Source of the DNA: Mycetocola zhadangensis | GTDB lineage: Bacteria; Actinomycetota; Actinomycetes; Actinomycetales; Microbacteriaceae | DNA length: 64,000 nt | Reading direction: 5' to 3' | Assembly: GCF_003668565.1 (NCBI RefSeq) | Contig: NZ_RCWJ01000001.1 | Location: forward strand, 558,001-622,000 | Part shown: one piece after another, positions 1-64,000 of the stretch | Layout: each line of letters opens with the position of its first letter | How positions within the stretch are numbered: the first letter of the stretch is position 1 | Translations under genes and position numbers: made by a program | The notes under the pieces: model-generated | The model's input: the letters and a program-made list of their open reading frames with translations, nothing else | Databases searched by the model: none | What the model was told of the DNA's origin: nothing

Positions 1-2
1 CC

Positions 3-1091
3 GTCTGGGTGCACGACTACCAGCTGCAGCTGGTGCCAGGCATGCTCCGTGAGGCACGCCCCGACCTCACCATCGGCTTCTTCAACCACATTCCTTTTCC
101 CGCATACGGCATCTTCTCTCAGCTGCCGTGGCGGCAGCAGATTATTTCCGGCCTGCTCGGCGCCGACGTCATCGGTTTCCAGCGCGTCGCAGACGCCGGC
201 AACTTCACTCGTGCCGTTCGTCGGCTGTTTGGCTACGAGACGAAGGGAACCCGGGTCTGGGTTCCGGTCGGGGACTCGTCGGACGCAACAACGGGGGACA
301 GGTCGCACGTCCGCGGCGCGCCCGTTCGTCGTGTCATCGCTCGCGCGTACCCGATTTCGATCGACGTGACCAGTTACGTCGAGCTCGCTCAAAAGCCGGA
401 AGTTCAGGCCCGCGCTCGAGAAATCCGCGAGGAACTCGGCAACCCGAAGACGATCATGCTCGGTGTCGACCGGCTCGACTACACCAAGGGCATCGGTCAC
501 CGGCTGAAGGCCTTCGGTGAACTCCTCGCAGAGGGCCGCCTCGACGTCCAGGACGTGACGCTTGTGCAGGTGGCGAGCCCGAGTCGTGAACGTGTGGCGA
601 GCTACATGCAACTCCGCGACGAGATCGAACTGACCGTCGGCCGCATCAACGGTGACTACGGCTCCATCGGCCACACAGCGATTAACTACCTGCATCAGGG
701 CTATCCGCGTGAGGAGATGGTCGCCCTCTACCTTGCAGCTGATGTGATGCTGGTCACAGCGCTTCGCGACGGAATGAACCTCGTGGCTAAGGAATACGTA
801 GCGACTCGAGCCGATCTCGGTGGAGTCCTAGTCCTCAGCGAATTCGCCGGAGCATCCGATGACCTGCGTCAGGCCCTTCTCATCAACCCCCATGACATCG
901 AGGGTGTGAAGGAAGCAGTCGTTCGCGCCATCGACATGCCAGCGGCGGAGAAGCGTCGACGAATGCGCGCACTGCGCAAGCGCGTTCTTGAAAACGACGT
1001 CGTCAAGTGGTCTCGCGTCTTCCTTGACGAACTCAAGCAGTCGACGACCGCCCACCCGGTCTCGCACGAACACCCGGACGACCGTCGATGA
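3..1091 (+). CDS. otsA: Trehalose-6-phosphate synthase (GT20), 5' end outside window
   Basis: Transfers glucose from a nucleotide sugar to glucose-6-phosphate, giving trehalose-6-phosphate in the cytoplasm. The reading frame is already open at the window edge and begins with [12 protein letters not shown], the conserved nucleotide-sugar region of GT20 enzymes, so roughly the first quarter of the protein lies upstream. Further family motifs are [11 protein letters not shown] (near nt 460-495), the [10 protein letters not shown] donor-binding segment (near nt 769-798) and VLSEFAGAS (near nt 832-858). The last codons overlap the ATG of the next gene (ATGA), so synthase and phosphatase are translationally coupled. 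The family assignment is secure; the N-terminus cannot be judged. Confidence 0.95.
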
Positions 1092-1873
1092 GCGAGCCGA
1101 TGTTTCCCACTCTCGACGAAGCGCTCACCCGCCTGGCGTCGACCGAGCATCTCCTGGTCGCATTGGACTTCGATGGGACCCTCGCGCCGTTCGTTGACAA
1201 CCCTGAGGAGTCGCGGGCGATACCCGAGGCTCGTGACGCCGTAGCGAGGCTGCTTGAGGTGTCGCACACGACGGTGGCTTTCGTCTCAGGCAGGGCTGTG
1301 GACAGCCTGTCACGTGCGTCGGAGTCGCCGGATGGGATCCTGCTCGTTGGATCGCACGGCGCGGAATATCGATTTGACGGTGTCGACACCCACCCGCCCC
1401 TCAGTGACGGCGATCGCGCGCGCGTTGCGACCCTGTCAGGTGTGCTCGCGGTCGTGAGTTCGGAACACCCGGGCACCTGGGTTGAGGCTAAGCCCGCTGG
1501 TTTCGCGCTGCATACTCGGGGTCTCCCTGACGAACTCGAGCTGGCCGCGAACGAGGCAGCGAGGCGAGCCGTTGCCGACGCGAACCTGCAGGTCAAGGTT
1601 CGGGACGGCAAGGACGTCATCGAGTTCTCCATCCTTTCCGTCACCAAGGGTGACGCTTTGCGGCACCTCCGGGACTACACAGGAGCGACAGCCGTTCTGT
1701 ACGCCGGCGATGATGTCACCGACGAGGACGGTTTCGCGGCGCTCGGCGAAGGAGACCTGTCCCTCAAATGTGGCCCGGGGGACACCGTCGCCAACTACCG
1801 GGTTGCGTCGCCCGCCGACGTCGCTGCTGTGCTGGCCACCCTGGCTCAGGAGCGCGCCGCCACCGGCCGATGA
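1088..1873 (+). CDS. otsB: Trehalose-6-phosphate phosphatase
   Basis: Removes the phosphate from trehalose-6-phosphate, completing trehalose synthesis with the upstream synthase. The 261-residue protein is a HAD-superfamily hydrolase. The nucleophile motif DFDGTL lies at about residues 27-32, a VSGR motif near residue 60, and the metal-binding GDDVTDEDGF near residue 206. Length is normal for OtsB. The ATG sits inside the otsA stop (ATGA). About 35 nt separate it from ilvD, so co-transcription with the downstream gene is possible but not shown. Confidence 0.93.
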   Translation: MSEPMFPTLDEALTRLASTEHLLVALDFDGTLAPFVDNPEESRAIPEARDAVARLLEVSHTTVAFVSGRAVDSLSRASESPDGILLVGSHGAEYRFDGVDTHPPLSDGDRARVATLSGVLAVVSSEHPGTWVEAKPAGFALHTRGLPDELELAANEAARRAVADANLQVKVRDGKDVIEFSILSVTKGDALRHLRDYTGATAVLYAGDDVTDEDGFAALGEGDLSLKCGPGDTVANYRVASPADVAAVLATLAQERAATGR

Positions 1874-1908
1874 ATCTTGGGGCATGTTCAAGGTTCTAGA
1901 CTCGATCT

Positions 1909-3603
1909 ATGTCAGAGATCGACCTGAAACCTCGCAGTAGAGCAGTCACAGACGGAATCGAAGCCACAACATCGCGTGGAATGCTCCGCGCTGTTGGCAT
2001 GGGCGACGAAGACTGGGACAAGCCCCAGATTGGTATCGCGTCGAGCTGGAACGAAATCACCCCGTGCAACCTGTCGCTCGACCGGCTCGCCCAGGGTGCC
2101 AAGGAAGGCGTGCACTCAGGTGGGGGATACCCGCTGCAGTTCGGAACCATCTCCGTCTCTGACGGCATCTCCATGGGCCACGAGGGCATGCACTTCTCCC
2201 TCGTCTCGCGTGAGGTCATCGCAGACTCGGTTGAGACAGTCGTCATGGCCGAACGCCTCGATGGAACGGTTCTCCTGGCTGGCTGCGACAAATCGCTGCC
2301 CGGCATGCTGATGGCAGCGGCGCGACTCGACCTCGCCAGCGTGTTCCTGTACGCCGGTTCAATCGCTCCCGGCTGGGTCAAGCTCAGCGACGGCACCGAA
2401 AAAGACGTCACGATCATCGACTCGTTCGAAGCCGTTGGTGCGTGCAAGGCAGGCACCATGAGCGAGGAGGACCTCAAGCGCATTGAATGCGCCATTGCTC
2501 CTGGTGAAGGTGCTTGCGGTGGCATGTACACGGCAAACACCATGGCGTCAGTCGCTGAAGCGCTCGGAATGAGCCTTCCTGGATCGGCTTCCCCGCCCTC
2601 GGCGGACCGCCGCCGCGACTACTTCGCTCACCGCTCAGGTGAGGCCGTTGTCAACATGCTGCGTCTCGGAATCACAGCACGTGACATCCTCACGAAAAAA
2701 GCGTTCGAGAACGCGATCGCCGTGGCTATGGCATTCGGTGGGTCGACGAACGTCGTTCTGCACCTCCTCGCAATCGCTCGCGAGGCTGAGGTCGAACTCA
2801 CGCTTGATGACTTCAACCGCATCGGAGACAAGGTGCCGCACATTGGCGACCTGAAGCCGTTCGGCAAGTACGTCATGAACGACGTCGACCGTCACGGTGG
2901 AGTCCCCGTTGTCATGAAGGCACTTCTCGACGCCGGTCTGATCCACGGAGACTGCTTGACCGTGACAGGCAAGACCGTCGCCGAGAACCTCGCTGCGCTC
3001 AACCCCATGCCGCTCGACGGCGAGGTTATCCGCACTCTCGATAACCCGATCCACGCCACCGGCGGAATCACCATCCTCTCCGGTTCGTTCGCTCCCGAAG
3101 GTGCTGTCGTCAAGACCGCCGGCTTCGACGCCGACATCTTTGAGGGTCCCGCTCGCGTCTTCGAGAGGGAGCGTGGCGCCATGGACGCTTTGACCAATGG
3201 CGAGATCGCCGCTGGAGACGTCATCGTCATCCGCTACGAAGGCCCCAAGGGTGGTCCTGGCATGCGCGAAATGCTCGCCATCACAGCCGCCATCAAGGGC
3301 GCTGGGCTCGGAAAAGATGTACTACTATTGACGGACGGTCGATTCTCAGGCGGCACAACCGGCCTCTGCATCGGCCACATAGCACCCGAAGCGGTGGACG
3401 CTGGTCCCATCGCCTTCGTGCGCGATGGTGATCTGATACGGGTCGATATCGCAGCTCGGTCGCTCGACCTACTTGTCGACGAAGAAGAGCTGGCCGCCCG
3501 CCGCAACGGCTGGGCACCGCTTCCCCCGCGCTATACCCGAGGCGTTCTCGCAAAATACTCCAAGCTCGTGCACTCCGCCGCGGAGGGCGCGATTACTGGG
3601 TAA
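1909..3603 (+). CDS. ilvD: Dihydroxy-acid dehydratase
   Basis: Dehydrates 2,3-dihydroxy-isovalerate and -methylvalerate to the 2-keto acids of valine and isoleucine synthesis. The 564-residue protein has the family signature GCDKSLPGM at about residue 125 and [12 protein letters not shown] at about residue 202. These carry cysteines that ligate the iron-sulfur cluster in IlvD/Edd enzymes. The C-terminal [11 protein letters not shown] segment is also typical. It heads the run ilvD, ilvB, ilvN, ilvC on the same strand. The gap to ilvB is 47 nt and contains no obvious terminator, which supports an operon. Confidence 0.97.
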
Positions 3604-3650
3604 TTTGCCGCCCCGATTCAGATCTCCACTCTCACAAGGGAACCCATACG

Positions 3651-5471
3651 ATGCCTGCGGATTCTTTCCCCGCCATGTCGCCATCCACACTCAAAGCGGC
3701 CCAAAATAGCGGCGATCAGACGCCGGAACTGCTGACCGGTGCTCAGGCCGTCGTCCGCACGCTGGAACTGATCGGTATCACCGACGTTTTCGGCCTGCCC
3801 GGCGGTGCCATCCTTCCTGTCTACGACCCGCTCATGGACACGACGAAGATTCGTCACATCCTCGTTCGCCACGAGCAGGGTGCAGGTCATGCGGCCGAAG
3901 GTTACGCCGCATCCACCGGGAAGGTTGGAGTGGCTATCGCCACGTCCGGTCCAGGGGCGACCAACCTCGTCACCGCCATCATGGACGCGCACATGGACTC
4001 GGTGCCGCTTCTCGCGATCACCGGCCAGGTGTTCTCCACCCTGATGGGAACTGACGCATTCCAGGAGGCTGACATCGTCGGCATCACCATGCCGATCACC
4101 AAGCACTCCTTCCTGGTGACGGATGCTTCCGAGATTCCGTCGACCATCGCGGCGGCGTACCACATCGCTTCAACCGGTCGACCTGGACCAGTGCTCGTCG
4201 ACATCACCAAGGATGCCCAGCAGGACACCGTTCCGTTCAACTGGCCACCCAAGATCGACCTTCCCGGGTACCGCCCGGTGACGAAGGCACACGGCAAGCA
4301 GATCCAGGCGGCGGCCCAGCTGATGGTCGAAGCGAAGAAGCCCGTCCTTTACGTCGGTGGTGGAGTGATTCGCGCTGAAGCGTCCGCTGAACTTCTTGAG
4401 TTGGCCGAGCTCAGTGGAGCCCCGGTCGTCACGACGCTTATGGCTCGCGGAGCTTTCCCTGACTCGCACGCGCAGCACCTCGGGATGCCGGGCATGCACG
4501 GAACGGTTCCCGCGGTTCTCGCCCTGCAGGAATCCGACCTCATTGTTGCGCTCGGTGCGCGTTTCGATGACCGTGTCACCGGCAAGACCGCGCTGTTTGC
4601 GCCTCACGCCAAAGTCATCCACGTAGATGTCGACCCCGCCGAGATCTCCAAGATCCGCACGGCCGACGTTCCCATCGTTGGCGATGCCAAGGACGTCATC
4701 GTCGACCTGACCGCCGCCTATACCCTGGCCCGTCGAGAGACCACTCCCGACAACGAGGCCTGGTGGGCGTACCTCAACGGGCTCCGCGAGGAGTTCCCGC
4801 TCGGTTACACCGAGCCGACAGATGGTCTGCTCGCTCCGCAGCACGTCATCGAACGGATCGGCGCGCTGACCGGTCCGGAGGGTGTGTACGCTGCCGGTGT
4901 CGGCCAGCACCAGATGTGGGCGGCACAGTTCATCAAGTATGAGCGCCCCAACTCCTGGCTCAACTCCGGCGGCGCAGGCACCATGGGGTACTCGGTTCCA
5001 GCGGCAATGGGCGCCAAGGTCGCAGAACCCGACCGTGTGGTCTGGGCAATCGATGGTGACGGATGCTTCCAGATGACAAATCAGGAACTCGCGACCTGTG
5101 CGATCAACAAGATTCCGATCAAGGTGGCGATCATCAACAACTCGTCGCTCGGCATGGTTCGCCAGTGGCAGACGCTGTTCTACGACGGACGGTATTCGAA
5201 CACCGACCTGAACACCGGACACGACACCATCCGCGTGCCGGACTTCGTGAAGCTCGCTGAAGCATACGGCTGCCTCGGCATCCGAGTGACCAAGGCCGAC
5301 GAAGTGGACGCGGCAATCCAGCTCGCGCTCGAGACGAACGATCGACCCGTCGTCATCGACTTCGTGGTGAGCGCGGACGCAATGGTCTGGCCCATGGTTC
5401 CCCAGGGTGTCAGCAACAGCTACGTGCAGTACGCCAGGGACCACAGTCCGTCGTTCGATGAGGAGGCCTAG
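3651..5471 (+). CDS. ilvB: Acetolactate synthase large subunit
   Basis: Thiamine-diphosphate enzyme that condenses pyruvate with pyruvate or 2-ketobutyrate, the committed step of branched-chain amino acid synthesis. The 606-residue protein shows the catalytic-glutamate region [14 protein letters not shown] near residue 70 and the ThDP/Mg motif [14 protein letters not shown] with [12 protein letters not shown] near residues 469-505. The ATG at 3651 has AAGGGA upstream; a second ATG at 3675 would shorten the protein by eight residues. The stop is 2 nt from ilvN. Ordinary length; no anomaly seen. Confidence 0.97.
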
Positions 5472-5473
5472 AG

Positions 5474-7080
<1,607 letters not shown>

Positions 7081-7098
7081 TCGCTTCCTGACGTTCTC

Positions 7099-7145
7099 GC
7101 CCGTTCCCCACCCTGGCCGTTCGCACGGCAGGCGGGGGAGCGGGC
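7099..7145 (+). terminator. Large hairpin after ilvC
   Basis: Outer arms 7099-7109 and 7135-7145 pair over 11 positions with one G-U wobble. A second small stem, GCCGT/ACGGC with loop TCGC, sits inside. It lies 18 nt after the ilvC stop and before the next gene at 7177. No T-run follows, so it may terminate poorly or act as an mRNA 3' stabiliser. Confidence 0.55.
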
Positions 7146-7176
7146 GATTGTCGTTTGCCACAGTATTCTGGATGCC

Positions 7177-7650
7177 ATGCCCCGAGACAGTGATGACGAG
7201 GCCCTGACCTGGGCCGGTGACGACGAACCAGCGCAAACCTCAGCGTCAGAGCCGACCGCCAGCGCGACAGCGCCACGCCCGAAGGTGGCGCCCGGATGGC
7301 GAGTGGTCGGCAAACCCGGGACGCCCACCGTTACAGGTGACGCTCAGCCCCGCGTCCAGATGGGCTCCGTGGCCCTGGTTGTGCACGGCATTCTCGGCGG
7401 GGTGTACCTCCTTTACATCATTGGCTGGCTGATTGCGGCGCAAAGGGACTCGGCCACGCCCACCGACATCATCGGCGGGGTGATGTACACCGTCGGACTG
7501 TGGTTTGCCGTGCTTGCACCCGCTCTCTGGTTCGGCACCGTCCTCTGGCTCACCAGGGGAGCCGTGTCATCCCGTGTCCGCCTGATCGCGCTCGCTGTCG
7601 GCGTGGTCGTTCTCATTCCGGTGCCGTTCCTCGTCGGGGGTGCCGCATGA
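7177..7650 (+). CDS. Small integral membrane protein, function unknown
   Basis: Not assigned to a function. The 157-residue protein has an acidic, Ala/Thr/Pro-rich N-terminal tail (residues 1-58). Three hydrophobic segments follow (about 63-87, 99-126 and 134-155), as in short actinobacterial membrane proteins carried between ilvC and serA. Its stop overlaps the ATG of the next membrane gene (ATGA at 7647), so the two are translated together and may act as a pair. The ATG at 7177 begins MPRDSDDEALTW; the ribosome-binding site is weak. Confidence 0.7.
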   Translation: MPRDSDDEALTWAGDDEPAQTSASEPTASATAPRPKVAPGWRVVGKPGTPTVTGDAQPRVQMGSVALVVHGILGGVYLLYIIGWLIAAQRDSATPTDIIGGVMYTVGLWFAVLAPALWFGTVLWLTRGAVSSRVRLIALAVGVVVLIPVPFLVGGAA

Positions 7651-7994
7651 CCGAGAGCGCACCCGCTCGACCACGCGTCCCGCGCTGGGTCACGACAACC
7701 CTCGCCGTCGTCTTCGGCCTCTTCTTCGCGTACGACGCGTGGGAGGCCGTGGGCAACATCCTCGGCATCAGCTGGCTGGTGTCCGACACCGACACCGCAA
7801 TCTCGGTCTTCGGCTGGATCGTGCTCAGCATCGGCGTCCTGATTCCGATCGCCGTGTTCCTGCTGGCGTTTCGCCTCGGCCGCACGAGGGATCTGCTCGC
7901 ACAGGTCCTGCTTTACCTCACGGGCCTCGGCGTCTCAGCGGTGGTGGCACTCGACATCGTCGCCCTCTTCGGTGCCGGGTCCCTGCTGACGTAA
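7647..7994 (+). CDS. Small integral membrane protein coupled to the preceding one
   Basis: A 115-residue protein with a short basic N-terminus and three hydrophobic stretches (about 14-34, 50-76 and 84-112). I do not recognise a family. The ATG at 7647 is chosen because it overlaps the stop of the previous gene. An upstream extension in this frame is open but would run through that gene. serA follows after about 90 nt, so read-through into serA is possible; a functional link to serine synthesis is not implied. Confidence 0.65.
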   Translation: MTESAPARPRVPRWVTTTLAVVFGLFFAYDAWEAVGNILGISWLVSDTDTAISVFGWIVLSIGVLIPIAVFLLAFRLGRTRDLLAQVLLYLTGLGVSAVVALDIVALFGAGSLLT

Positions 7995-8083
7995 TACGCC
8001 GACCGGACCGAGTAAAGTCGACAGTACGAGCGCTCCGACCGCTGCGGCGCCCGACGTCCCCGTTGCAAACAAAGGATTCATCT

Positions 8084-9673
8084 GTGTCAAAACCGGTCGT
8101 GTTGATCGCCGAAGAACTCTCCCCAGCGACCGTTGATGCCCTCGGGCCCGATTTCGACGTCCGCAACGTCGACGGAACCGACCGGCCCGCGCTCCTCGCG
8201 GCTCTCGCTGATGCACACGCCGTTCTTGTGCGTTCGGCCACGAAGGTCGACGCGGAAGCCATCGCGGCTGCACCGCACCTCAAGGTGATCGCGCGCGCCG
8301 GCGTCGGGCTCGACAATGTCGACATCAAGGCCGCCACAACAGCGGGCGTCATGGTCGTGAACGCGCCGACCTCGAACATCATCTCGGCCGCCGAACTCAC
8401 CGTCGGACACATCCTCAGCCTGGCCCGCCACATTCCGCAGGCGCACAACGCGCTGGCGGGCTCGCAGTGGAAGCGCTCGAAGTACACAGGCACCGAGCTC
8501 TACGAAAAGACCATCGGCATCATCGGCCTCGGCCGCATCGGTGCGCTGATCACCGCGCGCATGCAGGCATTCGGCACAAACGTCATCGCATACGACCCCT
8601 ACGTCACGAGCGCGCGCGCACAGCAGCTCGGCGTGCAGCTCGTGACCCTCGACGAGCTCCTGGCCCAGTCGGACTTCATCACGATCCACATGCCGAAGAC
8701 CCCGGAAACCACAGGCATGATCAGCACTGAGCAGTTCGCACTGATGAAGCCGACGGCGTACATCGTCAACGTCGCTCGAGGTGGACTCATCGACGAGGAC
8801 GCACTGTACGACGCTCTGCTCGACGGAACCATCGCTGGCGCTGGCCTCGACGTGTTCGTCTCCGAGCCGCCGACGGACGACAAGCTCCTCTCCCTCCCCA
8901 ACATCATCGTGACGCCTCACCTCGGAGCGTCGACAGATGAGGCGCAGGAGAAGGCCGGTGTCTCCGTCGCCAAGTCCGTGCGACTGGCCCTCGGCGGTGA
9001 GCTGGTACCAGACGCCGTGAACGTCGCGGGCGGCGTCATCGACCCCTACGTCCGCCCAGGCATTCCGCTTGTCGAGAAGCTCGGCCAGATCTTCGCGTCC
9101 CTCACGACGTCGCCGCTTACGAGCATCGACGTCGAGGTGCACGGTGAGCTCAACGATTACGACGTCAGTGTGCTCAAGCTGGCCGCGCTCAAGGGCATCT
9201 TCACCAACATCGTGAGCGAGACCGTGTCGTACGTCAACGCGCCGCTGCTCGCCGAGCAGCGCGGCATTGTCGTTCGATTGATAACGGATGCCGAGAGCAA
9301 CGAATACCGCAATGTCATTACCCTGCGCGGTGCGTTGAGCGACGGTTCCCAGGTGTCGGTCTCCGGAACGCTGACGGGTACCAAGCAGATCGAGAAGCTC
9401 GTTGAGATCAACGGCTACGACGTTGAGGTTCCGATCTCGAACCACCACATCGTCATGCTCTACACGGACCGTCCCGGAATCGTCGCCGTTTACGGCCGCC
9501 GTTTCGGCGAGGCATCGATCAACATCGCCGGTATGCAGGTTGCACGCCGCGAAGCCGGTGGACAGGCGCTCAGCGTGCTGACCGTCGACTCGCCAGTGCC
9601 AGACGAAATTCTCGAGGCCGTTCGCGCTGACATCGACGCGACGATCCTTCGCGAGATCGATATCACCGAGTAA
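8084..9673 (+). CDS. serA: D-3-phosphoglycerate dehydrogenase, long form with ACT domain
   Basis: NAD-dependent first step of phosphorylated serine synthesis, oxidising 3-phosphoglycerate. The GTG at 8084 is preferred because AAAGGA lies 7 nt upstream and VSKPVVLIAEELSP is the usual actinobacterial start; the frame stays open further upstream. The 529-residue product has the Rossmann motif GIIGLGRIG near residue 146, the substrate Arg in NVARGG near residue 230 and the catalytic His in TPHLGAS near residue 278. An intervening domain and a C-terminal ACT domain (about 455-529) follow, the type bearing serine feedback control. A strong terminator follows at once. Confidence 0.96.
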   Translation: MSKPVVLIAEELSPATVDALGPDFDVRNVDGTDRPALLAALADAHAVLVRSATKVDAEAIAAAPHLKVIARAGVGLDNVDIKAATTAGVMVVNAPTSNIISAAELTVGHILSLARHIPQAHNALAGSQWKRSKYTGTELYEKTIGIIGLGRIGALITARMQAFGTNVIAYDPYVTSARAQQLGVQLVTLDELLAQSDFITIHMPKTPETTGMISTEQFALMKPTAYIVNVARGGLIDEDALYDALLDGTIAGAGLDVFVSEPPTDDKLLSLPNIIVTPHLGASTDEAQEKAGVSVAKSVRLALGGELVPDAVNVAGGVIDPYVRPGIPLVEKLGQIFASLTTSPLTSIDVEVHGELNDYDVSVLKLAALKGIFTNIVSETVSYVNAPLLAEQRGIVVRLITDAESNEYRNVITLRGALSDGSQVSVSGTLTGTKQIEKLVEINGYDVEVPISNHHIVMLYTDRPGIVAVYGRRFGEASINIAGMQVARREAGGQALSVLTVDSPVPDEILEAVRADIDATILREIDITE

Positions 9674-9685
9674 AACCCCGGACAC

Positions 9686-9730
9686 AAACGTAAAGGGAGG
9701 GCAACAACCGTTGCCCTCCCTTTTACGTTT
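9686..9730 (+). terminator. Terminator of serA
   Basis: A 20-bp left arm (9686-9705) pairs with 9710-9730 around an AACC loop, with a single extra T bulged in the right arm. The stem begins in AAACGTAAA and so ends in a T-rich TTTTACGTTT. It lies 13 nt after the serA stop and before the convergent gene at 9738, and could serve both strands. Confidence 0.85.
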
Positions 9731-9737
9731 CGCTGGT

Positions 9738-9986
9738 CTACAGCGTGTCGTTACGCTCCGCCGTGTCGATGCGGCCACCGGTGGCCGGGTCGACCGTGCT
9801 GCGGTTGGTGACGACCGAGCGGCGCTTGCGGGTGAGAAGAGCCAGTCCGACGATGAAGACCACGAGACCGGCGCCCATCAGGATGTAGCCGATCAGGTCG
9901 AGGTCGAGCCATTCGACGGAGATGTTGACGGCGAAGGTGAGGATCGCGCCGACCGCCATCAGGAAGATTCCCAAACCAATACTCAT
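9738..9986 (-). CDS. DUF6458-type small membrane protein
   Basis: An 82-residue protein starting MSIGLGIFLMAVGAILTFAV, with two hydrophobic helices (about residues 3-22 and 29-48) and a short polar tail. This matches the common actinobacterial DUF6458 family (my recollection of the family pattern, not a search). Function is unknown. It is convergent with serA and shares the 9686-9730 terminator region. It has its own AGGAGCAGC ribosome-binding site, read on the minus strand just upstream of its ATG. Confidence 0.75.
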   Translation of the reverse strand: MSIGLGIFLMAVGAILTFAVNISVEWLDLDLIGYILMGAGLVVFIVGLALLTRKRRSVVTNRSTVDPATGGRIDTAERNDTL

Positions 9987-10073
9987 CGTGCTGCTCCTCT
10001 AATTCTGCGGATTCTGTGTGAATCGACGTTGGGCCGGCCGTAACCGACCTGCCGACACATTACTTGGGAGGCG

Positions 10074-10664
10074 TTAACCCGCGCTAGGGGTGGAAAAACG
10101 GGCCAGAACTGTGAGAAGGCTCTCGATTCCTTCGGGAGACACGTCGGCGGGATCTGGGGTTCCCATGCCGAGCATCGCCGAGTTGAAGTACAGGCCGTCG
10201 CTGACCAGGACGATGGCGCGAGCGACAGCGGGGTCGCCGACCGCGTCGGTGATGAGGGTCAGCCAGGACGTGCGGATGGTGGCGAGAGCCTCGCTTGCTC
10301 GGGCATCGGCGGCCTGTGCGAGGCGGGAGGTCGCGATGAGCGAACGGTCGAGCTGGCTCGCCGCGTCGATCGACGTGCGGATGAGGTAGTCGACAGGCCC
10401 TGCCGGTGCCGCTTTCATCAGGAACAGGTCGGCCTCGGTGAGGCCCCTCAGTCGTTCAACCAGCCCGGCGGACAACGCGTCCTTCGACCCGAAGTGGTAG
10501 AGCAGGCCCCCCTTGGACACACCGGCACGCGACGCAACCGCATCGAGTGTCGCGCCCCGCTCACCCACCTCAATGAGGAGGTCTTCGTAGGCAACGAGGA
10601 TTCGGTCCGATGTCGACGCAGGCCGTGGCATCCGCTTATCGTATCGCTCTGCAGCAGACGTCAT
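10074..10664 (-). CDS. TetR-family repressor of the adjacent efflux gene
   Basis: A 196-residue regulator with the TetR N-terminal helix-turn-helix. The core TLDAVASRAGVSKGGLLYHF lies at about residues 39-58, followed by GSKDAL and an all-alpha ligand-binding half. It is divergent from an MFS exporter with only 69 nt between start codons. That gap holds a perfect 20-bp inverted repeat (10673-10692), so autoregulation plus control of the exporter is the natural reading. An internal Met at residue 12 (MPRPASTSDRIL) is an alternative start. The inducer cannot be told from sequence. Confidence 0.9.
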   Translation of the reverse strand: MTSAAERYDKRMPRPASTSDRILVAYEDLLIEVGERGATLDAVASRAGVSKGGLLYHFGSKDALSAGLVERLRGLTEADLFLMKAAPAGPVDYLIRTSIDAASQLDRSLIATSRLAQAADARASEALATIRTSWLTLITDAVGDPAVARAIVLVSDGLYFNSAMLGMGTPDPADVSPEGIESLLTVLARFSTPSAG

Positions 10665-10672
10665 TTGTCTAG

Positions 10673-10692
10673 TGTACCGTCCAGCCGGTACA
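10673..10692. promoter_or_regulatory. Palindromic operator between TetR gene and MFS exporter
   Basis: TGTACCG (10673-10679) and CGGTACA (10686-10692) are exact inverted repeats around a 6-bp spacer. On the plus strand a plausible promoter overlaps it: TTGTCT at 10665-10670, an 18-bp spacer, then TACAGT at 10689-10694. Binding there would block RNA polymerase on the exporter promoter. The spacing fits a TetR-dimer site. Confidence 0.75.
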
Positions 10693-10733
10693 GTAATTCA
10701 GGCGTCCGCAGCTTTGAAAGGTAATTCCCCGGC

Positions 10734-12284
10734 ATGACAACCACACACTCGACAACAGAAACCGCTTCTCTCGGGGCGAAGGTCGGAGTACGTGGATGGG
10801 CGGCCCTCGCGGTGCTCATGCTCCCGGTGCTGCTCGTCTCGGTCGACAACACGGTGTTGAACTTTGCGCTTCCGGCAATCTCGGAGGACCTCACACCGAG
10901 CGGAACACAATTGCTGTGGATGATCGACATCTATCCGCTGGTGCTCGCGGGGCTGCTCGTCTCGATGGGAAGCCTCGGCGACAGGGTTGGCCGGAGGAGA
11001 CTGCTTCTGATCGGATCGGCCGGATTCGGGGTTGTGTCGATCATCGCGGCGTTCGCCCCGTCGATCGAGCTGCTCATCGGCGCCCGCGCGATACTGGGCT
11101 TCTTCGGCGCAATGCTGATGCCGTCGACTCTGTCGCTCATCCGCAACATCTTCACCGACCGTGAGCAGCGGCGCCTGGCTGTTGCCGTGTGGGCGAGCGG
11201 ATTTGCCGCTGGGAGTGCGCTCGGACCGGTGATCGGTGGTCTGCTGCTCGAGCACCTCTGGTGGGGATCGGTGTTCCTCATCGCCGTGCCCGTTCTTGTT
11301 CCGCTGCTTCTTCTTGCGCCGTTCCTCGTTCCTGAGTCCCGCGACCCGCACCCGGGTCGACTCGACCCGATCAGCATTGTCCTTTCTCTTGTCACCATGT
11401 TTCCGCTCGTCTACGGCATCAAACACGCGGCGACCGAGGGCATCGACGTGATTTCCGTGCTCTGCATCGCCGGTGCTGTGCTTGCCGGTGTGGTGTTCGT
11501 GCGTCGGCAGTCCCGGGTCGAGACTCCGATGATCGACATGGCCCTGTTTCGCATTCCGCAGTTCAGCGGCGCGATCGTGGTCAACCTGTTCAGCGTGATC
11601 GCCCTCGTCGGTGGGCTGTTCTTCGTCACCCAGCACCTGCAGCTTGTGCTTGGGCTGGCACCGCTCGCCGCCGGTTTGGCGCTCGTGCCCGGGCTGCTCA
11701 CGATGATCGTGGCGGGGCTCGTGATCGTGCCCGTCGCCGCGCGGGTGCGTCCGTCGATCGTCATTCCTGTCGCGTTGTCGTTCTCCGCCCTCGGCTACGG
11801 TGCCATCGCCCTGACCGGCGGCGACATCACGGCCACCGGAATTGCCCTGTGCTTCGTGGCGCTCGGCCTTGGCATCGGCTCTGCCGAAACCGTGTCGAAC
11901 GAACTCGTGCTTGCCCACGCGCCGGCTGCGAAAGCCGGGGCGGCGTCTGCCGTTTCCGAAACCGCGTATGAGCTCGGTGCCGTTCTCGGAACAGCGACGC
12001 TCGGAACGATCCTCACGGCGTCCTATCGCAACGCGGTCGTCGTGCCGGAGAACCTCTCGGCCGAGCAAAGTCGAGCGGCGTCGGAAACGCTCGGCGGAGC
12101 GGTCTCTGTTGCGGGTGAACTGCCCGCGGACGTTGGGGCGACGCTCCTCGAGTCGGCGCGCGTCGCGTTCGACAGCGGCGTCGGTCTCGCCGCTTGGGTC
12201 GGCTTCGGCTTCATCGTTGCGGCCGGCGCGGTCGGGGCGTTGGCGCTCCGCAACGTGCGGGGCGGCAGCGAAACGGCGCAGTAG
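10734..12284 (+). CDS. MFS drug exporter, DHA2 (EmrB/QacA) type
   Basis: A 516-residue polytopic protein with about 14 hydrophobic segments, the number typical of the proton-driven DHA2 family. The loop 2-3 signature [17 protein letters not shown] lies near residues 81-97, and the N-terminal [13 protein letters not shown] is the DHA2 motif in helix 1. It probably exports an amphiphilic drug or toxic metabolite across the cytoplasmic membrane and is controlled by the divergent TetR protein. The next gene, leuB, begins 46 nt downstream on the same strand, so some read-through is possible. Confidence 0.9.
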
Positions 12285-12330
12285 GCTGGGAATCAGTTCA
12301 CACTCGCCTTCTCGCACACATGGAGCGCAC

Positions 12331-13386
12331 ATGCCCGGTCCCGTCAAACTCGCTGTAATTCCAGGAGACGGGATTGGCCCGGAGGTCGTCGCAGAGGCCG
12401 TCAAGGTGCTCGACGCGGTGACGGCGGCGAGCGGGACGGTCTTCGAGAAGACCTGGTTCTCACTCGGAGCGACCCGGTTCCTCGAAACCGGCGATGTGCT
12501 GACGGCTGAGGACCTGGCGAGCATCTCGGCGCACGACGCCATTCTTCTCGGAGCCGTCGGCGGCGTTCCCGGGGATCCGCGCTTGAAAGACGCCAACATC
12601 GAACGCGGACTTCTGCTCGGGCTGCGCTTCGCTCTCGATCACTACGTGAACCTGCGCCCAACCCGTGTGTACCCGGGTGTTCCGAGCCCCCTCGCCGACG
12701 CAGGCGACGTCGACTTCGTGGTGGTGCGCGAGGGAACAGAGGGGCCGTATGTCGGAAACGGCGGCGCGATTCGTCGCGGCACACCTCACGAGGTGGCAAA
12801 CGAGGTGTCGGTCAACACCGCGTTCGGCGTCGAGCGCGTTGTGCGGTTCGCCTTCGCCCAGGCCGCACAGCGACGCAACAAGCTCACGCTCGTGCACAAG
12901 ACGAACGTGCTTACCTTCGCTGGGGGCATGTGGCAGCGCATCGTGAACGACGTTGCTGCCGAGTTCCCGACGGTCACCGTTGATTACCTCCACGTAGACG
13001 CGGCGACGATCTTCCTTGTGACGGACCCTGCTAGATTTGACGTCATCGTCACGGACAACCTCTTCGGCGACATCCTCACAGACCTGGCCGGCGCAATCAG
13101 CGGTGGTATCGGGCTCGCGGCCTCGGGAAACATCAACCCGGATGGCGCGTTCCCGAGCATGTTCGAGCCGGTCCACGGTTCAGCTCCCGACATCGCCGGG
13201 CAGCAGAAAGCGGACCCGACCGCCGCCATCCTCAGCGTCGCGCTCCTGCTCGAGCACCTGGGCCTCGCGGAAGAATCCGCTGCGGTGACCACTGCTGTCA
13301 CCGCAGACATCGCCCTGCGGGATTCTCGCGTGCGAAGCACCTCTGAAATCGGGGATGCCATCGCTCGCGCTATCGGAGCACACTAG
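12331..13386 (+). CDS. leuB: 3-Isopropylmalate dehydrogenase
   Basis: Oxidative decarboxylation of 3-isopropylmalate in leucine synthesis (NAD, Mg or Mn). The ATG at 12331 ([19 protein letters not shown]) fits the family N-terminus; the frame is open far upstream, but only as a shadow of the exporter. The 351-residue product has the substrate region [12 protein letters not shown], the catalytic Tyr/Lys regions and the metal site [13 protein letters not shown]. The late [16 protein letters not shown] segment is also typical. ilvE follows after 47 nt. leuA is not in the window, while leuCD lie 41 kb away. Confidence 0.95.
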
Positions 13387-13433
13387 ACAAATCGCGAAAA
13401 ACACGAGCATCAGCTCACCGAAGGATCGTAACC

Positions 13434-14552
13434 ATGGCACTCGCAGAAACCGAAACCGAATACTTCCCTCTGTCCTTTGAGCAGCGGCCGAGTGACAGTG
13501 TTGTCGCAGAGGCCGAACGGGAAGTCATTCTCGCCAACCCCGGGTTCGGGAAGCACTTCACCGATCACATGGTCGCCATCGACTGGACGGTCGAGGAGGG
13601 TTGGCACGATGCCCGCGTGCAGCCGTACGGTCCTTTACAACTTGACCCAGCAGCATCCGTTCTTCACTACGCCCAGGAGATCTTCGAAGGCCTCAAGGCA
13701 TACCGCCACGCTGATGGATCGGTGTGGACGTTCCGGCCCGAGAAGAACGCTGAGCGGTTCCAGCGTTCAGCTCACCGGCTCGCCCTGCCCGAACTGAGCG
13801 TCGATGACTTTCTCGAGTCAATCACCCAGCTCGTCCGCGCGGACATCTCCTGGGTGCCTGACGGCGAAGACACGAGCCTGTACCTTCGCCCATTCATGAT
13901 CGCCAACGAGTCGTTCCTCGGTGTGAGGGCCGCGCAGCGGGTCGGTTACTACGTCATCGCCAGCCCGGCGGGAGCGTACTTCCACGGCGGTGTGAAGCCA
14001 GTGTCGATCTGGCTCTCCACGTCATACAGCCGCGCAGCTCGCGGCGGAACCGGAGCGGCCAAATGCGGCGGCAACTACGCTGCGTCGCTGCTGCCCCAGC
14101 AGGAAGCTGCGGAGAACGGTTGCGCACAGGTGCTGTTCCTCGATGCTGAGTCCAACAACCGCATCGAAGAGCTCGGCGGCATGAACATCTTCTTCGTGCA
14201 CAAGGACAACAAGGTGGTGACGCCCGAACTCACAGGGAGCATTCTCGAGGGTGTCACACGTGACAGCATCATCCAGCTCGTTCGCGACCGCGGCTTCGAC
14301 GTTGAAGAGCGGGAAGTCACCGTCGACGAGTGGCGCGCCGGTGTGGAGTCCGGGGACATTACCGAGGTGTTCGCCTGCGGGACCGCTGCGGTCATCACCC
14401 CGATCGCTGAACTCAAAGGGCCGGACTTCTCAATCGGATCGCCAGACGCGCTTCCCGGAGAACTGACCATGAGCATCCGTGATGAACTGACAGACATTCA
14501 GTACGGTCGCCGCGAGGACACTCACGGCTGGCTGTACAGGCTCGACGCCTAA
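13434..14552 (+). CDS. ilvE: Branched-chain amino acid aminotransferase (PLP fold type IV)
   Basis: Transaminates the branched-chain 2-keto acids with glutamate, the last step of Ile, Leu and Val synthesis. The 372-residue protein matches the long BCAT form. The PLP-binding Lys is at residue 210 in GAAKCGGNYAASL, and the class IV signature EELGGMNIFFV follows about 30 residues later. It is preceded by leuB and followed after 18 nt by a fumarylacetoacetase-fold gene. The start has a GAAGGA-type ribosome-binding site at 13419-13424. Confidence 0.96.
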   Translation: MALAETETEYFPLSFEQRPSDSVVAEAEREVILANPGFGKHFTDHMVAIDWTVEEGWHDARVQPYGPLQLDPAASVLHYAQEIFEGLKAYRHADGSVWTFRPEKNAERFQRSAHRLALPELSVDDFLESITQLVRADISWVPDGEDTSLYLRPFMIANESFLGVRAAQRVGYYVIASPAGAYFHGGVKPVSIWLSTSYSRAARGGTGAAKCGGNYAASLLPQQEAAENGCAQVLFLDAESNNRIEELGGMNIFFVHKDNKVVTPELTGSILEGVTRDSIIQLVRDRGFDVEEREVTVDEWRAGVESGDITEVFACGTAAVITPIAELKGPDFSIGSPDALPGELTMSIRDELTDIQYGRREDTHGWLYRLDA

Positions 14553-14570
14553 CCCGACAGAAGGAATCCT

Positions 14571-15329
14571 GTGAAAATCGCACGCTTCAGCCACGACGGC
14601 GCCATCAACTTCGGCATTCTCGACGAGACGGACTTTGTTGTTCTCGCCGGCGACCCGATGTTCTCGGGGTTCGAGACGACCGGTGAGCGGGTGCCGCTCG
14701 CCGACGCCGTTCTTCTCGCGCCGGTGATCCCGCGGTCGAAGGTCGTGTGCGTCGGCAAGAACTATGCCGACCACGCGAAGGAGATGGGCGGAGAGGCTCC
14801 AGAGGAGCCACTGCTTTTCCTCAAACCGAATACCTCGGTGATCGGCCCGAACGATCGCATCGCCCTGCCGTCGTTGTCGAAGCAGGTCGAGCACGAGGGT
14901 GAACTCGCCGTGATCATCGGTTCGGTCGCGAAGAACGTTCGGGCGGAGGACGCCGACAGCGTCATCTTCGGGTACACGATCGGAAACGACGTCACGGCGC
15001 GCGACCTCCAGCGGTCGGACGGCCAATGGACGCGGGCCAAGGGTTTTGACACGTTCTGCCCGCTCGGCCCCGTCATTGAGACCGAGCTCACGTTCGACGG
15101 CGCAACCCTCGAGACCCGGGTGAACGGCGACGTTCGACAAAACGCACCGCTGACCGACATGATTCACTCGGTCGCCGAGATCATCGCCTACGCATCAGCT
15201 GTGTTCACGCTGCTGCCAGGCGACGTGATTCTCACCGGCACACCTGCCGGCGTCGGTCCGATTGTGTCCGGCGATGTTGTCGAGGTCGAGATCAGCGGGC
15301 TCGGCACGCTGCGGAACTCTGCGGTCTAG
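14571..15329 (+). CDS. Fumarylacetoacetate hydrolase-family protein
   Basis: A 252-residue protein of the FAH superfamily, whose members hydrolyse, decarboxylate or isomerise acylpyruvates and oxaloacetate. The start is GTG at 14571 with AAGGA at 14561. The family core VGKNYADHAKEMG lies near residues 63-75, and the acidic metal ligands fall in HEGELAVIIG and YTIGNDVTARD. Placed between ilvE and gltX, it is probably a housekeeping acylpyruvase or oxaloacetate-handling enzyme, but substrate cannot be set from sequence. Confidence 0.85.
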   Translation: MKIARFSHDGAINFGILDETDFVVLAGDPMFSGFETTGERVPLADAVLLAPVIPRSKVVCVGKNYADHAKEMGGEAPEEPLLFLKPNTSVIGPNDRIALPSLSKQVEHEGELAVIIGSVAKNVRAEDADSVIFGYTIGNDVTARDLQRSDGQWTRAKGFDTFCPLGPVIETELTFDGATLETRVNGDVRQNAPLTDMIHSVAEIIAYASAVFTLLPGDVILTGTPAGVGPIVSGDVVEVEISGLGTLRNSAV

Positions 15330-15374
15330 CGGAATTCCGGGGTTCGCAGCGCCGAGCGACTAGGATTGGGTCCG

Positions 15375-16895
15375 ATGTCAAGCGCAACTACACCCCAGTT
15401 CTCCACGGCCACCGGCACAGACGTTCGCGTCCGATTTTGCCCGTCCCCGACGGGTACGCCCCACGTCGGTCTGATCCGCACAGCCCTCTTCAACTGGGCA
15501 TATGCGCGGCACACCGGGGGCAAACTGGTCTTCCGGATTGAAGACACGGATGCCGCCAGGGACAGCGAGGAAAGCTATCAGCAGATCCTCGATGCTCTTC
15601 GCTGGCTGAAGATCGACTGGGATGAGGGTGAAGGCGTCGGGGGAGACCAGGGTCCATACCGGCAGTCGCAGCGCTCCGAGATCTACTCCGGTGTGATCGA
15701 GCAGCTCAAGGCCGCTGGTCACGTCTACGAAAGCTTCTCGAACGCCGAAGAGATCGATGCGCGCAACGAGGCTGCCGGTAGGCCCAAGCAGTTCGGTTAC
15801 GACAACTTTGACCGCGACCTGACCGACGAGCAGAAGGCTGCGTTCCGTGCCGAAGGCCGTTCGCCGGCGCTTCGTCTCCGGGTGCCGGACGCCGACCTCA
15901 GCTTCGACGACCTCGTTCGTGGCGAGATTACCTTCCCGGCCGGTTCGTTCACCGACTTTGTCGTGGTTCGCCCAAACGGTCAGCCGCTATACCCGTTCGT
16001 GAACCCCGTCGACGACGCGCTCATGGGTATCACCCATGTCCTCCGCGGCGAGGACCTGCTGCCGTCGACCCCGCGACAGATCGCGCTGTACCACGCTCTC
16101 ATCGACATCGGACTGACCACGTTCGTACCGCGCTTCGGCCACCTGCCCTACGTCATGGGTGAGGGCAACAAGAAGCTGTCCAAGCGCGACCCCGAGTCGA
16201 ACCTGTTCCACCACAAGGACCGCGGATTCATCCCCGAGGGCCTGGTCAACTACCTGGCGTTGCTCGGCTGGGGGCTTTCCGCCGACCGTGACGTGTTCTC
16301 GCTCGACGAGATGGTTGCAGCATTCGACGTCGTCAACGTCAACCCGAGCCCCGCCCGCTTCGACCTCAAAAAGGCGGAGTCCATCAACGGAGACCACATT
16401 CGACTGCTCGCAGCCGATGACTTCGCTGAGCGCACGATTCCGTATCTCGTAAGTGCTGGCATCCTCACCGAACCGCTGACCGAAAACCAGCGTCGAATCC
16501 TTGCCGAAGCGGCGCCCCTCGTTCAGGAGCGCATCGGCTTGCTTGGGGAAGCTCCGGGCATGCTCGGATTCCTCTTCACGGATGCCACGGGGTTTGCTTA
16601 TCAGGACGACGCGCTGAAGAGCCTCCCGCAGAACGCCTCTGAGGTGCTGGACGCATCGATCGCGTCGCTCACTGATGTGACCGACGCCGACTGGACCGCC
16701 GAGACGCTCCAGGGCGCCCTCGCCGCGACGCTCATCGAGGGGCTCGGCCTCAAGCCGCGCATTGCGTACGGGCCGCTCCGCGTTGCCGTTTCGGGGCGCC
16801 GGGTGTCTCCGCCGCTCTTTGAGTCCATGCAGATCCTCGGAAAAGCCGACGCCCTCGCTCGCCTCGAGCGGCTCAAGGCGCACCTCGCGTCGTGA
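15375..16895 (+). CDS. gltX: Glutamyl-tRNA synthetase, class Ic
   Basis: Charges tRNA-Glu, and in many actinobacteria also tRNA-Gln for later amidation. The ATG at 15375 is taken; a TTG three codons earlier is less likely. The 506-residue protein has the HIGH-type motif [19 protein letters not shown] near residues 23-41 and a KMSKS-type KKLSKRD near residue 265. A C-terminal anticodon-binding region follows. Its last codons overlap the GTG of the next gene. A tRNA-Gln gene lies 1 kb downstream. Confidence 0.96.
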
Positions 16896-17800
16896 GCACG
16901 GACTTCGACGTCGTCGTGATCGGCGGGGGCCCGGCCGGGCTCTCCGCCGCTCTCAACCTTGTGCGCGCCCGCCAGCGGGTGCTTGTGCTCGACGGCAACC
17001 GTCCGCGGAACGCAGCCACCCTGAACTCGCACGGGTTTCTCACGCGCGACGGCGTCTCACCGCTCGAGTTGCGGAAGATGGGCCGCGAGGAAGTTGCCGG
17101 ATACGACGACGCCGAGGTGCAGTTCGCTACCGTCACCCGGGTCAGTCCGCTCGATCAGGGCTTTCGGGTTGAGGCGGACGGCATCCGCGGCTCGGCTGAC
17201 CGCGACGTCACCACGCGACGGGTACTCGTGGCAACCGGACTCACCGAGACGCTGCCGGCCATCGGCAACATGCGCGCCTACTACGGCACGGCACTGCACA
17301 GCTGCTACGAGTGCGACGGTTACGAAAAGGCGGGGGAGCAGCTCGCCATTATCGGCGAGAGCGACGACCTCGCTGACCGCGCACTTCTGGCAACTGTGTG
17401 GTCAGACGACGTCGTCGTGTTCACCAACGGTGTGGGTGAAGTGACATATTCCGACGAGCGGATGCTTGCGGCGCGGAATATTCCTGTCGAGCGACGCGAG
17501 GTGGCTGAGTTTGTCGGAGACCGAGGAGCGCTCACCGGGCTGCGCCTCGTCGACGGAACAGTGGTACCGCGAACCGGTGGCTTCGTGCGCCCGCTGTGGC
17601 ACGCGACCCATGGCTACCTGGATACCCTCCAGCCCCTCACAGACGAGCGCGGACTGCTCCTGGTTGACGCGGGTGGCCGCACGAGCGTTCCTGGTTTATA
17701 TGCCGCTGGAGACATCACTCCTCCGGGTCCGGAGCAGCTCATCGTCGCTGCCGGCGCCGGCGCGCAGGTCTCGGCGGCCATCGTCCGCGACTCAATTTGA
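16892..17800 (+). CDS. Thioredoxin-reductase-like FAD oxidoreductase
   Basis: A 302-residue class II pyridine-nucleotide-disulfide oxidoreductase. The FAD-binding [13 protein letters not shown] lies near residues 10-22 and a redox-type CYEC at residues 138-141 (SCYECDG). A C-terminal FAD motif, [20 protein letters not shown], is also present. The CxxC suggests a real disulfide reductase rather than a cysteine-free ferredoxin-NADP reductase relative, but CYEC differs from the usual CATC of TrxB. It starts GTG inside the gltX stop and so is coupled to it. The true partner is unknown. Confidence 0.85.
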
Positions 17801-17858
17801 GAGTGGGTCGCGGTTAGGCTACAGTTGACTCTCGGCTGGGGGTAACACTTTCGGCCAT

Positions 17859-17930
17859 TGGGGTATGGTGTAATTGGCAACACGGATGATTCTGGTTCAT
17901 TTGTTCTTGGTTCGAGTCCAGGTACCCCAG
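17859..17930 (+). tRNA. tRNA-Gln (CTG)
   Basis: A 72-nt cloverleaf. Acceptor arms TGGGGTA (17859-17865) and TACCCCA (17923-17929) pair fully, with discriminator G at 17930. The anticodon stem GATGA/TCATT encloses loop TTCTGGT with anticodon CTG. The T arm is CTTGG-TTCGAGT-CCAGG. CCA is not encoded. Confidence 0.95.
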
Positions 17931-17934
17931 CAGT

Positions 17935-17961
17935 AAAACCCTCGCCACGGCGGGGGTTTTT
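17935..17961 (+). terminator. Terminator after tRNA-Gln
   Basis: An AAAACCCTCGCC arm pairs with GGCGGGGGTTTT (one G-U pair) across a very short loop, ending in five T. It begins 5 nt after the tRNA and marks the end of the left core block. Confidence 0.8.
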
Positions 17962-18162
17962 GCGTATGCGGGCCGCGCTATGAACCCAGATCCCCCTACC
18001 TCGTGAAGGTAACGGTCCGTCGCCCGTTTCTTCCCGCAAACGTGAAGAGTGAGCACTTCGCGTTCGACTGGCACTTCGGTCGCTTAGGCGTCCACGCCGA
18101 TGTCGGATCGTGCACTGAAGAAGTCGACATGAGGAGAATCAATCAGTCCATACTGTCCGTCC

Positions 18163-19308
18163 TCAATTGCTCAAATAGCGGTCCACAGCTGCGGCCGAGT
18201 ACTCGCGGTCCACGACGAGGGCCGCGAGGCCGACGGTAGCTCCGTGTTGTCCGAGCGTGGCGAGCCTGACGCTCAGGTGCCGGGTTGCTCGAGGGAGGGA
18301 ACGAGGATAGAGCGTCTCGCGCACACCGGTCAGTAGGGGCGCTGACGAAAGCATGCCCCCGAGAATCACCTCGGCAGGGTTGAGGAGCGACACGACGGTC
18401 GCGACGACTCCGCCGATGACCCGGCCCGCCTCCTGCGTCAACCTTGCCGCGTCGGTGTCGCCTGCTGCGAGGTATTTGCCAACGTCAGAACCGGATGTGG
18501 CCGGCTTTCCCAGCTCTGTGAGCGCACGCGCGACGGCACCTCCGGAAGCGACAGCGGCGAGGCATCCGTAGGCGCCGCAATGGCACAGTAGGTGCTCGTA
18601 CCCGGCGATCTTGACGTGCCCGATGTCGCCGGCGCCGCCATCGGTACCCCTGTAAACGTTCCCGCCGAGGACGATTCCGGTGCCGATTCCTGACGACACC
18701 TTGATGAAGCACAGCGACCGGGAATCAGGGTAAGCGGTGCGCTGCTCACCCAGAGCGGCAGCGTCAGCGTCATTCCCGACGAGAACTGGAACCCCGAGCG
18801 CGTCGCGGAGGTGCTCGGGTACCGGGTAGGCGTCCCAGCCGGGCATGATGGGTGGCTGGCTCGGCCGACCCGTGTCAGGGTCGACTGGGCCTGGCACACT
18901 GATCCCGATGGCTGCTACCTGGGTGCGGTCGCCTTCGCCGCCGAGAAGCGACCGTGCACGCTCGGCTATTGCATTGAGGGCGACGTCGGGTCCATCGGCG
19001 ACCGCGACAGCGACACGCTCCTCTGCTCGCACGCGACCCGCTAAGTCTGTCAGGGCAACCGTCGTGTGGGTCGTCTCGACCGAGGCCGTCACAATGGTGG
19101 CGTGTGAGGTGTTGAATTCGAGCCGTCTGGATGGGCGGCCGCCCGTGACGCGTTCAGTCCCTCGCTCGACGATTAGCCCCACATCGAGCAATGCGTCGAT
19201 GCGTGATGAGACCGTCATACGGGACAGGCCCGTGAGGTTGAGTACGTCGCCGCGCGTAAGTTTGCCGTGCTCTCGAATGAGTGCCAGCACATCGCCTGGT
19301 CCGGGCAT
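18163..19308 (-). CDS. ROK-family transcriptional repressor of the sugar locus
   Basis: A 381-residue ROK regulator. The N-terminal winged helix-turn-helix (about residues 5-60, LTRGDVLNLTGLSRMTVSSR) precedes a sugar-kinase-like ROK domain containing the zinc-binding CHCGAYGCLAA near residue 240. ROK regulators of the NagC/XylR type bind a sugar or sugar phosphate and release DNA. It is divergent from the ABC sugar operon across a 134-bp gap with a promoter and an inverted repeat, so it is most likely that operon's repressor. The 200 bp between the tRNA-Gln terminator and this gene hold nothing I can identify. Confidence 0.9.
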   Translation of the reverse strand: MPGPGDVLALIREHGKLTRGDVLNLTGLSRMTVSSRIDALLDVGLIVERGTERVTGGRPSRRLEFNTSHATIVTASVETTHTTVALTDLAGRVRAEERVAVAVADGPDVALNAIAERARSLLGGEGDRTQVAAIGISVPGPVDPDTGRPSQPPIMPGWDAYPVPEHLRDALGVPVLVGNDADAAALGEQRTAYPDSRSLCFIKVSSGIGTGIVLGGNVYRGTDGGAGDIGHVKIAGYEHLLCHCGAYGCLAAVASGGAVARALTELGKPATSGSDVGKYLAAGDTDAARLTQEAGRVIGGVVATVVSLLNPAEVILGGMLSSAPLLTGVRETLYPRSLPRATRHLSVRLATLGQHGATVGLAALVVDREYSAAAVDRYLSN

Positions 19309-19344
19309 TCACCGGCCCCCCCTATCTCTTTGTTCTTATTATGC

Positions 19345-19373
19345 TTGACAGTTAGACAAAACGAACCTAACTT
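19345..19373 (+). promoter_or_regulatory. Promoter with embedded inverted repeat of the sugar operon
   Basis: A -35 box TTGACA (19345-19350) is followed by 17 bp and TAACTT (19368-19373) as -10. GTTAG (19351-19355) and CTAAC (19367-19371) form an exact inverted repeat across the spacer, which is AT-rich (ACAAAACGAAC). This is the expected place for a ROK repressor operator. The ribosome-binding site AAGGAGG of the downstream gene is at 19430-19436. Confidence 0.65.
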
Positions 19374-19442
19374 TTATACGTATCGGTCGTTCGACTGCGG
19401 CTGGCATTACCCTGCGGTACATCATGCTCAAGGAGGCGCGCG

Positions 19443-20840
19443 ATGAAGAGTCGATCCATAGCAGTGACAATGATGGCAGTGTCCGCGGTAGCAGCGGTCA
19501 CACTCGCCGGCTGTACATCGGAGCCTGAGAACGGTGAGACGTCTGAGGAACAAGGCATTACATTCTGGGTTCAGGAAGATCTGCCCGACCGCGTCGAGGC
19601 CACGGAGGCTATCGTCGCGGACTTCGAAGAGAAGTCAGGCATCGACGTGGAAGTTGTATCGGTTGCCGAGGACCAGTTCGCCCAGCTCATCACGTCGTCG
19701 GCCGCAGCAGGCGACCTCCCCGATGTCATCGGCGGCATCTCCCTCCCACAGGTGCGTACCCTCTCGGCGAGCGAACTCATCGACACCGAGGCCGTTTCAG
19801 CCGTCGTCGAGGACCTCGACCCGTCGACGTTCTCCGACAAGGCACTCGAGCTCACCGCCGACGGCGACGCACAGCTCGCTGTTCCCAGTGAGTCGTGGCT
19901 TCAGATGCTCCTGTACCGCACCGACCTCTTCGAGGCTGCTGGCCTCGACGCGCCGGACTCGTATGACAAGATCCTCGAGGCGGCAGAGGCGCTGAACTCT
20001 TCTGACCTTGCCGGTTTCGTTGGCGCGACCGCGCCAGGTGACGCGTTCACCGAGCAGACGTTCGAGCAGATCGCTCTGGGAAATGACTGCCAGCTCGTTG
20101 ACGAGGATGCCGAGATCACACTCGACTCCGAGCAGTGCGTCGAATCCTTTGACTTCTACGGCGACCTCATCTCGAACTACTCGGTTCCTGGTGCCCAGGA
20201 CGTCGATACGACTCGTGCCACGTACTTCGGTGGCCAGGCCGCAATGTTCATTTGGTCGAGCTTCGTCCTGGACGAGATGGCAGGCCTGCGCAACGACGCC
20301 AAACCCACGTGCCCGGAGTGCGCCGAAAACCCGGCGTTCCTCGCCGAGAACACCGGCGTCGTCACCTCGATTGCGGGGCCTGACTCGGACGAACCTGCGC
20401 AGTTTGGCGAGATCACGTCGTGGACCATCACTGACGGCGCGAATGCGACGGGCTCGCAGGAGTTCATCAAGTTCATGATGAGCGACGGCTACGAAGACTG
20501 GATCGCAATTGCACCGGAGGGCAAGGTGCCGGCTCGCTTCGGAACGCCGGATGAACCCACGCGCTACTCCGATGTGTGGGCCACGCTCCCTGCCGGAGTC
20601 GACACGAAGGCTCCTCTTTCGGACTTCTACTCGGCCGAGGTGCTCGATGCTGTTGCCGCCGGCCCGGCGAACATTGCACGGTGGGGCATCCCCCAGGGCC
20701 AGGGAGACCTACTGGGAGCACTTCAGGGCGAGCAGCCCGTCGCCAACGCTGTCAATGAAGTCACTCAGGGCGCCGAAGCCGAGCAGGCGGCGACCACGGC
20801 GGCCGAGACGGCCCGCGCCGTCCAGGAGTCGCTCCAGTGA
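19443..20840 (+). CDS. ABC transporter sugar-binding lipoprotein
   Basis: Extracytoplasmic solute-binding protein of the carbohydrate (CUT1) importer type, 465 residues. A lipoprotein signal peptide ends in LAGC with the lipidated Cys at residue 24, so it is tethered to the outer face of the membrane. The body has the SBP_bac_1 pattern, with an early ITFWVQEDLPDRVEATEAIV. A strong AAGGAGG site sits 6 nt before the ATG. It is the first gene of a tight operon with two permeases, two sugar dehydrogenases and two glycosidase-type genes. By position it corresponds to E. coli YcjN; the ligand is unknown. Confidence 0.9.
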   Translation: MKSRSIAVTMMAVSAVAAVTLAGCTSEPENGETSEEQGITFWVQEDLPDRVEATEAIVADFEEKSGIDVEVVSVAEDQFAQLITSSAAAGDLPDVIGGISLPQVRTLSASELIDTEAVSAVVEDLDPSTFSDKALELTADGDAQLAVPSESWLQMLLYRTDLFEAAGLDAPDSYDKILEAAEALNSSDLAGFVGATAPGDAFTEQTFEQIALGNDCQLVDEDAEITLDSEQCVESFDFYGDLISNYSVPGAQDVDTTRATYFGGQAAMFIWSSFVLDEMAGLRNDAKPTCPECAENPAFLAENTGVVTSIAGPDSDEPAQFGEITSWTITDGANATGSQEFIKFMMSDGYEDWIAIAPEGKVPARFGTPDEPTRYSDVWATLPAGVDTKAPLSDFYSAEVLDAVAAGPANIARWGIPQGQGDLLGALQGEQPVANAVNEVTQGAEAEQAATTAAETARAVQESLQ

Positions 20841-21874
20841 CTCAGCTATCAGGAGGGGCTGACCTTTCAGGTCGGCCCCCCATCATCCCGAATGACGGGC
20901 CTGATCTCAGGGCAGGCGCGGCGCCTGGCGCTCGTCGCGGCCGCTCGCGGCGCAACCGTGAGGAACGGCGCGCTGGTTTGCTGCTGATCGCACCGACCCT
21001 TGCCATCATCCTGATCGCGGTCGTCGTTCCCATCGTCTGGGCCATCGCACTTGCGTTCCAGAAAGTCCGACTCATAAACATCCGTGAGACCGGCCTGTTC
21101 GGCTCGTACACGTTCGAAAACTTCATCGAGGTGCTCACCTCGCCAGGCTTCCTGCAAGCACTGTGGACCACGATCGTCTACTCCGTATTCGGTACCGGTC
21201 TCGCCATCGGCATTGGGCTCATCGCCGCGCTCGCCCTGCGCAAGCCTTTCCGTGGGCGCGGAATCATCCGCGCGTCGCTCCTCCTTCCCTACGTCGCTCC
21301 CGTCGTCGCAGCCACTTTCGTCTGGTCGACGCTCCTCAACCCGCAGTACGGCCTGGTGAACTGGTTTGGTCAGACTGTACTGGGATGGTCAGAGCCGGTC
21401 GCCTTTCTCTCTCAGCGGTGGTTACCTGTGTCCCTCTTCGGACTCGAGATCCAGGTGCCCATCGCCCTCGTCACGGTGATCTGCTTCGAGGCGTGGCGAT
21501 CGTTCCCGTTCGCCTTCCTCTTTCTGACTGCCCGACTCCAGGCGGTGCCTGAATCGCTGGACGAGGCGGCCCGAATCGACGGGGCAACGCCGAGCCAACG
21601 ATTCGCGCACATCCTGTGGCCACAGCTCGTCCCGACCATTGCTGTCCTGACCGTGCTGCGCTTCATCTGGACGTTCAACAATTTCGACGACATCTATCTA
21701 CTGACTGGCGGGGGAGCGGGAACCCAAGTGGTTGCCGTACGCGTCTTCGACTACATGACAGCACGAGGTGATATCGGAGCTGCTGCGGCGCAGGCGCTCG
21801 TACTCGCGGCAATCCTCGCGATTCTCGTCACCGTTTACCTCAGACTCTTCGGACGACAGGAGGAACAGGCATGA
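20837..21874 (+). CDS. ABC sugar permease, MalF type
   Basis: Inner-membrane subunit of the importer, 345 residues, GTG start overlapping the binding-protein stop. A long basic cytoplasmic tail (residues 1-45) precedes six main hydrophobic segments. The EAA loop EAARIDGATPSQRFAHILWP lies near residues 241-260 and docks on the ATPase. By position it corresponds to YcjO. It is coupled to the second permease by an ATGA overlap. No ATPase gene is present in this locus. Confidence 0.92.
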   Translation: MTQLSGGADLSGRPPIIPNDGPDLRAGAAPGARRGRSRRNREERRAGLLLIAPTLAIILIAVVVPIVWAIALAFQKVRLINIRETGLFGSYTFENFIEVLTSPGFLQALWTTIVYSVFGTGLAIGIGLIAALALRKPFRGRGIIRASLLLPYVAPVVAATFVWSTLLNPQYGLVNWFGQTVLGWSEPVAFLSQRWLPVSLFGLEIQVPIALVTVICFEAWRSFPFAFLFLTARLQAVPESLDEAARIDGATPSQRFAHILWPQLVPTIAVLTVLRFIWTFNNFDDIYLLTGGGAGTQVVAVRVFDYMTARGDIGAAAAQALVLAAILAILVTVYLRLFGRQEEQA

Positions 21875-22791
21875 CCGCCACAGGTCTCGACAAGACGGCA
21901 CTTTCTCGTCCCGAGCGCCGGGGCTTCAACCGCGACCGCTTCGAGAATCGCCTTTTCAGGGTTTTGAAGCCAATCGTAATCGTCCTGCTGATGATCGTCG
22001 CCTTGTTCCCGTTCTACTACATGGCGCTGCTGAGCTTTCGGTCGCTGGACTCGCTGCTCCAGAACCCCGGGGCGCTGTGGATTTCGCTCGACGAATTCAA
22101 TCTATCCACGTACGTCGATGTGCTGACTCCCGTTTCGGAGGGCGGTCAAGGCTTCATCATCTTCATGCGTAATTCGCTGCTTGTGGCGCTCAGCACCGTG
22201 TTGCTCACGCTGCTCGTCACAATTCCAGGCGCCTACGCGGTGAGCCGCCTGCAGTTCTTCGGTCGTCGCCAGGTGTCCGGCCTCTTCCTTGCGGTGTATT
22301 TCTTCCCTGCCATCCTGCTCGCCGTGCCGCTCTTCGTCTTCTTCACGCAGGTCGGACTGCGCGGATCGCTGGTCGCGCTGATCATCGTGTATGTCTCGCA
22401 GGTCGCGGCTGTCTCGATCTACACTCTGCGGAACTATTTCGCGACGGTTCCGGTCTCGCTCGAGGAGGCCGCCGCGATCGACGGCTGTGGGCGCCTGCAA
22501 ACGATGTGGAAGATCAGTCTTCCACTTGCCATGCCTGCTGTCGTCTCCAACGGCTTGTTCATCTTCATGATTGCCTGGAACGAGTTCCTCTTCGCTCTGC
22601 TCTTCCTCGTGGAGAAGCGCGACTCGTGGACCGTCTCACTCGGCCTCTCGCAGCTCTCGGGAAGCATCGAGGTCCCGACGACGGTACTCATGGCTGGCTC
22701 CGTCATCATCACTTTGCCCATCATCGTTCTTTTCTTCGCTTCGGAGCGTCTCCTCGTTGGCGGGCTCACGGCTGGTGCCGAAAAGGGCTGA
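21871..22791 (+). CDS. ABC sugar permease, MalG type
   Basis: Second membrane subunit of the CUT1 importer, 306 residues with six hydrophobic segments. The EAA loop EEAAAIDGCGRLQTMWKISL lies near residues 197-216. ATGA overlap with the first permease. By position it corresponds to YcjP. The next gene begins 51 nt downstream behind its own AAGGAG, so expression of the enzymes may be set partly apart from the transporter. Confidence 0.92.
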   Translation: MTATGLDKTALSRPERRGFNRDRFENRLFRVLKPIVIVLLMIVALFPFYYMALLSFRSLDSLLQNPGALWISLDEFNLSTYVDVLTPVSEGGQGFIIFMRNSLLVALSTVLLTLLVTIPGAYAVSRLQFFGRRQVSGLFLAVYFFPAILLAVPLFVFFTQVGLRGSLVALIIVYVSQVAAVSIYTLRNYFATVPVSLEEAAAIDGCGRLQTMWKISLPLAMPAVVSNGLFIFMIAWNEFLFALLFLVEKRDSWTVSLGLSQLSGSIEVPTTVLMAGSVIITLPIIVLFFASERLLVGGLTAGAEKG

Positions 22792-22842
22792 TCCTTTCGG
22801 TTTCGCAACACAACCTTCGCAAAACGGAAGGAGTGCACCTCC

Positions 22843-23901
22843 GTGCCTCAAATCGTTCAGTTCACCGAGCCCGGCAACGTTGAACTCGTCGAGATCGATG
22901 CCGCGACACTCGTCCCAGGCACGGTACGGGTTGCCACGTGGTACTCGGGCATCTCCGCGGGCACTGAGCTCACCGCATACCGGGGAACAAACCCGTACCT
23001 CAACGCGACGTGGGACAGCGAGCGGCGGCTGTTCGTTCCCGGCCAGCCGAGCTTCGTATACCCGGTGCAAGGCTGGGGTTACTCGGAGGTCGGGCAGGTT
23101 GTGGAGGTCGCAGGCGACGTCTCGACGCTGGGAGTCGGCGACATCGTGCACGGAATCTGGGGACACCGCAGCGAAGCCGTGCTGCCGGCAGGTGCACTCG
23201 ACTGGCGACGGATGCCTCCTGGTGCCGACCCAATCCTCGGCACCTTCGCGCGTGTCGCCTCGATCGCGCTCAACGCCGTTCTCGCGGCCGACGTTCGGCT
23301 GGGTGAGCGTGTCGCGATCTTTGGTCAAGGGGTCATCGGTCTGCTCGCCACCCGGCTTGCAACATTGTCCGGGGCTCGCGTGCTCGCTGTCGACGCCGTC
23401 AAGGGGCGGCTCGAGAAGGCCGCGGCGTTCGGTGCGGTCGATACAGTCGATGCTCTCCGCGAGGGCGGCGCGGGTGCATACATCCGGGAAGCGACCGGTG
23501 GAGGGGCGGACAGCGCCATCGAGCTGTCAGGTATAGACCGGGCGTTACACGAGGCCGTACGGTCTGTCGTTGTCGAGGGCCTGGTCGCCGCATCCGGCTT
23601 CTATCAAGGCGGCGCGTCCAACCTGCGCCTCGGGGAAGAGTTCCACCACAATCGCGTGCGCCTCGTCGCGAGCCAGATTTCCGGCGTGCCAGTTGGCCTT
23701 GGGGGCAAATGGGACCAACCGCGGCTGGTTCGCACGGTCATGGAGCTCATGCTCTCCGGAGCGATTGACGCAGGTGAGCTGATCAGCGACGTCGTGGATG
23801 CCGTTGACGTCTCCGACATCTTCACGCGCCTGGACGCGGGTGACTCCGCGATCCTGCAAGCAATCCTTCGCTTCGACGCCGCGCCGGAGAACACACGATG
23901 A
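22843..23901 (+). CDS. MDR-type sugar dehydrogenase (YcjQ-like)
   Basis: A 352-residue member of the medium-chain dehydrogenase/reductase superfamily, GTG start with AAGGAG upstream. The nucleotide-binding motif GQGVIGLLATRLATLSGA lies near residues 166-183. The N-terminal half has the shortened catalytic region seen in YcjQ-like enzymes (SAGTELTAYRG, followed by PGQPSFVYPVQGWGYSEVG) and no cysteine cluster for structural zinc. E. coli YcjQ is reported to act as a D-guloside 3-dehydrogenase. Here the neighbours (binding protein, permeases, a YcjS-like enzyme and a GH13_18 enzyme) suggest a similar role. Family is firm; substrate is inferred. Confidence 0.75.
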   Translation: MPQIVQFTEPGNVELVEIDAATLVPGTVRVATWYSGISAGTELTAYRGTNPYLNATWDSERRLFVPGQPSFVYPVQGWGYSEVGQVVEVAGDVSTLGVGDIVHGIWGHRSEAVLPAGALDWRRMPPGADPILGTFARVASIALNAVLAADVRLGERVAIFGQGVIGLLATRLATLSGARVLAVDAVKGRLEKAAAFGAVDTVDALREGGAGAYIREATGGGADSAIELSGIDRALHEAVRSVVVEGLVAASGFYQGGASNLRLGEEFHHNRVRLVASQISGVPVGLGGKWDQPRLVRTVMELMLSGAIDAGELISDVVDAVDVSDIFTRLDAGDSAILQAILRFDAAPENTR

Positions 23902-24992
23902 TCGAACTGCCCGACTACCGGCCGCAGGTTCCTGCTTCCCGGCTGCGCGTCGGCCTCATCGGCGCAGGGGCGATCGCTGGGAGCGCACACCTCCCCGCGT
24001 ACGCCGCCTGGGGGATCCGGGTCACCGCCGTCGCTTCGCGGACACCGGGACCCGCGCAGGAACTGGCGACCCGCTTCGGAGTCGAAACTGTCTACGACAC
24101 GGTGACGGAACTCCTCAGAGATCCTGAGATCGAGGTCGTGGACCTCGCCACCGGGCCGACCGGGCGACTCGACCTCATCGAGGCCGCTGTCGTCAATGGC
24201 AAGCATGTCCTTGCACAGAAGCCGCTGAGCATCGAAGAGGCGGAGCTTCCCCGGTTGTTCGACATTCTCGGTGTCGCTCGCGAGCGCGGTCTGCGCGTTG
24301 CAGTGAACCAGAACGCTCGATGGGCGCCTGCCTGGCGGCTTGCCACCTTGCTCATCCGCGACGGCCGCATCGGAGACGTCGTCGGAGTGACGCATCTGCA
24401 CGACAAACCGTTGCCGCCACTCGCCGGCACTGCGTTCGATGAGATGCCCCACATGCTCCTGTCGGACTACCTCGTGCACTGGATCGACATCACCCGTTGC
24501 TGGCTCGAAGGCTCTCAGGTGACGTCGGTGACGGCACAGGACTCGCGCGTTCCCGGTCAACCTGAAGCGGCTCGCAACCCATGGCATGCGGCCCTGCAAT
24601 TGTCACTCTCAACGGGCGCCAGCGCCTCACTCCGCATCGTCGGAAACGCTCAGACCAATGCCGGCGGTTGCCCCTTTTGGATCCACGGCACCGAGGGAAC
24701 CATCCGAGGCAGCGTGCTGCTGGGCAGCGACTTCGTCGAACTCGACCGCGGCGAGACTCGCACCCGCTTCGCTCTAGAGGGCCAGTGGTTCACCGACGGT
24801 TTCGCTGGCGCGATGGGCGAACTCCTCAGTGCCATCGAGGACGACCGCGAACCGGAGAACTCTGCAGCTCACGTAGCCGCATCCGTACGAATCGGCCTCG
24901 CCGCGACAGCCTCCGCCCAGGCAAACGGTTCACCTGTGCACCCCGTCGACCTTGATCTCACCCCCGCAACCGTCCGGAGGAACGCCGCATGA
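23898..24992 (+). CDS. Gfo/Idh/MocA-family sugar dehydrogenase (YcjS-like)
   Basis: A 364-residue NAD(P)-dependent oxidoreductase. The N-terminal Rossmann motif GLIGAGAIAGSAHLPAY lies near residues 18-34, and the strand carrying the usual EKP motif reads VLAQKPLS near residue 110 (Gln in place of Glu). The C-terminal substrate domain is typical (HMLLSDYLVHWIDITR). Members oxidise hydroxyls of sugars and inositols, including C3 of glucosides in YcjS. ATGA overlaps on both sides lock it between the MDR dehydrogenase and the GH36-like gene, implying use in one pathway. Confidence 0.82.
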   Translation: MIELPDYRPQVPASRLRVGLIGAGAIAGSAHLPAYAAWGIRVTAVASRTPGPAQELATRFGVETVYDTVTELLRDPEIEVVDLATGPTGRLDLIEAAVVNGKHVLAQKPLSIEEAELPRLFDILGVARERGLRVAVNQNARWAPAWRLATLLIRDGRIGDVVGVTHLHDKPLPPLAGTAFDEMPHMLLSDYLVHWIDITRCWLEGSQVTSVTAQDSRVPGQPEAARNPWHAALQLSLSTGASASLRIVGNAQTNAGGCPFWIHGTEGTIRGSVLLGSDFVELDRGETRTRFALEGQWFTDGFAGAMGELLSAIEDDREPENSAAHVAASVRIGLAATASAQANGSPVHPVDLDLTPATVRRNAA

Positions 24993-26290
24993 ACATCATC
25001 GACGAGATACCGGTCGCTGCGGCGGCTGCGGTCTACACCGAGGGATGGCAAAGCTGGAGCCCCACGACCTGGTATCGGCAAAGCGACGCGCTCCAGCGTC
25101 CCGCCGAGGGGTGGCAGCACCTCATGCGGTTTCGCCCGGGAACCACCCTGCTCGAGCAAGGAGTGCAGGGAGAAGGCCTCCTCGTCGTCGACCCGGGAGA
25201 TGGTGCGGCGGCACGCGTCTACGGCACGCTGGACGCCTCGGTCGACGTGCCATCAATCCGTGCCGTGTGGCGCGGTGATCGCGTCATCGTGGAAACCGAC
25301 AAACCAGTCGAGCAATGGACAGTACCGGATGCATCCCCGGCTAAAGTCGAGAACCCGCACCCGGCGCTCACGAGCTTCGGAGACCGCTTCGGCAGGGCGA
25401 ACGGAGCCCGCATCGAGACATCTGCGCCTCAAGTGTGGTGCACGTGGTACCGCTACTTCGAGGACGTCACTGCGGCGGACGTCCTCGAGAATCTGCAGGC
25501 CATCGATGACCGGAGGCTGCCGGTCGACGTCGTCCAGATCGACGATGGGTGGAGCCTCGGCACGGGGGAGTGGACAAAGCCAAGCCCCCGGTTCGGGTCG
25601 CTCGCCGACTCCGTCGCGACGATCCGCGACAGCGGGCGACGGGCGGGCGTCTGGTTGGCGCCGTTCTCGGTTGGCTCGCACTCGGACCTCGCGCAGCGGC
25701 ATCCAAATTGGCTGACCGGGCCCGCAGGCTACAACTGGGGCGATGACCTCGTCGGCCTGGACCTCACGCACCCTGACGTGCGTACGTACCTCACGGAGGT
25801 GTTTTCCGGTCTGCGAGACCTCGGGGTCGACTACCTCAAACTCGATTTCCTGTACTCCGGCGCCGTACCTGCGCGCCGGTACAAGGAAGACGTCACGGCA
25901 ATAGCCGCATACCGTTCCGGGCTCGCACTCGTGCGCGAAATCATGGGTGAGGACGCCTACCTCTTGGGTTGCGGTGCTCCGATGCTTCCCAGTGTCGGTT
26001 TGGTCGACGCCATGCGTGTCTCACCGGACACATTTCACGAGGGTGGCGAGGACGGCTCCCAGGGGCTTCGAGGGCGGATGTCGCTTGAGGCCCGGGCTTG
26101 GCAACACGGACGCCTATGGACGACCGACCCCGATTGTCTCGTCGCCCGCCCCTCCTTCGCGCTCCGCGACGAGTGGGCCGACATTGTCCTTGCTGCGCCG
26201 GGTTTGCGCGGCTTCTCGGACCGGATCTCCGAACTTGACGATCACGGGCTGGATCTGGTCCGCCAACTGCTGAAGGAGCCAACGCGATGA
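24989..26290 (+). CDS. Compact GH36-like alpha-galactosidase
   Basis: A 433-residue glycoside hydrolase of the GH-D clan. The TIM-barrel core carries VQIDDGWSLGTGEW near residue 180. The nucleophile Asp is in DYLKLDFLYSG (about residues 280-290), and the putative acid/base Asp is in DAMRVSPDTFHEGG. Ordinary GH36 enzymes exceed 700 residues with a large beta-sandwich in front; here only about 140 residues precede the barrel. Retaining exo-alpha-galactosidase activity is likely but substrate is open. It overlaps its neighbours by ATGA on both sides. The N-terminal EGWQSWSP motif is often seen in GH36. Confidence 0.78.
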   Translation: MNIIDEIPVAAAAAVYTEGWQSWSPTTWYRQSDALQRPAEGWQHLMRFRPGTTLLEQGVQGEGLLVVDPGDGAAARVYGTLDASVDVPSIRAVWRGDRVIVETDKPVEQWTVPDASPAKVENPHPALTSFGDRFGRANGARIETSAPQVWCTWYRYFEDVTAADVLENLQAIDDRRLPVDVVQIDDGWSLGTGEWTKPSPRFGSLADSVATIRDSGRRAGVWLAPFSVGSHSDLAQRHPNWLTGPAGYNWGDDLVGLDLTHPDVRTYLTEVFSGLRDLGVDYLKLDFLYSGAVPARRYKEDVTAIAAYRSGLALVREIMGEDAYLLGCGAPMLPSVGLVDAMRVSPDTFHEGGEDGSQGLRGRMSLEARAWQHGRLWTTDPDCLVARPSFALRDEWADIVLAAPGLRGFSDRISELDDHGLDLVRQLLKEPTR

Positions 26291-27984
26291 CTCATGTCGA
26301 CTTCGACCACTTGAGGAGCCGGCTCAGCCCGCTCGTCGCTGAGCTTTACGCGGGGCGCGCCGACGAGGTGCTCGATGCACTCCTCGATCTCGCACATCGC
26401 TGGGCTCCGGAGCTGGGCCCTGCGGACAGGGAACGCCCCGACGAGGGTTCTGCCTACCTCATCACCTATGGCGATGCGTTCCGGCGAGAGGGTGAGACAC
26501 CACTGCATACGCTCGCATCGGTCCTCAGGGATCACGTCCGGGATGCCGTCACCGACGTCCATCTGCTCCCGATCTACCCGTGGACCTCAGACGACGGGTT
26601 CGGGGTCGTAGACCACCGGGAGGTCAACCCGGAGCTCGGCTCGTGGGACGACATTGCGGACCTCCGCGCAGACCATGCGCTGGCGCTCGACTTCGTTGCC
26701 AACCACCTTTCCACCTCGAGCCCATGGTTCCAAGGATGGCTCGCAGGCGATCCGCGGTACGCCGGCTACTTCCTCGAGCCCGGTCATGACTTCGACATCT
26801 CCCGTGTCGTGCGCCCCCGGATGGCACCGCTCGTCCACGAGTACGAGCGCCCAGACGGGACGGTCGCCCGGGCATGGACGACGTTCGGACCTGACCAGGT
26901 GGATGTCGACCCGAGGACTCCAGCAGTGCTCCTGGAGCTTACCGACGTTCTGCTCGGATACTTGTCGCGCGGCGCAACCACGGTGCGCCTCGACGCCATT
27001 GGCTTCCTGTGGAAAGAGTCCGGCAGCACCGGCATCCACCTGCGACAAACCCATGCCATCATTCGACTGTGGCGGATCCTCGTCGATGAACTCGCGCCTG
27101 GAACGCTGCTCTTGACCGAGACGAATGTTCCGCACGCGGATAACATCACGTACTTCGGCAACGGGTCGGACGAGGCACACATGGTTTACCAATTCGCGCT
27201 GCCTCCGCTGGTGCTGCACGCATTCGTGACCGGCAGCGCCACGGCGCTCTCGGACTGGGCAAGCACGATCGGCCCGGTGAGCGACACTGCCACCTGGTTC
27301 AATTTCCTCGCGAGTCACGACGGAATCGGAATTCGTCCCACCCGAGGCCTCTTGACCGACGAGGACCGTGCTCTCCTGGTCGAGCGTACGGTCGCCCGCG
27401 GGGGGCGGGTGTCGATGGCCCGGCATCCGGATGGTACGGAGGACGTGTACGAGCTCAACACCAATTTTCTGGACGCATTGGTGGACCCGAACGATGAGGA
27501 CCCGGATGCAGCTGCTGTCGTTCGGGGACTGGCGGCGCATGCCATTCTCTTGTCACTCATCGGCGTTCCCGCGATCTACTACCACTCGCTCCTTGGCTCG
27601 GGCCAGGATCGTGCCGGTATGGAGGCGAGCGACATCTCACGGCGGATCAACCGCGAAGTGCTCGACGCCGACCGGCTCGCGAAAGAACTCGAGTCGTCGC
27701 CGCGTCGATCGGGGATGCTCGAAGGACTGAGAACCTTGCTTGAGCTGCGTCGAGAGTTGCCCGCGTTCTCACCCTTCGCCGATCAACAAATCGAAGTTCT
27801 TGACCCCCGGGTCTTCGTCGTCCGCCGTGCAGCGGGAACGCCGAATGAGGTGATCGCCGCTATCAATGTCAGCGATGAGACCGTCTCGTTGCCGTCATTG
27901 GCGGGAACGGACGTGATCTCGGGCCGTTCGTCGAACGGTATCGAGCTGAAACCGTTCGGATACGTCTGGCTGATACCGCAGTAG
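26287..27984 (+). CDS. GH13_18-type glycoside phosphorylase
   Basis: A 565-residue GH13 enzyme of the sucrose phosphorylase subfamily. Subfamily motifs are ITYGDAFRREGETPLHTL near residue 59, HLLPIYPWTSDDGFGVVD near residue 90, nucleophile Asp in VRLDAIGFLWKES and acid/base Glu in LLTETNVPHADNI. FLASHDGIG near residue 340 carries the transition-state Asp. The arrangement resembles E. coli YcjM, reported as glucosylglycerate phosphorylase, more than sucrose phosphorylase. It probably splits an alpha-glucoside with phosphate to glucose-1-phosphate in the cytoplasm. It is the last gene of the sugar operon. Acceptor specificity cannot be fixed by eye. Confidence 0.8.
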   Translation: MTHVDFDHLRSRLSPLVAELYAGRADEVLDALLDLAHRWAPELGPADRERPDEGSAYLITYGDAFRREGETPLHTLASVLRDHVRDAVTDVHLLPIYPWTSDDGFGVVDHREVNPELGSWDDIADLRADHALALDFVANHLSTSSPWFQGWLAGDPRYAGYFLEPGHDFDISRVVRPRMAPLVHEYERPDGTVARAWTTFGPDQVDVDPRTPAVLLELTDVLLGYLSRGATTVRLDAIGFLWKESGSTGIHLRQTHAIIRLWRILVDELAPGTLLLTETNVPHADNITYFGNGSDEAHMVYQFALPPLVLHAFVTGSATALSDWASTIGPVSDTATWFNFLASHDGIGIRPTRGLLTDEDRALLVERTVARGGRVSMARHPDGTEDVYELNTNFLDALVDPNDEDPDAAAVVRGLAAHAILLSLIGVPAIYYHSLLGSGQDRAGMEASDISRRINREVLDADRLAKELESSPRRSGMLEGLRTLLELRRELPAFSPFADQQIEVLDPRVFVVRRAAGTPNEVIAAINVSDETVSLPSLAGTDVISGRSSNGIELKPFGYVWLIPQ

Positions 27985-28362
27985 CGCGAGCGGTCGACCC
28001 CTAAGCGCCCTGCCGCTGGCCATCGATGACATCACGCGAGTGCCCGTCCTTCCCGCTGAGGGGGGTGGAAACGTTGAGGGCGGTTGCGCCGTGGCCAGCA
28101 TCTCCTCGAACGCGGGCGACGGCGCCCTCTCGTCGTTGGGCCGCCGGATGTCGCTGAACGCGTTGCGGGGTGCCGACGGGCCTTCGAGGAGGAGGGTATA
28201 GACAACGGTCGAAGACCGACTGATCGGGAGCTCAGGGTCGATTCATCCGGGGTCGGCTTCCTCGACAGTGCTCGCGCAGGAGATCGCCGCGCGTGGTGAG
28301 GATGCCCATCCACATTCCTCCGCGCCGCCTCCAGTACGAGCACCTGTGGATTTGATCTGCGC
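27985..28362. other. Gene-poor gap between the sugar operon and citrate carrier
   Basis: 378 bp between the stop of the phosphorylase and the convergent citrate carrier. Several short frames are open on both strands, but none has a ribosome-binding site with a recognisable protein. On the minus strand a frame through about 28215-28080 reads VVYTLLLEGPSAPRNAF and onward in a protein-like way without a start, perhaps a relic. No clear terminator was found. Confidence 0.4.
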
Positions 28363-29868
28363 TTAGCCAAACGGGACGGCGCCGACAAGCACGCCGACAA
28401 GCAGCATCACTAAAGAGACCACGCATGCTCGCCAGAGCACCTTCTTGTGGTGGTCGCCGAGGTTGACGCCTGCGAGAGAGACGAGCAGAAGAATGGCTGG
28501 TACCAGAGGGCTTTGCAGGTGGACGGGCTGACCGATGATCGACGCGCGGGCCATCTCCACCGGGTCGATGCCGTAGGTCGCCGCACTCTCGGCCAGCACA
28601 GGAAGAATACCGAAGTAAAACGCGTCGTTTGACATGAAGAAGGTCATCGGAATAGAGAGCACTCCGGTGATGACAGCCAGGTATTCACCCATCGACGCCG
28701 GCACGACGTTCACAACCCAGTCGGCCATGGCCGTAACCATCCCAGTACCGTTCAGCACACCGACCAGGACGCCCGCGGCGAGCACCATGGAAACGACGCC
28801 GACGATGCTCGGGGCGTGAGCGACTATCTCGTCTGCTTGGCTGCGGAGCTTGGGGAAGTTGACCATGAGGGCCACGCCCGTGCCGACCATGAAGATGTAA
28901 GCCAGCGGCATGACATCGAGCACGAGCAGCACCATAACCGCCACGGTCAGCCCGAAGTTCACCCAGATCAGCTTGGGCCGCAGTGTCGGCCGATCCGCGC
29001 TCAGCATTGTGTCGGCCATCATCGTGTCGTGGTCGTCGACCTCGAGCAACTTCTGCTCGGCCAGGGCTATGGGCCCTGCCGGAAGGCGCTGCCCCGGGCG
29101 CACAGTCACGATGCCGGTTGTGGAAAGCGTTGCCGCTGCTCCGGGCCTGACGTCTGTGCCGCGCACGACTCGGTTGCCGCCGAAGAGCCCGCGCCAGAAA
29201 CCCGGCGACGCTGTCGGTGTGGCGTCCGCCAGTGCAGCCGGCGAATACTCGAGCGAGCCGATGCGCTTGCGCTCGGCCAGACCCAGGAACCAGGCGAACG
29301 CCAGCGCAATGATGAGGCCCGTCGCGAGTGAGGGCAGCATCGGTACGAAGATGTCGGTCGGAGAAACGCCCAGCGCCGAAGCGGCCCGAACGGTGGGGCC
29401 GCCCCACGGCACGATGTTGAGTGTGCCGTTCATAAGGCCCGCAACACAGGTGAGCACGACTGGGCTCATTCCCAGACGCAGGTAAATCGGCAGCATCGCG
29501 GACGTCGTGATGATGAACGTCGTCGAACCGTCGCCGTCTAGTGACACCGCGCCGGCCAGGATCGCCGTGCCCAGAACGACCTTCGCCGGGTCGTTGCCCA
29601 GGAAGCGGGTGATGGAACGGATGAGGGGATCGAACAGCCCGACGTCGATCATGATGCCGAAGAACATGATCGCGAACATGAGCAGCGCCGCTGTTGGAGC
29701 CAGATCACCGATCGACTCGATGATCATGTCGCCGAGACCCAGACCGGCGCCGGCGAAGAGGCCAAAGATCGTGGGAACGAGGATAAGAGCGACCATCGGC
29801 GTGAGCCGTCTGGTCATGATGAGCACCATGAAGGTGAGGATCATGGTGAATCCGAGAACGACGAGCAC
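28363..29868 (-). CDS. CitMHS-family metal-citrate/proton symporter
   Basis: Imports citrate complexed with a divalent metal. The GTG at 29868 is chosen because AAAGGAG lies 5 nt upstream and VLVVLGFTMILTFMVLIM is the usual start of the family; the frame stays open further upstream without support. The 501-residue product has about 12 hydrophobic segments and an internal hydrophilic loop (around residues 220-310) as in CitM/CitH. Typical motifs are LTPMVALILVPTIFGL near residue 21 and DGDGSTTFIIT near residue 116. It is divergent from a CitA/CitB-type two-component system, which presumably induces it. Confidence 0.88.
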   Translation of the reverse strand: MLVVLGFTMILTFMVLIMTRRLTPMVALILVPTIFGLFAGAGLGLGDMIIESIGDLAPTAALLMFAIMFFGIMIDVGLFDPLIRSITRFLGNDPAKVVLGTAILAGAVSLDGDGSTTFIITTSAMLPIYLRLGMSPVVLTCVAGLMNGTLNIVPWGGPTVRAASALGVSPTDIFVPMLPSLATGLIIALAFAWFLGLAERKRIGSLEYSPAALADATPTASPGFWRGLFGGNRVVRGTDVRPGAAATLSTTGIVTVRPGQRLPAGPIALAEQKLLEVDDHDTMMADTMLSADRPTLRPKLIWVNFGLTVAVMVLLVLDVMPLAYIFMVGTGVALMVNFPKLRSQADEIVAHAPSIVGVVSMVLAAGVLVGVLNGTGMVTAMADWVVNVVPASMGEYLAVITGVLSIPMTFFMSNDAFYFGILPVLAESAATYGIDPVEMARASIIGQPVHLQSPLVPAILLLVSLAGVNLGDHHKKVLWRACVVSLVMLLVGVLVGAVPFG

Positions 29869-30000
29869 ATCGACTCCTTTGTCTTTGTTTAGAGGTGCGG
29901 CCAGGTCAGGAAGTCCCGCTCGGGGGTCGCTGCCGAGGCGTATGACGATGGATGTGAAGCTTAGGCAGACCGAAGGGGCGGCAACCCGTATCGCGCTTTC

Positions 30001-30018
30001 TTGCACGTATTGCGCGTA
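30001..30018. promoter_or_regulatory. Tandem 9-bp repeat between citrate carrier and sensor kinase
   Basis: TTGCACGTA (30001-30009) is followed directly by TTGCGCGTA (30010-30018), one mismatch. It lies in the 195-bp divergent gap between the carrier and the kinase, where a CitB/DcuR-type regulator would be expected to bind. No other sign of function. Confidence 0.4.
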
Positions 30019-30063
30019 TCGTTAGTTGTGCGCATTTTGCTCATGCGTCGATCGGAGGCAGAG

Positions 30064-31737
30064 ATGCGGTTCTCGACGCAGATGCTCCTGTGGCAGCTCG
30101 CATGCGTTACCGGCATCGTCGCGATCTGCACCGGCGTCTTCGTCTCTATCGGCGTTCAACAGTTACGGGCTGAGGCCGAAACTTCAGCACTGTCGATCGC
30201 ACGCACGGTCGCCGCCGACTCCGATGCGCGCGCCGGCGTCGCCCGAGCTTCTGCTGACATCGGTACGCCGTCGAATGCGAGTCTTCGTGGAGGACCGCTC
30301 TCCGTTCTCGCGGCGGCGGCCGAGGCCAACACCGGCGCGCTGTTCATCGTGATCACGGACGATCACGGGATACGCCTCGCACACCCCGACCCGCAAATGC
30401 TCGGGGCGGAGGTGAGCACAGGATTTGCCGAGGCGCTGGCCGGACGTGAGACGGTGTCGTGGGAATCGGGCACTCTCGGCGAGTCTGCTCGCGCCAAGGT
30501 TCCTGTCCGCGACCCCGATACCGATGAGCCGGTGGGCGAGGTGAGCGTCGGGTTCGCCCCGAGCAGTGTCTTCAAAGAGCTTCCCCTCCTCCTTGGGGGC
30601 GTTGCGCTGGCCGCCACAGCTGCCCTTGCCCTCGGCGCGGTGGTCTCGATCGTCCTCAGGCGCCGCCTCGAGCGCCTCACCCTCGGCCTTCAGCCCGAGG
30701 AGATGTCCGCCCTGATACAGAATCAGGCAGCGGTGCTCGACGGGGTAGGCGATGGGGTGCTCGCCTGGGGACCGGACGGCGTGGTGACCGTCGCCAACAC
30801 GACGGCCGCGCGATTGCTCGGCATTTCCGACCTGGTTGGGCGCCGCATCCACGACCTCGCGCTGCCTGGTCCGGTGATCGCGGCACTGGCCGGTGAGCCG
30901 AAGAGCCCGTCCAGGGGGCGACGGGGATCGGACGCGGATGAACCAGTCGTGCTCGCCGACCATGTCGTTTTCATCGATACCCACCCGGTGTCCCGCCCGA
31001 ATCGGGACCTCGGCATGATCGCGGTGATTCGCGACCGTACCGACGTCGTGACCCTCACGGATCGCCTGGAATCCGTTGCGTCGATGACCGACGCGCTTCG
31101 GGTGCAGCGCCACGAGTTTGCGAACCGCCTGCATGTCGCGGCCGGGCTGATGGACGCGGGCCGCGTGCCCGACGCACGAGACTATCTCGACGACGTGCTG
31201 GATGCGTCACGCTCCGCTGATATTCCGGCAGCCGGTGGGCATCTGACCGAGCCATTTCTTTTGTCACTGGTGGAAGCCAAGTCCGCGCAGGCCGGTGAGC
31301 GTGGCGTGCTGCTGACGGTGGGTTCGGACTCGCTGGTGCGCGGAGTCGTCTCTGCGCCCGAAGAGGTGGCCACGGTGCTCGCCAACCTCGTCGACAACGC
31401 AGTCAGAGCGGCCGTCTACGGGAAGCAGCCGCGTTGGGTTGACGTGGAACTGCTCGACGACGGCGACACACTCGGTATGACCGTGTCCGACTCCGGGCAG
31501 GGTGTGCCCGACGGTGCCCAGGTGTTCGGTGAGATGCGGCGAAAAGAGCTGGACCCGGACGCTGTGCATGGGCGGGGCATTGGTTTGCCGCTCGTCCGCG
31601 ACGTCGCGGCGCGTCTCGGCGGCGAGGTGTGGCTGGCCGACGCTGGTGGCCGCGAAGGAAGCGGTGCCGTGTTCTGCGCCCGTCTGCCCGGGGTCATGCG
31701 GCCGCCGGCCCATCCAGAACGAGGAGAAGACCGATGA
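30064..31737 (+). CDS. CitA/DcuS-type sensor histidine kinase
   Basis: Membrane sensor, probably for citrate or another di/tricarboxylate. The ATG at 30064 is chosen because GGAGG ends 5 nt before it; the frame is open for 21 codons upstream. The 557-residue product has TM1 (about 7-29), a periplasmic Cache-like sensor (about 30-170), TM2 (about 177-200), a PAS domain (about 220-320) and a kinase core. The phospho-acceptor His350 is in QRHEFANRLHVAAG, the CitA/DcuS H-box, and the N-box is NLVDNAVRAA. It is coupled to its response regulator (ATGA-type overlap) and divergent from a citrate carrier. Confidence 0.92.
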   Translation: MRFSTQMLLWQLACVTGIVAICTGVFVSIGVQQLRAEAETSALSIARTVAADSDARAGVARASADIGTPSNASLRGGPLSVLAAAAEANTGALFIVITDDHGIRLAHPDPQMLGAEVSTGFAEALAGRETVSWESGTLGESARAKVPVRDPDTDEPVGEVSVGFAPSSVFKELPLLLGGVALAATAALALGAVVSIVLRRRLERLTLGLQPEEMSALIQNQAAVLDGVGDGVLAWGPDGVVTVANTTAARLLGISDLVGRRIHDLALPGPVIAALAGEPKSPSRGRRGSDADEPVVLADHVVFIDTHPVSRPNRDLGMIAVIRDRTDVVTLTDRLESVASMTDALRVQRHEFANRLHVAAGLMDAGRVPDARDYLDDVLDASRSADIPAAGGHLTEPFLLSLVEAKSAQAGERGVLLTVGSDSLVRGVVSAPEEVATVLANLVDNAVRAAVYGKQPRWVDVELLDDGDTLGMTVSDSGQGVPDGAQVFGEMRRKELDPDAVHGRGIGLPLVRDVAARLGGEVWLADAGGREGSGAVFCARLPGVMRPPAHPERGEDR

Positions 31738-32390
31738 CCGAAACAATTTCCGTGCTCATTGTCGACGACGACTTCCACGTCGGCGGACTCCATCGAGATA
31801 TCGTGGCTGCGCGCCCCGGCTACACCGCCCTCGAGCCTGTTCGAGGAGTGCGCGCCGCGCGCGCGGCGGTGCGCGATTTACAGCCTGATCTCGTCATCTG
31901 CGACGTCTATCTTCCCGACGGCGACGGGATCGCCTTCGTCGCCGAGATCGACGTTGACGCGATTGTGATCAGTGCGGCGTCAGATGGTGCGACCGTCCGC
32001 CGTGCGCTCCGCGCAGGCGCGTTGGACTACCTCATCAAACCGTTTGAACCCACACGGCTGAGCGACCAGCTGGAGGCATACCGCCGGTTCCGCAACCTTG
32101 CTCCGGAAGACCGCCAGCTCGACCAGGCGGCTATCGAAAAGGCTCAGCGGGTGATGCACGGTCGGGTTGGTGGAGTGGCATCCGTGTCACGTTCCACAAC
32201 CGAGAAGCTGATTATCGACTTGCTGCAGGACGGTGAAACGTCCGCGAGCGCGATTGCCGGCCGCGCCGGTCTGTCTCGGGCGACGGCGCAGAGGCACCTC
32301 GCCGTCTTGGCAACCCGCGGTGACGTGGAAGTGACCCTCCGCTACGGATCGACGGGCCGTCCCGAACACCGATACAGCGTCCGAGGCTGA
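31734..32390 (+). CDS. CitB/DcuR-type response regulator
   Basis: Partner of the adjacent sensor kinase, activating citrate uptake genes when phosphorylated. The ATG at 31734 overlaps the kinase stop and has GAGGAG upstream. The 218-residue product has a receiver domain (about 6-118) with acidic pocket DDD at residues 11-13, phospho-acceptor Asp57 in ICDVYLPDGDG and Lys in YLIKPF. A C-terminal winged helix (about 150-218, ASAIAGRAGLSRATAQRHL) follows. Likely target is the promoter in the 29869-30063 gap. Confidence 0.92.
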   Translation: MTETISVLIVDDDFHVGGLHRDIVAARPGYTALEPVRGVRAARAAVRDLQPDLVICDVYLPDGDGIAFVAEIDVDAIVISAASDGATVRRALRAGALDYLIKPFEPTRLSDQLEAYRRFRNLAPEDRQLDQAAIEKAQRVMHGRVGGVASVSRSTTEKLIIDLLQDGETSASAIAGRAGLSRATAQRHLAVLATRGDVEVTLRYGSTGRPEHRYSVRG

Positions 32391-32732
32391 CCAACGCGTT
32401 CAGTCCTCTCGCGCGGGGCACCGCCGGGTGCTTTCTCACGGCGTTTTCCGTTCGCGACTCATCCGGCGGATCCCCGCCCCTACAGGCGCAGGTCAAGAGT
32501 GGTGAGTTGACCGTTGAGTCCGAGTTAGGAGTCGGCACCAAGGCGATGAAACCCAGCGAGACAGCATGGCTTACTGGCCCCAAGGCGGCTTACCTGCCCT
32601 CACCGCAGGGCGGGTTATTGGAATCGGTGTTTCAGGGACCATCGCTCGTCCGAGGTTGGTCGTAGAGAGACTGAGTTGTTGCTCTGGCGGGCGGGAATGT
32701 CCGCGCCACATCCATCGCGATCCTGCTTTTGG
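32391..32732. other. Gap between response regulator and DUF2252 gene
   Basis: 342 bp between two convergent genes. A small hairpin, GCACC-GCCG-GGTGC (32418-32431), followed by TTTC lies 28 nt after the regulator stop and may be a weak terminator. Otherwise no gene, tRNA or repeat was found; short open frames lack a ribosome-binding site or recognisable product. Confidence 0.4.
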
Positions 32733-34172
32733 TCAGACCTCGGCAGCCTTGAGGCGCCCCGAATGGATGGCGTCAACGAAGGAGCGATAGTCGGCATCGT
32801 TCTGATCGGCGTATCTTTCGGCGAAGTCCGCGATCGCCTCGTCGAATGCGGCTGACCTGCCCAGGTAGGCCGCGATTTCAACGCGGTCGCCCGACCGTGC
32901 GTGCGCGCGTGCGAGAGTCTCGCCACACATCCGCGCATAGAGCATCGCACCTTTAGGCACCATGACCTCGGGATCGATGGACCCCTTCCAGTCGTGAAGC
33001 TGACGCAGGTAGAAGTCGCGCTTCACGCCGCCGTCCCCAGTGGCGCTCTGCCACCCGAGGAAAGTGTCGCTTGCAGCCTGCATCAAACGTTGACCGCGCA
33101 CCACCCGCTCGCCGTGGCTGGTGTAGCGGCTGGGCGGGAGAAAACGTTCCAGAACGGATGCCTGTGCCTCCTTCGCCTGCAGCAATAACGGATCGGCGTC
33201 GTCGCGTCCGGTCAGAAGGAGAATCCATGCCCGGGTGCCGACGCTTCCGACGCCGACCACCTTCCGCGCCATGTGCACGTACGTGTATTCCGACAGGGGA
33301 TGGCGCTCTGTGAGAAGTGTGGTCTGGTATTGCGCGAGCAGCAAACGCATTAACGCCTCAGTTTCCTCCGCACTTCGCTCGTCGCCGACGACGTCTTCGA
33401 CCGGCACGATGAGTGGCGGGTCAGCGATGATCCGCAGTTTCCCGTCCACCCTGGCGACGAGCTTGGAGAACGCCTTCATCCGGTCCCTGGTGCGCGCTTT
33501 TGCCACGACCGTGTCGAAGCCTTCTACCTGCCTCTTCCCTGCACGCGATGCTTTGCGTTCATCGCGCAACCACGATTGCGCCTGCTCCACGTCGAAGGTG
33601 TTGTACCAAGCATCTATGGCGGATGCCGCGGCCAAGTCGAGCATGTGCTTTCGGTATCCCCGCGTGGCGGCCAGGAGCATTGCGCGCCGCTCGTCGTCAG
33701 TGAAACCGCGGTGTCGGCCAGCTACCTCGATGCTGGAGACGAGTCGCTTCACGTCCCACTCGAATGGACCCGGAAGGGTTTCATCGAAGTCGTTGATGTC
33801 GAACGTGAGTCGGCGCTCCGGAGTTCCGAACAGTCCAAAGTTCGACAGGTGCGCGTCGCCGCACAGTTGGACGGTGAGCCCGCTCGTCGGTGCAGTGGCC
33901 AGGTCGGCTGCCATCAGGAGGGCTGCACCGCGGTAGAAGGTGAAGGGCGAGACCATCATGCGTGCGTGGCGGACGGGAATGAGTTCAGGTATCCGGGCGC
34001 TTGCCTGCTCTTCCAACAGGGAGATCGGATCGACGCGCTGTGCGGAAGGCTCCCAACTCCCGTGGCTCGATCTGGGTGAGCGTTCCCGCGCCGCGCGTCC
34101 GTTCGCACGGCGCTCGCGGAATCCAGCAGATCCGGCGTGGGCATCCAGCGGTGTGGCGGTGAGATCGCTCAC
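32733..34172 (-). CDS. DUF2252-family protein
   Basis: A 479-residue cytoplasmic protein of DUF2252, an actinobacterial family distantly like aminoglycoside-phosphotransferase and other kinase folds but without an established function. Family landmarks are FYRGAALLMAADLA near residue 79, LCGDAHLSNFGLFGTPER near residue 103 and FDINDFDETLPGPFEWDVKR near residue 122. The catalytic-loop-like HLSNFG and DINDFDE resemble the HxD/N and DFG positions of such kinases. GTG start with AAGGAG six nt upstream. It has no co-directional neighbour; the role is unknown. Confidence 0.85.
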   Translation of the reverse strand: MSDLTATPLDAHAGSAGFRERRANGRAARERSPRSSHGSWEPSAQRVDPISLLEEQASARIPELIPVRHARMMVSPFTFYRGAALLMAADLATAPTSGLTVQLCGDAHLSNFGLFGTPERRLTFDINDFDETLPGPFEWDVKRLVSSIEVAGRHRGFTDDERRAMLLAATRGYRKHMLDLAAASAIDAWYNTFDVEQAQSWLRDERKASRAGKRQVEGFDTVVAKARTRDRMKAFSKLVARVDGKLRIIADPPLIVPVEDVVGDERSAEETEALMRLLLAQYQTTLLTERHPLSEYTYVHMARKVVGVGSVGTRAWILLLTGRDDADPLLLQAKEAQASVLERFLPPSRYTSHGERVVRGQRLMQAASDTFLGWQSATGDGGVKRDFYLRQLHDWKGSIDPEVMVPKGAMLYARMCGETLARAHARSGDRVEIAAYLGRSAAFDEAIADFAERYADQNDADYRSFVDAIHSGRLKAAEV

Positions 34173-34423
34173 TTGTTTCTCCTTCTGCGGTCTGAGCTAT
34201 CGAGCGCCGTGGTCGAACCCGATTGGTGCCCGCTCTGAGGCGACGTTAGAGCGGAAGACGGGGGAGTGCATCATCCGGACTGGAGGATAAACGTCGAGGA
34301 CCGCCGGCCGTGCAGGGATGGGGATGGAACCCCGCATCGTCAGGCTGCGGCCTGACCATACGATTCACAGCTCTGGCTCTCACCGACCGAGAGTGCCAGA
34401 CTGTGCCGTGAGACGGAGGCACC
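34173..34423. other. Gap upstream of DUF2252 gene and a possible small ORF
   Basis: 251 bp carrying the 5' flank of the DUF2252 gene (AAGGAG near 34179-34184 on the minus strand) and of the small ORF at 34424. The G+C bias at codon positions is weak here, and no convincing promoter, RNA or repeat was seen. Confidence 0.35.
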
Positions 34424-34627
34424 GTGATCGGGTCATTTCATGTACTCACGCCAGAGGAATTGGTCGAATGGGCTCCTCGCTGTGCGAGGCGGAGTGCGCC
34501 CGTTGATCGCGAATTGACTGGGTTGGGCAGGTTTGTACGACGTGCAGGCTCCTCCGTGCCGCACCGGCATGCTGCACACCGTCGTGAGCACCTGAGTGAG
34601 GCCAGTGCCGAAGCGAGCGCCCGATGA
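34424..34627 (+). CDS. Possible small protein coupled to the downstream membrane gene
   Basis: 67 codons from GTG at 34424. A clear GGAGG lies about 5 nt upstream, and its TGA overlaps the ATG of the next gene (ATGA at 34624); both features favour real translation. Against it, third-position G+C is lower than in neighbouring genes and the product (MIGSFHVLTPEELVEW, then basic and Ala/Arg/Ser-rich) resembles no family I know. It may be a young gene, a decayed remnant or a translated leader. Confidence 0.3.
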   Translation: MIGSFHVLTPEELVEWAPRCARRSAPVDRELTGLGRFVRRAGSSVPHRHAAHRREHLSEASAEASAR

Positions 34628-35142
34628 GCAAGCTTTCACCTCCGGGCTCGAGCACAGAGCAAGACCCGCGCAACAGCTTCGTTACCGAAGAATCGGTATA
34701 CGGGACGCTCCTGGTCAGCGGAATGATTGTCGTCTCAGGGACTTACGGCGCCTCCTCATGGGCGACCTTCCTCAGCGTTCTTGGAACGGTGATCGTGTTC
34801 TGGGTGGCGCATGTGTATGCCGGCACGGTGGCGGGACACGCCGTGATGGAGGGAAAGGACATAGCGCTTGGGACGGCGTTCAAGCGGTCTCTTCGTCGTT
34901 CGGTGGGCTTTTTGACCTCTGCGTTGATTCCCTGTGTCCTCCTGTTGATCGGTGCCCTTCGGGTCATCCCGGACGCCCTGGCGATCTGGCTGGCGCTCTG
35001 GGTGGGCGTGGTGATTCTCGGCGCGCTCGGCTACCGCGCTTTCGCGTTGCGTGGCAGCGCGTGGACTGTCCGCATTCTCGGCAGCCTGGGAACGGCAACA
35101 CTCGGCATCGCGATGATCCTGCTCAAGGCGCTTATTCACTAG
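34624..35142 (+). CDS. Polytopic membrane protein, function unknown
   Basis: 172 residues, polar N-terminus (1-22) followed by hydrophobic segments at about 28-45, 48-68, 95-115, 118-138 and 150-170. The pattern YGTLLVSGMIVVSG and HVYAGTVAGH is seen in small actinobacterial membrane proteins of unknown role. It starts at ATG 34624 overlapping the stop of the small frame upstream. No conserved catalytic residues were noticed. It stands alone between DUF2252 (opposite strand) and a PPOX-fold gene. Confidence 0.6.
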   Translation: MSKLSPPGSSTEQDPRNSFVTEESVYGTLLVSGMIVVSGTYGASSWATFLSVLGTVIVFWVAHVYAGTVAGHAVMEGKDIALGTAFKRSLRRSVGFLTSALIPCVLLLIGALRVIPDALAIWLALWVGVVILGALGYRAFALRGSAWTVRILGSLGTATLGIAMILLKALIH

Positions 35143-35277
35143 CTTGAGACGGAATGACGTGACGAGGTCGTGTGTGGACGGCGTCGCCGTGGCTCCTGGC
35201 GGACATCGTGTGCCGATGAAACTTCGCTGACCAATGGCTTGTTCGGGCATCACTCGCACCGCGGATATAGTCGGGGA

Positions 35278-35757
35278 ATGGCTCGAACGATCGCAACCTC
35301 AACCCACGTCGGCCGCGACGAAGTTCTTGACTTCGTCCGACCACGCCACCGCATGCTCCTCGCCACAACTCGTGCGGACGGCCGACCACAAATGTCTCCG
35401 GTCACCGGAGGCGTCGACGCCGACGGCCGGATCGTGATTTCCACATACCCGGCCCGCAGCAAGACCCGCAATGCCGACCGACATTCTCACACTTCGGTCG
35501 TGGTCTTCTCCGACGAATGGGACGGCCCGTGGGTGCAGGTCGACGGAGATGCTGAGGTGCTGCACATGCCTGAAGCCGCTGACGGACTGGTCGACTACTT
35601 TCGGTGCATCGCTGGCGAGCACCCGGACTGGGATGAGTACCGCGCGGCCATGGCCATTCAGGACAAGTCTTTGATTCGGATCACACCCACACGGTGGGGT
35701 CCGATCGCCACAGGTGGTTTCCCGCCCGAGGTTGCTTCGCGGCTTGACGAGCAGTAG
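35278..35757 (+). CDS. Pyridoxamine-phosphate-oxidase-fold protein (F420 or FMN class)
   Basis: A 159-residue split-barrel protein. The N-terminal region FVRPRHRMLLATTRADGRPQ (about residues 19-38) and the strand RIVISTYPARSKTRNADRHS (about 51-70) match the PPOX/F420-dependent group common in actinobacteria. The ATG at 35278 (MARTIATSTHVG) is chosen over an upstream in-frame start because GGGGA precedes it and the family starts here. The likely role is reduction of, or binding to, a flavin-type cofactor; substrate is unknown. Confidence 0.8.
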   Translation: MARTIATSTHVGRDEVLDFVRPRHRMLLATTRADGRPQMSPVTGGVDADGRIVISTYPARSKTRNADRHSHTSVVVFSDEWDGPWVQVDGDAEVLHMPEAADGLVDYFRCIAGEHPDWDEYRAAMAIQDKSLIRITPTRWGPIATGGFPPEVASRLDEQ

Positions 35758-36053
35758 CTCGGGAGCTGGCGGGCCGGGCATCAGAGAGCAGCGAATGACC
35801 GATCAGGACGACCACTCCGTTAGAACGACATCGCTTCCCGAACAACGAGCCGGCCGCCGAGGACGTCGAATCGCTGATCGAGATGATGCAGCGAATAAGC
35901 AGTCATCAGCCAAGCTATGAATTCTAAGCACGATCGGGTTCGGCACGTACCACTACAAGTACGACAGCGCGTGTGCAGAGCAGACGCGTAGCCAACCGCA
36001 CGGCCGCCCCGCCCGGTGTGCCGTGAGCGGCGCGATTCGCTCCGGGAGACAGT

Positions 36054-37505
36054 TCACCGCAGCGCCGAACGGCTCACGGCAATTGCGAGTGCGCGGATTC
36101 CTCGGCGGATCTGGTACTCGTCGATGTTGCCGAAGCCGAGAACCAGAGCCGGAGGGTAAGGAAGCGGTTGTTTTCCGGGGCCCGCGGTCGGGATTCGGTA
36201 GTCACTGAGTGGGCTTACGCGGACGCCCATGGTCGCTGCTGTAGCGACGACGGCGCGCTCCGATGAGCCGTCGGGCAGGTGCAGCATGGCGTGGCACCCG
36301 GCGGCGAGGCCGCGTAGCCGTCCCGGTCCGAAAGCGAGCTCCACTTCGACGGCGAGGACATCCCGGCGCGCGCGATACATTTCCCTCACACGCCGCAGGT
36401 GGCGGTCGAAGCGACCCGTCTCCATGAGCAGTGCCAGCGCCTCCTGATCCAAGCCGGGAGCGCCGCGACTGCTGAGCCGCTTCTCCTCGATGATGCTGCC
36501 TATGAACTGCGGAGGGGCGAGCACCCAACCCAGCCGCATCGCGGGGGCGAGCGTTTTACTGACCGACCCCAAAGCGATCACGCGAGTGGAGTTCAGGCCT
36601 TGCAGCGAGCCGACAGGTTGACGGTCATACCTGAATTCGGCGTCGTAGTCGTCTTCGAGGATCACCCCATCAACCTGGTCAGCCCACGCAACTAGGTCCC
36701 GTCGCCGCGATGGCCCAAGTGCGACACCTGTTGGGCACTGGTGTGCCGGTGTCAGCAAGACCGCCCGTGCCCCTGACTCTCGCAGCCGGTCCACATCGAG
36801 GCCCTGATTGTCGACTGGAATTGGCACGGCGTCCAGGCCGGCACGACGGGCGATCAGGTCGTGCTCGCGCGGACCGGGGTCTTCCAGACCGATGCGATGG
36901 ATGCCGTGCTGTGCCAGTGTCGCGAGGGCGAATGTCAGTCCCTGGCGGAAGCCGGACACGATCACGGCATCGTCAGCGGCCGCGGAGCCGGATCGGGCGC
37001 GGCGATGGTATGCGGTCACAACCTCTCGAAGGTGCCTCGACCCCGCCAGGTCTTCGTCACCCAATTGGGCGGTCGGAAGCGTTCGCGTCGCTTCCGACAT
37101 CGCCCAGCTCCAGTCCACGAGCGGTACCGTGCCGAGATCGGGTATGCCGTATTCGAAATCGACCTCAAGCAGGCGGGATGATGACGCCGGGACCGGAACC
37201 GCGCTTGGGGCTGGTGGGGCAGGCGCGACGGTCGAGGATATGACGGCTACGCGTGTACCTGAGCCGACCGCTGAATCGACGTACCCCTCCGCCACCAACT
37301 GCTCGTACACGTCAACGACGGTGCCGCGAGAGACTCCGAGCACCTCGGCCAAATGCCGAGTCGACGGTAGGCGTTCGCCTGCGGCGAGTCGTTGGTCGCG
37401 TATCGCCGCCCTCAGCTGGTTTTGGATCTGAATCCCCAGCGGCCCGTTCTCGCGGTCCAGGATCACGAGCAGATCGGGGCCACCGCGCACCCACTTCACT
37501 GTCAT
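36054..37505 (-). CDS. MocR-type regulator (GntR DNA-binding plus aminotransferase domain)
   Basis: 483 residues. The N-terminal GntR winged helix (about 15-82, RLPSTRHLAEVLGVSRGTVV) is joined to a PLP-dependent fold type I aminotransferase-like domain. The domain retains the PLP Lys in LGSVSKTLAPAMRLGW near residue 315, and Asp and Tyr in EDDYDAEFRY. MocR proteins sense PLP or an amine. It is divergent from an EamA exporter with 83 nt between likely starts, so it probably regulates that exporter and itself. A TGTAAT box 7 nt before the ATG suggests a leaderless mRNA. Confidence 0.88.
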   Translation of the reverse strand: MTVKWVRGGPDLLVILDRENGPLGIQIQNQLRAAIRDQRLAAGERLPSTRHLAEVLGVSRGTVVDVYEQLVAEGYVDSAVGSGTRVAVISSTVAPAPPAPSAVPVPASSSRLLEVDFEYGIPDLGTVPLVDWSWAMSEATRTLPTAQLGDEDLAGSRHLREVVTAYHRRARSGSAAADDAVIVSGFRQGLTFALATLAQHGIHRIGLEDPGPREHDLIARRAGLDAVPIPVDNQGLDVDRLRESGARAVLLTPAHQCPTGVALGPSRRRDLVAWADQVDGVILEDDYDAEFRYDRQPVGSLQGLNSTRVIALGSVSKTLAPAMRLGWVLAPPQFIGSIIEEKRLSSRGAPGLDQEALALLMETGRFDRHLRRVREMYRARRDVLAVEVELAFGPGRLRGLAAGCHAMLHLPDGSSERAVVATAATMGVRVSPLSDYRIPTAGPGKQPLPYPPALVLGFGNIDEYQIRRGIRALAIAVSRSALR

Positions 37506-37522
37506 GCCACTATTACATCAAA

Positions 37523-37561
37523 TGGTCCACTCTTGCGGTCGGTAGGCGGACCTTTTGACCA
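37523..37561. promoter_or_regulatory. Repeated GGTC/GACC half-sites between MocR gene and exporter
   Basis: TGGTCC (37523-37528) and GGACC (37548-37552) form an inverted pair, and GGTC (37537-37540) and GACC (37557-37560) a second, offset one. Several half-sites within 40 bp of a divergent MocR promoter are typical of its binding region. Not a perfect palindrome. Confidence 0.45.
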
Positions 37562-37588
37562 GTCCGCATGCGCATCAGACTCGATGCC

Positions 37589-38428
37589 ATGAACATCGGC
37601 TTCTTCCTGGCGCTCGCTTCGGCAATCGCGTACGGCGCCTCGGACTTTCTCGGCGGCGTCGGTTCGCGCCGGTACTCGTCATGGCAGGTTGCGCTGGTCG
37701 GGCAGTGTGCTGGAGCTCTCGTGATGCTCGTCGCTGGGCTCATGCTGCCGGGTAGCCCGAGCGCGACGGACTTCGTCTGGGCACTCCTGGCAGGAGCCGG
37801 CTCGGCAACAGGCAGCATCTCCCTCTACCGCGGATTTGCCCGCGGCCGAATGGGCCTCGTTGCGCCTACCTCGGCCGTCGGAGCCGCCGTTCTGACCGTG
37901 CTCGCCGGCGCAGCCTTCGGCGAATGGCCCGGTTCGCTTGTCTGGTTCGGTATTGTCGCCGCGCTGCCGGGCATTTGGTTGGTGTCCCGCACTCCAAGTG
38001 GTGATCGGTCGTCGAACTCACGATTAGCGTTTGTCGACGGTGCTATCGCGGGTGTGGGGTTCGGTGTTCTTTTCGTCGCCCTCGCTCAGGTTTCCGCTGG
38101 TGCCGGGCTGCTGCCGCTTGTCGCCAACCAATCGTTCGGAGCAGTCCTGATATTTATGGCGGCCGCTGGCTTGCGTCAGGACTGGCGTCCCTCGCCTCGC
38201 GTTCTCGGCTGGGGCAGTGCTTCCGGTGTGCTCGGCGCTGTCGGCACCCTCGCCTTCATGGTCGCTACTCAATCGACCGGTCTCGGCATCGCCGGCGTCC
38301 TTGCCTCCCTCTACCCGGCCATCACGGTGTTGCTTGCGGCCCTATTTCTCGGCGAGCGGATCGCCGTAAGCCAACGAGCGGGTATCGGGATCTGCACCCT
38401 CGCAGTGGCCGCCATGGCGCTCGGCTGA
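37589..38428 (+). CDS. EamA/DMT-family exporter
   Basis: A membrane transporter of about 279 residues with ten hydrophobic segments and two EamA repeats, typical of metabolite exporters. The ATG at 37589 (MNIGFFLALASAIAYGASDF) is preferred; an in-frame ATG at 37568 would add seven polar residues. Divergent from a MocR regulator, a pairing that often marks export of an amine or amino acid. It is followed after 44 nt by a tiny ORF and a metallo-beta-lactamase-fold gene on the same strand, which may be co-transcribed. Confidence 0.82.
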   Translation: MNIGFFLALASAIAYGASDFLGGVGSRRYSSWQVALVGQCAGALVMLVAGLMLPGSPSATDFVWALLAGAGSATGSISLYRGFARGRMGLVAPTSAVGAAVLTVLAGAAFGEWPGSLVWFGIVAALPGIWLVSRTPSGDRSSNSRLAFVDGAIAGVGFGVLFVALAQVSAGAGLLPLVANQSFGAVLIFMAAAGLRQDWRPSPRVLGWGSASGVLGAVGTLAFMVATQSTGLGIAGVLASLYPAITVLLAALFLGERIAVSQRAGIGICTLAVAAMALG

Positions 38429-38472
38429 ATACCTAGCTCACTACCCATCCTTGTCAGAACAGGAGAGAACAA

Positions 38473-38574
38473 ATGAACCGCACAATCATGCAGGACGACG
38501 CCACGCAGGGGACGGATCGGAGTACTCAGACAAACAGTCAGGGCAGCACTGAGCGCGCGAAGGAAGGCGTCTGA
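38473..38574 (+). CDS. Tiny ORF (33 aa) coupled to the metallo-beta-lactamase gene
   Basis: ATG at 38473 with GGAGAG spaced 5 nt upstream, 34 codons, and a TGA whose last base is the first base of the next ATG (TGATG). The product is hydrophilic, Gln/Thr/Ser/Asp-rich (MNRTIMQDDATQGTDR at its start), with no hydrophobic or cysteine motif. Spacing and overlap support translation. It could be a small protein or simply a leader that delivers ribosomes to the enzyme gene; the downstream gene also has AAGGAAGG inside this ORF. Confidence 0.5.
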   Translation: MNRTIMQDDATQGTDRSTQTNSQGSTERAKEGV

Positions 38575-39404
38575 TGCTGAAGCAGGTGGCCGATGGTGTG
38601 TTCGTGCATGAAAGCGAGTTCATCCAGAGCAATTGCACGCTCGTGCGAGGCCGGAAGGGGGTGTTGCTCATCGACCCCGGAATAACCGAGCACGAGATGA
38701 TCTCCATCGCGGATGACCTTCACGAGTTAGGCCAGCCCGTTGTGGCAGGTTTCTCCACTCACCCAGACTGGGACCACGTGCTCTGGCACGCGCGTTTCGG
38801 CGAAGTGCCTCGATACGGCACAGCCGGTTGCGCCGCTGCGCTGAGAGGATTGCTGTCGACCGCCGATTGGGGAACCCGGGTCGCAGATATGTTGCCTCCG
38901 GAGTATGCCGACGACATCCCGACGGATCTTCTCGGTCTCGTCAGCGGTCTGTCGGCCGGGGCCACATGGATCCCCTGGGATGGCCCCACAGTGCGAATCC
39001 TCGAACACCGGGCGCATGCCCAAGGCCATGCGGCCCTGCTGATCGAGGAGCGCAGGGTCCTCGTCGCCGGTGACATGCTCTCAGACATCCTGATGCCGTT
39101 CCTCGACCTCGAAGCTACGAACCCGGATGAGGACTATCTCACCGCGCTGGGGCGGTTCGGGTCTCTGGTCGACGCCGTCGACGTCGTCATTCCCGGTCAT
39201 GGATCGGTCGGTGGACATGAGCACATGTCGGTCCGGATCGAGCAGGACCGTGCGTACGTGCGTGCGCTGAGGGACGGCATCGAATCTGATGATCCGCGCG
39301 TGGGCAGCACGGCTCCGTTGGATTGGTTGCCCGACGTGCATCGATGGCAAGTACAACAGTTCGCGCAGAGGGAGCAGACACGTCGAGAAATTGCGGGCGG
39401 CTGA
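38574..39404 (+). CDS. Metallo-beta-lactamase-fold hydrolase
   Basis: 276 residues. Metal-site motif THPDWDHVLWH near residue 61 is the HxHxDH position but with Asp in place of the middle His (HPDWDH). Later ligands are His in HRAHAQGHAALLI, Asp in VLVAGDML and His in VIPGHGSVGG. The HxDxDH form also occurs in ComEC-type proteins, so it is not by itself a sign of loss of function. Substrate unknown. It follows the exporter and tiny ORF and ends 256 bp before an APC permease. Confidence 0.82.
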   Translation: MLKQVADGVFVHESEFIQSNCTLVRGRKGVLLIDPGITEHEMISIADDLHELGQPVVAGFSTHPDWDHVLWHARFGEVPRYGTAGCAAALRGLLSTADWGTRVADMLPPEYADDIPTDLLGLVSGLSAGATWIPWDGPTVRILEHRAHAQGHAALLIEERRVLVAGDMLSDILMPFLDLEATNPDEDYLTALGRFGSLVDAVDVVIPGHGSVGGHEHMSVRIEQDRAYVRALRDGIESDDPRVGSTAPLDWLPDVHRWQVQQFAQREQTRREIAGG

Positions 39405-39470
39405 GTTGACGTCGGTTTGGATGACTGCCGCCAGCCGCCAGCCGCCTGGACCCGCTCGGGAGGAAGCAAA

Positions 39471-39486
39471 CGAAACGCGCGTTTCG
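39471..39486. promoter_or_regulatory. Perfect 16-bp palindrome upstream of APC permease
   Basis: CGAAACGC joined to its exact complement GCGTTTCG, followed immediately by GCGAAAACGC, which resembles another half. It lies 175 bp before the APC permease ATG in a non-coding stretch of 256 bp. It could be an operator; no regulator gene is adjacent. Confidence 0.4.
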
Positions 39487-39660
39487 CGAAAACGCAAGCC
39501 GCCCGCTTTGCCGAGCGAAGTGGCATCCGCTTCGATATATTGAGCAACCGCAAGCATCGCCTTCAATCAGCACGTCACGGCTCGCTGAGCCATATCGCCG
39601 GAACAGGGTTGAGCTGGAGCGGCGGATGTGGTCGGCTGTGTTCAACGAGAGGGGTATCAG

Positions 39661-41064
39661 ATGAGTGATCCGTCCTGGACGCAAGTCGTCAAAACGGTCG
39701 AGCCGGAACAGCCCGAGCTGAAGCGGGTACTTGGGCCCGGTCTTCTGCTGCTCTTTATTGTCGGTGACATTCTCGGTACCGGCATCTACGCGCTCACCGG
39801 CCAGGTGGCCGCTGAGGTCGGAGGCGCTGCCTGGCTGCCGTTCCTGCTCGCGTTTGCGGTGGCGACGGTGACGGCGTTCTCCTATCTTGAGCTCGTGACA
39901 AAGTACCCTCAAGCCGCTGGTGCTGCGCTGTACACGCACAAAGCGTTCGGTATTCATTTCGTCACGTTCATCGTGTGTTTTGTCGTGATGTCGTCTGGCA
40001 TCACCTCGGCGTCGACCGCGTCCCGTGCATTTGCCGCGAACCTCACTGTCGCCTTTGGGCTCCCGGGCGAAGCCACGACGACGATGCTCATCGCACTGGC
40101 ATTCATCGTGCTCATCATGCTGGTCAACCTGCGCGGTGTGGCCGAGAGTGTCTGGCTCAACGTCGTTTTGACGCTGGTGGAGCTGTCTGGTCTCCTGCTC
40201 GTGATCCTCATCGGTATGTGGGCGATCTCCGGTGGCAATGCAGACTGGTCGCAGGTCGTGGCCTTTGAAACGCCGGAGGACAAGAACGTGCTGCTCGCGG
40301 TCAGTACAGCCACCTCTCTCGCCTTCTTCGCGATGGTCGGATTCGAAGACTCGGTCAACATGGCGGAGGAGACCAAGGACCCCAGTCGTATCTTCCCGAA
40401 GATGATGTTGACGGGACTCGGCATCGCCGCCGTGATCTACGTGCTTGTGTCGATCACCGTGGTCGCGCTGGTGCCCATCGGCGAACTCGTCGGCAGCGAG
40501 ACACCGCTCGTTACGGCGGTCGAGGCGGCTGCGCCGGGATTCCCGATCAATGATCTGCTGCCATTCATCTCGATGTTCGCGGTTGCAAACACCGCCCTGA
40601 TCAACATGATGATGGCGAGCCGTCTGCTGTATGGAATGAGCAGGCAGAACGTGCTTCCGCCGTTCCTTGCGAAGGTCGCTCCGAAGCGCCGCACCCCCTG
40701 GGCCGCGATCCTCTTCACCAGCGCGCTGGCAGCCGGCCTTATCGTCTACGTCTCTCTTGACGCTGAAGGCTCGGTGGTCGCTTTGCTGGGCGGCACGACG
40801 TCGCTCCTCCTGCTCACCGTGTTTGCGGTCGTCAACGTCACGGTGCTGGTGCTGCGACGCCAGCCCGTCGACCACAAGCACTTCCACACCCCATCCTTCC
40901 TGCCGGTCGTCGGGACAATCACCTGCCTGTATCTGGTGCTGCCGTGGACGTCAGGGCGCGCGGTCGGTCAGTACTGGATCGCTATCGTGCTGTTGGCGAT
41001 CGGCGTGCTCCTGTGGGTGGTTGAGCGTATCTACACAGCAATGCGGCGTCGTCGCGGTCGGTGA
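39661..41064 (+). CDS. APC-family amino acid permease
   Basis: 467 residues with about 12 hydrophobic segments. The ATG at 39661 (MSDPSWTQVVKTVEPEQPEL) is chosen over an upstream start at 39628 because GAGAGGGG lies before it. The first helix GDILGTGIYALTGQVAAEVG is the APC-superfamily GxG(I/V) motif that binds the substrate alpha-carboxylate and amine. It imports or exchanges an amino acid or amine, driven by protons or antiport; substrate unknown. Confidence 0.85.
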   Translation: MSDPSWTQVVKTVEPEQPELKRVLGPGLLLLFIVGDILGTGIYALTGQVAAEVGGAAWLPFLLAFAVATVTAFSYLELVTKYPQAAGAALYTHKAFGIHFVTFIVCFVVMSSGITSASTASRAFAANLTVAFGLPGEATTTMLIALAFIVLIMLVNLRGVAESVWLNVVLTLVELSGLLLVILIGMWAISGGNADWSQVVAFETPEDKNVLLAVSTATSLAFFAMVGFEDSVNMAEETKDPSRIFPKMMLTGLGIAAVIYVLVSITVVALVPIGELVGSETPLVTAVEAAAPGFPINDLLPFISMFAVANTALINMMMASRLLYGMSRQNVLPPFLAKVAPKRRTPWAAILFTSALAAGLIVYVSLDAEGSVVALLGGTTSLLLLTVFAVVNVTVLVLRRQPVDHKHFHTPSFLPVVGTITCLYLVLPWTSGRAVGQYWIAIVLLAIGVLLWVVERIYTAMRRRRGR

Positions 41065-41079
41065 CTCACCGCGATTGAG

Positions 41080-41505
41080 CTAATCGGAGGCCTGCAGTCG
41101 GGTTTCGGCGAGGGAGCGCTCGAGGAGGGTCCGAAGCGCGGTGCGATCCACCCCGGTGAGCCGTGTGAGATAGAGACAGGCCTTGCTGACACGGTGATTC
41201 CCGAGCAGTGGCATCAGGTCGGGCCAGCGCTCCGAGAAATCGTTGACGAGGTAAATCGTGTGCTTGGTCGGGCCGGGTGCGAAGGCCAGCAGGGGAGAGC
41301 GACCCCGGCGTCCGCTCTCGTAGCGGTACTCGAACTCTCCGAAACCGATGATGCGGCCCGCCCAGACGACCGGGCGCTCGCCGCTGATCTCCCCGAACAG
41401 CGCGAGAAGTTCGTCGGCTTCGTCACGCCGAGGGCCAGTGGCGCGGTCGAGCACGTCCGCGACCGGCAGGTCCGATGGCGACATCGCTGGTTGCTTCGCT
41501 GCCAT
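41080..41505 (-). CDS. DUF1801-domain protein
   Basis: 141 residues. The ATG at 41505 is used because GAGGAG lies 4 nt upstream on the minus strand; an in-frame upstream start adds an unlikely basic stretch. The VVWAGRIIGFGEFEYRYESG segment and the NDFSERWPDLMPLLGNHRVS segment match the YdhG-like DUF1801 fold as I know it. Function is not established. It is convergent with the APC permease. Confidence 0.7.
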   Translation of the reverse strand: MAAKQPAMSPSDLPVADVLDRATGPRRDEADELLALFGEISGERPVVWAGRIIGFGEFEYRYESGRRGRSPLLAFAPGPTKHTIYLVNDFSERWPDLMPLLGNHRVSKACLYLTRLTGVDRTALRTLLERSLAETRLQASD

Positions 41506-41632
41506 GACACTCCTCATGATCGGACTGGACGACCCAGCGTACCGGCAGGGCCCCGCCAGGCAGGTGGCGATGCCGTCGGAAGCGTGGACGTGGCACGGGC
41601 TTCTCGAGGCGGCACCACTCCGCCCGAGACGC

Positions 41633-41662
41633 AACAGAGCCCCGGGCGACCGGGGCTCTGTT
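41633..41662 (-). terminator. Hairpin after the GH13 gene
   Basis: 13-bp perfect arms (41633-41645 and 41650-41662) around a GCGA loop, 22 nt beyond the stop of the minus-strand GH13 gene. No long T-run follows on the minus strand, so termination strength is uncertain. Confidence 0.55.
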
Positions 41663-41683
41663 CACGGTGTCGAGAAATGAACG

Positions 41684-43939
41684 TCAGTCCTCTGTGAGTG
41701 TGTCCATCGGCTCGATGGGCTCTTCCTCGGGGTCGCGCCCGAGCAGGAACAGACCCGCGTATGGCTCAAGGTGGACCGTGAAGCTTTGCAGGTCGTCGAC
41801 GTGCCCGATCTCCTCACCGGTCTGTGCGTTGTACACGATGCGGCGCGGGGTGAACGCTGAGGAGCGAACGGTGCCCTCAATGGTTTCACCTGTGAAGTTG
41901 AGCACGGTCACCTGAAGACGTGCGTCCTCGAGAGTGGGGTCTCCACCGTCTAGGCGGTGCACCATGACGAGCATGCCTGGGTGAGCAACGTCAGGGATGT
42001 CCAACTGGGTTCCAACGTCGAGGCCGAGCGACGTCCGAGCTTCGAGGATGCGGGCCACCTGGCTCGCGAAGGAGTTCTCATCCTCGAGCTGGTGAGGAAG
42101 TGAGCCGTAAAGCGAACGGCCACGTGGCATCCCGGAACTTGAAACTGTTGCATCGGGTTCGACGTCCATCAGATCGTGGGCGCCGCGGTGAACCCACCGC
42201 GTGTCACCCTCGGCGATGAGATCTGTAACCTCGTTGGACGGCAGCGGGAGCATGCCGAGCAGGTCCCACGCGCTCAGCGCGAAAACGCCGGGCTGCCAGG
42301 CATTGAACATCACGAGGACAAGATGTGCCTTGCGGATGTTCTCAATCGCGTCTTCGGTGATGGCGTCAAGCGTCGAATATCCCTGTGCTGCCGCGATAAC
42401 GGATGCCGTTGTGCAGGCGATTCCGTTGGTGGTGAACACCAGGTTGTAGTCCGCCGCGTCACCCGTGAGTTTTTCAAGCAGGTCCGCCCGGATGGTCTCG
42501 GCCAGGTGCGCACCCGTCACTTCTTCATCACGGAACGAGTACAGGTCGGCGCGGTGAAGGGTCGCCCAGTGAACGAGCTCATAGGTCAGCTCGTCATGGT
42601 TCTGCAACGCGTGAACGAGGCTGACCGGCTCGACACCGGTAGACAGGGACGTACGCAGCGTGAGGCGCAGGAACTCGGTGTCACCCATGGCCAGCGCGTG
42701 CTGGTAGGCAGGTCGGTTGATGAAGTCATACGAGAGGTCGGCGCCAACGCGGCCCGTGTCGCGAATGTCTTCCATGGTGAGGTTGAGCTCCTGGAAGGAG
42801 AAGCCGCCGACCTTGCGAACCATGCTGGCGATGACGTGGTTGGCTGCTTCGGAGAGCGGGTGGCCCTCTGACCATGCGGGGGAGCCCTCGGCACTTTTCT
42901 CGACTCCGAGGAAACCGTTGGCGTCGAGGCGCAGGGCGCTGGAACCCAGGTCGCCGAGCGAGTGCAGGGCGTCGCCGATGACCAGGCGCATTCCGGCAAA
43001 TGTTGGGTCGAGCCAGTTGATCGACGGTTGACCCTGCTTGAAGTAGTGCAGGTACACCCAGCGGCGTGTACGCCCGTCCGGGCCGAGGACCGGCGCTGTC
43101 ACGCTCCAGTTCGTCTCTTTTGTTCCTGGGGAGTAGAAGATGACGCGCTGCAACTGACCGATGATGTAACCGAGATCGGCGAGGCGTGCCTCGGTTGCCG
43201 GGTCAAGGTTGACGGAGTCCCTGTGGTCGGGAACGTCGGGCAGTTCGTGCCAGTCTTCCTCCGGGATCTCGACCATGTGGTAGATGCCCGGGTAGTCCTT
43301 GTAACCCATCTCTGCAAGACGGAAATCTGCGCCCTTGCCTGTGTGGCCCGGCACGATGTCATCGATGACGCTTCCGCCGTGCTGCTCGGCGACGTCGGAG
43401 AGCTGGCGGAACTCGTCATCGGAGCCGAATGCCGGGTCGATCTGGGTGCTGATGCGGTCGAAGTGCCCGTCGACGCTTGCGGTGCTCGTCCAACCGGTGA
43501 TTCCGCCGGCCTGTTTCACGGGTCCCGTGTGCACCGCTGTGATCCCGATTTTTTCGAACGCGTCCCACAGTGCATCGTCACCAAGCGCCGCCAGGTAGGA
43601 CTTGTCGCCGGTAATGAGCGAGATCGGGTAGGCCGTGAACCAGACTGACGCGGTCTGGATCGCCCGGCGCGCATCAGGTCGCGCGTACGGGTTTCGCCAC
43701 ATGCTCGGTTGCCCGGAGAGCCCGCGGCCGAGGACCTCAGCGTCGCGCAACATCGACTGGCGGATGAGCCATTCAACGTAGGACGGGTTGGACGCGTCTG
43801 CGGCTCGTGGATCAGAGAACGACCGGCGGATACTGCTGGCGCGCATGTTGGAGCGCGGTCGAAGCCGTTTAGGTCGAGCCGGGTAGAGGTCCTCGTCGTA
43901 GGTGATCTCGATCGGTTCGATCTCTGGTTCGTCTGTCAT
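41684..43939 (-). CDS. GH13 enzyme of trehalose-synthase / maltose glucosyltransferase type
   Basis: A 751-residue alpha-amylase-superfamily protein. The four GH13 regions are visible: [11 protein letters not shown] (I), [10 protein letters not shown] with nucleophile Asp (II), [10 protein letters not shown] with the acid/base Glu (III) and [11 protein letters not shown] with the third Asp (IV). [12 protein letters not shown] and the long insert between I and II recall the non-GH13_16 trehalose-synthase group (maltose to trehalose), but this is recollection and other activities are possible. The ATG at 43939 starts [18 protein letters not shown]; the frame continues upstream with no support. 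It is trehalose-linked by context with otsAB and GH15. Confidence 0.72.
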
Positions 43940-44141
43940 CCTGGCGTGCTCCTCTAGCCCAATACGTGCGGAACGGGCGACCGTTCCGCGTAAGCACGAG
44001 TATGCCTGCAATTGACCGTGATCGGTAACAGGGGCCGAACCATGGCGCGCTGGGTGTTCGTGGTGTAGGGACTGCGCGATAGCGCCGCACCGGAGCTGAC
44101 CCGATGCGTTCGGGACGCCGATCGCACCTGCCATTCCGGCC

Positions 44142-44780
44142 CTAAATGTCGAGCGTGTCTCCCGGTGCCAGAGGGAAGAACGTTCCGCCGTTCTGTTCGG
44201 TCGCCCAGGTGATGCGAGTGTTTGCCATGTCCTTCCCGACCTTCGCGAGCACCATCTCGTGTGTGGGAAAGGCGCGCCGTGGTTTCACGGCCAGTACGTA
44301 GTCCATGACATCACCGATTTTCAGCCACGGCGCCCCAGCAGGAACAGCCATCACGTCGACGTCGACGCCTTGGGGCACGGTATACGAATCGCCGCCGTAG
44401 TAGAGACTGCCGTTGATAAGCACCCCGACGTTGTCGACGACCGGGATGGACGAGTGGATTACGTTGTGACGAGAGCCGAAGAACTCGAGTGTAAATGGCC
44501 CGACCTCGATCCGATCGCCCTCCTGAACCACTTCGACAGGAAACGCCGAGGCCGCCGACGCGAAACCCTGCGGGCCGAAGATGCGCACCTCTGGACTCTT
44601 GGACCTGATGCGTTCGAGCTGCTCGGGCGTCCAGTGGTCGGCGTGCTCGTGCGTCACAACTATGGCGTCGGCCTGGGCTCCGTCGGTGATCGCCGTGGTG
44701 TACGAGCCCGGATCGACGAAGAGCTTCCTGCCGGAGTCTTCCAGAATGAGCGCGGCGTGTTCCAGTTTCGTCAGCTTCAT
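44142..44780 (-). CDS. UlaG-like metal-dependent hydrolase (MBL fold)
   Basis: 212 residues. The ATG at 44780 ([20 protein letters not shown]) is the family start; an upstream start adds a basic tail. Motif THEHADHW near residue 57 is the HxHxDH metal site, with further ligands in RHNVIHSSI and GGDSYTVP. UlaG-like proteins include lactonases; here the substrate is unknown. No operon partners; it is convergent toward no close gene and lies 202 bp from the GH13 gene. Confidence 0.82.
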
Positions 44781-45058
44781 ACTCCGAGCTAACTCGTTCG
44801 ACGGCCGCCGAGCAAGACGGCGCGCGAGGAGAGGGTCACTCGGGTGGACCCACCGCGACCTCGGCGTGCTCCCGTATTCTCTCCGCTGCATACGCGGCTC
44901 GAGGGTCGACGCAGAGGCGGTATGTGCATACGCTGGCAGGAGCGAGTTGGGCAGCTCAACGTAGGGCTGAACCCGCTCCCGAAAGGTGTCGGAGCACTGG
45001 CGGGGTGCTCGATTTGATCGAGCCCAATTCGTGTGCCATACTCGAACACGTTGTTTCC

Positions 45059-45131
45059 GGCCCCATCGTTTAGCGGCCTAGGACACCGCCCTCTCACGGC
45101 GGCAGCACGGGTTCAAATCCCGTTGGGGTCA
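45059..45131 (+). tRNA. tRNA-Glu (CTC)
   Basis: 73 nt: acceptor GGCCCCA (45059-45065) pairs with TGGGGTC (45124-45130) with one G-U, discriminator A. Anticodon stem CCGCC/GGCGG encloses loop CTCTCAC with anticodon CTC. T arm ACGGG-TTCAAAT-CCCGT. CCA is not encoded. Its terminator follows directly. Confidence 0.95.
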
Positions 45132-45137
45132 CAACTC

Positions 45138-45177
45138 ACAAAACCCTCGTAACAGGTTCCTGTTGCGGGGGTTTTTT
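45138..45177 (+). terminator. Terminator after tRNA-Glu
   Basis: Stem pairing AAAACCC plus AACAGG with CCTGTT plus GGGTTTT, with a short imperfect internal part, followed by a T-run. It begins 7 nt past the tRNA. The design resembles the tRNA-Gln terminator. Confidence 0.8.
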
Positions 45178-45418
45178 GTGGTTAACCTTCGAACTGACAG
45201 TCTCTGCGCGTTCGGTACCTTCTTCCTGCCCCGTGGCATCCGTCGAAGGTTCTTCGCACCAATGTTGCAGACGTGTAAATCCCGCGAGGAATTGCCCGAG
45301 CCCGCCTCACGTCCTGCATTCGGTTGTGCTAGTAAAGGAACACACCAAAACACTGCGGCGTCGCAGACTGATGTCCGCGCGTCCCGATGTCCACACATTC
45401 ACAGAAGGGGAGACGGAT
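45178..45418. other. Leader region of the peptide ABC operon
   Basis: 241 bp without a recognisable gene. AACCTTCGA (45184-45192) and TCGAAGGTT (45243-45251) are exact inverted repeats 50 bp apart. A ribosome-binding site, AAGGGGAG, lies just before the binding-protein start at 45419. No clear -35/-10 pair could be chosen. Confidence 0.4.
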
Positions 45419-47047
45419 ATGGCATCCGCATCCACCAACGGCAAGCGAATCGCAACAGCCACCGCAGCATTCGCTGTCACGGCCCTCGCGATCTCCGGCT
45501 GCGCAGGCACCTCGGGGAGTAATTCCTCCGACGGTTCAGCAAAATCCATCACCGTAGGAACCACGGACAAGGTCACCACCCTCGACCCGGCTGGCTCGTA
45601 CGACAACGGATCGTTCGCTGTCATGAACCAGGTGTTCCCGTTCCTCATGAACACCCCATACGGCAGCCCGGACGTCGAACCCGACCTCGCGGAGACCGCC
45701 GAGTTCACCTCGCCCACTCAGTACACGGTCACGCTCAAAGAAGGACTGACCTGGGCCAACGGAAACGAACTCACGTCGTCTGACGTCAAGTTCTCGTTCG
45801 ACCGCCAGCTCGCCATCAAGGACGACAACGGCCCGTCGTCGCTTCTCTACAACCTCGACAGTGTCGAGACGCCGGACGAGACCACAGTCGTCTTCAACCT
45901 CAAGCAGGCAAACGATCAGGTCTTCGCTCAGATCCTGTCGAGCCCAGCCGGCCCGATCGTTGACGAGGAAGTGTTCGCGGCTGACGCTCTCACCACTGAC
46001 GACGAAATCGTCGACGGCGAAGCATTCGCTGGCCAGTACACCATCGCCAGCTACGACTTCAACAACCTGATCTCGTACAAGGCCAACCCGGACTACCAGG
46101 GTCTGCTCGGCAAGGCTGAGACCGAAACTGTCAACGTGAAGTACTACGCGGAGTCGGCAAACCTCAAGCTCGCCGTGCAGGAGGGCGACATCGATGTGGC
46201 GTTCCGCAGCCTGAGCGCGACGGACATCGCTGACCTCGAAGGCAACGACAAGGTCAAGGTTCACCAGGGCCCCGGTGGAGAGATCCGCTACATCGTGTTC
46301 AACTTCAACACGCAGCCGTTCGGTTCGACCACGGCCGACGCCGACCCGGCAAAGGCTCTCGCTGTTCGCCAGGCCGTTGCCGACCTCATCGACCGCGAGG
46401 AAATCGCCGAAGAGGTCTACAAGGGCACATACACCCCGCTCTACTCCTTCATGCCTGAGGGCCTGACCGGATCAACCACGGTTCTCAAAGACCTGTACGG
46501 AGACGGAAACGGCGCACCTTCGGAAGAGAAGGCAAGTGAGCGGCTGACCGCAGCCGGAATCACGACTCCGGTCGAACTGAACCTGCAGTACTCGAACGAT
46601 CACTATGGTCCGTCATCGGGCGACGAGTACGCGCTGATCAAGTCGCAGCTCGAAGCATCGGGCCTCTTCACGGTCAACCTGCAGACCACAGAGTGGGTCC
46701 AGTACTCGAAGGACCGGTCAAGCGATGTATACCCCGCCTACCAGCTCGGCTGGTTCCCGGACTACTCTGACGGCGACAACTACCTGACGCCGTTCTTCCT
46801 GACCGAGAACTTCCTCGCGAACCACTACGACAACAAGGAAGTCAACGACCTGATCATCCAGCAGGCGACCACGGTTGACCCCGACGAGCGCGCTGGCGTC
46901 CTCGAGGAGATCCAGGCGAAGGTCGCCGCGGACCTCTCGACCGTTCCCTACCTCCAGGGTTCACAGGTCGCTGTTGCCGGATCAGGCGTCGACGGAGTGA
47001 CCCTCGACGCTTCGTTCAAGTTCCGCTACGCACCACTGAGCAAGTAA
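45419..47047 (+). CDS. Peptide/nickel-type ABC substrate-binding lipoprotein
   Basis: 542-residue SBP_bac_5 family protein. The ATG at 45419 (MASASTNGKRIATATAAFAV) follows AAGGGGAG; the frame is open upstream only as an artefact. A lipoprotein signal peptide ends in ISGC near residue 27. The start of the mature body, ITVGTTDKVTTLDPAGSYDN, is the family opening. Ligand likely an oligopeptide, possibly other. It heads an operon with two permeases and a fused ATPase, separated from them by two strong hairpins that probably keep this message abundant. Confidence 0.92.
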   Translation: MASASTNGKRIATATAAFAVTALAISGCAGTSGSNSSDGSAKSITVGTTDKVTTLDPAGSYDNGSFAVMNQVFPFLMNTPYGSPDVEPDLAETAEFTSPTQYTVTLKEGLTWANGNELTSSDVKFSFDRQLAIKDDNGPSSLLYNLDSVETPDETTVVFNLKQANDQVFAQILSSPAGPIVDEEVFAADALTTDDEIVDGEAFAGQYTIASYDFNNLISYKANPDYQGLLGKAETETVNVKYYAESANLKLAVQEGDIDVAFRSLSATDIADLEGNDKVKVHQGPGGEIRYIVFNFNTQPFGSTTADADPAKALAVRQAVADLIDREEIAEEVYKGTYTPLYSFMPEGLTGSTTVLKDLYGDGNGAPSEEKASERLTAAGITTPVELNLQYSNDHYGPSSGDEYALIKSQLEASGLFTVNLQTTEWVQYSKDRSSDVYPAYQLGWFPDYSDGDNYLTPFFLTENFLANHYDNKEVNDLIIQQATTVDPDERAGVLEEIQAKVAADLSTVPYLQGSQVAVAGSGVDGVTLDASFKFRYAPLSK

Positions 47048-47056
47048 GTTATTTCC

Positions 47057-47115
47057 GCCGGAGGTCCACCTCCGGCATACTCTGCAGGGCGACCGGTTAC
47101 CTCCGGTCGCCCTGC
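47057..47115 (+). repeat. Two tandem hairpins between binding protein and permeases
   Basis: Stem 1: GCCGGAGG (47057-47064) with CCTCCGGC (47069-47076). Stem 2: 13-bp perfect arms 47084-47096 and 47103-47115, loop TTACCT. Neither is followed by a T-run. Such intercistronic stems commonly protect the upstream binding-protein mRNA from 3' decay or lower read-through to the permeases. Confidence 0.7.
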
Positions 47116-47142
47116 ACACCTTTGTGATTGGCAGGTTGACCG

Positions 47143-48249
47143 CTGAGTTCCCTCACCATCCCGGCGACGAACGGGACAACAACACCCGCGTCGAAGTCGG
47201 CATCCCCCCGCCCCCGGAAAGGGTCAAGCGGAAGTTTCTGGCGTTACCTCGTCATCCGCTTCCTGCTCATCATTCCCACGATCTTCATCCTCGTCACCCT
47301 CGTATTCATCCTCATGCGTACGACAGGTGACCCGATCACCGCTGCGCTCGGCGATCGCCTCACCGCTGACCAGCTCGCCGAACGCGTCGCTGCGGCCGGC
47401 TACGACCGGCCCATCGTTGTCCAGTACTTCGAGTACCTCGGACAGATCCTCACCGGTGACTTCGGCACGACGCTGAGCGACAACCGGCCGGTCATCGAGG
47501 TGCTCCTCACATACGGTGCGGCAACCCTCGAGCTCGCGTTCTACGCGCTCATCGTGGCGTTCGCGGTTGGCATCCCGTTCGGCATGATCGCCGCATACTT
47601 CCGGGACAAGACCCCGGACGCCATCCTGCGCGTCGTGGCCATCCTCTTCTACGCAACGCCCGTGTTCTTCGTGGGTATGCTGATGAAACTCGTTTTCTCC
47701 GTCTGGCTCAACGTGCTTCCGGTGTCCGGGCGCGGAACAACAAGCACCGAACTCGAGATGCAGCTGCTCGAGGGCAAAACAGGCATCTACCTCTGGGATG
47801 CGCTCCGCATCGGCGACCCCGGCATTTTGGGCGACGTCCTGTCTCACGCCGTTCTGCCCGGACTGACCCTCGGTCTCCTCACAGCAGGAATCTTCCTGCG
47901 ACTCGTCCGCACCAACGTGATCGGAACGCTCTCGACCGACTACGTCGATGCCGGACGTTCGCGTGGGGTCAGCGAGTTCCGTCTCGTCACGAAGCACGCC
48001 TACCGCCCTGCGCTCATTCCGATCATCACGGTCATTGGCCTGCAGATCGCCCTTCTCCTCGGCGGCGCCGTGCTCACCGAAACGACCTTCGAATGGAAAG
48101 GCCTCGGCTTCCAACTCACGGAGTACCTCCAGGCACGTGACTTCGTCGCTGTTCAGGGCATCGTCGTTCTGCTGGCAGTGATCGTCGCCCTCACCAACTT
48201 CATCGTCGACGTGGTCGCCGCTCTGATCGACCCGCGAGTGAGGTACTAA
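47143..48249 (+). CDS. Peptide ABC permease (DppB type), apparent CTG start
   Basis: First membrane subunit. The open frame holds the whole permease, including helix 1 (RYLVIRFLLIIPTIFILVTL), but there is no ATG, GTG or TTG in frame between the stop at 47137 and helix 1; the first ATG (47314) falls inside helix 1. CTG at 47143 gives a normal tail (SSLTIPATNGTTTP), for 368 residues, with weak GCAGG 8 nt upstream. The later body is typical, with six hydrophobic segments and an EAA-type loop DYVDAGRSRGVSEFRLVTKH. Either rare CTG initiation or a sequence error that hides the start. Confidence 0.75.
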   Translation: MSSLTIPATNGTTTPASKSASPRPRKGSSGSFWRYLVIRFLLIIPTIFILVTLVFILMRTTGDPITAALGDRLTADQLAERVAAAGYDRPIVVQYFEYLGQILTGDFGTTLSDNRPVIEVLLTYGAATLELAFYALIVAFAVGIPFGMIAAYFRDKTPDAILRVVAILFYATPVFFVGMLMKLVFSVWLNVLPVSGRGTTSTELEMQLLEGKTGIYLWDALRIGDPGILGDVLSHAVLPGLTLGLLTAGIFLRLVRTNVIGTLSTDYVDAGRSRGVSEFRLVTKHAYRPALIPIITVIGLQIALLLGGAVLTETTFEWKGLGFQLTEYLQARDFVAVQGIVVLLAVIVALTNFIVDVVAALIDPRVRY

Positions 48250-48251
48250 CC

Positions 48252-49304
48252 ATGACTGTCAACACACCAACGCCCACCCCGGTGCGCAAGCAGAGTGTGT
48301 GGCGCCGCCTTCCGGTCGTCCACCAGCTGTCGCAGAGCGTCGGCATCCAGCGAGGCATGCTCGTCACAGGCCTTGTCCTGACCGCGCTCTTCGTTCTCAC
48401 CGCTCTTTTCGCCCCGCTGCTTGCGCCATACGGCTACAGCCAGCTCCGCGACGAGTCCGGCGCTTTCGGCGCACAGCGTCCTCCGAGCGCCGAGCACCTG
48501 TTCGGAACGACCGTCGGCGGGTACGACGTGCTCTCCCGCGTCATTTGGGGCGCCCAAACCGCCCTGAGCGTCGTGGTTGTCGCGGTTTTGCTCTCGATTT
48601 TCGCTGGAGTCGCCCTCGGCCTCATCTCGGGATACTTCGGAGGCTGGCTCGACCGCATCCTCGTGGTGATCTGTGACGCCATCTATGCCTTCCCGACCCT
48701 GCTGCTCGCCATCGTCATGTCGATCGCCATTTCGGGCGGCCAGTCAAGTCTCTGGGGTGGAATTCTCGCCGCGGCGATCTCGATCACCGTCGTGTTCATT
48801 CCGCAGTATTTCCGGGTAATTCGCGCCGAAACGGTCCGCATTAAGTCAGAGGCATACGTCGAAAGCGCGAAAGTCGTCGGCACAGGCAACATTCGGATCA
48901 TGTTCAGGCACGTCCTCCGGAACGCGACCAGAACCCTCCCGCTGATCTTCACCCTCAACGCGTCAGAGGCCATCCTGACCCTGGCCGGCCTCGGCTTCCT
49001 CGGCTTCGGCATCGAACCGACCTCCGCAAGCGAGTGGGGCTTCGACCTCAACAAGGCGCTGTCCGACGTGTCGAGTGGAATCTGGTGGACGTCGATCCCC
49101 GTCGGCGTTGCCCTCGTGCTCGCCGTTCTCGGTATGACACTCGTCGGCGAGAGCCTCAACGACCTCGCGGACCCACGACTCCGCGGTCGCCGCGCCGTCG
49201 CAGCCTCATCGGGAACGGTCGCTGAAACATCTGTGGTTCCCGGCGGAAGCCTTACCGCAGGGCCAGGCGGACTCGCCGGTCTCGAGAACGAAGGACGATC
49301 ATGA
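48252..49304 (+). CDS. Peptide ABC permease (DppC type)
   Basis: 350 residues, ATG 2 nt after the first permease stop. An N-terminal OppC_N-type segment with helix GMLVTGLVLTALFVLTALFA precedes five further hydrophobic segments. The EAA-like loop AYVESAKVVGTGNIRIMFRH lies near residue 200. A Gly/Ala/Ser-rich hydrophilic tail of about 45 residues ends the protein. It overlaps the ATPase gene by ATGA. Confidence 0.92.
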   Translation: MTVNTPTPTPVRKQSVWRRLPVVHQLSQSVGIQRGMLVTGLVLTALFVLTALFAPLLAPYGYSQLRDESGAFGAQRPPSAEHLFGTTVGGYDVLSRVIWGAQTALSVVVVAVLLSIFAGVALGLISGYFGGWLDRILVVICDAIYAFPTLLLAIVMSIAISGGQSSLWGGILAAAISITVVFIPQYFRVIRAETVRIKSEAYVESAKVVGTGNIRIMFRHVLRNATRTLPLIFTLNASEAILTLAGLGFLGFGIEPTSASEWGFDLNKALSDVSSGIWWTSIPVGVALVLAVLGMTLVGESLNDLADPRLRGRRAVAASSGTVAETSVVPGGSLTAGPGGLAGLENEGRS

Positions 49305-50989
49305 CCGACGTACTGCAGATTCGCGACCTCGACGTTTCGTTCGCGACCGACGCCGGCGCTGTAAAGGCCGTCGACCGCGTCAGCCTCAGCGTCGCCCCGG
49401 GCGAAGTCGTCGCCATCGTGGGGGAGTCCGGGAGTGGCAAGACCGTCACAGCCAAAACGATCCTCGGCCTGCTGCCCGAAACCGCTACCCGTTCGGGCGC
49501 CGTGATTCTCCGAAGCAAAGACGGCGCGAGTGAAAACGACGTCGTCTCGGTCTCGAAAGATCAGCTGCGCAAGATCCGCGGCTCCGACGTCTCCATGGTG
49601 TTCCAGGAGCCGTCGACGGCACTCAACCCCGTCTACACGGTGGGCTGGCAGATCGCGGAAGGACTCCGCGCGCACGACTCGAAGCTCAGTGCAAAAGCTG
49701 CTCGGGCCCGGGCAATCGAGATCCTGACCAAGGTCGGCATCCCCGAGCCTGAGGTGCGGGTCGACTATTACCCGCACCAGTTCTCCGGTGGGCAAAAGCA
49801 GCGCGTCGTCATCGCCATGGCCCTTGTCCTCGACCCGGGACTGATCGTCGCTGACGAACCGACAACGGCGCTCGATGTCACCGTCCAGGCCGAGATCCTC
49901 GACCTGCTTCGGCGGTGCCGCGACGAGTTCGGCTCGAGCATCGTGCTGATCACCCACAACATGGGCGTCGTTGCTGACCTCGCTGACCGCGTCATCGTGA
50001 TGTACCAGGGCAAAATCGTTGAAGAAGCGGATGTCTACAGCCTCTTTGCGAACCCGCAAAACGATTACACGAAGAAGCTACTCGCAGCCGTCCCGCGCAT
50101 CGGCCAGCGTATTCACGCGGCCGAGCGCAAGGCACCAGTGCCGCACGACGTCGAACCCATCGTGCGTGCGAGCAACCTGCAAATTGAGTATCCGGGCCGG
50201 ATGGGTCGTCCAGGCTTCAGGGCCGTGGAGGACGTAAGCTTCACCATCGCCCCCGGCGAAGTGCTCGGACTCGTGGGGGAGTCCGGTTCAGGCAAGACCA
50301 CAATCGGTCGAGCCATCGCCGGCCTGACCAAGGTCACCGGTGGATCACTTCGAGTGCTCGACTCTGAGATGAACGGCATGAAGGAACGCTCGTTCCGTGC
50401 GAAGCGCAGCTCTATCGGCTTTGTCTTCCAGGACCCCGCGTCGAGCTTCAACCCGCTGCTGACCATCACCGAGTGCGTCGCTGAACCGCTCAAAGTGCAC
50501 CGCAAGGACCTCGACGCCCGCGCCGTCTCGCTTCGGGTCGGCGAACTGCTCGAAGCGGTTCAGCTGCCGAAATCGTACGGTGAGCGCTACCCACACGAAC
50601 TCAGTGGTGGGCAGCGCCAACGCGCAAGCCTGGCTCGAGCGCTCGCGCTCAACCCCAAGCTGCTCATCGCGGACGAGCCGACGAGTGCGCTCGACGTCTC
50701 GGTTCAGGCTCGCGTGCTCGAGCTGTTTGCCGAGCTTCAGGCCGAGCTCGGCTTTGCTGCTCTGTTCATTAGCCACGACCTCGCGGTCGTCGACATCCTG
50801 GCCGACCGAATCGCTGTGCTCTACCACGGCAAACTCATCGAAGAAGGCACAGGAGCTGAGGTGCTCGGAGCTCCGAAGGATCCTTACACACAGCGGCTCC
50901 TCGCGTCACTGCCGGTGCCAGACCCGGTAGCACAAGCGGAACGCAGACGCGTGCTGGCCGAGCTTCTCGCCGGGACTGCGCCGGTCTAG
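49301..50989 (+). CDS. Fused dipeptide ABC ATPase (DppD-DppF type)
   Basis: 562 residues with two complete ABC domains in one chain. The first (about 1-265) has Walker A GESGSGKTVTAKTIL and signature FSGGQKQRVVIAMAL. The second (about 285-562) has Walker A GESGSGKTTIGRAIAG and signature LSGGQRQRASLARAL. Walker B and H-loop (THNMGV; SHDLAV) are intact in both. Fusion of the two ATPases is common in actinobacteria. It powers the importer formed with the two permeases just upstream. Confidence 0.95.
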   Translation: MTDVLQIRDLDVSFATDAGAVKAVDRVSLSVAPGEVVAIVGESGSGKTVTAKTILGLLPETATRSGAVILRSKDGASENDVVSVSKDQLRKIRGSDVSMVFQEPSTALNPVYTVGWQIAEGLRAHDSKLSAKAARARAIEILTKVGIPEPEVRVDYYPHQFSGGQKQRVVIAMALVLDPGLIVADEPTTALDVTVQAEILDLLRRCRDEFGSSIVLITHNMGVVADLADRVIVMYQGKIVEEADVYSLFANPQNDYTKKLLAAVPRIGQRIHAAERKAPVPHDVEPIVRASNLQIEYPGRMGRPGFRAVEDVSFTIAPGEVLGLVGESGSGKTTIGRAIAGLTKVTGGSLRVLDSEMNGMKERSFRAKRSSIGFVFQDPASSFNPLLTITECVAEPLKVHRKDLDARAVSLRVGELLEAVQLPKSYGERYPHELSGGQRQRASLARALALNPKLLIADEPTSALDVSVQARVLELFAELQAELGFAALFISHDLAVVDILADRIAVLYHGKLIEEGTGAEVLGAPKDPYTQRLLASLPVPDPVAQAERRRVLAELLAGTAPV

Positions 50990-50994
50990 CCGCC

Positions 50995-52032
50995 ATGTTG
51001 GGCGACGTCGCCTCCGACCGATCCGGGACCCCACCGTCCCGAATCGTCGGAGTCGACATCGCCCGCGGGCTCGCGATCCTCGGCATGTTCGTGGCCCACA
51101 CGATGCCGAACCCGTCAGACACCGAGCTGGTGGTCGACGGGCGATCCTCAATCCTGTTCGCGACGCTCGCCGGGGCTTCCCTCGGCATCCTCTCCGGGCA
51201 AGACTTCCCGTCTCCGCGCGGCTCCCGGGCGGCCATCTACCGCGTTGTCCTCATTCGAGCCCTGTTCGTCTTCCTCCTCGGCATCGTGCTCACCTCGCTC
51301 GGCAGCGAGATCGCGATCATTCTCGACTACTACGCGATCATGTTCGTTCTCGTCTTACCCCTGCTGTTCCTGCCTCGAGGCGTCCTCGCTGCCCTGCTCG
51401 TCGTTGTCGCGCTCGCGGCTCCCGCATTGGCCAGCGCCGTCGCCGACCAGGCAGGCGACGTCGGCACGATACTGGGCGGCGCTCGCGAGTACCTCCTCAC
51501 CGGCTACTATCCGGCGCTCGTCTGGATTCCCTTCCTGCTGGCCGGACTGATAGCCGCGCGGTCCGGTCTCACCCGGCCCGCGACACAACTGTTCCTCATC
51601 GTCCTTGGCAGCATTTCCGCCGTCGCCGGGTATCAGGTCGCCCGGCTCTCGCCAGAGGTCACAGCCGCTGCACACTCGGGATCAACCGCTGAGATCTTCG
51701 GATCGGGCGGCGTCGCCGTCGCGGTTCTCGGAGTCGTGCTGCTTCTGACATCGTCAGCACCGGCCGTCGTTCGGCGCTTCGTCACAACGGTTCTGTCGCC
51801 GGTCGCAGCCGCGGGATCCATGGCGTTGAGCGTGTACACCGCGCAGATCCTCGTACTGGCGGTCGCCGTTCAAATTCGCGACGGTTCGGGCGCCGTGGAT
51901 TATCCGGGCTGGCCGCTTCTCTTCTGGCTCATCGCGGGCACCCTCGTCTTCTCGTGGCTCTGGCAGCGCTTCCTCGGCAAAGGCCCTCTCGAACGAGTTC
52001 TTGCGATCGTCACCGGACCGCGATCCCACTGA
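50995..52032 (+). CDS. DUF418/acyltransferase-like polytopic membrane protein
   Basis: 345 residues with about ten hydrophobic segments. The N-terminus SRIVGVDIARGLAILGMFVAH is the typical opening of the YeiB/DUF418 and heparan-alpha-glucosaminide acetyltransferase-like superfamily, in which an Asp and an Arg begin helix 1. DUF418 members are thought to acylate or sense; function here is unknown. The start is 5 nt after the ATPase stop, so it may be in the same transcript. It is convergent with the GH15 gene. Confidence 0.75.
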   Translation: MLGDVASDRSGTPPSRIVGVDIARGLAILGMFVAHTMPNPSDTELVVDGRSSILFATLAGASLGILSGQDFPSPRGSRAAIYRVVLIRALFVFLLGIVLTSLGSEIAIILDYYAIMFVLVLPLLFLPRGVLAALLVVVALAAPALASAVADQAGDVGTILGGAREYLLTGYYPALVWIPFLLAGLIAARSGLTRPATQLFLIVLGSISAVAGYQVARLSPEVTAAAHSGSTAEIFGSGGVAVAVLGVVLLLTSSAPAVVRRFVTTVLSPVAAAGSMALSVYTAQILVLAVAVQIRDGSGAVDYPGWPLLFWLIAGTLVFSWLWQRFLGKGPLERVLAIVTGPRSH

Positions 52033-52039
52033 CCGCCCG

Positions 52040-53827
52040 CTACGAATCCTGTCGAGCCTCGGCGGCGCGAATCGCCTTCGCGGCGAGCACCAGGGCCAGG
52101 TGGGAGAACGCCTGTGGGGTGTTTCCGGCCTGCCTGCCACTCGTGACGTCGTACTCCTCCGAGAGCAGCCCAACGTCGTTGGCGAAGCCGACGAGCCGGT
52201 CCATCAGCGCTCGGGCGTCCGCCACCCGCCCGCTCGCCGCGTACTGTGTCACCAGCCAGAATGAACAGGCGAGAAACGGATGCTCGTCGCCCGGCAGCCC
52301 ATCCACGCCGGCTTCGGTGCGGTAACGCAAAACCAGACCATCGCGCAGCAGGTCAGACTCGATCGCGGCGACGGTTCCGAGCATTCGGGGGTCTGTCGGT
52401 CTGCAGTAGCCCACTTCAACCAGTTGCAGCAGCGACGCGTCAACCTCGGAGGTTCCGTAGTACTGGGTGTAGCAGTTGCGGACGGGATCGAAACCCTCCT
52501 CCTCGATCTCCTCACGAATCAGCGCTCGCAGTTCGATCCACCTGTCGACAGGGCCGTCAAGCCCGAATTCGGTCACCGCTCGAATGGCACGATCGAACGC
52601 CGCCCACATCATCACCCGGGAATGGGTGAACCGCTGGGGTGTGCCTCGAATTTCCCAGATGCCCTGGTCTGGCGCCTGCCAGTGCGTCTCCATGAAGCTC
52701 ACCAGCGCGCGCTGCAGTGCCCAGGAGTATGCGGTTTCTGCGACTCCGGCCACCCGGGCGTCGTGAAGCGCCACCATCACCTCACCGATGACATCCGACT
52801 GGAACTGCAGCGCTGCCGCGTTTCCCACCCGCACAGGCGAAGCCCCACGGTAGCCGGGCAGGTCGAGCAGTTCCCGCTCTGGCAGATCACGTTCCCCGCT
52901 CAACCCATACATGATCTGAACATCCTTCGGGTCGCCGGCGATGGCCCGAAGCAGCCAGAGTCGCCACCGGTTGACACTGTCCAGGATGCCGCAGGAGACG
53001 AGGGCCGTGACCGTGAGCGATGCATCGCGCAACCAGACGTACCGATAGTCCCAGTTGCGGCTCCCGCGGAAGTTCTCTGGGAGAGAGGTCGTCGCTGCCG
53101 CAACGATCCCGCCGGTTTCCTCGTGCGTCAGCGCACGCAAAATGAGCAGCGACCGCGCGACTTCCTCTGCGTACGCTCCGTGCTGCTCGAGAATGGCCGA
53201 CCACTCGAGCCACCAGTCGGCGGTGAGCTGCAACTGCTCATCGACGTCCAGCGGGCCTGGCGGCTCACGGTGCGAGGGAAACCAGGTCATCGTCATGTCG
53301 ACGGTGTTCCCCGCACTCACGACGAAGAAGTTGGCGTGCTCGTGATCGGCGGCAAAGAGCTCAGGACCTCGCACGATCACGCCGTCCGGACCGGCGACCG
53401 CCACGAGTGCCGTTCCCGACTCCTCGGGCACCTTGCGCACCCAGGGCATGGCCGACGAGTAACCGAACCGAATTCGTATCTCCTGGGCGAACTCGACTCG
53501 ACCCGAGATGCCGCGAACCCGCCGAACGACGTCGGCGCGGTGGTCGCTCTGCGGCATAACGTCAACGACCTCCGCCACGCCGGCGTCAGTTGTCCACGTC
53601 GTGATCAGGGTGAACGAGTCTCCGTCATAGCGTCGGCTGGCGCGGGCGGTCGGGGAGGTGGGGGCCAGTTTCCACCTGCCATGGTCGTCGGTGCCCAGGA
53701 GAGCACCGAACATCGACGGCGAGTCGTACCTGGGCATACACAACCAGTCGATGCTTCCGTCCATGCCAACGAGCGCGGCCGTGTAGCAGTCGCTGATCAG
53801 CGCATAATCTTCGATGCGGGACGCCAT
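52040..53827 (-). CDS. GH15 glucoamylase/trehalase-like enzyme
   Basis: 595-residue protein of GH15. An N-terminal beta-sandwich (about 1-240) begins RIEDYALISDCYTAALVGMD. The (alpha/alpha)6 barrel has FRGSRNWDYRYVWLRDASL near residue 255, the catalytic Glu in DQGIWEIRG near residue 405 and the second catalytic Glu in GLLSEEYD near residue 555. Actinobacterial members of this layout include cytoplasmic trehalases. It fits the trehalose genes at the left of the window, but maltooligosaccharide substrates cannot be ruled out. Confidence 0.85.
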   Translation of the reverse strand: MASRIEDYALISDCYTAALVGMDGSIDWLCMPRYDSPSMFGALLGTDDHGRWKLAPTSPTARASRRYDGDSFTLITTWTTDAGVAEVVDVMPQSDHRADVVRRVRGISGRVEFAQEIRIRFGYSSAMPWVRKVPEESGTALVAVAGPDGVIVRGPELFAADHEHANFFVVSAGNTVDMTMTWFPSHREPPGPLDVDEQLQLTADWWLEWSAILEQHGAYAEEVARSLLILRALTHEETGGIVAAATTSLPENFRGSRNWDYRYVWLRDASLTVTALVSCGILDSVNRWRLWLLRAIAGDPKDVQIMYGLSGERDLPERELLDLPGYRGASPVRVGNAAALQFQSDVIGEVMVALHDARVAGVAETAYSWALQRALVSFMETHWQAPDQGIWEIRGTPQRFTHSRVMMWAAFDRAIRAVTEFGLDGPVDRWIELRALIREEIEEEGFDPVRNCYTQYYGTSEVDASLLQLVEVGYCRPTDPRMLGTVAAIESDLLRDGLVLRYRTEAGVDGLPGDEHPFLACSFWLVTQYAASGRVADARALMDRLVGFANDVGLLSEEYDVTSGRQAGNTPQAFSHLALVLAAKAIRAAEARQDS

Positions 53828-53885
53828 CCCTCAGTGTGGCACCCCGCACGGGATGCGGGAGGAACTATTTTGCCCTGCACCGTGA

Positions 53886-54611
53886 TCAGTTGTGCAGCGC
53901 TGGCCGTTCCCCTGCGGCGCGAGCGATCGCGTCGGCCTCAATGTGGGTGTTCGGGAGTCGGTGCTCGGCGGCGAACGGGTCAGAGGGCGCCATTCCGGTC
54001 GGCGAGGTCCCGGCGGTGTGCCCCGCTGGCGGAACATGCTTCGACATCCTGTCGATGGCGGCGAGGGCGAGTGCCGAGACGATGAACACCATGTGGATGA
54101 CAACCTGCCAGAAGACGCCGAGCGAGGTGTAGTTTTCTCCGGTCACGTCCGAGCCGCTGCCGGCATCCGTCATGTTTCCGACCTCAATGAAGGTCTTCAG
54201 GAGGTGAATCGATGAGATCCCGATGATGGCCATCGCCAGCTTGACCTTCAGCACATTCGCGTTGACGTGCGAGAGCCACTCGGGCTGATCGGGGTGGCCA
54301 CTGAGATTGATCTTCGAAACAAACGTCTCGTACCCGCCGATAATGACCATGATGAGCAGGTTCGCGATCATCACCACGTCGATGAGACCGAGCACGGCGA
54401 GCATGACACTTGCCTCGGTCACGTCGGCCGAGTGGTTGATGACATCGTCGCCGAGGTGCCACAGCTCCTGGATGAACACCCAGACGTAGATGAGCTGGGC
54501 GATGATCAGTCCCAGATAGAGCGGCGCCTGCAACCAGCGGCTGAAAAAGATCATGTAGCCGATGCTCGAGACAGCGAGGCTGCGGCCGGCGGGGGGAGGG
54601 ACGGAAGACAT
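53886..54611 (-). CDS. YqhA-family (TIGR00645) membrane protein
   Basis: 241 residues. The core [20 protein letters not shown] and [20 protein letters not shown] (about residues 25-105) and the later [10 protein letters not shown] match the YqhA group. The C-terminal helix is followed by a polar, Ala/Pro-rich tail making it longer than the E. coli protein (164 residues). Four membrane segments. Function unknown. Its start lies 275 bp from leuC on the opposite strand. Confidence 0.8.
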
Positions 54612-54767
54612 GGGGCTCCTGGGGCAGAAGTCGACAAATGTGGCGCGAGTAACGCGCGGGTAAATCCTAGGGTCAAAGAGCTGCGAGTTTCCGGCGCGAA
54701 AGAGGGCGGTGGCGCCGGCGACGCGCCTCGGGATGCCGACAAGAGGGCCGCCGTCGCGGGTGGGTGA

Positions 54768-54773
54768 TATTCT
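54768..54773 (+). promoter_or_regulatory. -10 box (TATTCT) of a likely leaderless transcript upstream of leuC
   Basis: TATTCT is followed after 7 nt by GTG at 54781, the distance expected from -10 to a transcription start on the start codon. No clear -35 hexamer was found at the usual distance. It suggests that the small ORF below is translated from a leaderless mRNA. Confidence 0.45.
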
Positions 54774-54780
54774 GTGGATC

Positions 54781-54822
54781 GTGCTGTTCGGGATGCTTCT
54801 TAGCTGCCGCGACGGGGCCTAG
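54781..54822 (+). CDS. Putative leader peptide of leuCD
   Basis: 14 codons from GTG ([13 protein letters not shown]), or from ATG at 54793 (MLLSCRDGA). Three leucine codons (CTG, CTT, CTT), two of them adjacent, lie just before the left arm of a strong hairpin. The stop TAG at 54820 falls in the hairpin loop region. The 66-bp gap to leuC also holds a GCAAGGAAC site. It resembles a leucine-responsive leader peptide; actinobacterial leu leader elements are known, though usually before leuA. No T-run follows, so control may be translational. Confidence 0.4.
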
Positions 54823-54844
54823 TCACCAGGCCACCCCGTCGCGG
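54807..54844 (+). promoter_or_regulatory. Strong hairpin in leuC leader
   Basis: CCGCGACGGGG (54807-54817) pairs perfectly over 11 bp with CCCCGTCGCGG (54834-54844); the loop has a further CCT/AGG pair. Not followed by T, so probably not a terminator. A ribosome stalled at the leucine codons would lie beside the left arm and could open it. Confidence 0.55.
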
Positions 54845-54888
54845 GGTTCGTCGATGCCTGATCCACCACACTTCGCAAGGAACGCATC

Positions 54889-56379
54889 ATGCAGCAGACA
54901 ACTGAGTCCACTGAGCACACAGGGCCGGCGCCGACCGGCCACCCGAAGCACGCCGCACCGACGCCACGGCCGCGCACCCTCGCCGAGAAGGTCTGGGATG
55001 ACCACCTCGTCGCCAAGGGGGAGGACGGAAACCCCGACCTCATCTACATCGACCTTCACCTCGTTCACGAGGTCACAAGCCCGCAGGCGTTTGATGGGCT
55101 GCGCCTGGCCGGTCGCCCGGTTCGCCGCCCCGACCTGACGATCGCAACCGAGGACCACAACACTCCGACGATCGGCATCGACAAGCCCATCGCCGATCTG
55201 ACGAGCCGGACCCAGATCGAGACCCTGCGCAAGAACGCAGCCGAGTTCGGGATTCGCCTGCACTCGCTCGGGGACATCGAGCAGGGCATTGTGCACGTCG
55301 TCGGTCCCCAGCTCGGCCTCACGATGCCCGGCATCACTGTGGTCTGCGGAGACTCGCACACCTCGACGCACGGCGCATTCGGTGCCATGGCCTTCGGCAT
55401 CGGAACCAGCGAGGTCGAGCACGTCATGGCCACGCAGACCCTTCCGCTGAAGCCGTTCAAGACCATGGCGATCAACGTCGACGGTGAGCTCCGGCCCGGC
55501 GTCACCGCGAAGGACATCATCCTCGCCGTGATCGCGAAGATCGGAACCGGTGGCGGCCAGGGCTACGTGCTCGAATACCGCGGTTCGGCGATTCGTGCTC
55601 TCTCCATGGAGGGACGCATGACCATTTGCAACATGTCGATCGAGGCTGGGGCACGCGCCGGCATGGTTGCACCGGACGAGATCACCTATGAGTACCTCAA
55701 GGGTCGCCCGCACGCACCATCAGGTGCTGACTGGGACGAGGCCGTCGCCTACTGGAACACACTGTCCACGGACGACGGCGCAGCGTTCGACGCTGAGGTC
55801 TTCCTCGACGCCAACACCCTCGACCCGTTCGTCACCTGGGGAACCAACCCGGGCCAGGGTGTGTCGCTCAGCGACGCTGTCCCCAACCCGGCCGGCATCA
55901 CCGATCCGAACGAGCGAGCCGCCGCCGAGCGTGCACTCGAGTACATGGACCTCACCGCGGGTACCCCGATGAAGGAGATCCCTGTCGACGCGGTCTTCAT
56001 GGGGTCATGCACAAACAGCCGAATCGAAGATCTTCGAGCCTTCGCCTCCGTGATTCAGGGCAAGAAGAAGGCCGACGGCGTTCGAGTCATGGTTGTCCCT
56101 GGATCCGCCCGGGTGCGGATCGAAGCGGAGGCCGAGGGCCTCGACCAGATCATCAAGGATTTCGGTGCCGAATGGCGGTTCGCAGGCTGCTCCATGTGCC
56201 TGGGGATGAACCCAGACCAGCTGGCTCCAGGTGAGCGTTGTGCCTCAACGAGCAACCGGAACTTCGAAGGACGCCAGGGCAAGGGCGGACGAACCCACCT
56301 CGTGTCGCCGCTCGTCGCGGCGGCTACGGCGATTCGCGGCACTCTCTCAAGCCCCGCCGACCTCGAAGGAGCGAACTGA
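54889..56379 (+). CDS. leuC: 3-Isopropylmalate dehydratase large subunit
   Basis: Isomerises 2- to 3-isopropylmalate with LeuD, using a [4Fe-4S] cluster. The 496-residue protein keeps all cluster cysteines: in [11 protein letters not shown] near residue 372 and the pair in [19 protein letters not shown] near residues 432-450. The HxxxE-type active-site segment [19 protein letters not shown] lies near residue 155. A Thr/Pro/His-rich N-terminal extension of about 25 residues precedes the usual LAEKVWDDH start. ATG 54889 with AAGGA upstream; leuD follows 2 nt after the stop. Confidence 0.96.
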
Positions 56380-56381
56380 GC

Positions 56382-56978
56382 ATGGACAAGTTCACCACTG
56401 TCACAGGCATCGCCGCACCGCTGAAGCGGTCAAACGTTGACACCGACCAGATCATCCCCGCTGTCTACCTCAAGCGCGTCACCAAGACGGGATTCGAAGA
56501 CGCGCTCTTCGCCGGCTGGCGCCAGGACCCGGAGTTCGTGCTCAACCAACCCGAGTTCGCAGGCGCAAGCGTGCTCGTAGCCGGGGCGGATTTCGGCACG
56601 GGCTCCTCGCGCGAACACGCCGTGTGGGCGCTGCGCGACTTCGGGTTCAAGGTCATCCTCAGCCCGAGGTTTGGTGACATCTTCCGCGGTAACTCTGGCA
56701 AGCAGGGCCTTCTGGCCGCGCAGATCTCCGAGGACGATACGAAACGCATCTGGGACGAGATCGATCGCGCACCGGGAATAGAAGTAACCGTCGATCTGGT
56801 TGCCAAGAAGGTCACTGTCGGTGAGCTCACGGTTTCATTTGAGATCGATGATTACACTAGATGGCGATTGATTGAAGGCCTTGACGACATAGGCCTTACC
56901 CTGCGCGACGAGGCGCGAATCACCGAATTTGAGGCAGCCAGGGAGAACTGGCGGCCTCGGACACTCCCCATCAAGTAA
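56382..56978 (+). CDS. leuD: 3-Isopropylmalate dehydratase small subunit
   Basis: Partner of LeuC, swivel domain that completes the active site. The 198-residue product begins [20 protein letters not shown]; the ATG at 56382 has AAGGAG about 10 nt upstream inside leu[14 protein letters not shown] and [13 protein letters not shown], the substrate-loop motif, are present. An in-frame upstream start within leuC is not credible. murA begins 22 nt after the stop. Confidence 0.96.
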
Positions 56979-57000
56979 TCAGGCTGCGCAGGTAATACAT

Positions 57001-58368
57001 TTGACTTCACTTCTTCAGGATGCATCACGGGCAGGAGCCAGCGTGGGCCTAGCAGGTGACAAAATCACCATTCACGGTGGACGTCCGCTTTCGGGACGCA
57101 TCGAGCTGAAGGGTGCGAAGAACCTGGTCACGAAGGCCATGGTTGCCGCCATCCTCGGTGAAACCCCCAGCGTGCTTCGCGACGTTCCCGACATCAGCGA
57201 TGTTCGGGTGGTCCGTGGACTCCTCGACGTCCACGGCGTCAAGGTCACGAGTACCGAGGAGGGCGTGCTCATGCTCGACCCCTCCAACGTCGAGAGTGCG
57301 CACATGGCGGACATCGACGCTCACGCCGGGTCCAGCCGCATTCCGATCCTGTTCTGCGGTCCGCTTCTGCACCGCCTCGGCGAGGCGTTCATCCCCGACC
57401 TCGGTGGTTGCCGCATCGGCGACCGCCCCATCGACTACCACCTCGAGGTTCTGCGCCAGTTCGGCGCTGTTGTTGAGAAGCAGCCGAGCGGCATCCGGAT
57501 GAGCGCACCGAACGGCCTCAAGGGCACGAAGGTTCACCTTCCGTACCCGAGCGTTGGCGCCACTGAGCAGGTTCTGCTCACGGCTGTCCGGGCAGAGGGA
57601 ATCACTGAGCTTCGTGGCGCTGCCATCGAGCCCGAGATCATGGACCTCATCAACATCCTGCAGAAGATGGGTGCGATCATCACGGTCGACACCGATCGTG
57701 TCATCCGCATTGAGGGTGTCGACCGGCTCGAGGGCTACAGCCACACGGCGCTCTTCGACCGCAACGAAGCCGCCAGCTGGGCAGCTGCGGCTCTCGCAAC
57801 AGAGGGTGACATCTTCGTCGGAGGCGCACGCCAGGGGGAGATGCTCACGTTCCTCAACGTTTACCGCAAGGTCGGCGGAAAGTTCGACATCCACGATGAC
57901 GGCATCCGTTTCTACCACCCGGGAACCGAGCTGAACCCGGTGATTATCGAGACAGATGTTCACCCCGGCTTCATGACCGACTGGCAGCAGCCACTCGTTG
58001 TTGCGCTCACCAAGGCGCGCGGCGTTTCGATCGTGCACGAGACGGTGTACGAGCAGCGTTTCGGCTTCGTCGACGCTCTTGTCGAGATGGGCGCAACCAT
58101 CCAGGTGCACAAGGAGTGCCTCGGCGGACAGGCGTGCCGGTTCGGCCAGCGCAACTTCAATCACTCAGCGGTGATCTCAGGTCCAACGAAGCTGCACGGT
58201 GCAGACATCGTGGTTCCCGACCTCCGCGGCGGGTTCTCACACCTCATCGCTGCGCTCAGCGCTGAGGGAACGTCGACAGTGTCGAACGTCGGCATCATCA
58301 GCAGGGGCTACGAGAAATTCATCACGAAGCTCGAGCAGCTGGGGGCCGACTTCGTACTCGAAGGATAA
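57001..58368 (+). CDS. murA: UDP-N-acetylglucosamine 1-carboxyvinyltransferase
   Basis: First committed step of peptidoglycan synthesis, adding enolpyruvate to UDP-GlcNAc. The TTG at 57001 (LTSLLQDASRAGASVGLAGD) is chosen because this N-terminal part looks conserved in related actinobacterial MurA; a GTG at 57043 with CAGGAG five nt upstream would shorten it by 14 residues. The 455-residue product keeps the active-site loop Cys137 (LGGCRIGDRPIDYH) that fosfomycin alkylates, and the Asp/Arg region of the fold. It follows leuD on the same strand. Confidence 0.9.
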   Translation: MTSLLQDASRAGASVGLAGDKITIHGGRPLSGRIELKGAKNLVTKAMVAAILGETPSVLRDVPDISDVRVVRGLLDVHGVKVTSTEEGVLMLDPSNVESAHMADIDAHAGSSRIPILFCGPLLHRLGEAFIPDLGGCRIGDRPIDYHLEVLRQFGAVVEKQPSGIRMSAPNGLKGTKVHLPYPSVGATEQVLLTAVRAEGITELRGAAIEPEIMDLINILQKMGAIITVDTDRVIRIEGVDRLEGYSHTALFDRNEAASWAAAALATEGDIFVGGARQGEMLTFLNVYRKVGGKFDIHDDGIRFYHPGTELNPVIIETDVHPGFMTDWQQPLVVALTKARGVSIVHETVYEQRFGFVDALVEMGATIQVHKECLGGQACRFGQRNFNHSAVISGPTKLHGADIVVPDLRGGFSHLIAALSAEGTSTVSNVGIISRGYEKFITKLEQLGADFVLEG

Positions 58369-58375
58369 TGGGGCG

Positions 58376-59140
58376 GTGACTGCCCCGAAACCAGTTCGCC
58401 TCCGGGCGAGCGCGGAAAAGACCCGCCCGTCCATTTACTGGCTCCTTGCGACGATAGCGCTGCCACCAGCGTCGCTGATGATGCGCCTGAAGATCACCGA
58501 TGGCGAGAAGTTCCCGCGCAACGGGCCTTTCGTTCTCGCACCGAATCACTTCAGCGAGATCGATCCGATCGTCATCGGAATGGCCGTCTGGAAGCTCGGT
58601 CGGGCGCCGCGATTTATGGCGAAGGCCGGGCTGTTCAACGTGCCGGTCGTCGGCTACCTGCTGCGCAAGTCCGGGCAGGTTCCCGTCGAGCGTGCCGGTG
58701 CGGTTCGCGGGAAGGATCCCGTCGCCGCTGGCGGACAGCTCGTCGAGAAAGGCCAGGGCGTCGTCGTTTATCCGGAGGGCTCGCTCACCCGAGACCCCGA
58801 CCTCTGGCCGATGCGAGGCAAAACGGGAGCCGTCCGGATCGCCTTGACCCATGGCATCCCGATCACGCCTATTGCGCACTGGGGAACCGACAAGGTGATG
58901 GCGCGGTACTCACGCAAGATCAGCTTCTTCCCGCCCAAGCGGATCGACGTGAAGGTCGGCGACCCGGTCGACCTCTCGGCCTTCGCCGACCGGCCGCTCG
59001 ACAACACAACGCTCAACGAAGCAACGGCCGTCGTGATGGCCGCGATCACCGAGCTCCTGGCCGACCTCCGCGGTGAGACCCCACCCGCTGAGCCGTGGGA
59101 CCCGAGCAAACACAACCAGAAAGACACAGGCCGATTTTGA
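58376..59140 (+). CDS. 1-Acyl-glycerol-3-phosphate acyltransferase (PlsC-like)
   Basis: 254-residue membrane-associated enzyme that acylates lysophosphatidate. GTG start at 58376, 7 nt after murA, with GGGG at 58370-58373. It keeps the NH(x4)D motif NHFSEID near residue 57 and the FPEG-type block VVYPEGSLTRD near residue 130. A hydrophobic helix YWLLATIALPPASLMM lies near residues 21-36. It overlaps the start of gpsA by TTGA, placing two phospholipid-synthesis steps together. Confidence 0.88.
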   Translation: MTAPKPVRLRASAEKTRPSIYWLLATIALPPASLMMRLKITDGEKFPRNGPFVLAPNHFSEIDPIVIGMAVWKLGRAPRFMAKAGLFNVPVVGYLLRKSGQVPVERAGAVRGKDPVAAGGQLVEKGQGVVVYPEGSLTRDPDLWPMRGKTGAVRIALTHGIPITPIAHWGTDKVMARYSRKISFFPPKRIDVKVGDPVDLSAFADRPLDNTTLNEATAVVMAAITELLADLRGETPPAEPWDPSKHNQKDTGRF

Positions 59141-60258
59141 GCCGCAAAACAACAGCGCGTGTCGCCGTACTCGGCACGGGCAGCTGGGGCACGACCTTCG
59201 GCAAGATCCTCGCGGATGGCGGCTCGCACGTCACCATGTGGGCTCGCCGGCCAGAGCTGGCCGCTGAGATCGCCAAGTCGCACCGCAACAGCGACTACCT
59301 GCCCGGAGTTCAGCTCCCGAACAACCTCACGGCGACCGCGAACCTCGCCGACGCCCTCAAGGGTGCACAGCAGGTGTTTATCGCGGTTCCCAGCCAGTCC
59401 CTGCGCGAGAACCTCGCAGCGATTCGCCCTCACATCGAACCGACCACCATTGTGGTCTCCCTGATGAAGGGAGTCGAGAGGGGCACAGGGCTTCGCATGA
59501 GCGAGGTCATCGCCCAGGGGCTCGATATTGACCCGGCACGCATTGCCGTGGCATCCGGTCCCAACCTCGCGCTCGAGATCGCCCGCGAACAGCCCACAGC
59601 CGCCGTCATCTCCTCGCAGAGCCTCGAAACGGCGCAGGCTGTCGCATTGCTCGCGCGCAACAAGTACTTCAGAACATTTGTGAACACGGATGTCATCGGT
59701 ACCGAATTCGGCGGAGTGCTGAAAAACCTGATCGCCGTTGCGATCGGAATCGTCGACGGCGTCGGTTATGGGGAGAACACCAAGGCGTCGATCATCACAC
59801 GCGGACTCGTCGAAATGACCGACTTCGCCGTTGCCCAGGGCGCGAAAGCGGAGACCCTGTCCGGCCTGGCCGGGCTCGGCGACCTGATCGCCACGTGCCA
59901 ATCTCCGTTGTCGCGCAACAACACGGCCGGTCGACTGCTCGGCCAGGGCTACAGCTTCCCGGCGGTGGTCAAGCAGATGCAGCAAACGGCCGAAGGCCTT
60001 GCGAGCGTCGCTCCCGTGCTCGAACTGGCTCGGTCGATCGGCGTCGAAATGCCGATCGTCGAGCAGGTCAAGCAGGTGCTCGACGGCACCCTCGACCCCA
60101 AAGACATTGCACCTCACCTCACGACAGACAGCGACGAGCCCCAGGGCGAAAGGACAAACGATGATCGAGAAGCGCCGGGTGGTGGTGTTGTTTGGAGGTC
60201 GTTCAAGCGAGCATTCGATCAGTTGCGCCACGGCAGGGGGAGTGCTTCAGGCGATTGA
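59137..60258 (+). CDS. gpsA: Glycerol-3-phosphate dehydrogenase [NAD(P)+]
   Basis: Reduces dihydroxyacetone phosphate to sn-glycerol-3-phosphate for lipids. TTG at 59137 overlaps the acyltransferase stop, and an AGG site lies before it. The 373-residue product has the Rossmann motif VLGTGSWGTTFGKIL near residues 10-24, ASGPNLALEIA and the catalytic-Lys region LKNLIAVAIG. It ends well past the usual C-terminus: the last 33 codons (from about nt 60160) lie inside ddl, giving a 98-bp overlap. Probably loss of an original stop, harmless to the catalytic core. Confidence 0.9.
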   Translation: MSRKTTARVAVLGTGSWGTTFGKILADGGSHVTMWARRPELAAEIAKSHRNSDYLPGVQLPNNLTATANLADALKGAQQVFIAVPSQSLRENLAAIRPHIEPTTIVVSLMKGVERGTGLRMSEVIAQGLDIDPARIAVASGPNLALEIAREQPTAAVISSQSLETAQAVALLARNKYFRTFVNTDVIGTEFGGVLKNLIAVAIGIVDGVGYGENTKASIITRGLVEMTDFAVAQGAKAETLSGLAGLGDLIATCQSPLSRNNTAGRLLGQGYSFPAVVKQMQQTAEGLASVAPVLELARSIGVEMPIVEQVKQVLDGTLDPKDIAPHLTTDSDEPQGERTNDDREAPGGGVVWRSFKRAFDQLRHGRGSASGD

Positions 60259-61255
60259 CCGCACCCTCTTCGACGTTGTGCCAGTCGGGATCACCCGGGA
60301 TGGCGTCTTCGTTTTGGAAGAGGACCGGTTCGAGCGGTTCGCCCTCGACCCGGCTCACCTGCCTGAGGTCGTCGACAACGGTAGCCGGGTGCGGTGGCCT
60401 GACAGTGCGACAAGCCGTGAGCTGACCGTCACGGTCGACGGCGTGAACACCTCGCTTGGCGATATCGACATTGTCTTTCCGATCCTGCACGGCCCGTTCG
60501 GTGAGGACGGCACCCTCCAGGGCATGCTCGAGCTCATCGACATGCCGTACGTGGGAAGCGGAGTGCTTGCCTCAGCGCTCGGCATGGACAAACACTTCAC
60601 CAAGACGGTGCTCGAGCACGCCGGTATCGCCGTCGCTCCGTGGCGCACGGTCTCCCGCAGGGAGTACCACGTTGACAACTCTGTCGCCCACGACGCCCTT
60701 GCCGCTCTCGGTGCGCCGGTTTTCGTCAAGCCTGCTCGTGCCGGCTCCAGCGTCGGTGTGAGCAAGGTCACGTCACCCGAGCAACTCGATCGAGCCATGC
60801 TCATCGCGTTCGCCGAGGACGACAAGGTCCTGATCGAAAAGGGGATGCCTGGGCGCGAAGTGGAGATCGCTGTGCTCGGAGGCCGTCCGGGGGAGCCCGC
60901 ACGGGCATCCGTCGCCGGTGAAATCGTGATTACCGGACGAGACTTCTACGACTTCGACGCCAAGTACCTCGACGCTCCTGGGATCGACCTCGTCTGCCCG
61001 GCCGACATCGACGCGGAAACGCTCGCGCAGCTGCAGTCGACGGCGCTTCGTGCGTTCGAGGCGATCGGCGCGGAAGGCCTCGCGCGAGTCGACTACTTCC
61101 TGACCGAGGACGGCATCGTCGTCAACGAGGTCAACACGATGCCGGGCTTCACGCCCATCTCGATGTTCCCGAGCTGTTGGATTGCAAGCGGACTGAGCTA
61201 CGCCGATCTCATCACCGAGCTCATCGACGTGGCCGACGCTCGGCGGATCGGTTAG
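60161..61255 (+). CDS. ddl: D-alanine--D-alanine ligase
   Basis: ATP-grasp enzyme joining two D-Ala for peptidoglycan. The ATG at 60161 (MIEKRRVVVLFGGRSSEHSIS) has AAAGGA six nt upstream. The 364-residue product shows the FGGRSSEHSIS start, the GPFGEDGTLQGMLELIDMP segment and the C-terminal EVNTMPGFTPISMFP metal site. It overlaps gpsA by 98 bp in another frame. It converges with the DUF3515 gene: the two stop codons share 61253-61254. Confidence 0.95.
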   Translation: MIEKRRVVVLFGGRSSEHSISCATAGGVLQAIDRTLFDVVPVGITRDGVFVLEEDRFERFALDPAHLPEVVDNGSRVRWPDSATSRELTVTVDGVNTSLGDIDIVFPILHGPFGEDGTLQGMLELIDMPYVGSGVLASALGMDKHFTKTVLEHAGIAVAPWRTVSRREYHVDNSVAHDALAALGAPVFVKPARAGSSVGVSKVTSPEQLDRAMLIAFAEDDKVLIEKGMPGREVEIAVLGGRPGEPARASVAGEIVITGRDFYDFDAKYLDAPGIDLVCPADIDAETLAQLQSTALRAFEAIGAEGLARVDYFLTEDGIVVNEVNTMPGFTPISMFPSCWIASGLSYADLITELIDVADARRIG

Positions 61256-61758
61256 TCGAGCACCTCTTCCGGGCCAACGCAGGCCGTCGTCGTGGGGATC
61301 ACGGAGACGGCGCCGGTGAGGTCGATGAGCGCTGTCGTGCCTGAGACCCCTCCGGTTTCTGCGTCGGCGTTGATCACGACCTCGACGGCGGGCTCGCGGC
61401 CGTACGTGGTGTAGCGGTACGTGTCGTTCTCGGCATCACTCTCATCGGCGATCCAGTCGACGCCGTTGAGCGAGATGCAGGTGTCAGTGGTTGGTCCAGG
61501 TACGGCGACGCCGCAGTGCATGATCACAGCGCTCGGGTTGCCCCACGCCCCGGTCGACTGGGCGTTCGTCTCGCGCTTTGGTTTGTCGGCGACCGTGTCC
61601 GGCAGCCGAACCATCACGTCCGCGCATGCGGGGTTGTTGGCGTCAGCTGCTGGCGAGAGGCTGACCGCCTGGCTGCAGCCGGTGACGCCGAGGCAAACGA
61701 GTGCGGCGAGGAGGACGCCGCTGGCGAGTGAGCGGGAGGGGAGAGCGCGAGAAGACAT
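61252..61758 (-). CDS. DUF3515-type lipoprotein
   Basis: 168 residues. The ATG at 61758 has GAAAGAG upstream; a lipoprotein signal peptide ends in VTGC near residue 28, so it is membrane-anchored outside the cytoplasm. The body has ACADVMVRLPDTVADKPKRE and two further cysteines likely to form a disulfide (HCGV and TCIS). Actinobacterial DUF3515 proteins are commonly found between ddl and thiL as here; function unknown. Confidence 0.82.
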   Translation of the reverse strand: MSSRALPSRSLASGVLLAALVCLGVTGCSQAVSLSPAADANNPACADVMVRLPDTVADKPKRETNAQSTGAWGNPSAVIMHCGVAVPGPTTDTCISLNGVDWIADESDAENDTYRYTTYGREPAVEVVINADAETGGVSGTTALIDLTGAVSVIPTTTACVGPEEVLD

Positions 61759-61782
61759 CTCTTTCAGGCTACCGTTGAACCC

Positions 61783-62802
61783 ATGACGCAGCCTGACAAC
61801 TCCCGCCCCGACGCCGAGGGCGCTGAGCTCGACACCGTCGGAAGCGTTCATGAGTTGGCCGTGCTTGAGCGCATCTTCCCGTTGCTTCCCGTGGCGTCAG
61901 CAGCTCTTCTCGGCCCAGGGGATGACGCCGCGGTGATCGCCGCCCCTGACGGCAGGTTCGTTGTGACGACGGACATGATGGTGCACGGGCCCGACTTTCG
62001 GTTCGCCTGGTCAACGGGGCACGACCTCGGCTGGAAGGCCGCCGCGTCGAACCTTGCCGATGTCGCTGCCATGGGTGCGCGACCAACGGCCCTCGTCGTC
62101 GCGATCGCCGCAACCCGCGACACTCCGGTGGCTCTGCTTGAGCAGATCGCCAGCGGGCTCCGGGATGCCTGCGCCGAACTCGCGCCCGGCTGCGGTGTTG
62201 TCGGCGGAGACATGTCGGTTTCCGACACATTCACTCTGGCCATCACAGCGTTTGGCGACCTTGAGGGGCGGGCCCCGGTCACCCGCTCTGGCGCGCGACC
62301 GGGCGATGTGATCGCGCTGTGTGGCGACGCCGGGGTTGCGGCGGCCGGACTGCGACTCCTCTTCTCCGATGCCGTCGACGCGGACGGAAAGCCGGACCGT
62401 GCCCGCGCGGACCGGCTGAGGAGTGAGCACCCAGACACCGTCGGCGCACAACTCGCCCCGTGCCCTCCGATTTCTTCCGGCGTCACCGCCGCCCTGGCCG
62501 GTGCTACGGCGATGCTCGACGTCTCAGACGGACTGGCTCTTGACGCCAGACGGATCGCAAAAGCCTCGGGAGTGAACCTCAACTTGCACGGGGATCGCCT
62601 GGGGTCCGACCCCGAGGCAGCGCTCCGTGGCGGTGAGGACCACGCACTGCTCGCCACGTTCAGCGCTGACGCTGCTTTGCCGTCCGGCTTCCGCGTAATC
62701 GGCGACGTCACCGAAGGAACCGGCGTCACCCTCGACGGTCAGGCCATCGCCGGTGTACTCGGCTGGGATCCCTACGAAGGGTGGAACGGCAAGACCGGCT
62801 AG
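61783..62802 (+). CDS. thiL: Thiamine-monophosphate kinase
   Basis: Phosphorylates thiamine monophosphate to the active diphosphate. The 339-residue AIR-synthase-fold protein has GPGDDAAVIAAPDGRFVVTT near residue 45, the metal/ATP segment GCGVVGGDMSVSD near residue 138, and LDVSDGLALDARRIAKASG near residue 245. A 15-residue acidic leader precedes the usual start. It diverges from the DUF3515 gene, 24 bp apart, and converges on rsmD. IlvB in this window needs its product. Confidence 0.94.
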   Translation: MTQPDNSRPDAEGAELDTVGSVHELAVLERIFPLLPVASAALLGPGDDAAVIAAPDGRFVVTTDMMVHGPDFRFAWSTGHDLGWKAAASNLADVAAMGARPTALVVAIAATRDTPVALLEQIASGLRDACAELAPGCGVVGGDMSVSDTFTLAITAFGDLEGRAPVTRSGARPGDVIALCGDAGVAAAGLRLLFSDAVDADGKPDRARADRLRSEHPDTVGAQLAPCPPISSGVTAALAGATAMLDVSDGLALDARRIAKASGVNLNLHGDRLGSDPEAALRGGEDHALLATFSADAALPSGFRVIGDVTEGTGVTLDGQAIAGVLGWDPYEGWNGKTG

Positions 62803-62807
62803 TAGTC

Positions 62808-63368
62808 CTACTTGGGTACAGCCCACCACACCAGTGTTTCGCCGTACTTTTTGCTGCGGGTCGGAACCATTCCGGTCGGCCAGGTCGGCTCAGGCGACCT
62901 CGAACTACGCTCGACGACAACGAGCGAATCCGGGCCGAGGAGGCGGACGAGCGACGCGAGGTTCGCTGCAAGCTCCGCTTCGGGAAGGTCATACGGCGGG
63001 TCGAGAAAAATCAGGTCGAACGGGCCAACGGCGGAGTCAAGGTAACTTTGCACCGAGCGGGCAGCAACGTCTACTGTCAACTTGTGCGGCGCAGCCTTCG
63101 ACACCGCCTTCGCGTTGAGTTTGCAGACCGTTGCGGCCGCCGTCGCTCGCTCAACGAGCACGACCTCGCTTGCGCCGCGGCTCGCAGCCTCAAGGCCGAG
63201 CGCACCGGAACCGGCGTAGAGATCGAGCACCTGCGCCCCCTCAAGAATCCCGCGGGCATCGAGAGCCGAGAACATCGCTTCGCGCACCTGGTCGCTCGTC
63301 GGCCGCGTGCCGGATTTCGGCACCTTCAAGGTCAGGGAACCGGCAAACCCGGAAACGATTCTGGTCAC
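62808..63368 (-). CDS. rsmD: 16S rRNA (guanine966-N2)-methyltransferase
   Basis: Methylates G966 of 16S rRNA in the assembled small subunit using S-adenosylmethionine. The GTG at 63368 (VTRIVSGFAGSLTLKVPKSG) is the usual family start; the frame stays open far upstream as antisense to recG. The 186-residue product has LDLYAGSGALGLEAASRGA (SAM binding) and the catalytic FLDPPYDLP (DPPY motif). It lies divergent from recG with 60 bp between starts. Confidence 0.92.
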   Translation of the reverse strand: MTRIVSGFAGSLTLKVPKSGTRPTSDQVREAMFSALDARGILEGAQVLDLYAGSGALGLEAASRGASEVVLVERATAAATVCKLNAKAVSKAAPHKLTVDVAARSVQSYLDSAVGPFDLIFLDPPYDLPEAELAANLASLVRLLGPDSLVVVERSSRSPEPTWPTGMVPTRSKKYGETLVWWAVPK

Positions 63369-63428
63369 CCGCCAACAGTACCCGTCGGCCGGAGGGTGAG
63401 TGTCTGTGCGTCCGAATAGACTCGGACC

Positions 63429-64000
63429 ATGAACGTGGAGCCCCTGGCCGCCAAGCTGGACAGCGTCATCGGCGGCCGCACGGCTGCCGCGTTCAAGCGG
63501 GCATTTGGCGTCGTCACCGTCGGCGACCTGCTCGAACACTATCCCCGACGCTACGCCCGCCGGGGCGAACTGACCGCGCTCAGTGAGTTGCCCGTCGGCG
63601 AGCCAGTGACCATCGTCGCCGAGGTTCTCGAGGTGCGCGAGCGCACGATGAAGGCACGCAAAGGCTCGATCCTCGAGGTGCGCATCAGTGACGGAAAGGG
63701 AGTCCTCAACCTCACCTTCTTCAACCAGGCCTGGCGCACCCGTGAGCTTCGACCCGGCGCACGCGGCATTTTCGCCGGCAAGGTTGGCGACTATAAGGGT
63801 GCACTGCAGCTTGCCCACCCCGACTACGAGCTCTTCGAATCGACAGACCAGAACACAGGGCCATCTGCAGCGCGCAAATGGGCTGAAACGCCGATTCCTA
63901 TCTACCCGGCCACAAGCACTGTGGCGAGCTGGCAAGTGCACAAGGCCATGGCCCTCGTTCTCGACTCACTTCCCGAACTGCCGGATCCCATTCCGCTTGA
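63429..64000 (+). CDS. recG: ATP-dependent DNA helicase RecG, 3' end outside window
   Basis: First 190 residues of RecG, which remodels stalled replication forks. Visible is the wedge/OB-fold region: LDSVIGGRTAAAFKRAFGVV then LLEHYPRRYARRGELTALSE and FFNQAWRTRELRPGARGIFAG. The helicase motifs lie beyond the edge. The ATG at 63429 is the natural start. The upstream neighbour rsmD is divergent, as commonly seen for the recG-rsmD pair. Confidence 0.92.
   Translation, partial: MNVEPLAAKLDSVIGGRTAAAFKRAFGVVTVGDLLEHYPRRYARRGELTALSELPVGEPVTIVAEVLEVRERTMKARKGSILEVRISDGKGVLNLTFFNQAWRTRELRPGARGIFAGKVGDYKGALQLAHPDYELFESTDQNTGPSAARKWAETPIPIYPATSTVASWQVHKAMALVLDSLPELPDPIPL

Follow-up and report, generated by a model that had tools for sequence, protein, structure and literature searches.

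An eight-gene ycj-like operon of Mycetocola zhadangensis, very probably for the catabolism of an imported glycoside containing a glucosylglycerate unit

Here we ask which glycoside is taken up and degraded by a ycj-like gene cluster of the actinobacterium Mycetocola zhadangensis. The question touches E. coli as well, since the substrate of its ycj operon appears unsettled, a ligand screen of the ycj binding protein being reported to have found no ligand (PMC11543891). In the window analysed (the whole stretch of 64,000 nucleotides), eight intact open genes lie at 18163-27984, and all of them match the families that an earlier note had named: a ROK regulator, an ABC sugar-binding protein (SBP), two permeases, an MDR dehydrogenase, a Gfo/Idh/MocA dehydrogenase (GFO), a GH36 hydrolase and a GH13_18 phosphorylase. 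From SBP to GH13, neighbouring genes overlap by 4 bases at five of the six junctions; at the other, 51 bases separate the second permease from the MDR gene. No tRNA-Gln end repeats were detected in the remaining part of the window. As we argue below, the operon very probably serves to break down a glycoside that is imported and contains a glucosylglycerate (GG) unit, and the gene content of related operons suggests that the substrate is probably a GG core with an outer sugar that can be modified.

The importer genes have counterparts in the E. coli operon. The ROK-family regulator (18163-19308, minus strand; Pfam ROK 161 bits plus an N-terminal HTH) is transcribed divergently, and a ROK gene is found in most related operons. 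The binding lipoprotein (19443-20840, plus strand; SBP_bac_1, with a lipobox read by eye) has YcjN (8vqk, E 3e-36) as its best solved relative by sequence, matching it at 27.5% over 378. Permease 1 (20837-21874, plus strand) and permease 2 (21871-22791, plus strand), both BPD_transp_1 proteins, match YcjO at 32% and YcjP at 37%, respectively. There is no ATPase gene among the eight operon genes, and the ATPase would therefore be supplied from elsewhere.

The phosphorylase (26287-27984, plus strand) is the best-supported part of the reading. Aligned with E. coli YcjM over 560 columns, its product shows 41% identity, which supports the ycj-like character and the YcjM kind of phosphorylase proposed earlier. 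It carries TETN at residue 277 and, in loop A, a Glu in the place of Gln, within YELN at 388, the loop being placed by alignment to YcjM and by reference to the B. adolescentis enzyme. These are the first and second of two marks given for glucosylglycerate phosphorylase in PMC7178133, in which loop A of glucosylglycerol phosphorylase is reported as VGAIYQ. Both marks occur in 52 of the 52 GH13 rows scoring at least 300 bits and in none of the 27 rows below (some genomes being counted twice). The top PDB match is 7xdq, a glucosylglycerol phosphorylase, and a PHROGs search with the protein gave no match. Sharing both marks with glucosylglycerate phosphorylase (GH13_18, EC 2.4.1.352), a type that acts strictly on 2-O-alpha-glucosylglycerate and leaves sucrose untouched, the enzyme is predicted to split GG; a sucrose-active XpGP type is described in PMC11009771. 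Identity as a sucrose phosphorylase is rejected on the fingerprint and on the TIGR03852 score (166 of 334 bits, far under the cut-off), and sucrose is disfavoured as a substrate.

The MDR protein (22843-23901, plus strand; ADH_zinc_N) is 29% identical to YcjQ over 320 columns and falls on the tree into a separate clade of the same broad family. Zinc-dependent MDR alcohol dehydrogenases use cysteine zinc ligands; these are absent from the window protein, whose cysteine count is zero. GFO (23898-24992, plus strand) carries the motifs QKP and DYLxHW, each conserved in 35 of 35 rows, which we take to be the catalytic Lys and Asp/His motifs of Gfo/Idh/MocA dehydrogenases, with Gln where Glu usually precedes the Lys. 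Its match to YcjS is 24.5% over only 159 columns (48 bits), and of the 11 further Gfo genes that the genome carries, nine outscore it against YcjS, although the low-complexity filter differed between its score and theirs; we thus reject orthology to YcjS. GFO falls into a clade of its own. Its closest solved relatives include levoglucosan dehydrogenase as well as further sugar dehydrogenases. The NCBIfam model that GFO matches best is inositol 2-dehydrogenase, at 89 of 355 bits; for MDR the model ranked second is scyllo-inosose dehydrogenase, at 47 of 450 bits. Both scores lie far under the cut-offs. The structure models are confident (pLDDT 87.6 for MDR and 88.5 for GFO), with matches at superfamily level only. 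Hence, of the claim that the ycj core set is kept, the counterparts of YcjM, YcjN, YcjO and YcjP, all of them present, hold, whereas GFO is not YcjS, and MDR belongs to YcjQ's broad family but to another clade. The proposed link to 3-keto-sugar chemistry is plausible.

The added alpha-galactosidase-like gene is indeed a GH36 gene (24989-26290, plus strand), whose best PDB match (E 9e-65) is 1zy9, the alpha-galactosidase of Thermotoga maritima. All nine listed catalytic and sugar-contact residues of TmGalA (W190, Y191, D220, D221, W257, K325, D327, R383 and D387) are identical once the numbering is shifted by 12, the only shift from 11 to 13 that places Asp at 327 and 387, so that nucleophile, acid/base and galactose contacts are common to both proteins. 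The window protein has 433 amino acids as against PDB chains of 564-575, and the aligned part of the 1zy9 chain covers residues 65-461 only. From these residues we infer that it would act as an alpha-galactosidase.

Public genomes were scanned with a GH36 alignment and the best 80 of 424 loci were analysed. An MDR gene is present in 33 of these 80, and 24 of the 33 hold all eight genes, a recurrence that argues against chance assembly of the set; L065, L077 and L078, beyond these 24, bear the phosphorylase and are interrupted by contig ends. GFO is absent from L079 and L177. The locus L191 consists of ROK, SBP, two permeases and GH13 at 64-79% identity without MDR, GFO and GH36, and these last three genes look like a separable cassette. 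Of the 33 MDR-bearing loci within the best 80 of 424, GH13_18 occurs in 27 and GH63 in six, with no locus holding both or neither; the two stand together in L177 and in Meiothermus L153. The replacing GH63 genes are of the glucosylglycerate/mannosylglycerate hydrolase kind, that of L098 matching PDB 5ohc (E 8e-172; title in the PDB table, 'Hydrolase'), which we take to be the GgH of M. hassiacum. GgH hydrolyses GG, and MhGgH is reported to leave glucosylglycerol unhydrolysed (PMC6608630). Because a phosphorylase with GG marks is exchanged for a hydrolase of the GG kind, the GG unit is likely to be the common intermediate of these operons.

A second exchange may concern the outer sugar. Thirteen loci of another actinobacterial family (L176 and L209-L220) share ROK, SBP, permeases and MDR with the window, the identities being 44-63%. 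In place of GH36 and GH13_18 they carry GH63, a YcjR-type epimerase and a GDE-like hydrolase, and their Gfo gene is a different one; MDR, YcjR-type, GH63, GDE-like and Gfo genes are found in 13 of 13, the Gfo gene adjoining ROK in each, and GH36 in none. Among solved structures, 6wn6, a '3-keto-D-glucoside 4-epimerase', is clearly the nearest to the YcjR-type protein of L212 (158 bits, against 91 for the runner-up), which disfavours reading this protein as a beta-eliminase like that of the Agrobacterium pathway (PMC10628242). In a phylum sample of 13 loci chosen by MDR, without GH36 selection, four have GH36 only, eight intact YcjR only, none both and one neither (Fisher p 0.007, uncorrected). 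In this count L177 was scored by hand as GH36-positive and YcjR-negative, its matches of 165 and 97 bits being under the cut-offs; scoring it as both gives p of about 0.05. This locus, which sits on a long branch and is a single contig from a genome that is 87% complete, has a YcjR-like fragment (about 101 of 261 residues matched) immediately before a GH36 gene that falls outside the window's GH36 clade. On the MDR tree one change explains the 37 GH36 rows, so that few independent events lie behind the exclusion. In the 4-19.5 kb read, GH13_18 and GH63 are both missing from seven of the eight YcjR-only loci (L178-L182, L184 and L185), of which only L181 has a window-type importer; MDR and YcjR therefore also serve other substrates. 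At L093 a GDE-like gene lies next to a GH36-type set.

Placing these results into a pathway, the substrate would be a glycoside whose GG unit bears a further sugar, taken up by the ABC importer under ROK control, a step suggested at family level. MDR may then oxidise C3 of the outer sugar, a gulosyl residue by analogy with YcjQ, and GFO may re-reduce the resulting keto group, inverting C3. Gulose and galactose are C3 epimers of each other (PMC4011222), and the lack of the YcjR epimerase would leave C4 untouched, making the product a galactosyl residue. GH36 would remove this residue, and GH13_18 would phosphorolyse the remaining GG, yielding glycerate and glucose 1-phosphate; elsewhere in the genome there is a gene for a glycerate kinase. 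By the same logic, YcjQ, YcjR and YcjS of E. coli would yield a glucosyl residue that YcjT/YcjU remove before YcjM acts. We hold the full stereochemical scheme, with inversion from guloside to galactoside on a GG-linked outer sugar, as tentative, at somewhat below even chances. Against it stand the 29% identity of MDR to YcjQ and the naming of YcjQ as a D-glucoside dehydrogenase in one paper (PMC11543891), the lack of GFO in L079 and L177, the GDE-like gene of L093, the glucosylglycerol phosphorylase as top PDB match of the GH13 protein, and the superfamily-level matches of the structure models. That there exist undescribed compounds, GG with an outer alpha-D-gulosyl residue, degraded by two routes (a C4-epimerase to the glucoside in the E. 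coli type, or C3 inversion to the galactoside, for removal by an alpha-galactosidase, in the window type) is rather doubtful; to our knowledge no gulosyl-GG compound is known, and our literature search found none. If true, it would identify the E. coli ycj operon's physiological substrate as well.

The separability of the cassette from importer and GH13 in L191 would equally suit an importer accepting several hexosyl-glycerates, with GG passing directly to GH13_18, gulosyl- or galactosyl-glycerate to MDR, GFO and GH36, and no outer sugar on GG. The Nonomuraea locus L148, with MDR, YcjR, a YcjS-like gene and GH63 and no GDE, GH65 or GH36 above the cut-offs in 19 kb, needs no remover of an outer sugar and also fits. 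Such parallel use is nevertheless unlikely, since the GDE-like hydrolase found besides GH63 in all of the thirteen loci above, and the GDE and GH13 genes of L060, which lacks dehydrogenases, are what a two-sugar substrate would lead us to expect. There is likewise a small chance that the two dehydrogenases have the glucosyl residue itself as their target, for instance by inverting an allosyl to a glucosyl residue or by forming a temporary 3-keto sugar, and feed GH13_18, GH36 being an independent alpha-galactosidase for another sugar. The sugar dehydrogenases related to GFO favour this, as do the 47 of the best 80 GH36 loci without MDR, many of which adjoin an ABC importer. It is opposed by the phylum sample, where GFO of at least 250 bits (the window, L174 and L175) always comes with GH36, and where intact YcjR and GH36 never meet.

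It is improbable that GH36 acts at the beginning, on a polyol galactoside such as galactinol, with GFO and MDR oxidising the freed inositol or sugar: the inositol-type NCBIfam matches point in that direction, but by Pfam the eight genes include nothing else of the inositol pathway, and the GH13_18/GH63 partner and the GH36-YcjR swap are left unexplained. The proposal of the earlier note, uptake of floridoside or glucosylglycerol and phosphorolysis after or beside 3-keto conversion, is a poor fit and highly improbable. GH36 could in principle cleave floridoside and GH13_18 includes glucosylglycerol phosphorylases, such as the top PDB match; against this, the protein has the GG fingerprint rather than the VGAIYQ loop A, and the characterised relative of the replacing GH63 genes was inactive on glucosylglycerol.

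We thus retain a GG core bearing an outer sugar as the preferred substrate. The natural swaps of GH13_18 for GH63, and of GH36 against YcjR accompanied by GH65 or a GDE-like hydrolase, narrow the substrate without an assay and thereby reduce the ycj question to a short list of compounds, while a joint inversion of C3 in a glycoside by MDR and GFO may be useful for rare-sugar chemistry. The literature search, with subscription papers mostly outside its reach, found no description of the eight-gene combination, as the earlier note had surmised.

The E. coli operon (ycjM-U, the pseudogene ycjV, ompG and ycjW) and the window operon are alike in a YcjM-type phosphorylase, a YcjN/O/P-type importer, a YcjQ-family MDR and a Gfo/Idh/MocA dehydrogenase. 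They differ in that the window operon has GH36 in addition, a Gfo protein that is not orthologous to YcjS, a ROK regulator rather than the predicted LacI-type YcjW (PMC11543891), and neither YcjR, YcjT (GH65) nor YcjU, whose absence, noticed before, is confirmed by chance-level matches only among the eight genes; in the whole genome a YcjR-type query hit a single place, on contig 3 (31%, 68 bits). The Bacillota ycj-type locus on a Pseudalkalibacillus hwajinpoensis plasmid (L149) is unlike the window in having YcjR, GH65 and a beta-phosphoglucomutase and no GH36, and like it in carrying importer, MDR, Gfo and GH13_18 in one run.

The eight genes under study encode a ROK repressor (18163-19308, minus strand), an ABC binding protein (SBP, 19443-20840), two permeases (20837-21874 and 21871-22791), an MDR dehydrogenase (22843-23901), a Gfo/Idh/MocA dehydrogenase (GFO, 23898-24992), an alpha-galactosidase-like protein (GH36, 24989-26290) and a GH13_18 phosphorylase (GH13, 26287-27984). 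Their Pfam assignments are, in this order, ROK, SBP_bac_1, BPD_transp_1 (twice), ADH_zinc_N, GFO_IDH_MocA, Melibiase and Alpha-amylase, and no ATPase gene was found among the eight. The genes are tightly coupled, with overlaps of 4 bases at five of the six junctions from SBP to GH13; the ROK gene is divergent. Among the matches listed, the closest operon relatives were those of Microbacterium yannicii (77% identity in GH36, 82% in GH13) and Microbacterium salsuginis (76% and 83%). Literature searches, judged by title and abstract, brought up no description of this operon.

The genome holding the window (contig 1, 558001-622000) comprises 3.32 Mb, and the end of the ROK gene lies 231 bases past a tRNA-Gln gene. 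This tRNA gene and the two genes preceding it are kept in all five genus relatives; in the 9-17 kb beyond tRNA-Gln none of the five showed the operon or the four genes that follow it. In a search for GH36, five of five genus members had no match at E 1e-20. Because the operon was not found there and in three of the relatives window similarity resumes at about 35-44 kb, the tRNA gene borders a variable region, from 17931 to about 35000-40000. A repeat of the tRNA-Gln end was looked for and none was found, and the site is therefore taken as a variable site, not as a demonstrated mobile element. At 28363-32390 a CitMHS citrate-type transporter faces a response regulator and a cache-domain sensor kinase, together likely serving to sense and take up citrate or dicarboxylates. 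The operon is rare in the samples of the window's own family: of 298 other genomes 2 have GH36 at more than 600 bits, and of 149 others 1 has GH13 at that level.

The GH13 protein shares 41% identity with E. coli YcjM across 560 columns. A review (PMC7178133) names two features by which strict glucosylglycerate phosphorylases can be told: (T/S)ETN at the beta-strand 5 tip, and in loop A a Glu instead of the Gln found in most other clades. For glucosylglycerol phosphorylase it gives VGAIYQ as the loop A motif. Both glucosylglycerate marks are present in the GH13 protein (TETN at 277, YELN at 388). The fingerprint comparison, covering these marks in the loci gathered for this analysis, found both in 52 of 52 GH13 rows of at least 300 bits (some genomes being duplicated among them) and in 0 of the 27 rows below that score. 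The top PDB match of the protein is 7xdq, a glucosylglycerol phosphorylase, and PMC11009771 describes a sucrose-active relative from Xylanimonas.

A GH36 alignment scan of public genomes gave 424 loci, of which the best 80 were kept. With MDR called present at 200 bits or more, 33 of these 80 carry it, in Microbacterium, Naasia, Cellulomonas, Isoptericola, Cellulosimicrobium, Nocardioides, Microlunatus, Ornithinimicrobium, Georgenia and Arthrobacter. GFO accompanies it in 32 of the 33, and the complete eight-gene set is found in 24. In the other 47 of the best 80, many of which adjoin a different ABC importer, MDR, GH13_18 and GH63 were all absent in the stretch covered. L080, which belongs to these 47, does have GFO, and its contig ends within the locus. 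In L080 the protein after GH36 (2469-3341) resembles, by eye only, a PhyH-type dioxygenase encoded after GH36 in L085 (11776-13065), a locus with an opposite-strand ROK-type gene inside the operon region (4240-5169). A relative of the same family (L059) has a tandem GH36 pair at 8332-11192, adjoining an ABC importer.

Among the same 33 loci, 27 have GH13_18, and the remaining six match PF22422-type genes (mannosylglycerate-hydrolase-like, GH63; one or two per locus); none has both and none lacks both. The GH63 gene of L098 matched PDB 5ohc, which we take to be M. hassiacum GgH, with an E value of 8e-172. According to PMC6608630, glucosylglycerate is an almost tenfold better substrate of GgH than mannosylglycerate, and glucosylglycerol is not hydrolysed. 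This exchange, within the same operon, of two unrelated enzymes with one known common substrate is our strongest evidence for a glucosylglycerate unit. Most GH63 loci branch off early in the MDR tree, so that the exchange may be a single event. Outside the 33, L174 and L175 carry GH63, and L177 and Meiothermus L153 carry both enzymes. Two Arthrobacter operons (L089, L091) have two distinct GH63 genes each, of about 394 and 420-455 aa and about 30% identical; for the second copy of L091 the closest match is 2z07, a Thermus protein (252 bits), whereas the shorter gene of L089 is far from both 5ohc and 2z07 (96 and 94 bits).

The base of the system looks like an importer with a glucosylglycerate-splitting enzyme, to which MDR, GFO and GH36 would be an addition, because L191 (its genome belongs to the same genus as the L058 genome) has ROK, SBP, both permeases and GH13 at 64-79% identity with MDR, GFO and GH36 all absent, L060 has this core with a debranching-enzyme-like gene (GDE_N_bis), and in Meiothermus taiwanensis the importer, GH63-type and GH13_18 genes occur with no dehydrogenase gene. 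The two dehydrogenases are distant from YcjQ and YcjS: MDR is 29% identical to YcjQ, and of the 11 other Gfo genes in the window's genome 9 score higher than GFO against YcjS. The predicted structures of both gave superfamily-level matches only. MDR has no cysteine and is therefore not a classical zinc dehydrogenase. GFO is absent from L079 and L177. On plasmids of Agrobacterium larrymoorei and Rhizobium (L150, 4823-8059; L155, 5820-9059) an MDR relative of about 35% identity ends a long glycosyltransferase-annotated gene lying among glycosyltransferases, possibly a fusion by which a surface glycan would gain a keto- or inverted sugar.

The other partner of MDR is a YcjR-type epimerase, called at 150 bits and found in none of the 33 MDR loci of the best 80. 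In a phylum sample, MDR occurred at E 1e-50 or better in 15 of 396 genomes, at 18 places. Thirteen of these reach 200 bits, four having GH36 without intact YcjR, eight YcjR without GH36, one neither and none both (Fisher p 0.007, a test ignoring relatedness; about 0.05 if L177 is counted as both). L177 was put in the GH36 group by hand, because its GH36 (165 bits) and its YcjR-like fragment (97 bits) are both under the cut-offs. The fragment covers only roughly residues 1-101 of 261 and is followed directly by the GH36 gene. Of the five weaker-MDR places outside that count, L186 and L189 have YcjR without GH36, and L187, L188 and L190 neither. In a further sample, of a single family, 13 genomes out of 200 had MDR, among them G371 of the phylum sample; each of the 13 loci has genes for ROK, SBP, two permeases, MDR, YcjR-type, GH63, GDE-like and Gfo proteins, and none has GH36. 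The YcjR-type protein of one, L212, has 6wn6, a 3-keto-D-glucoside 4-epimerase, as best solved relative (158 bits, the next 91). In a sample of the class of G747, 6 of 66 genomes were positive; its two new loci (L221, L222) have only MDR and a weak match of YcjS type. Apart from L176, the YcjR-only loci (seven of eight) lack GH13_18 and GH63 in the stretch covered, so that MDR with YcjR does not always go with glucosylglycerate. In the MDR tree a single group among the YcjR rows holds the 37 GH36 rows (one change, support 83/88), and the L177 GH36 falls outside the window GH36 clade in a quick, midpoint-rooted tree (SH-aLRT 100, with a long-branch warning). The mutual exclusion of YcjR and GH36 is one or two evolutionary events.

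Among the operons compared here that have a glucosylglycerate-splitting enzyme, those with an intact epimerase carry a gluco-type remover (GH65, or the GDE-like gene, for which we infer this specificity), except Nonomuraea L148, with none in the stretch covered. Those without an intact epimerase carry an alpha-galactosidase-like gene. In the E. coli record YcjQ is named D-guloside 3-dehydrogenase, YcjR 3-dehydro-D-guloside 4-epimerase and YcjS D-glucoside 3-dehydrogenase, and C3 oxidation, C4 epimerisation and C3 reduction convert a guloside to a glucoside. Without the C4 step, C3 inversion leads from guloside to galactoside, gulose being the C3 epimer of galactose (PMC4011222). Of the catalytic and sugar-contacting positions that PMC5132143 lists for T. 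maritima GalA, GH36 retains 9 of 9. Because of this epimerase-dependent pattern of removers, the GH36 residues and the C3 relation, we propose that MDR and GFO would turn an outer gulosyl residue into a galactosyl one, which GH36 would remove; GH13_18 would phosphorolyse the remaining glucosylglycerate, and the glycerate would pass to a glycerate kinase. Substrate, order and stereochemistry are here what we infer from the sequence facts. Of the known systems to which this one may be compared, E. coli and Pseudalkalibacillus both hold YcjQ, YcjR, YcjS, GH65 and GH13_18.
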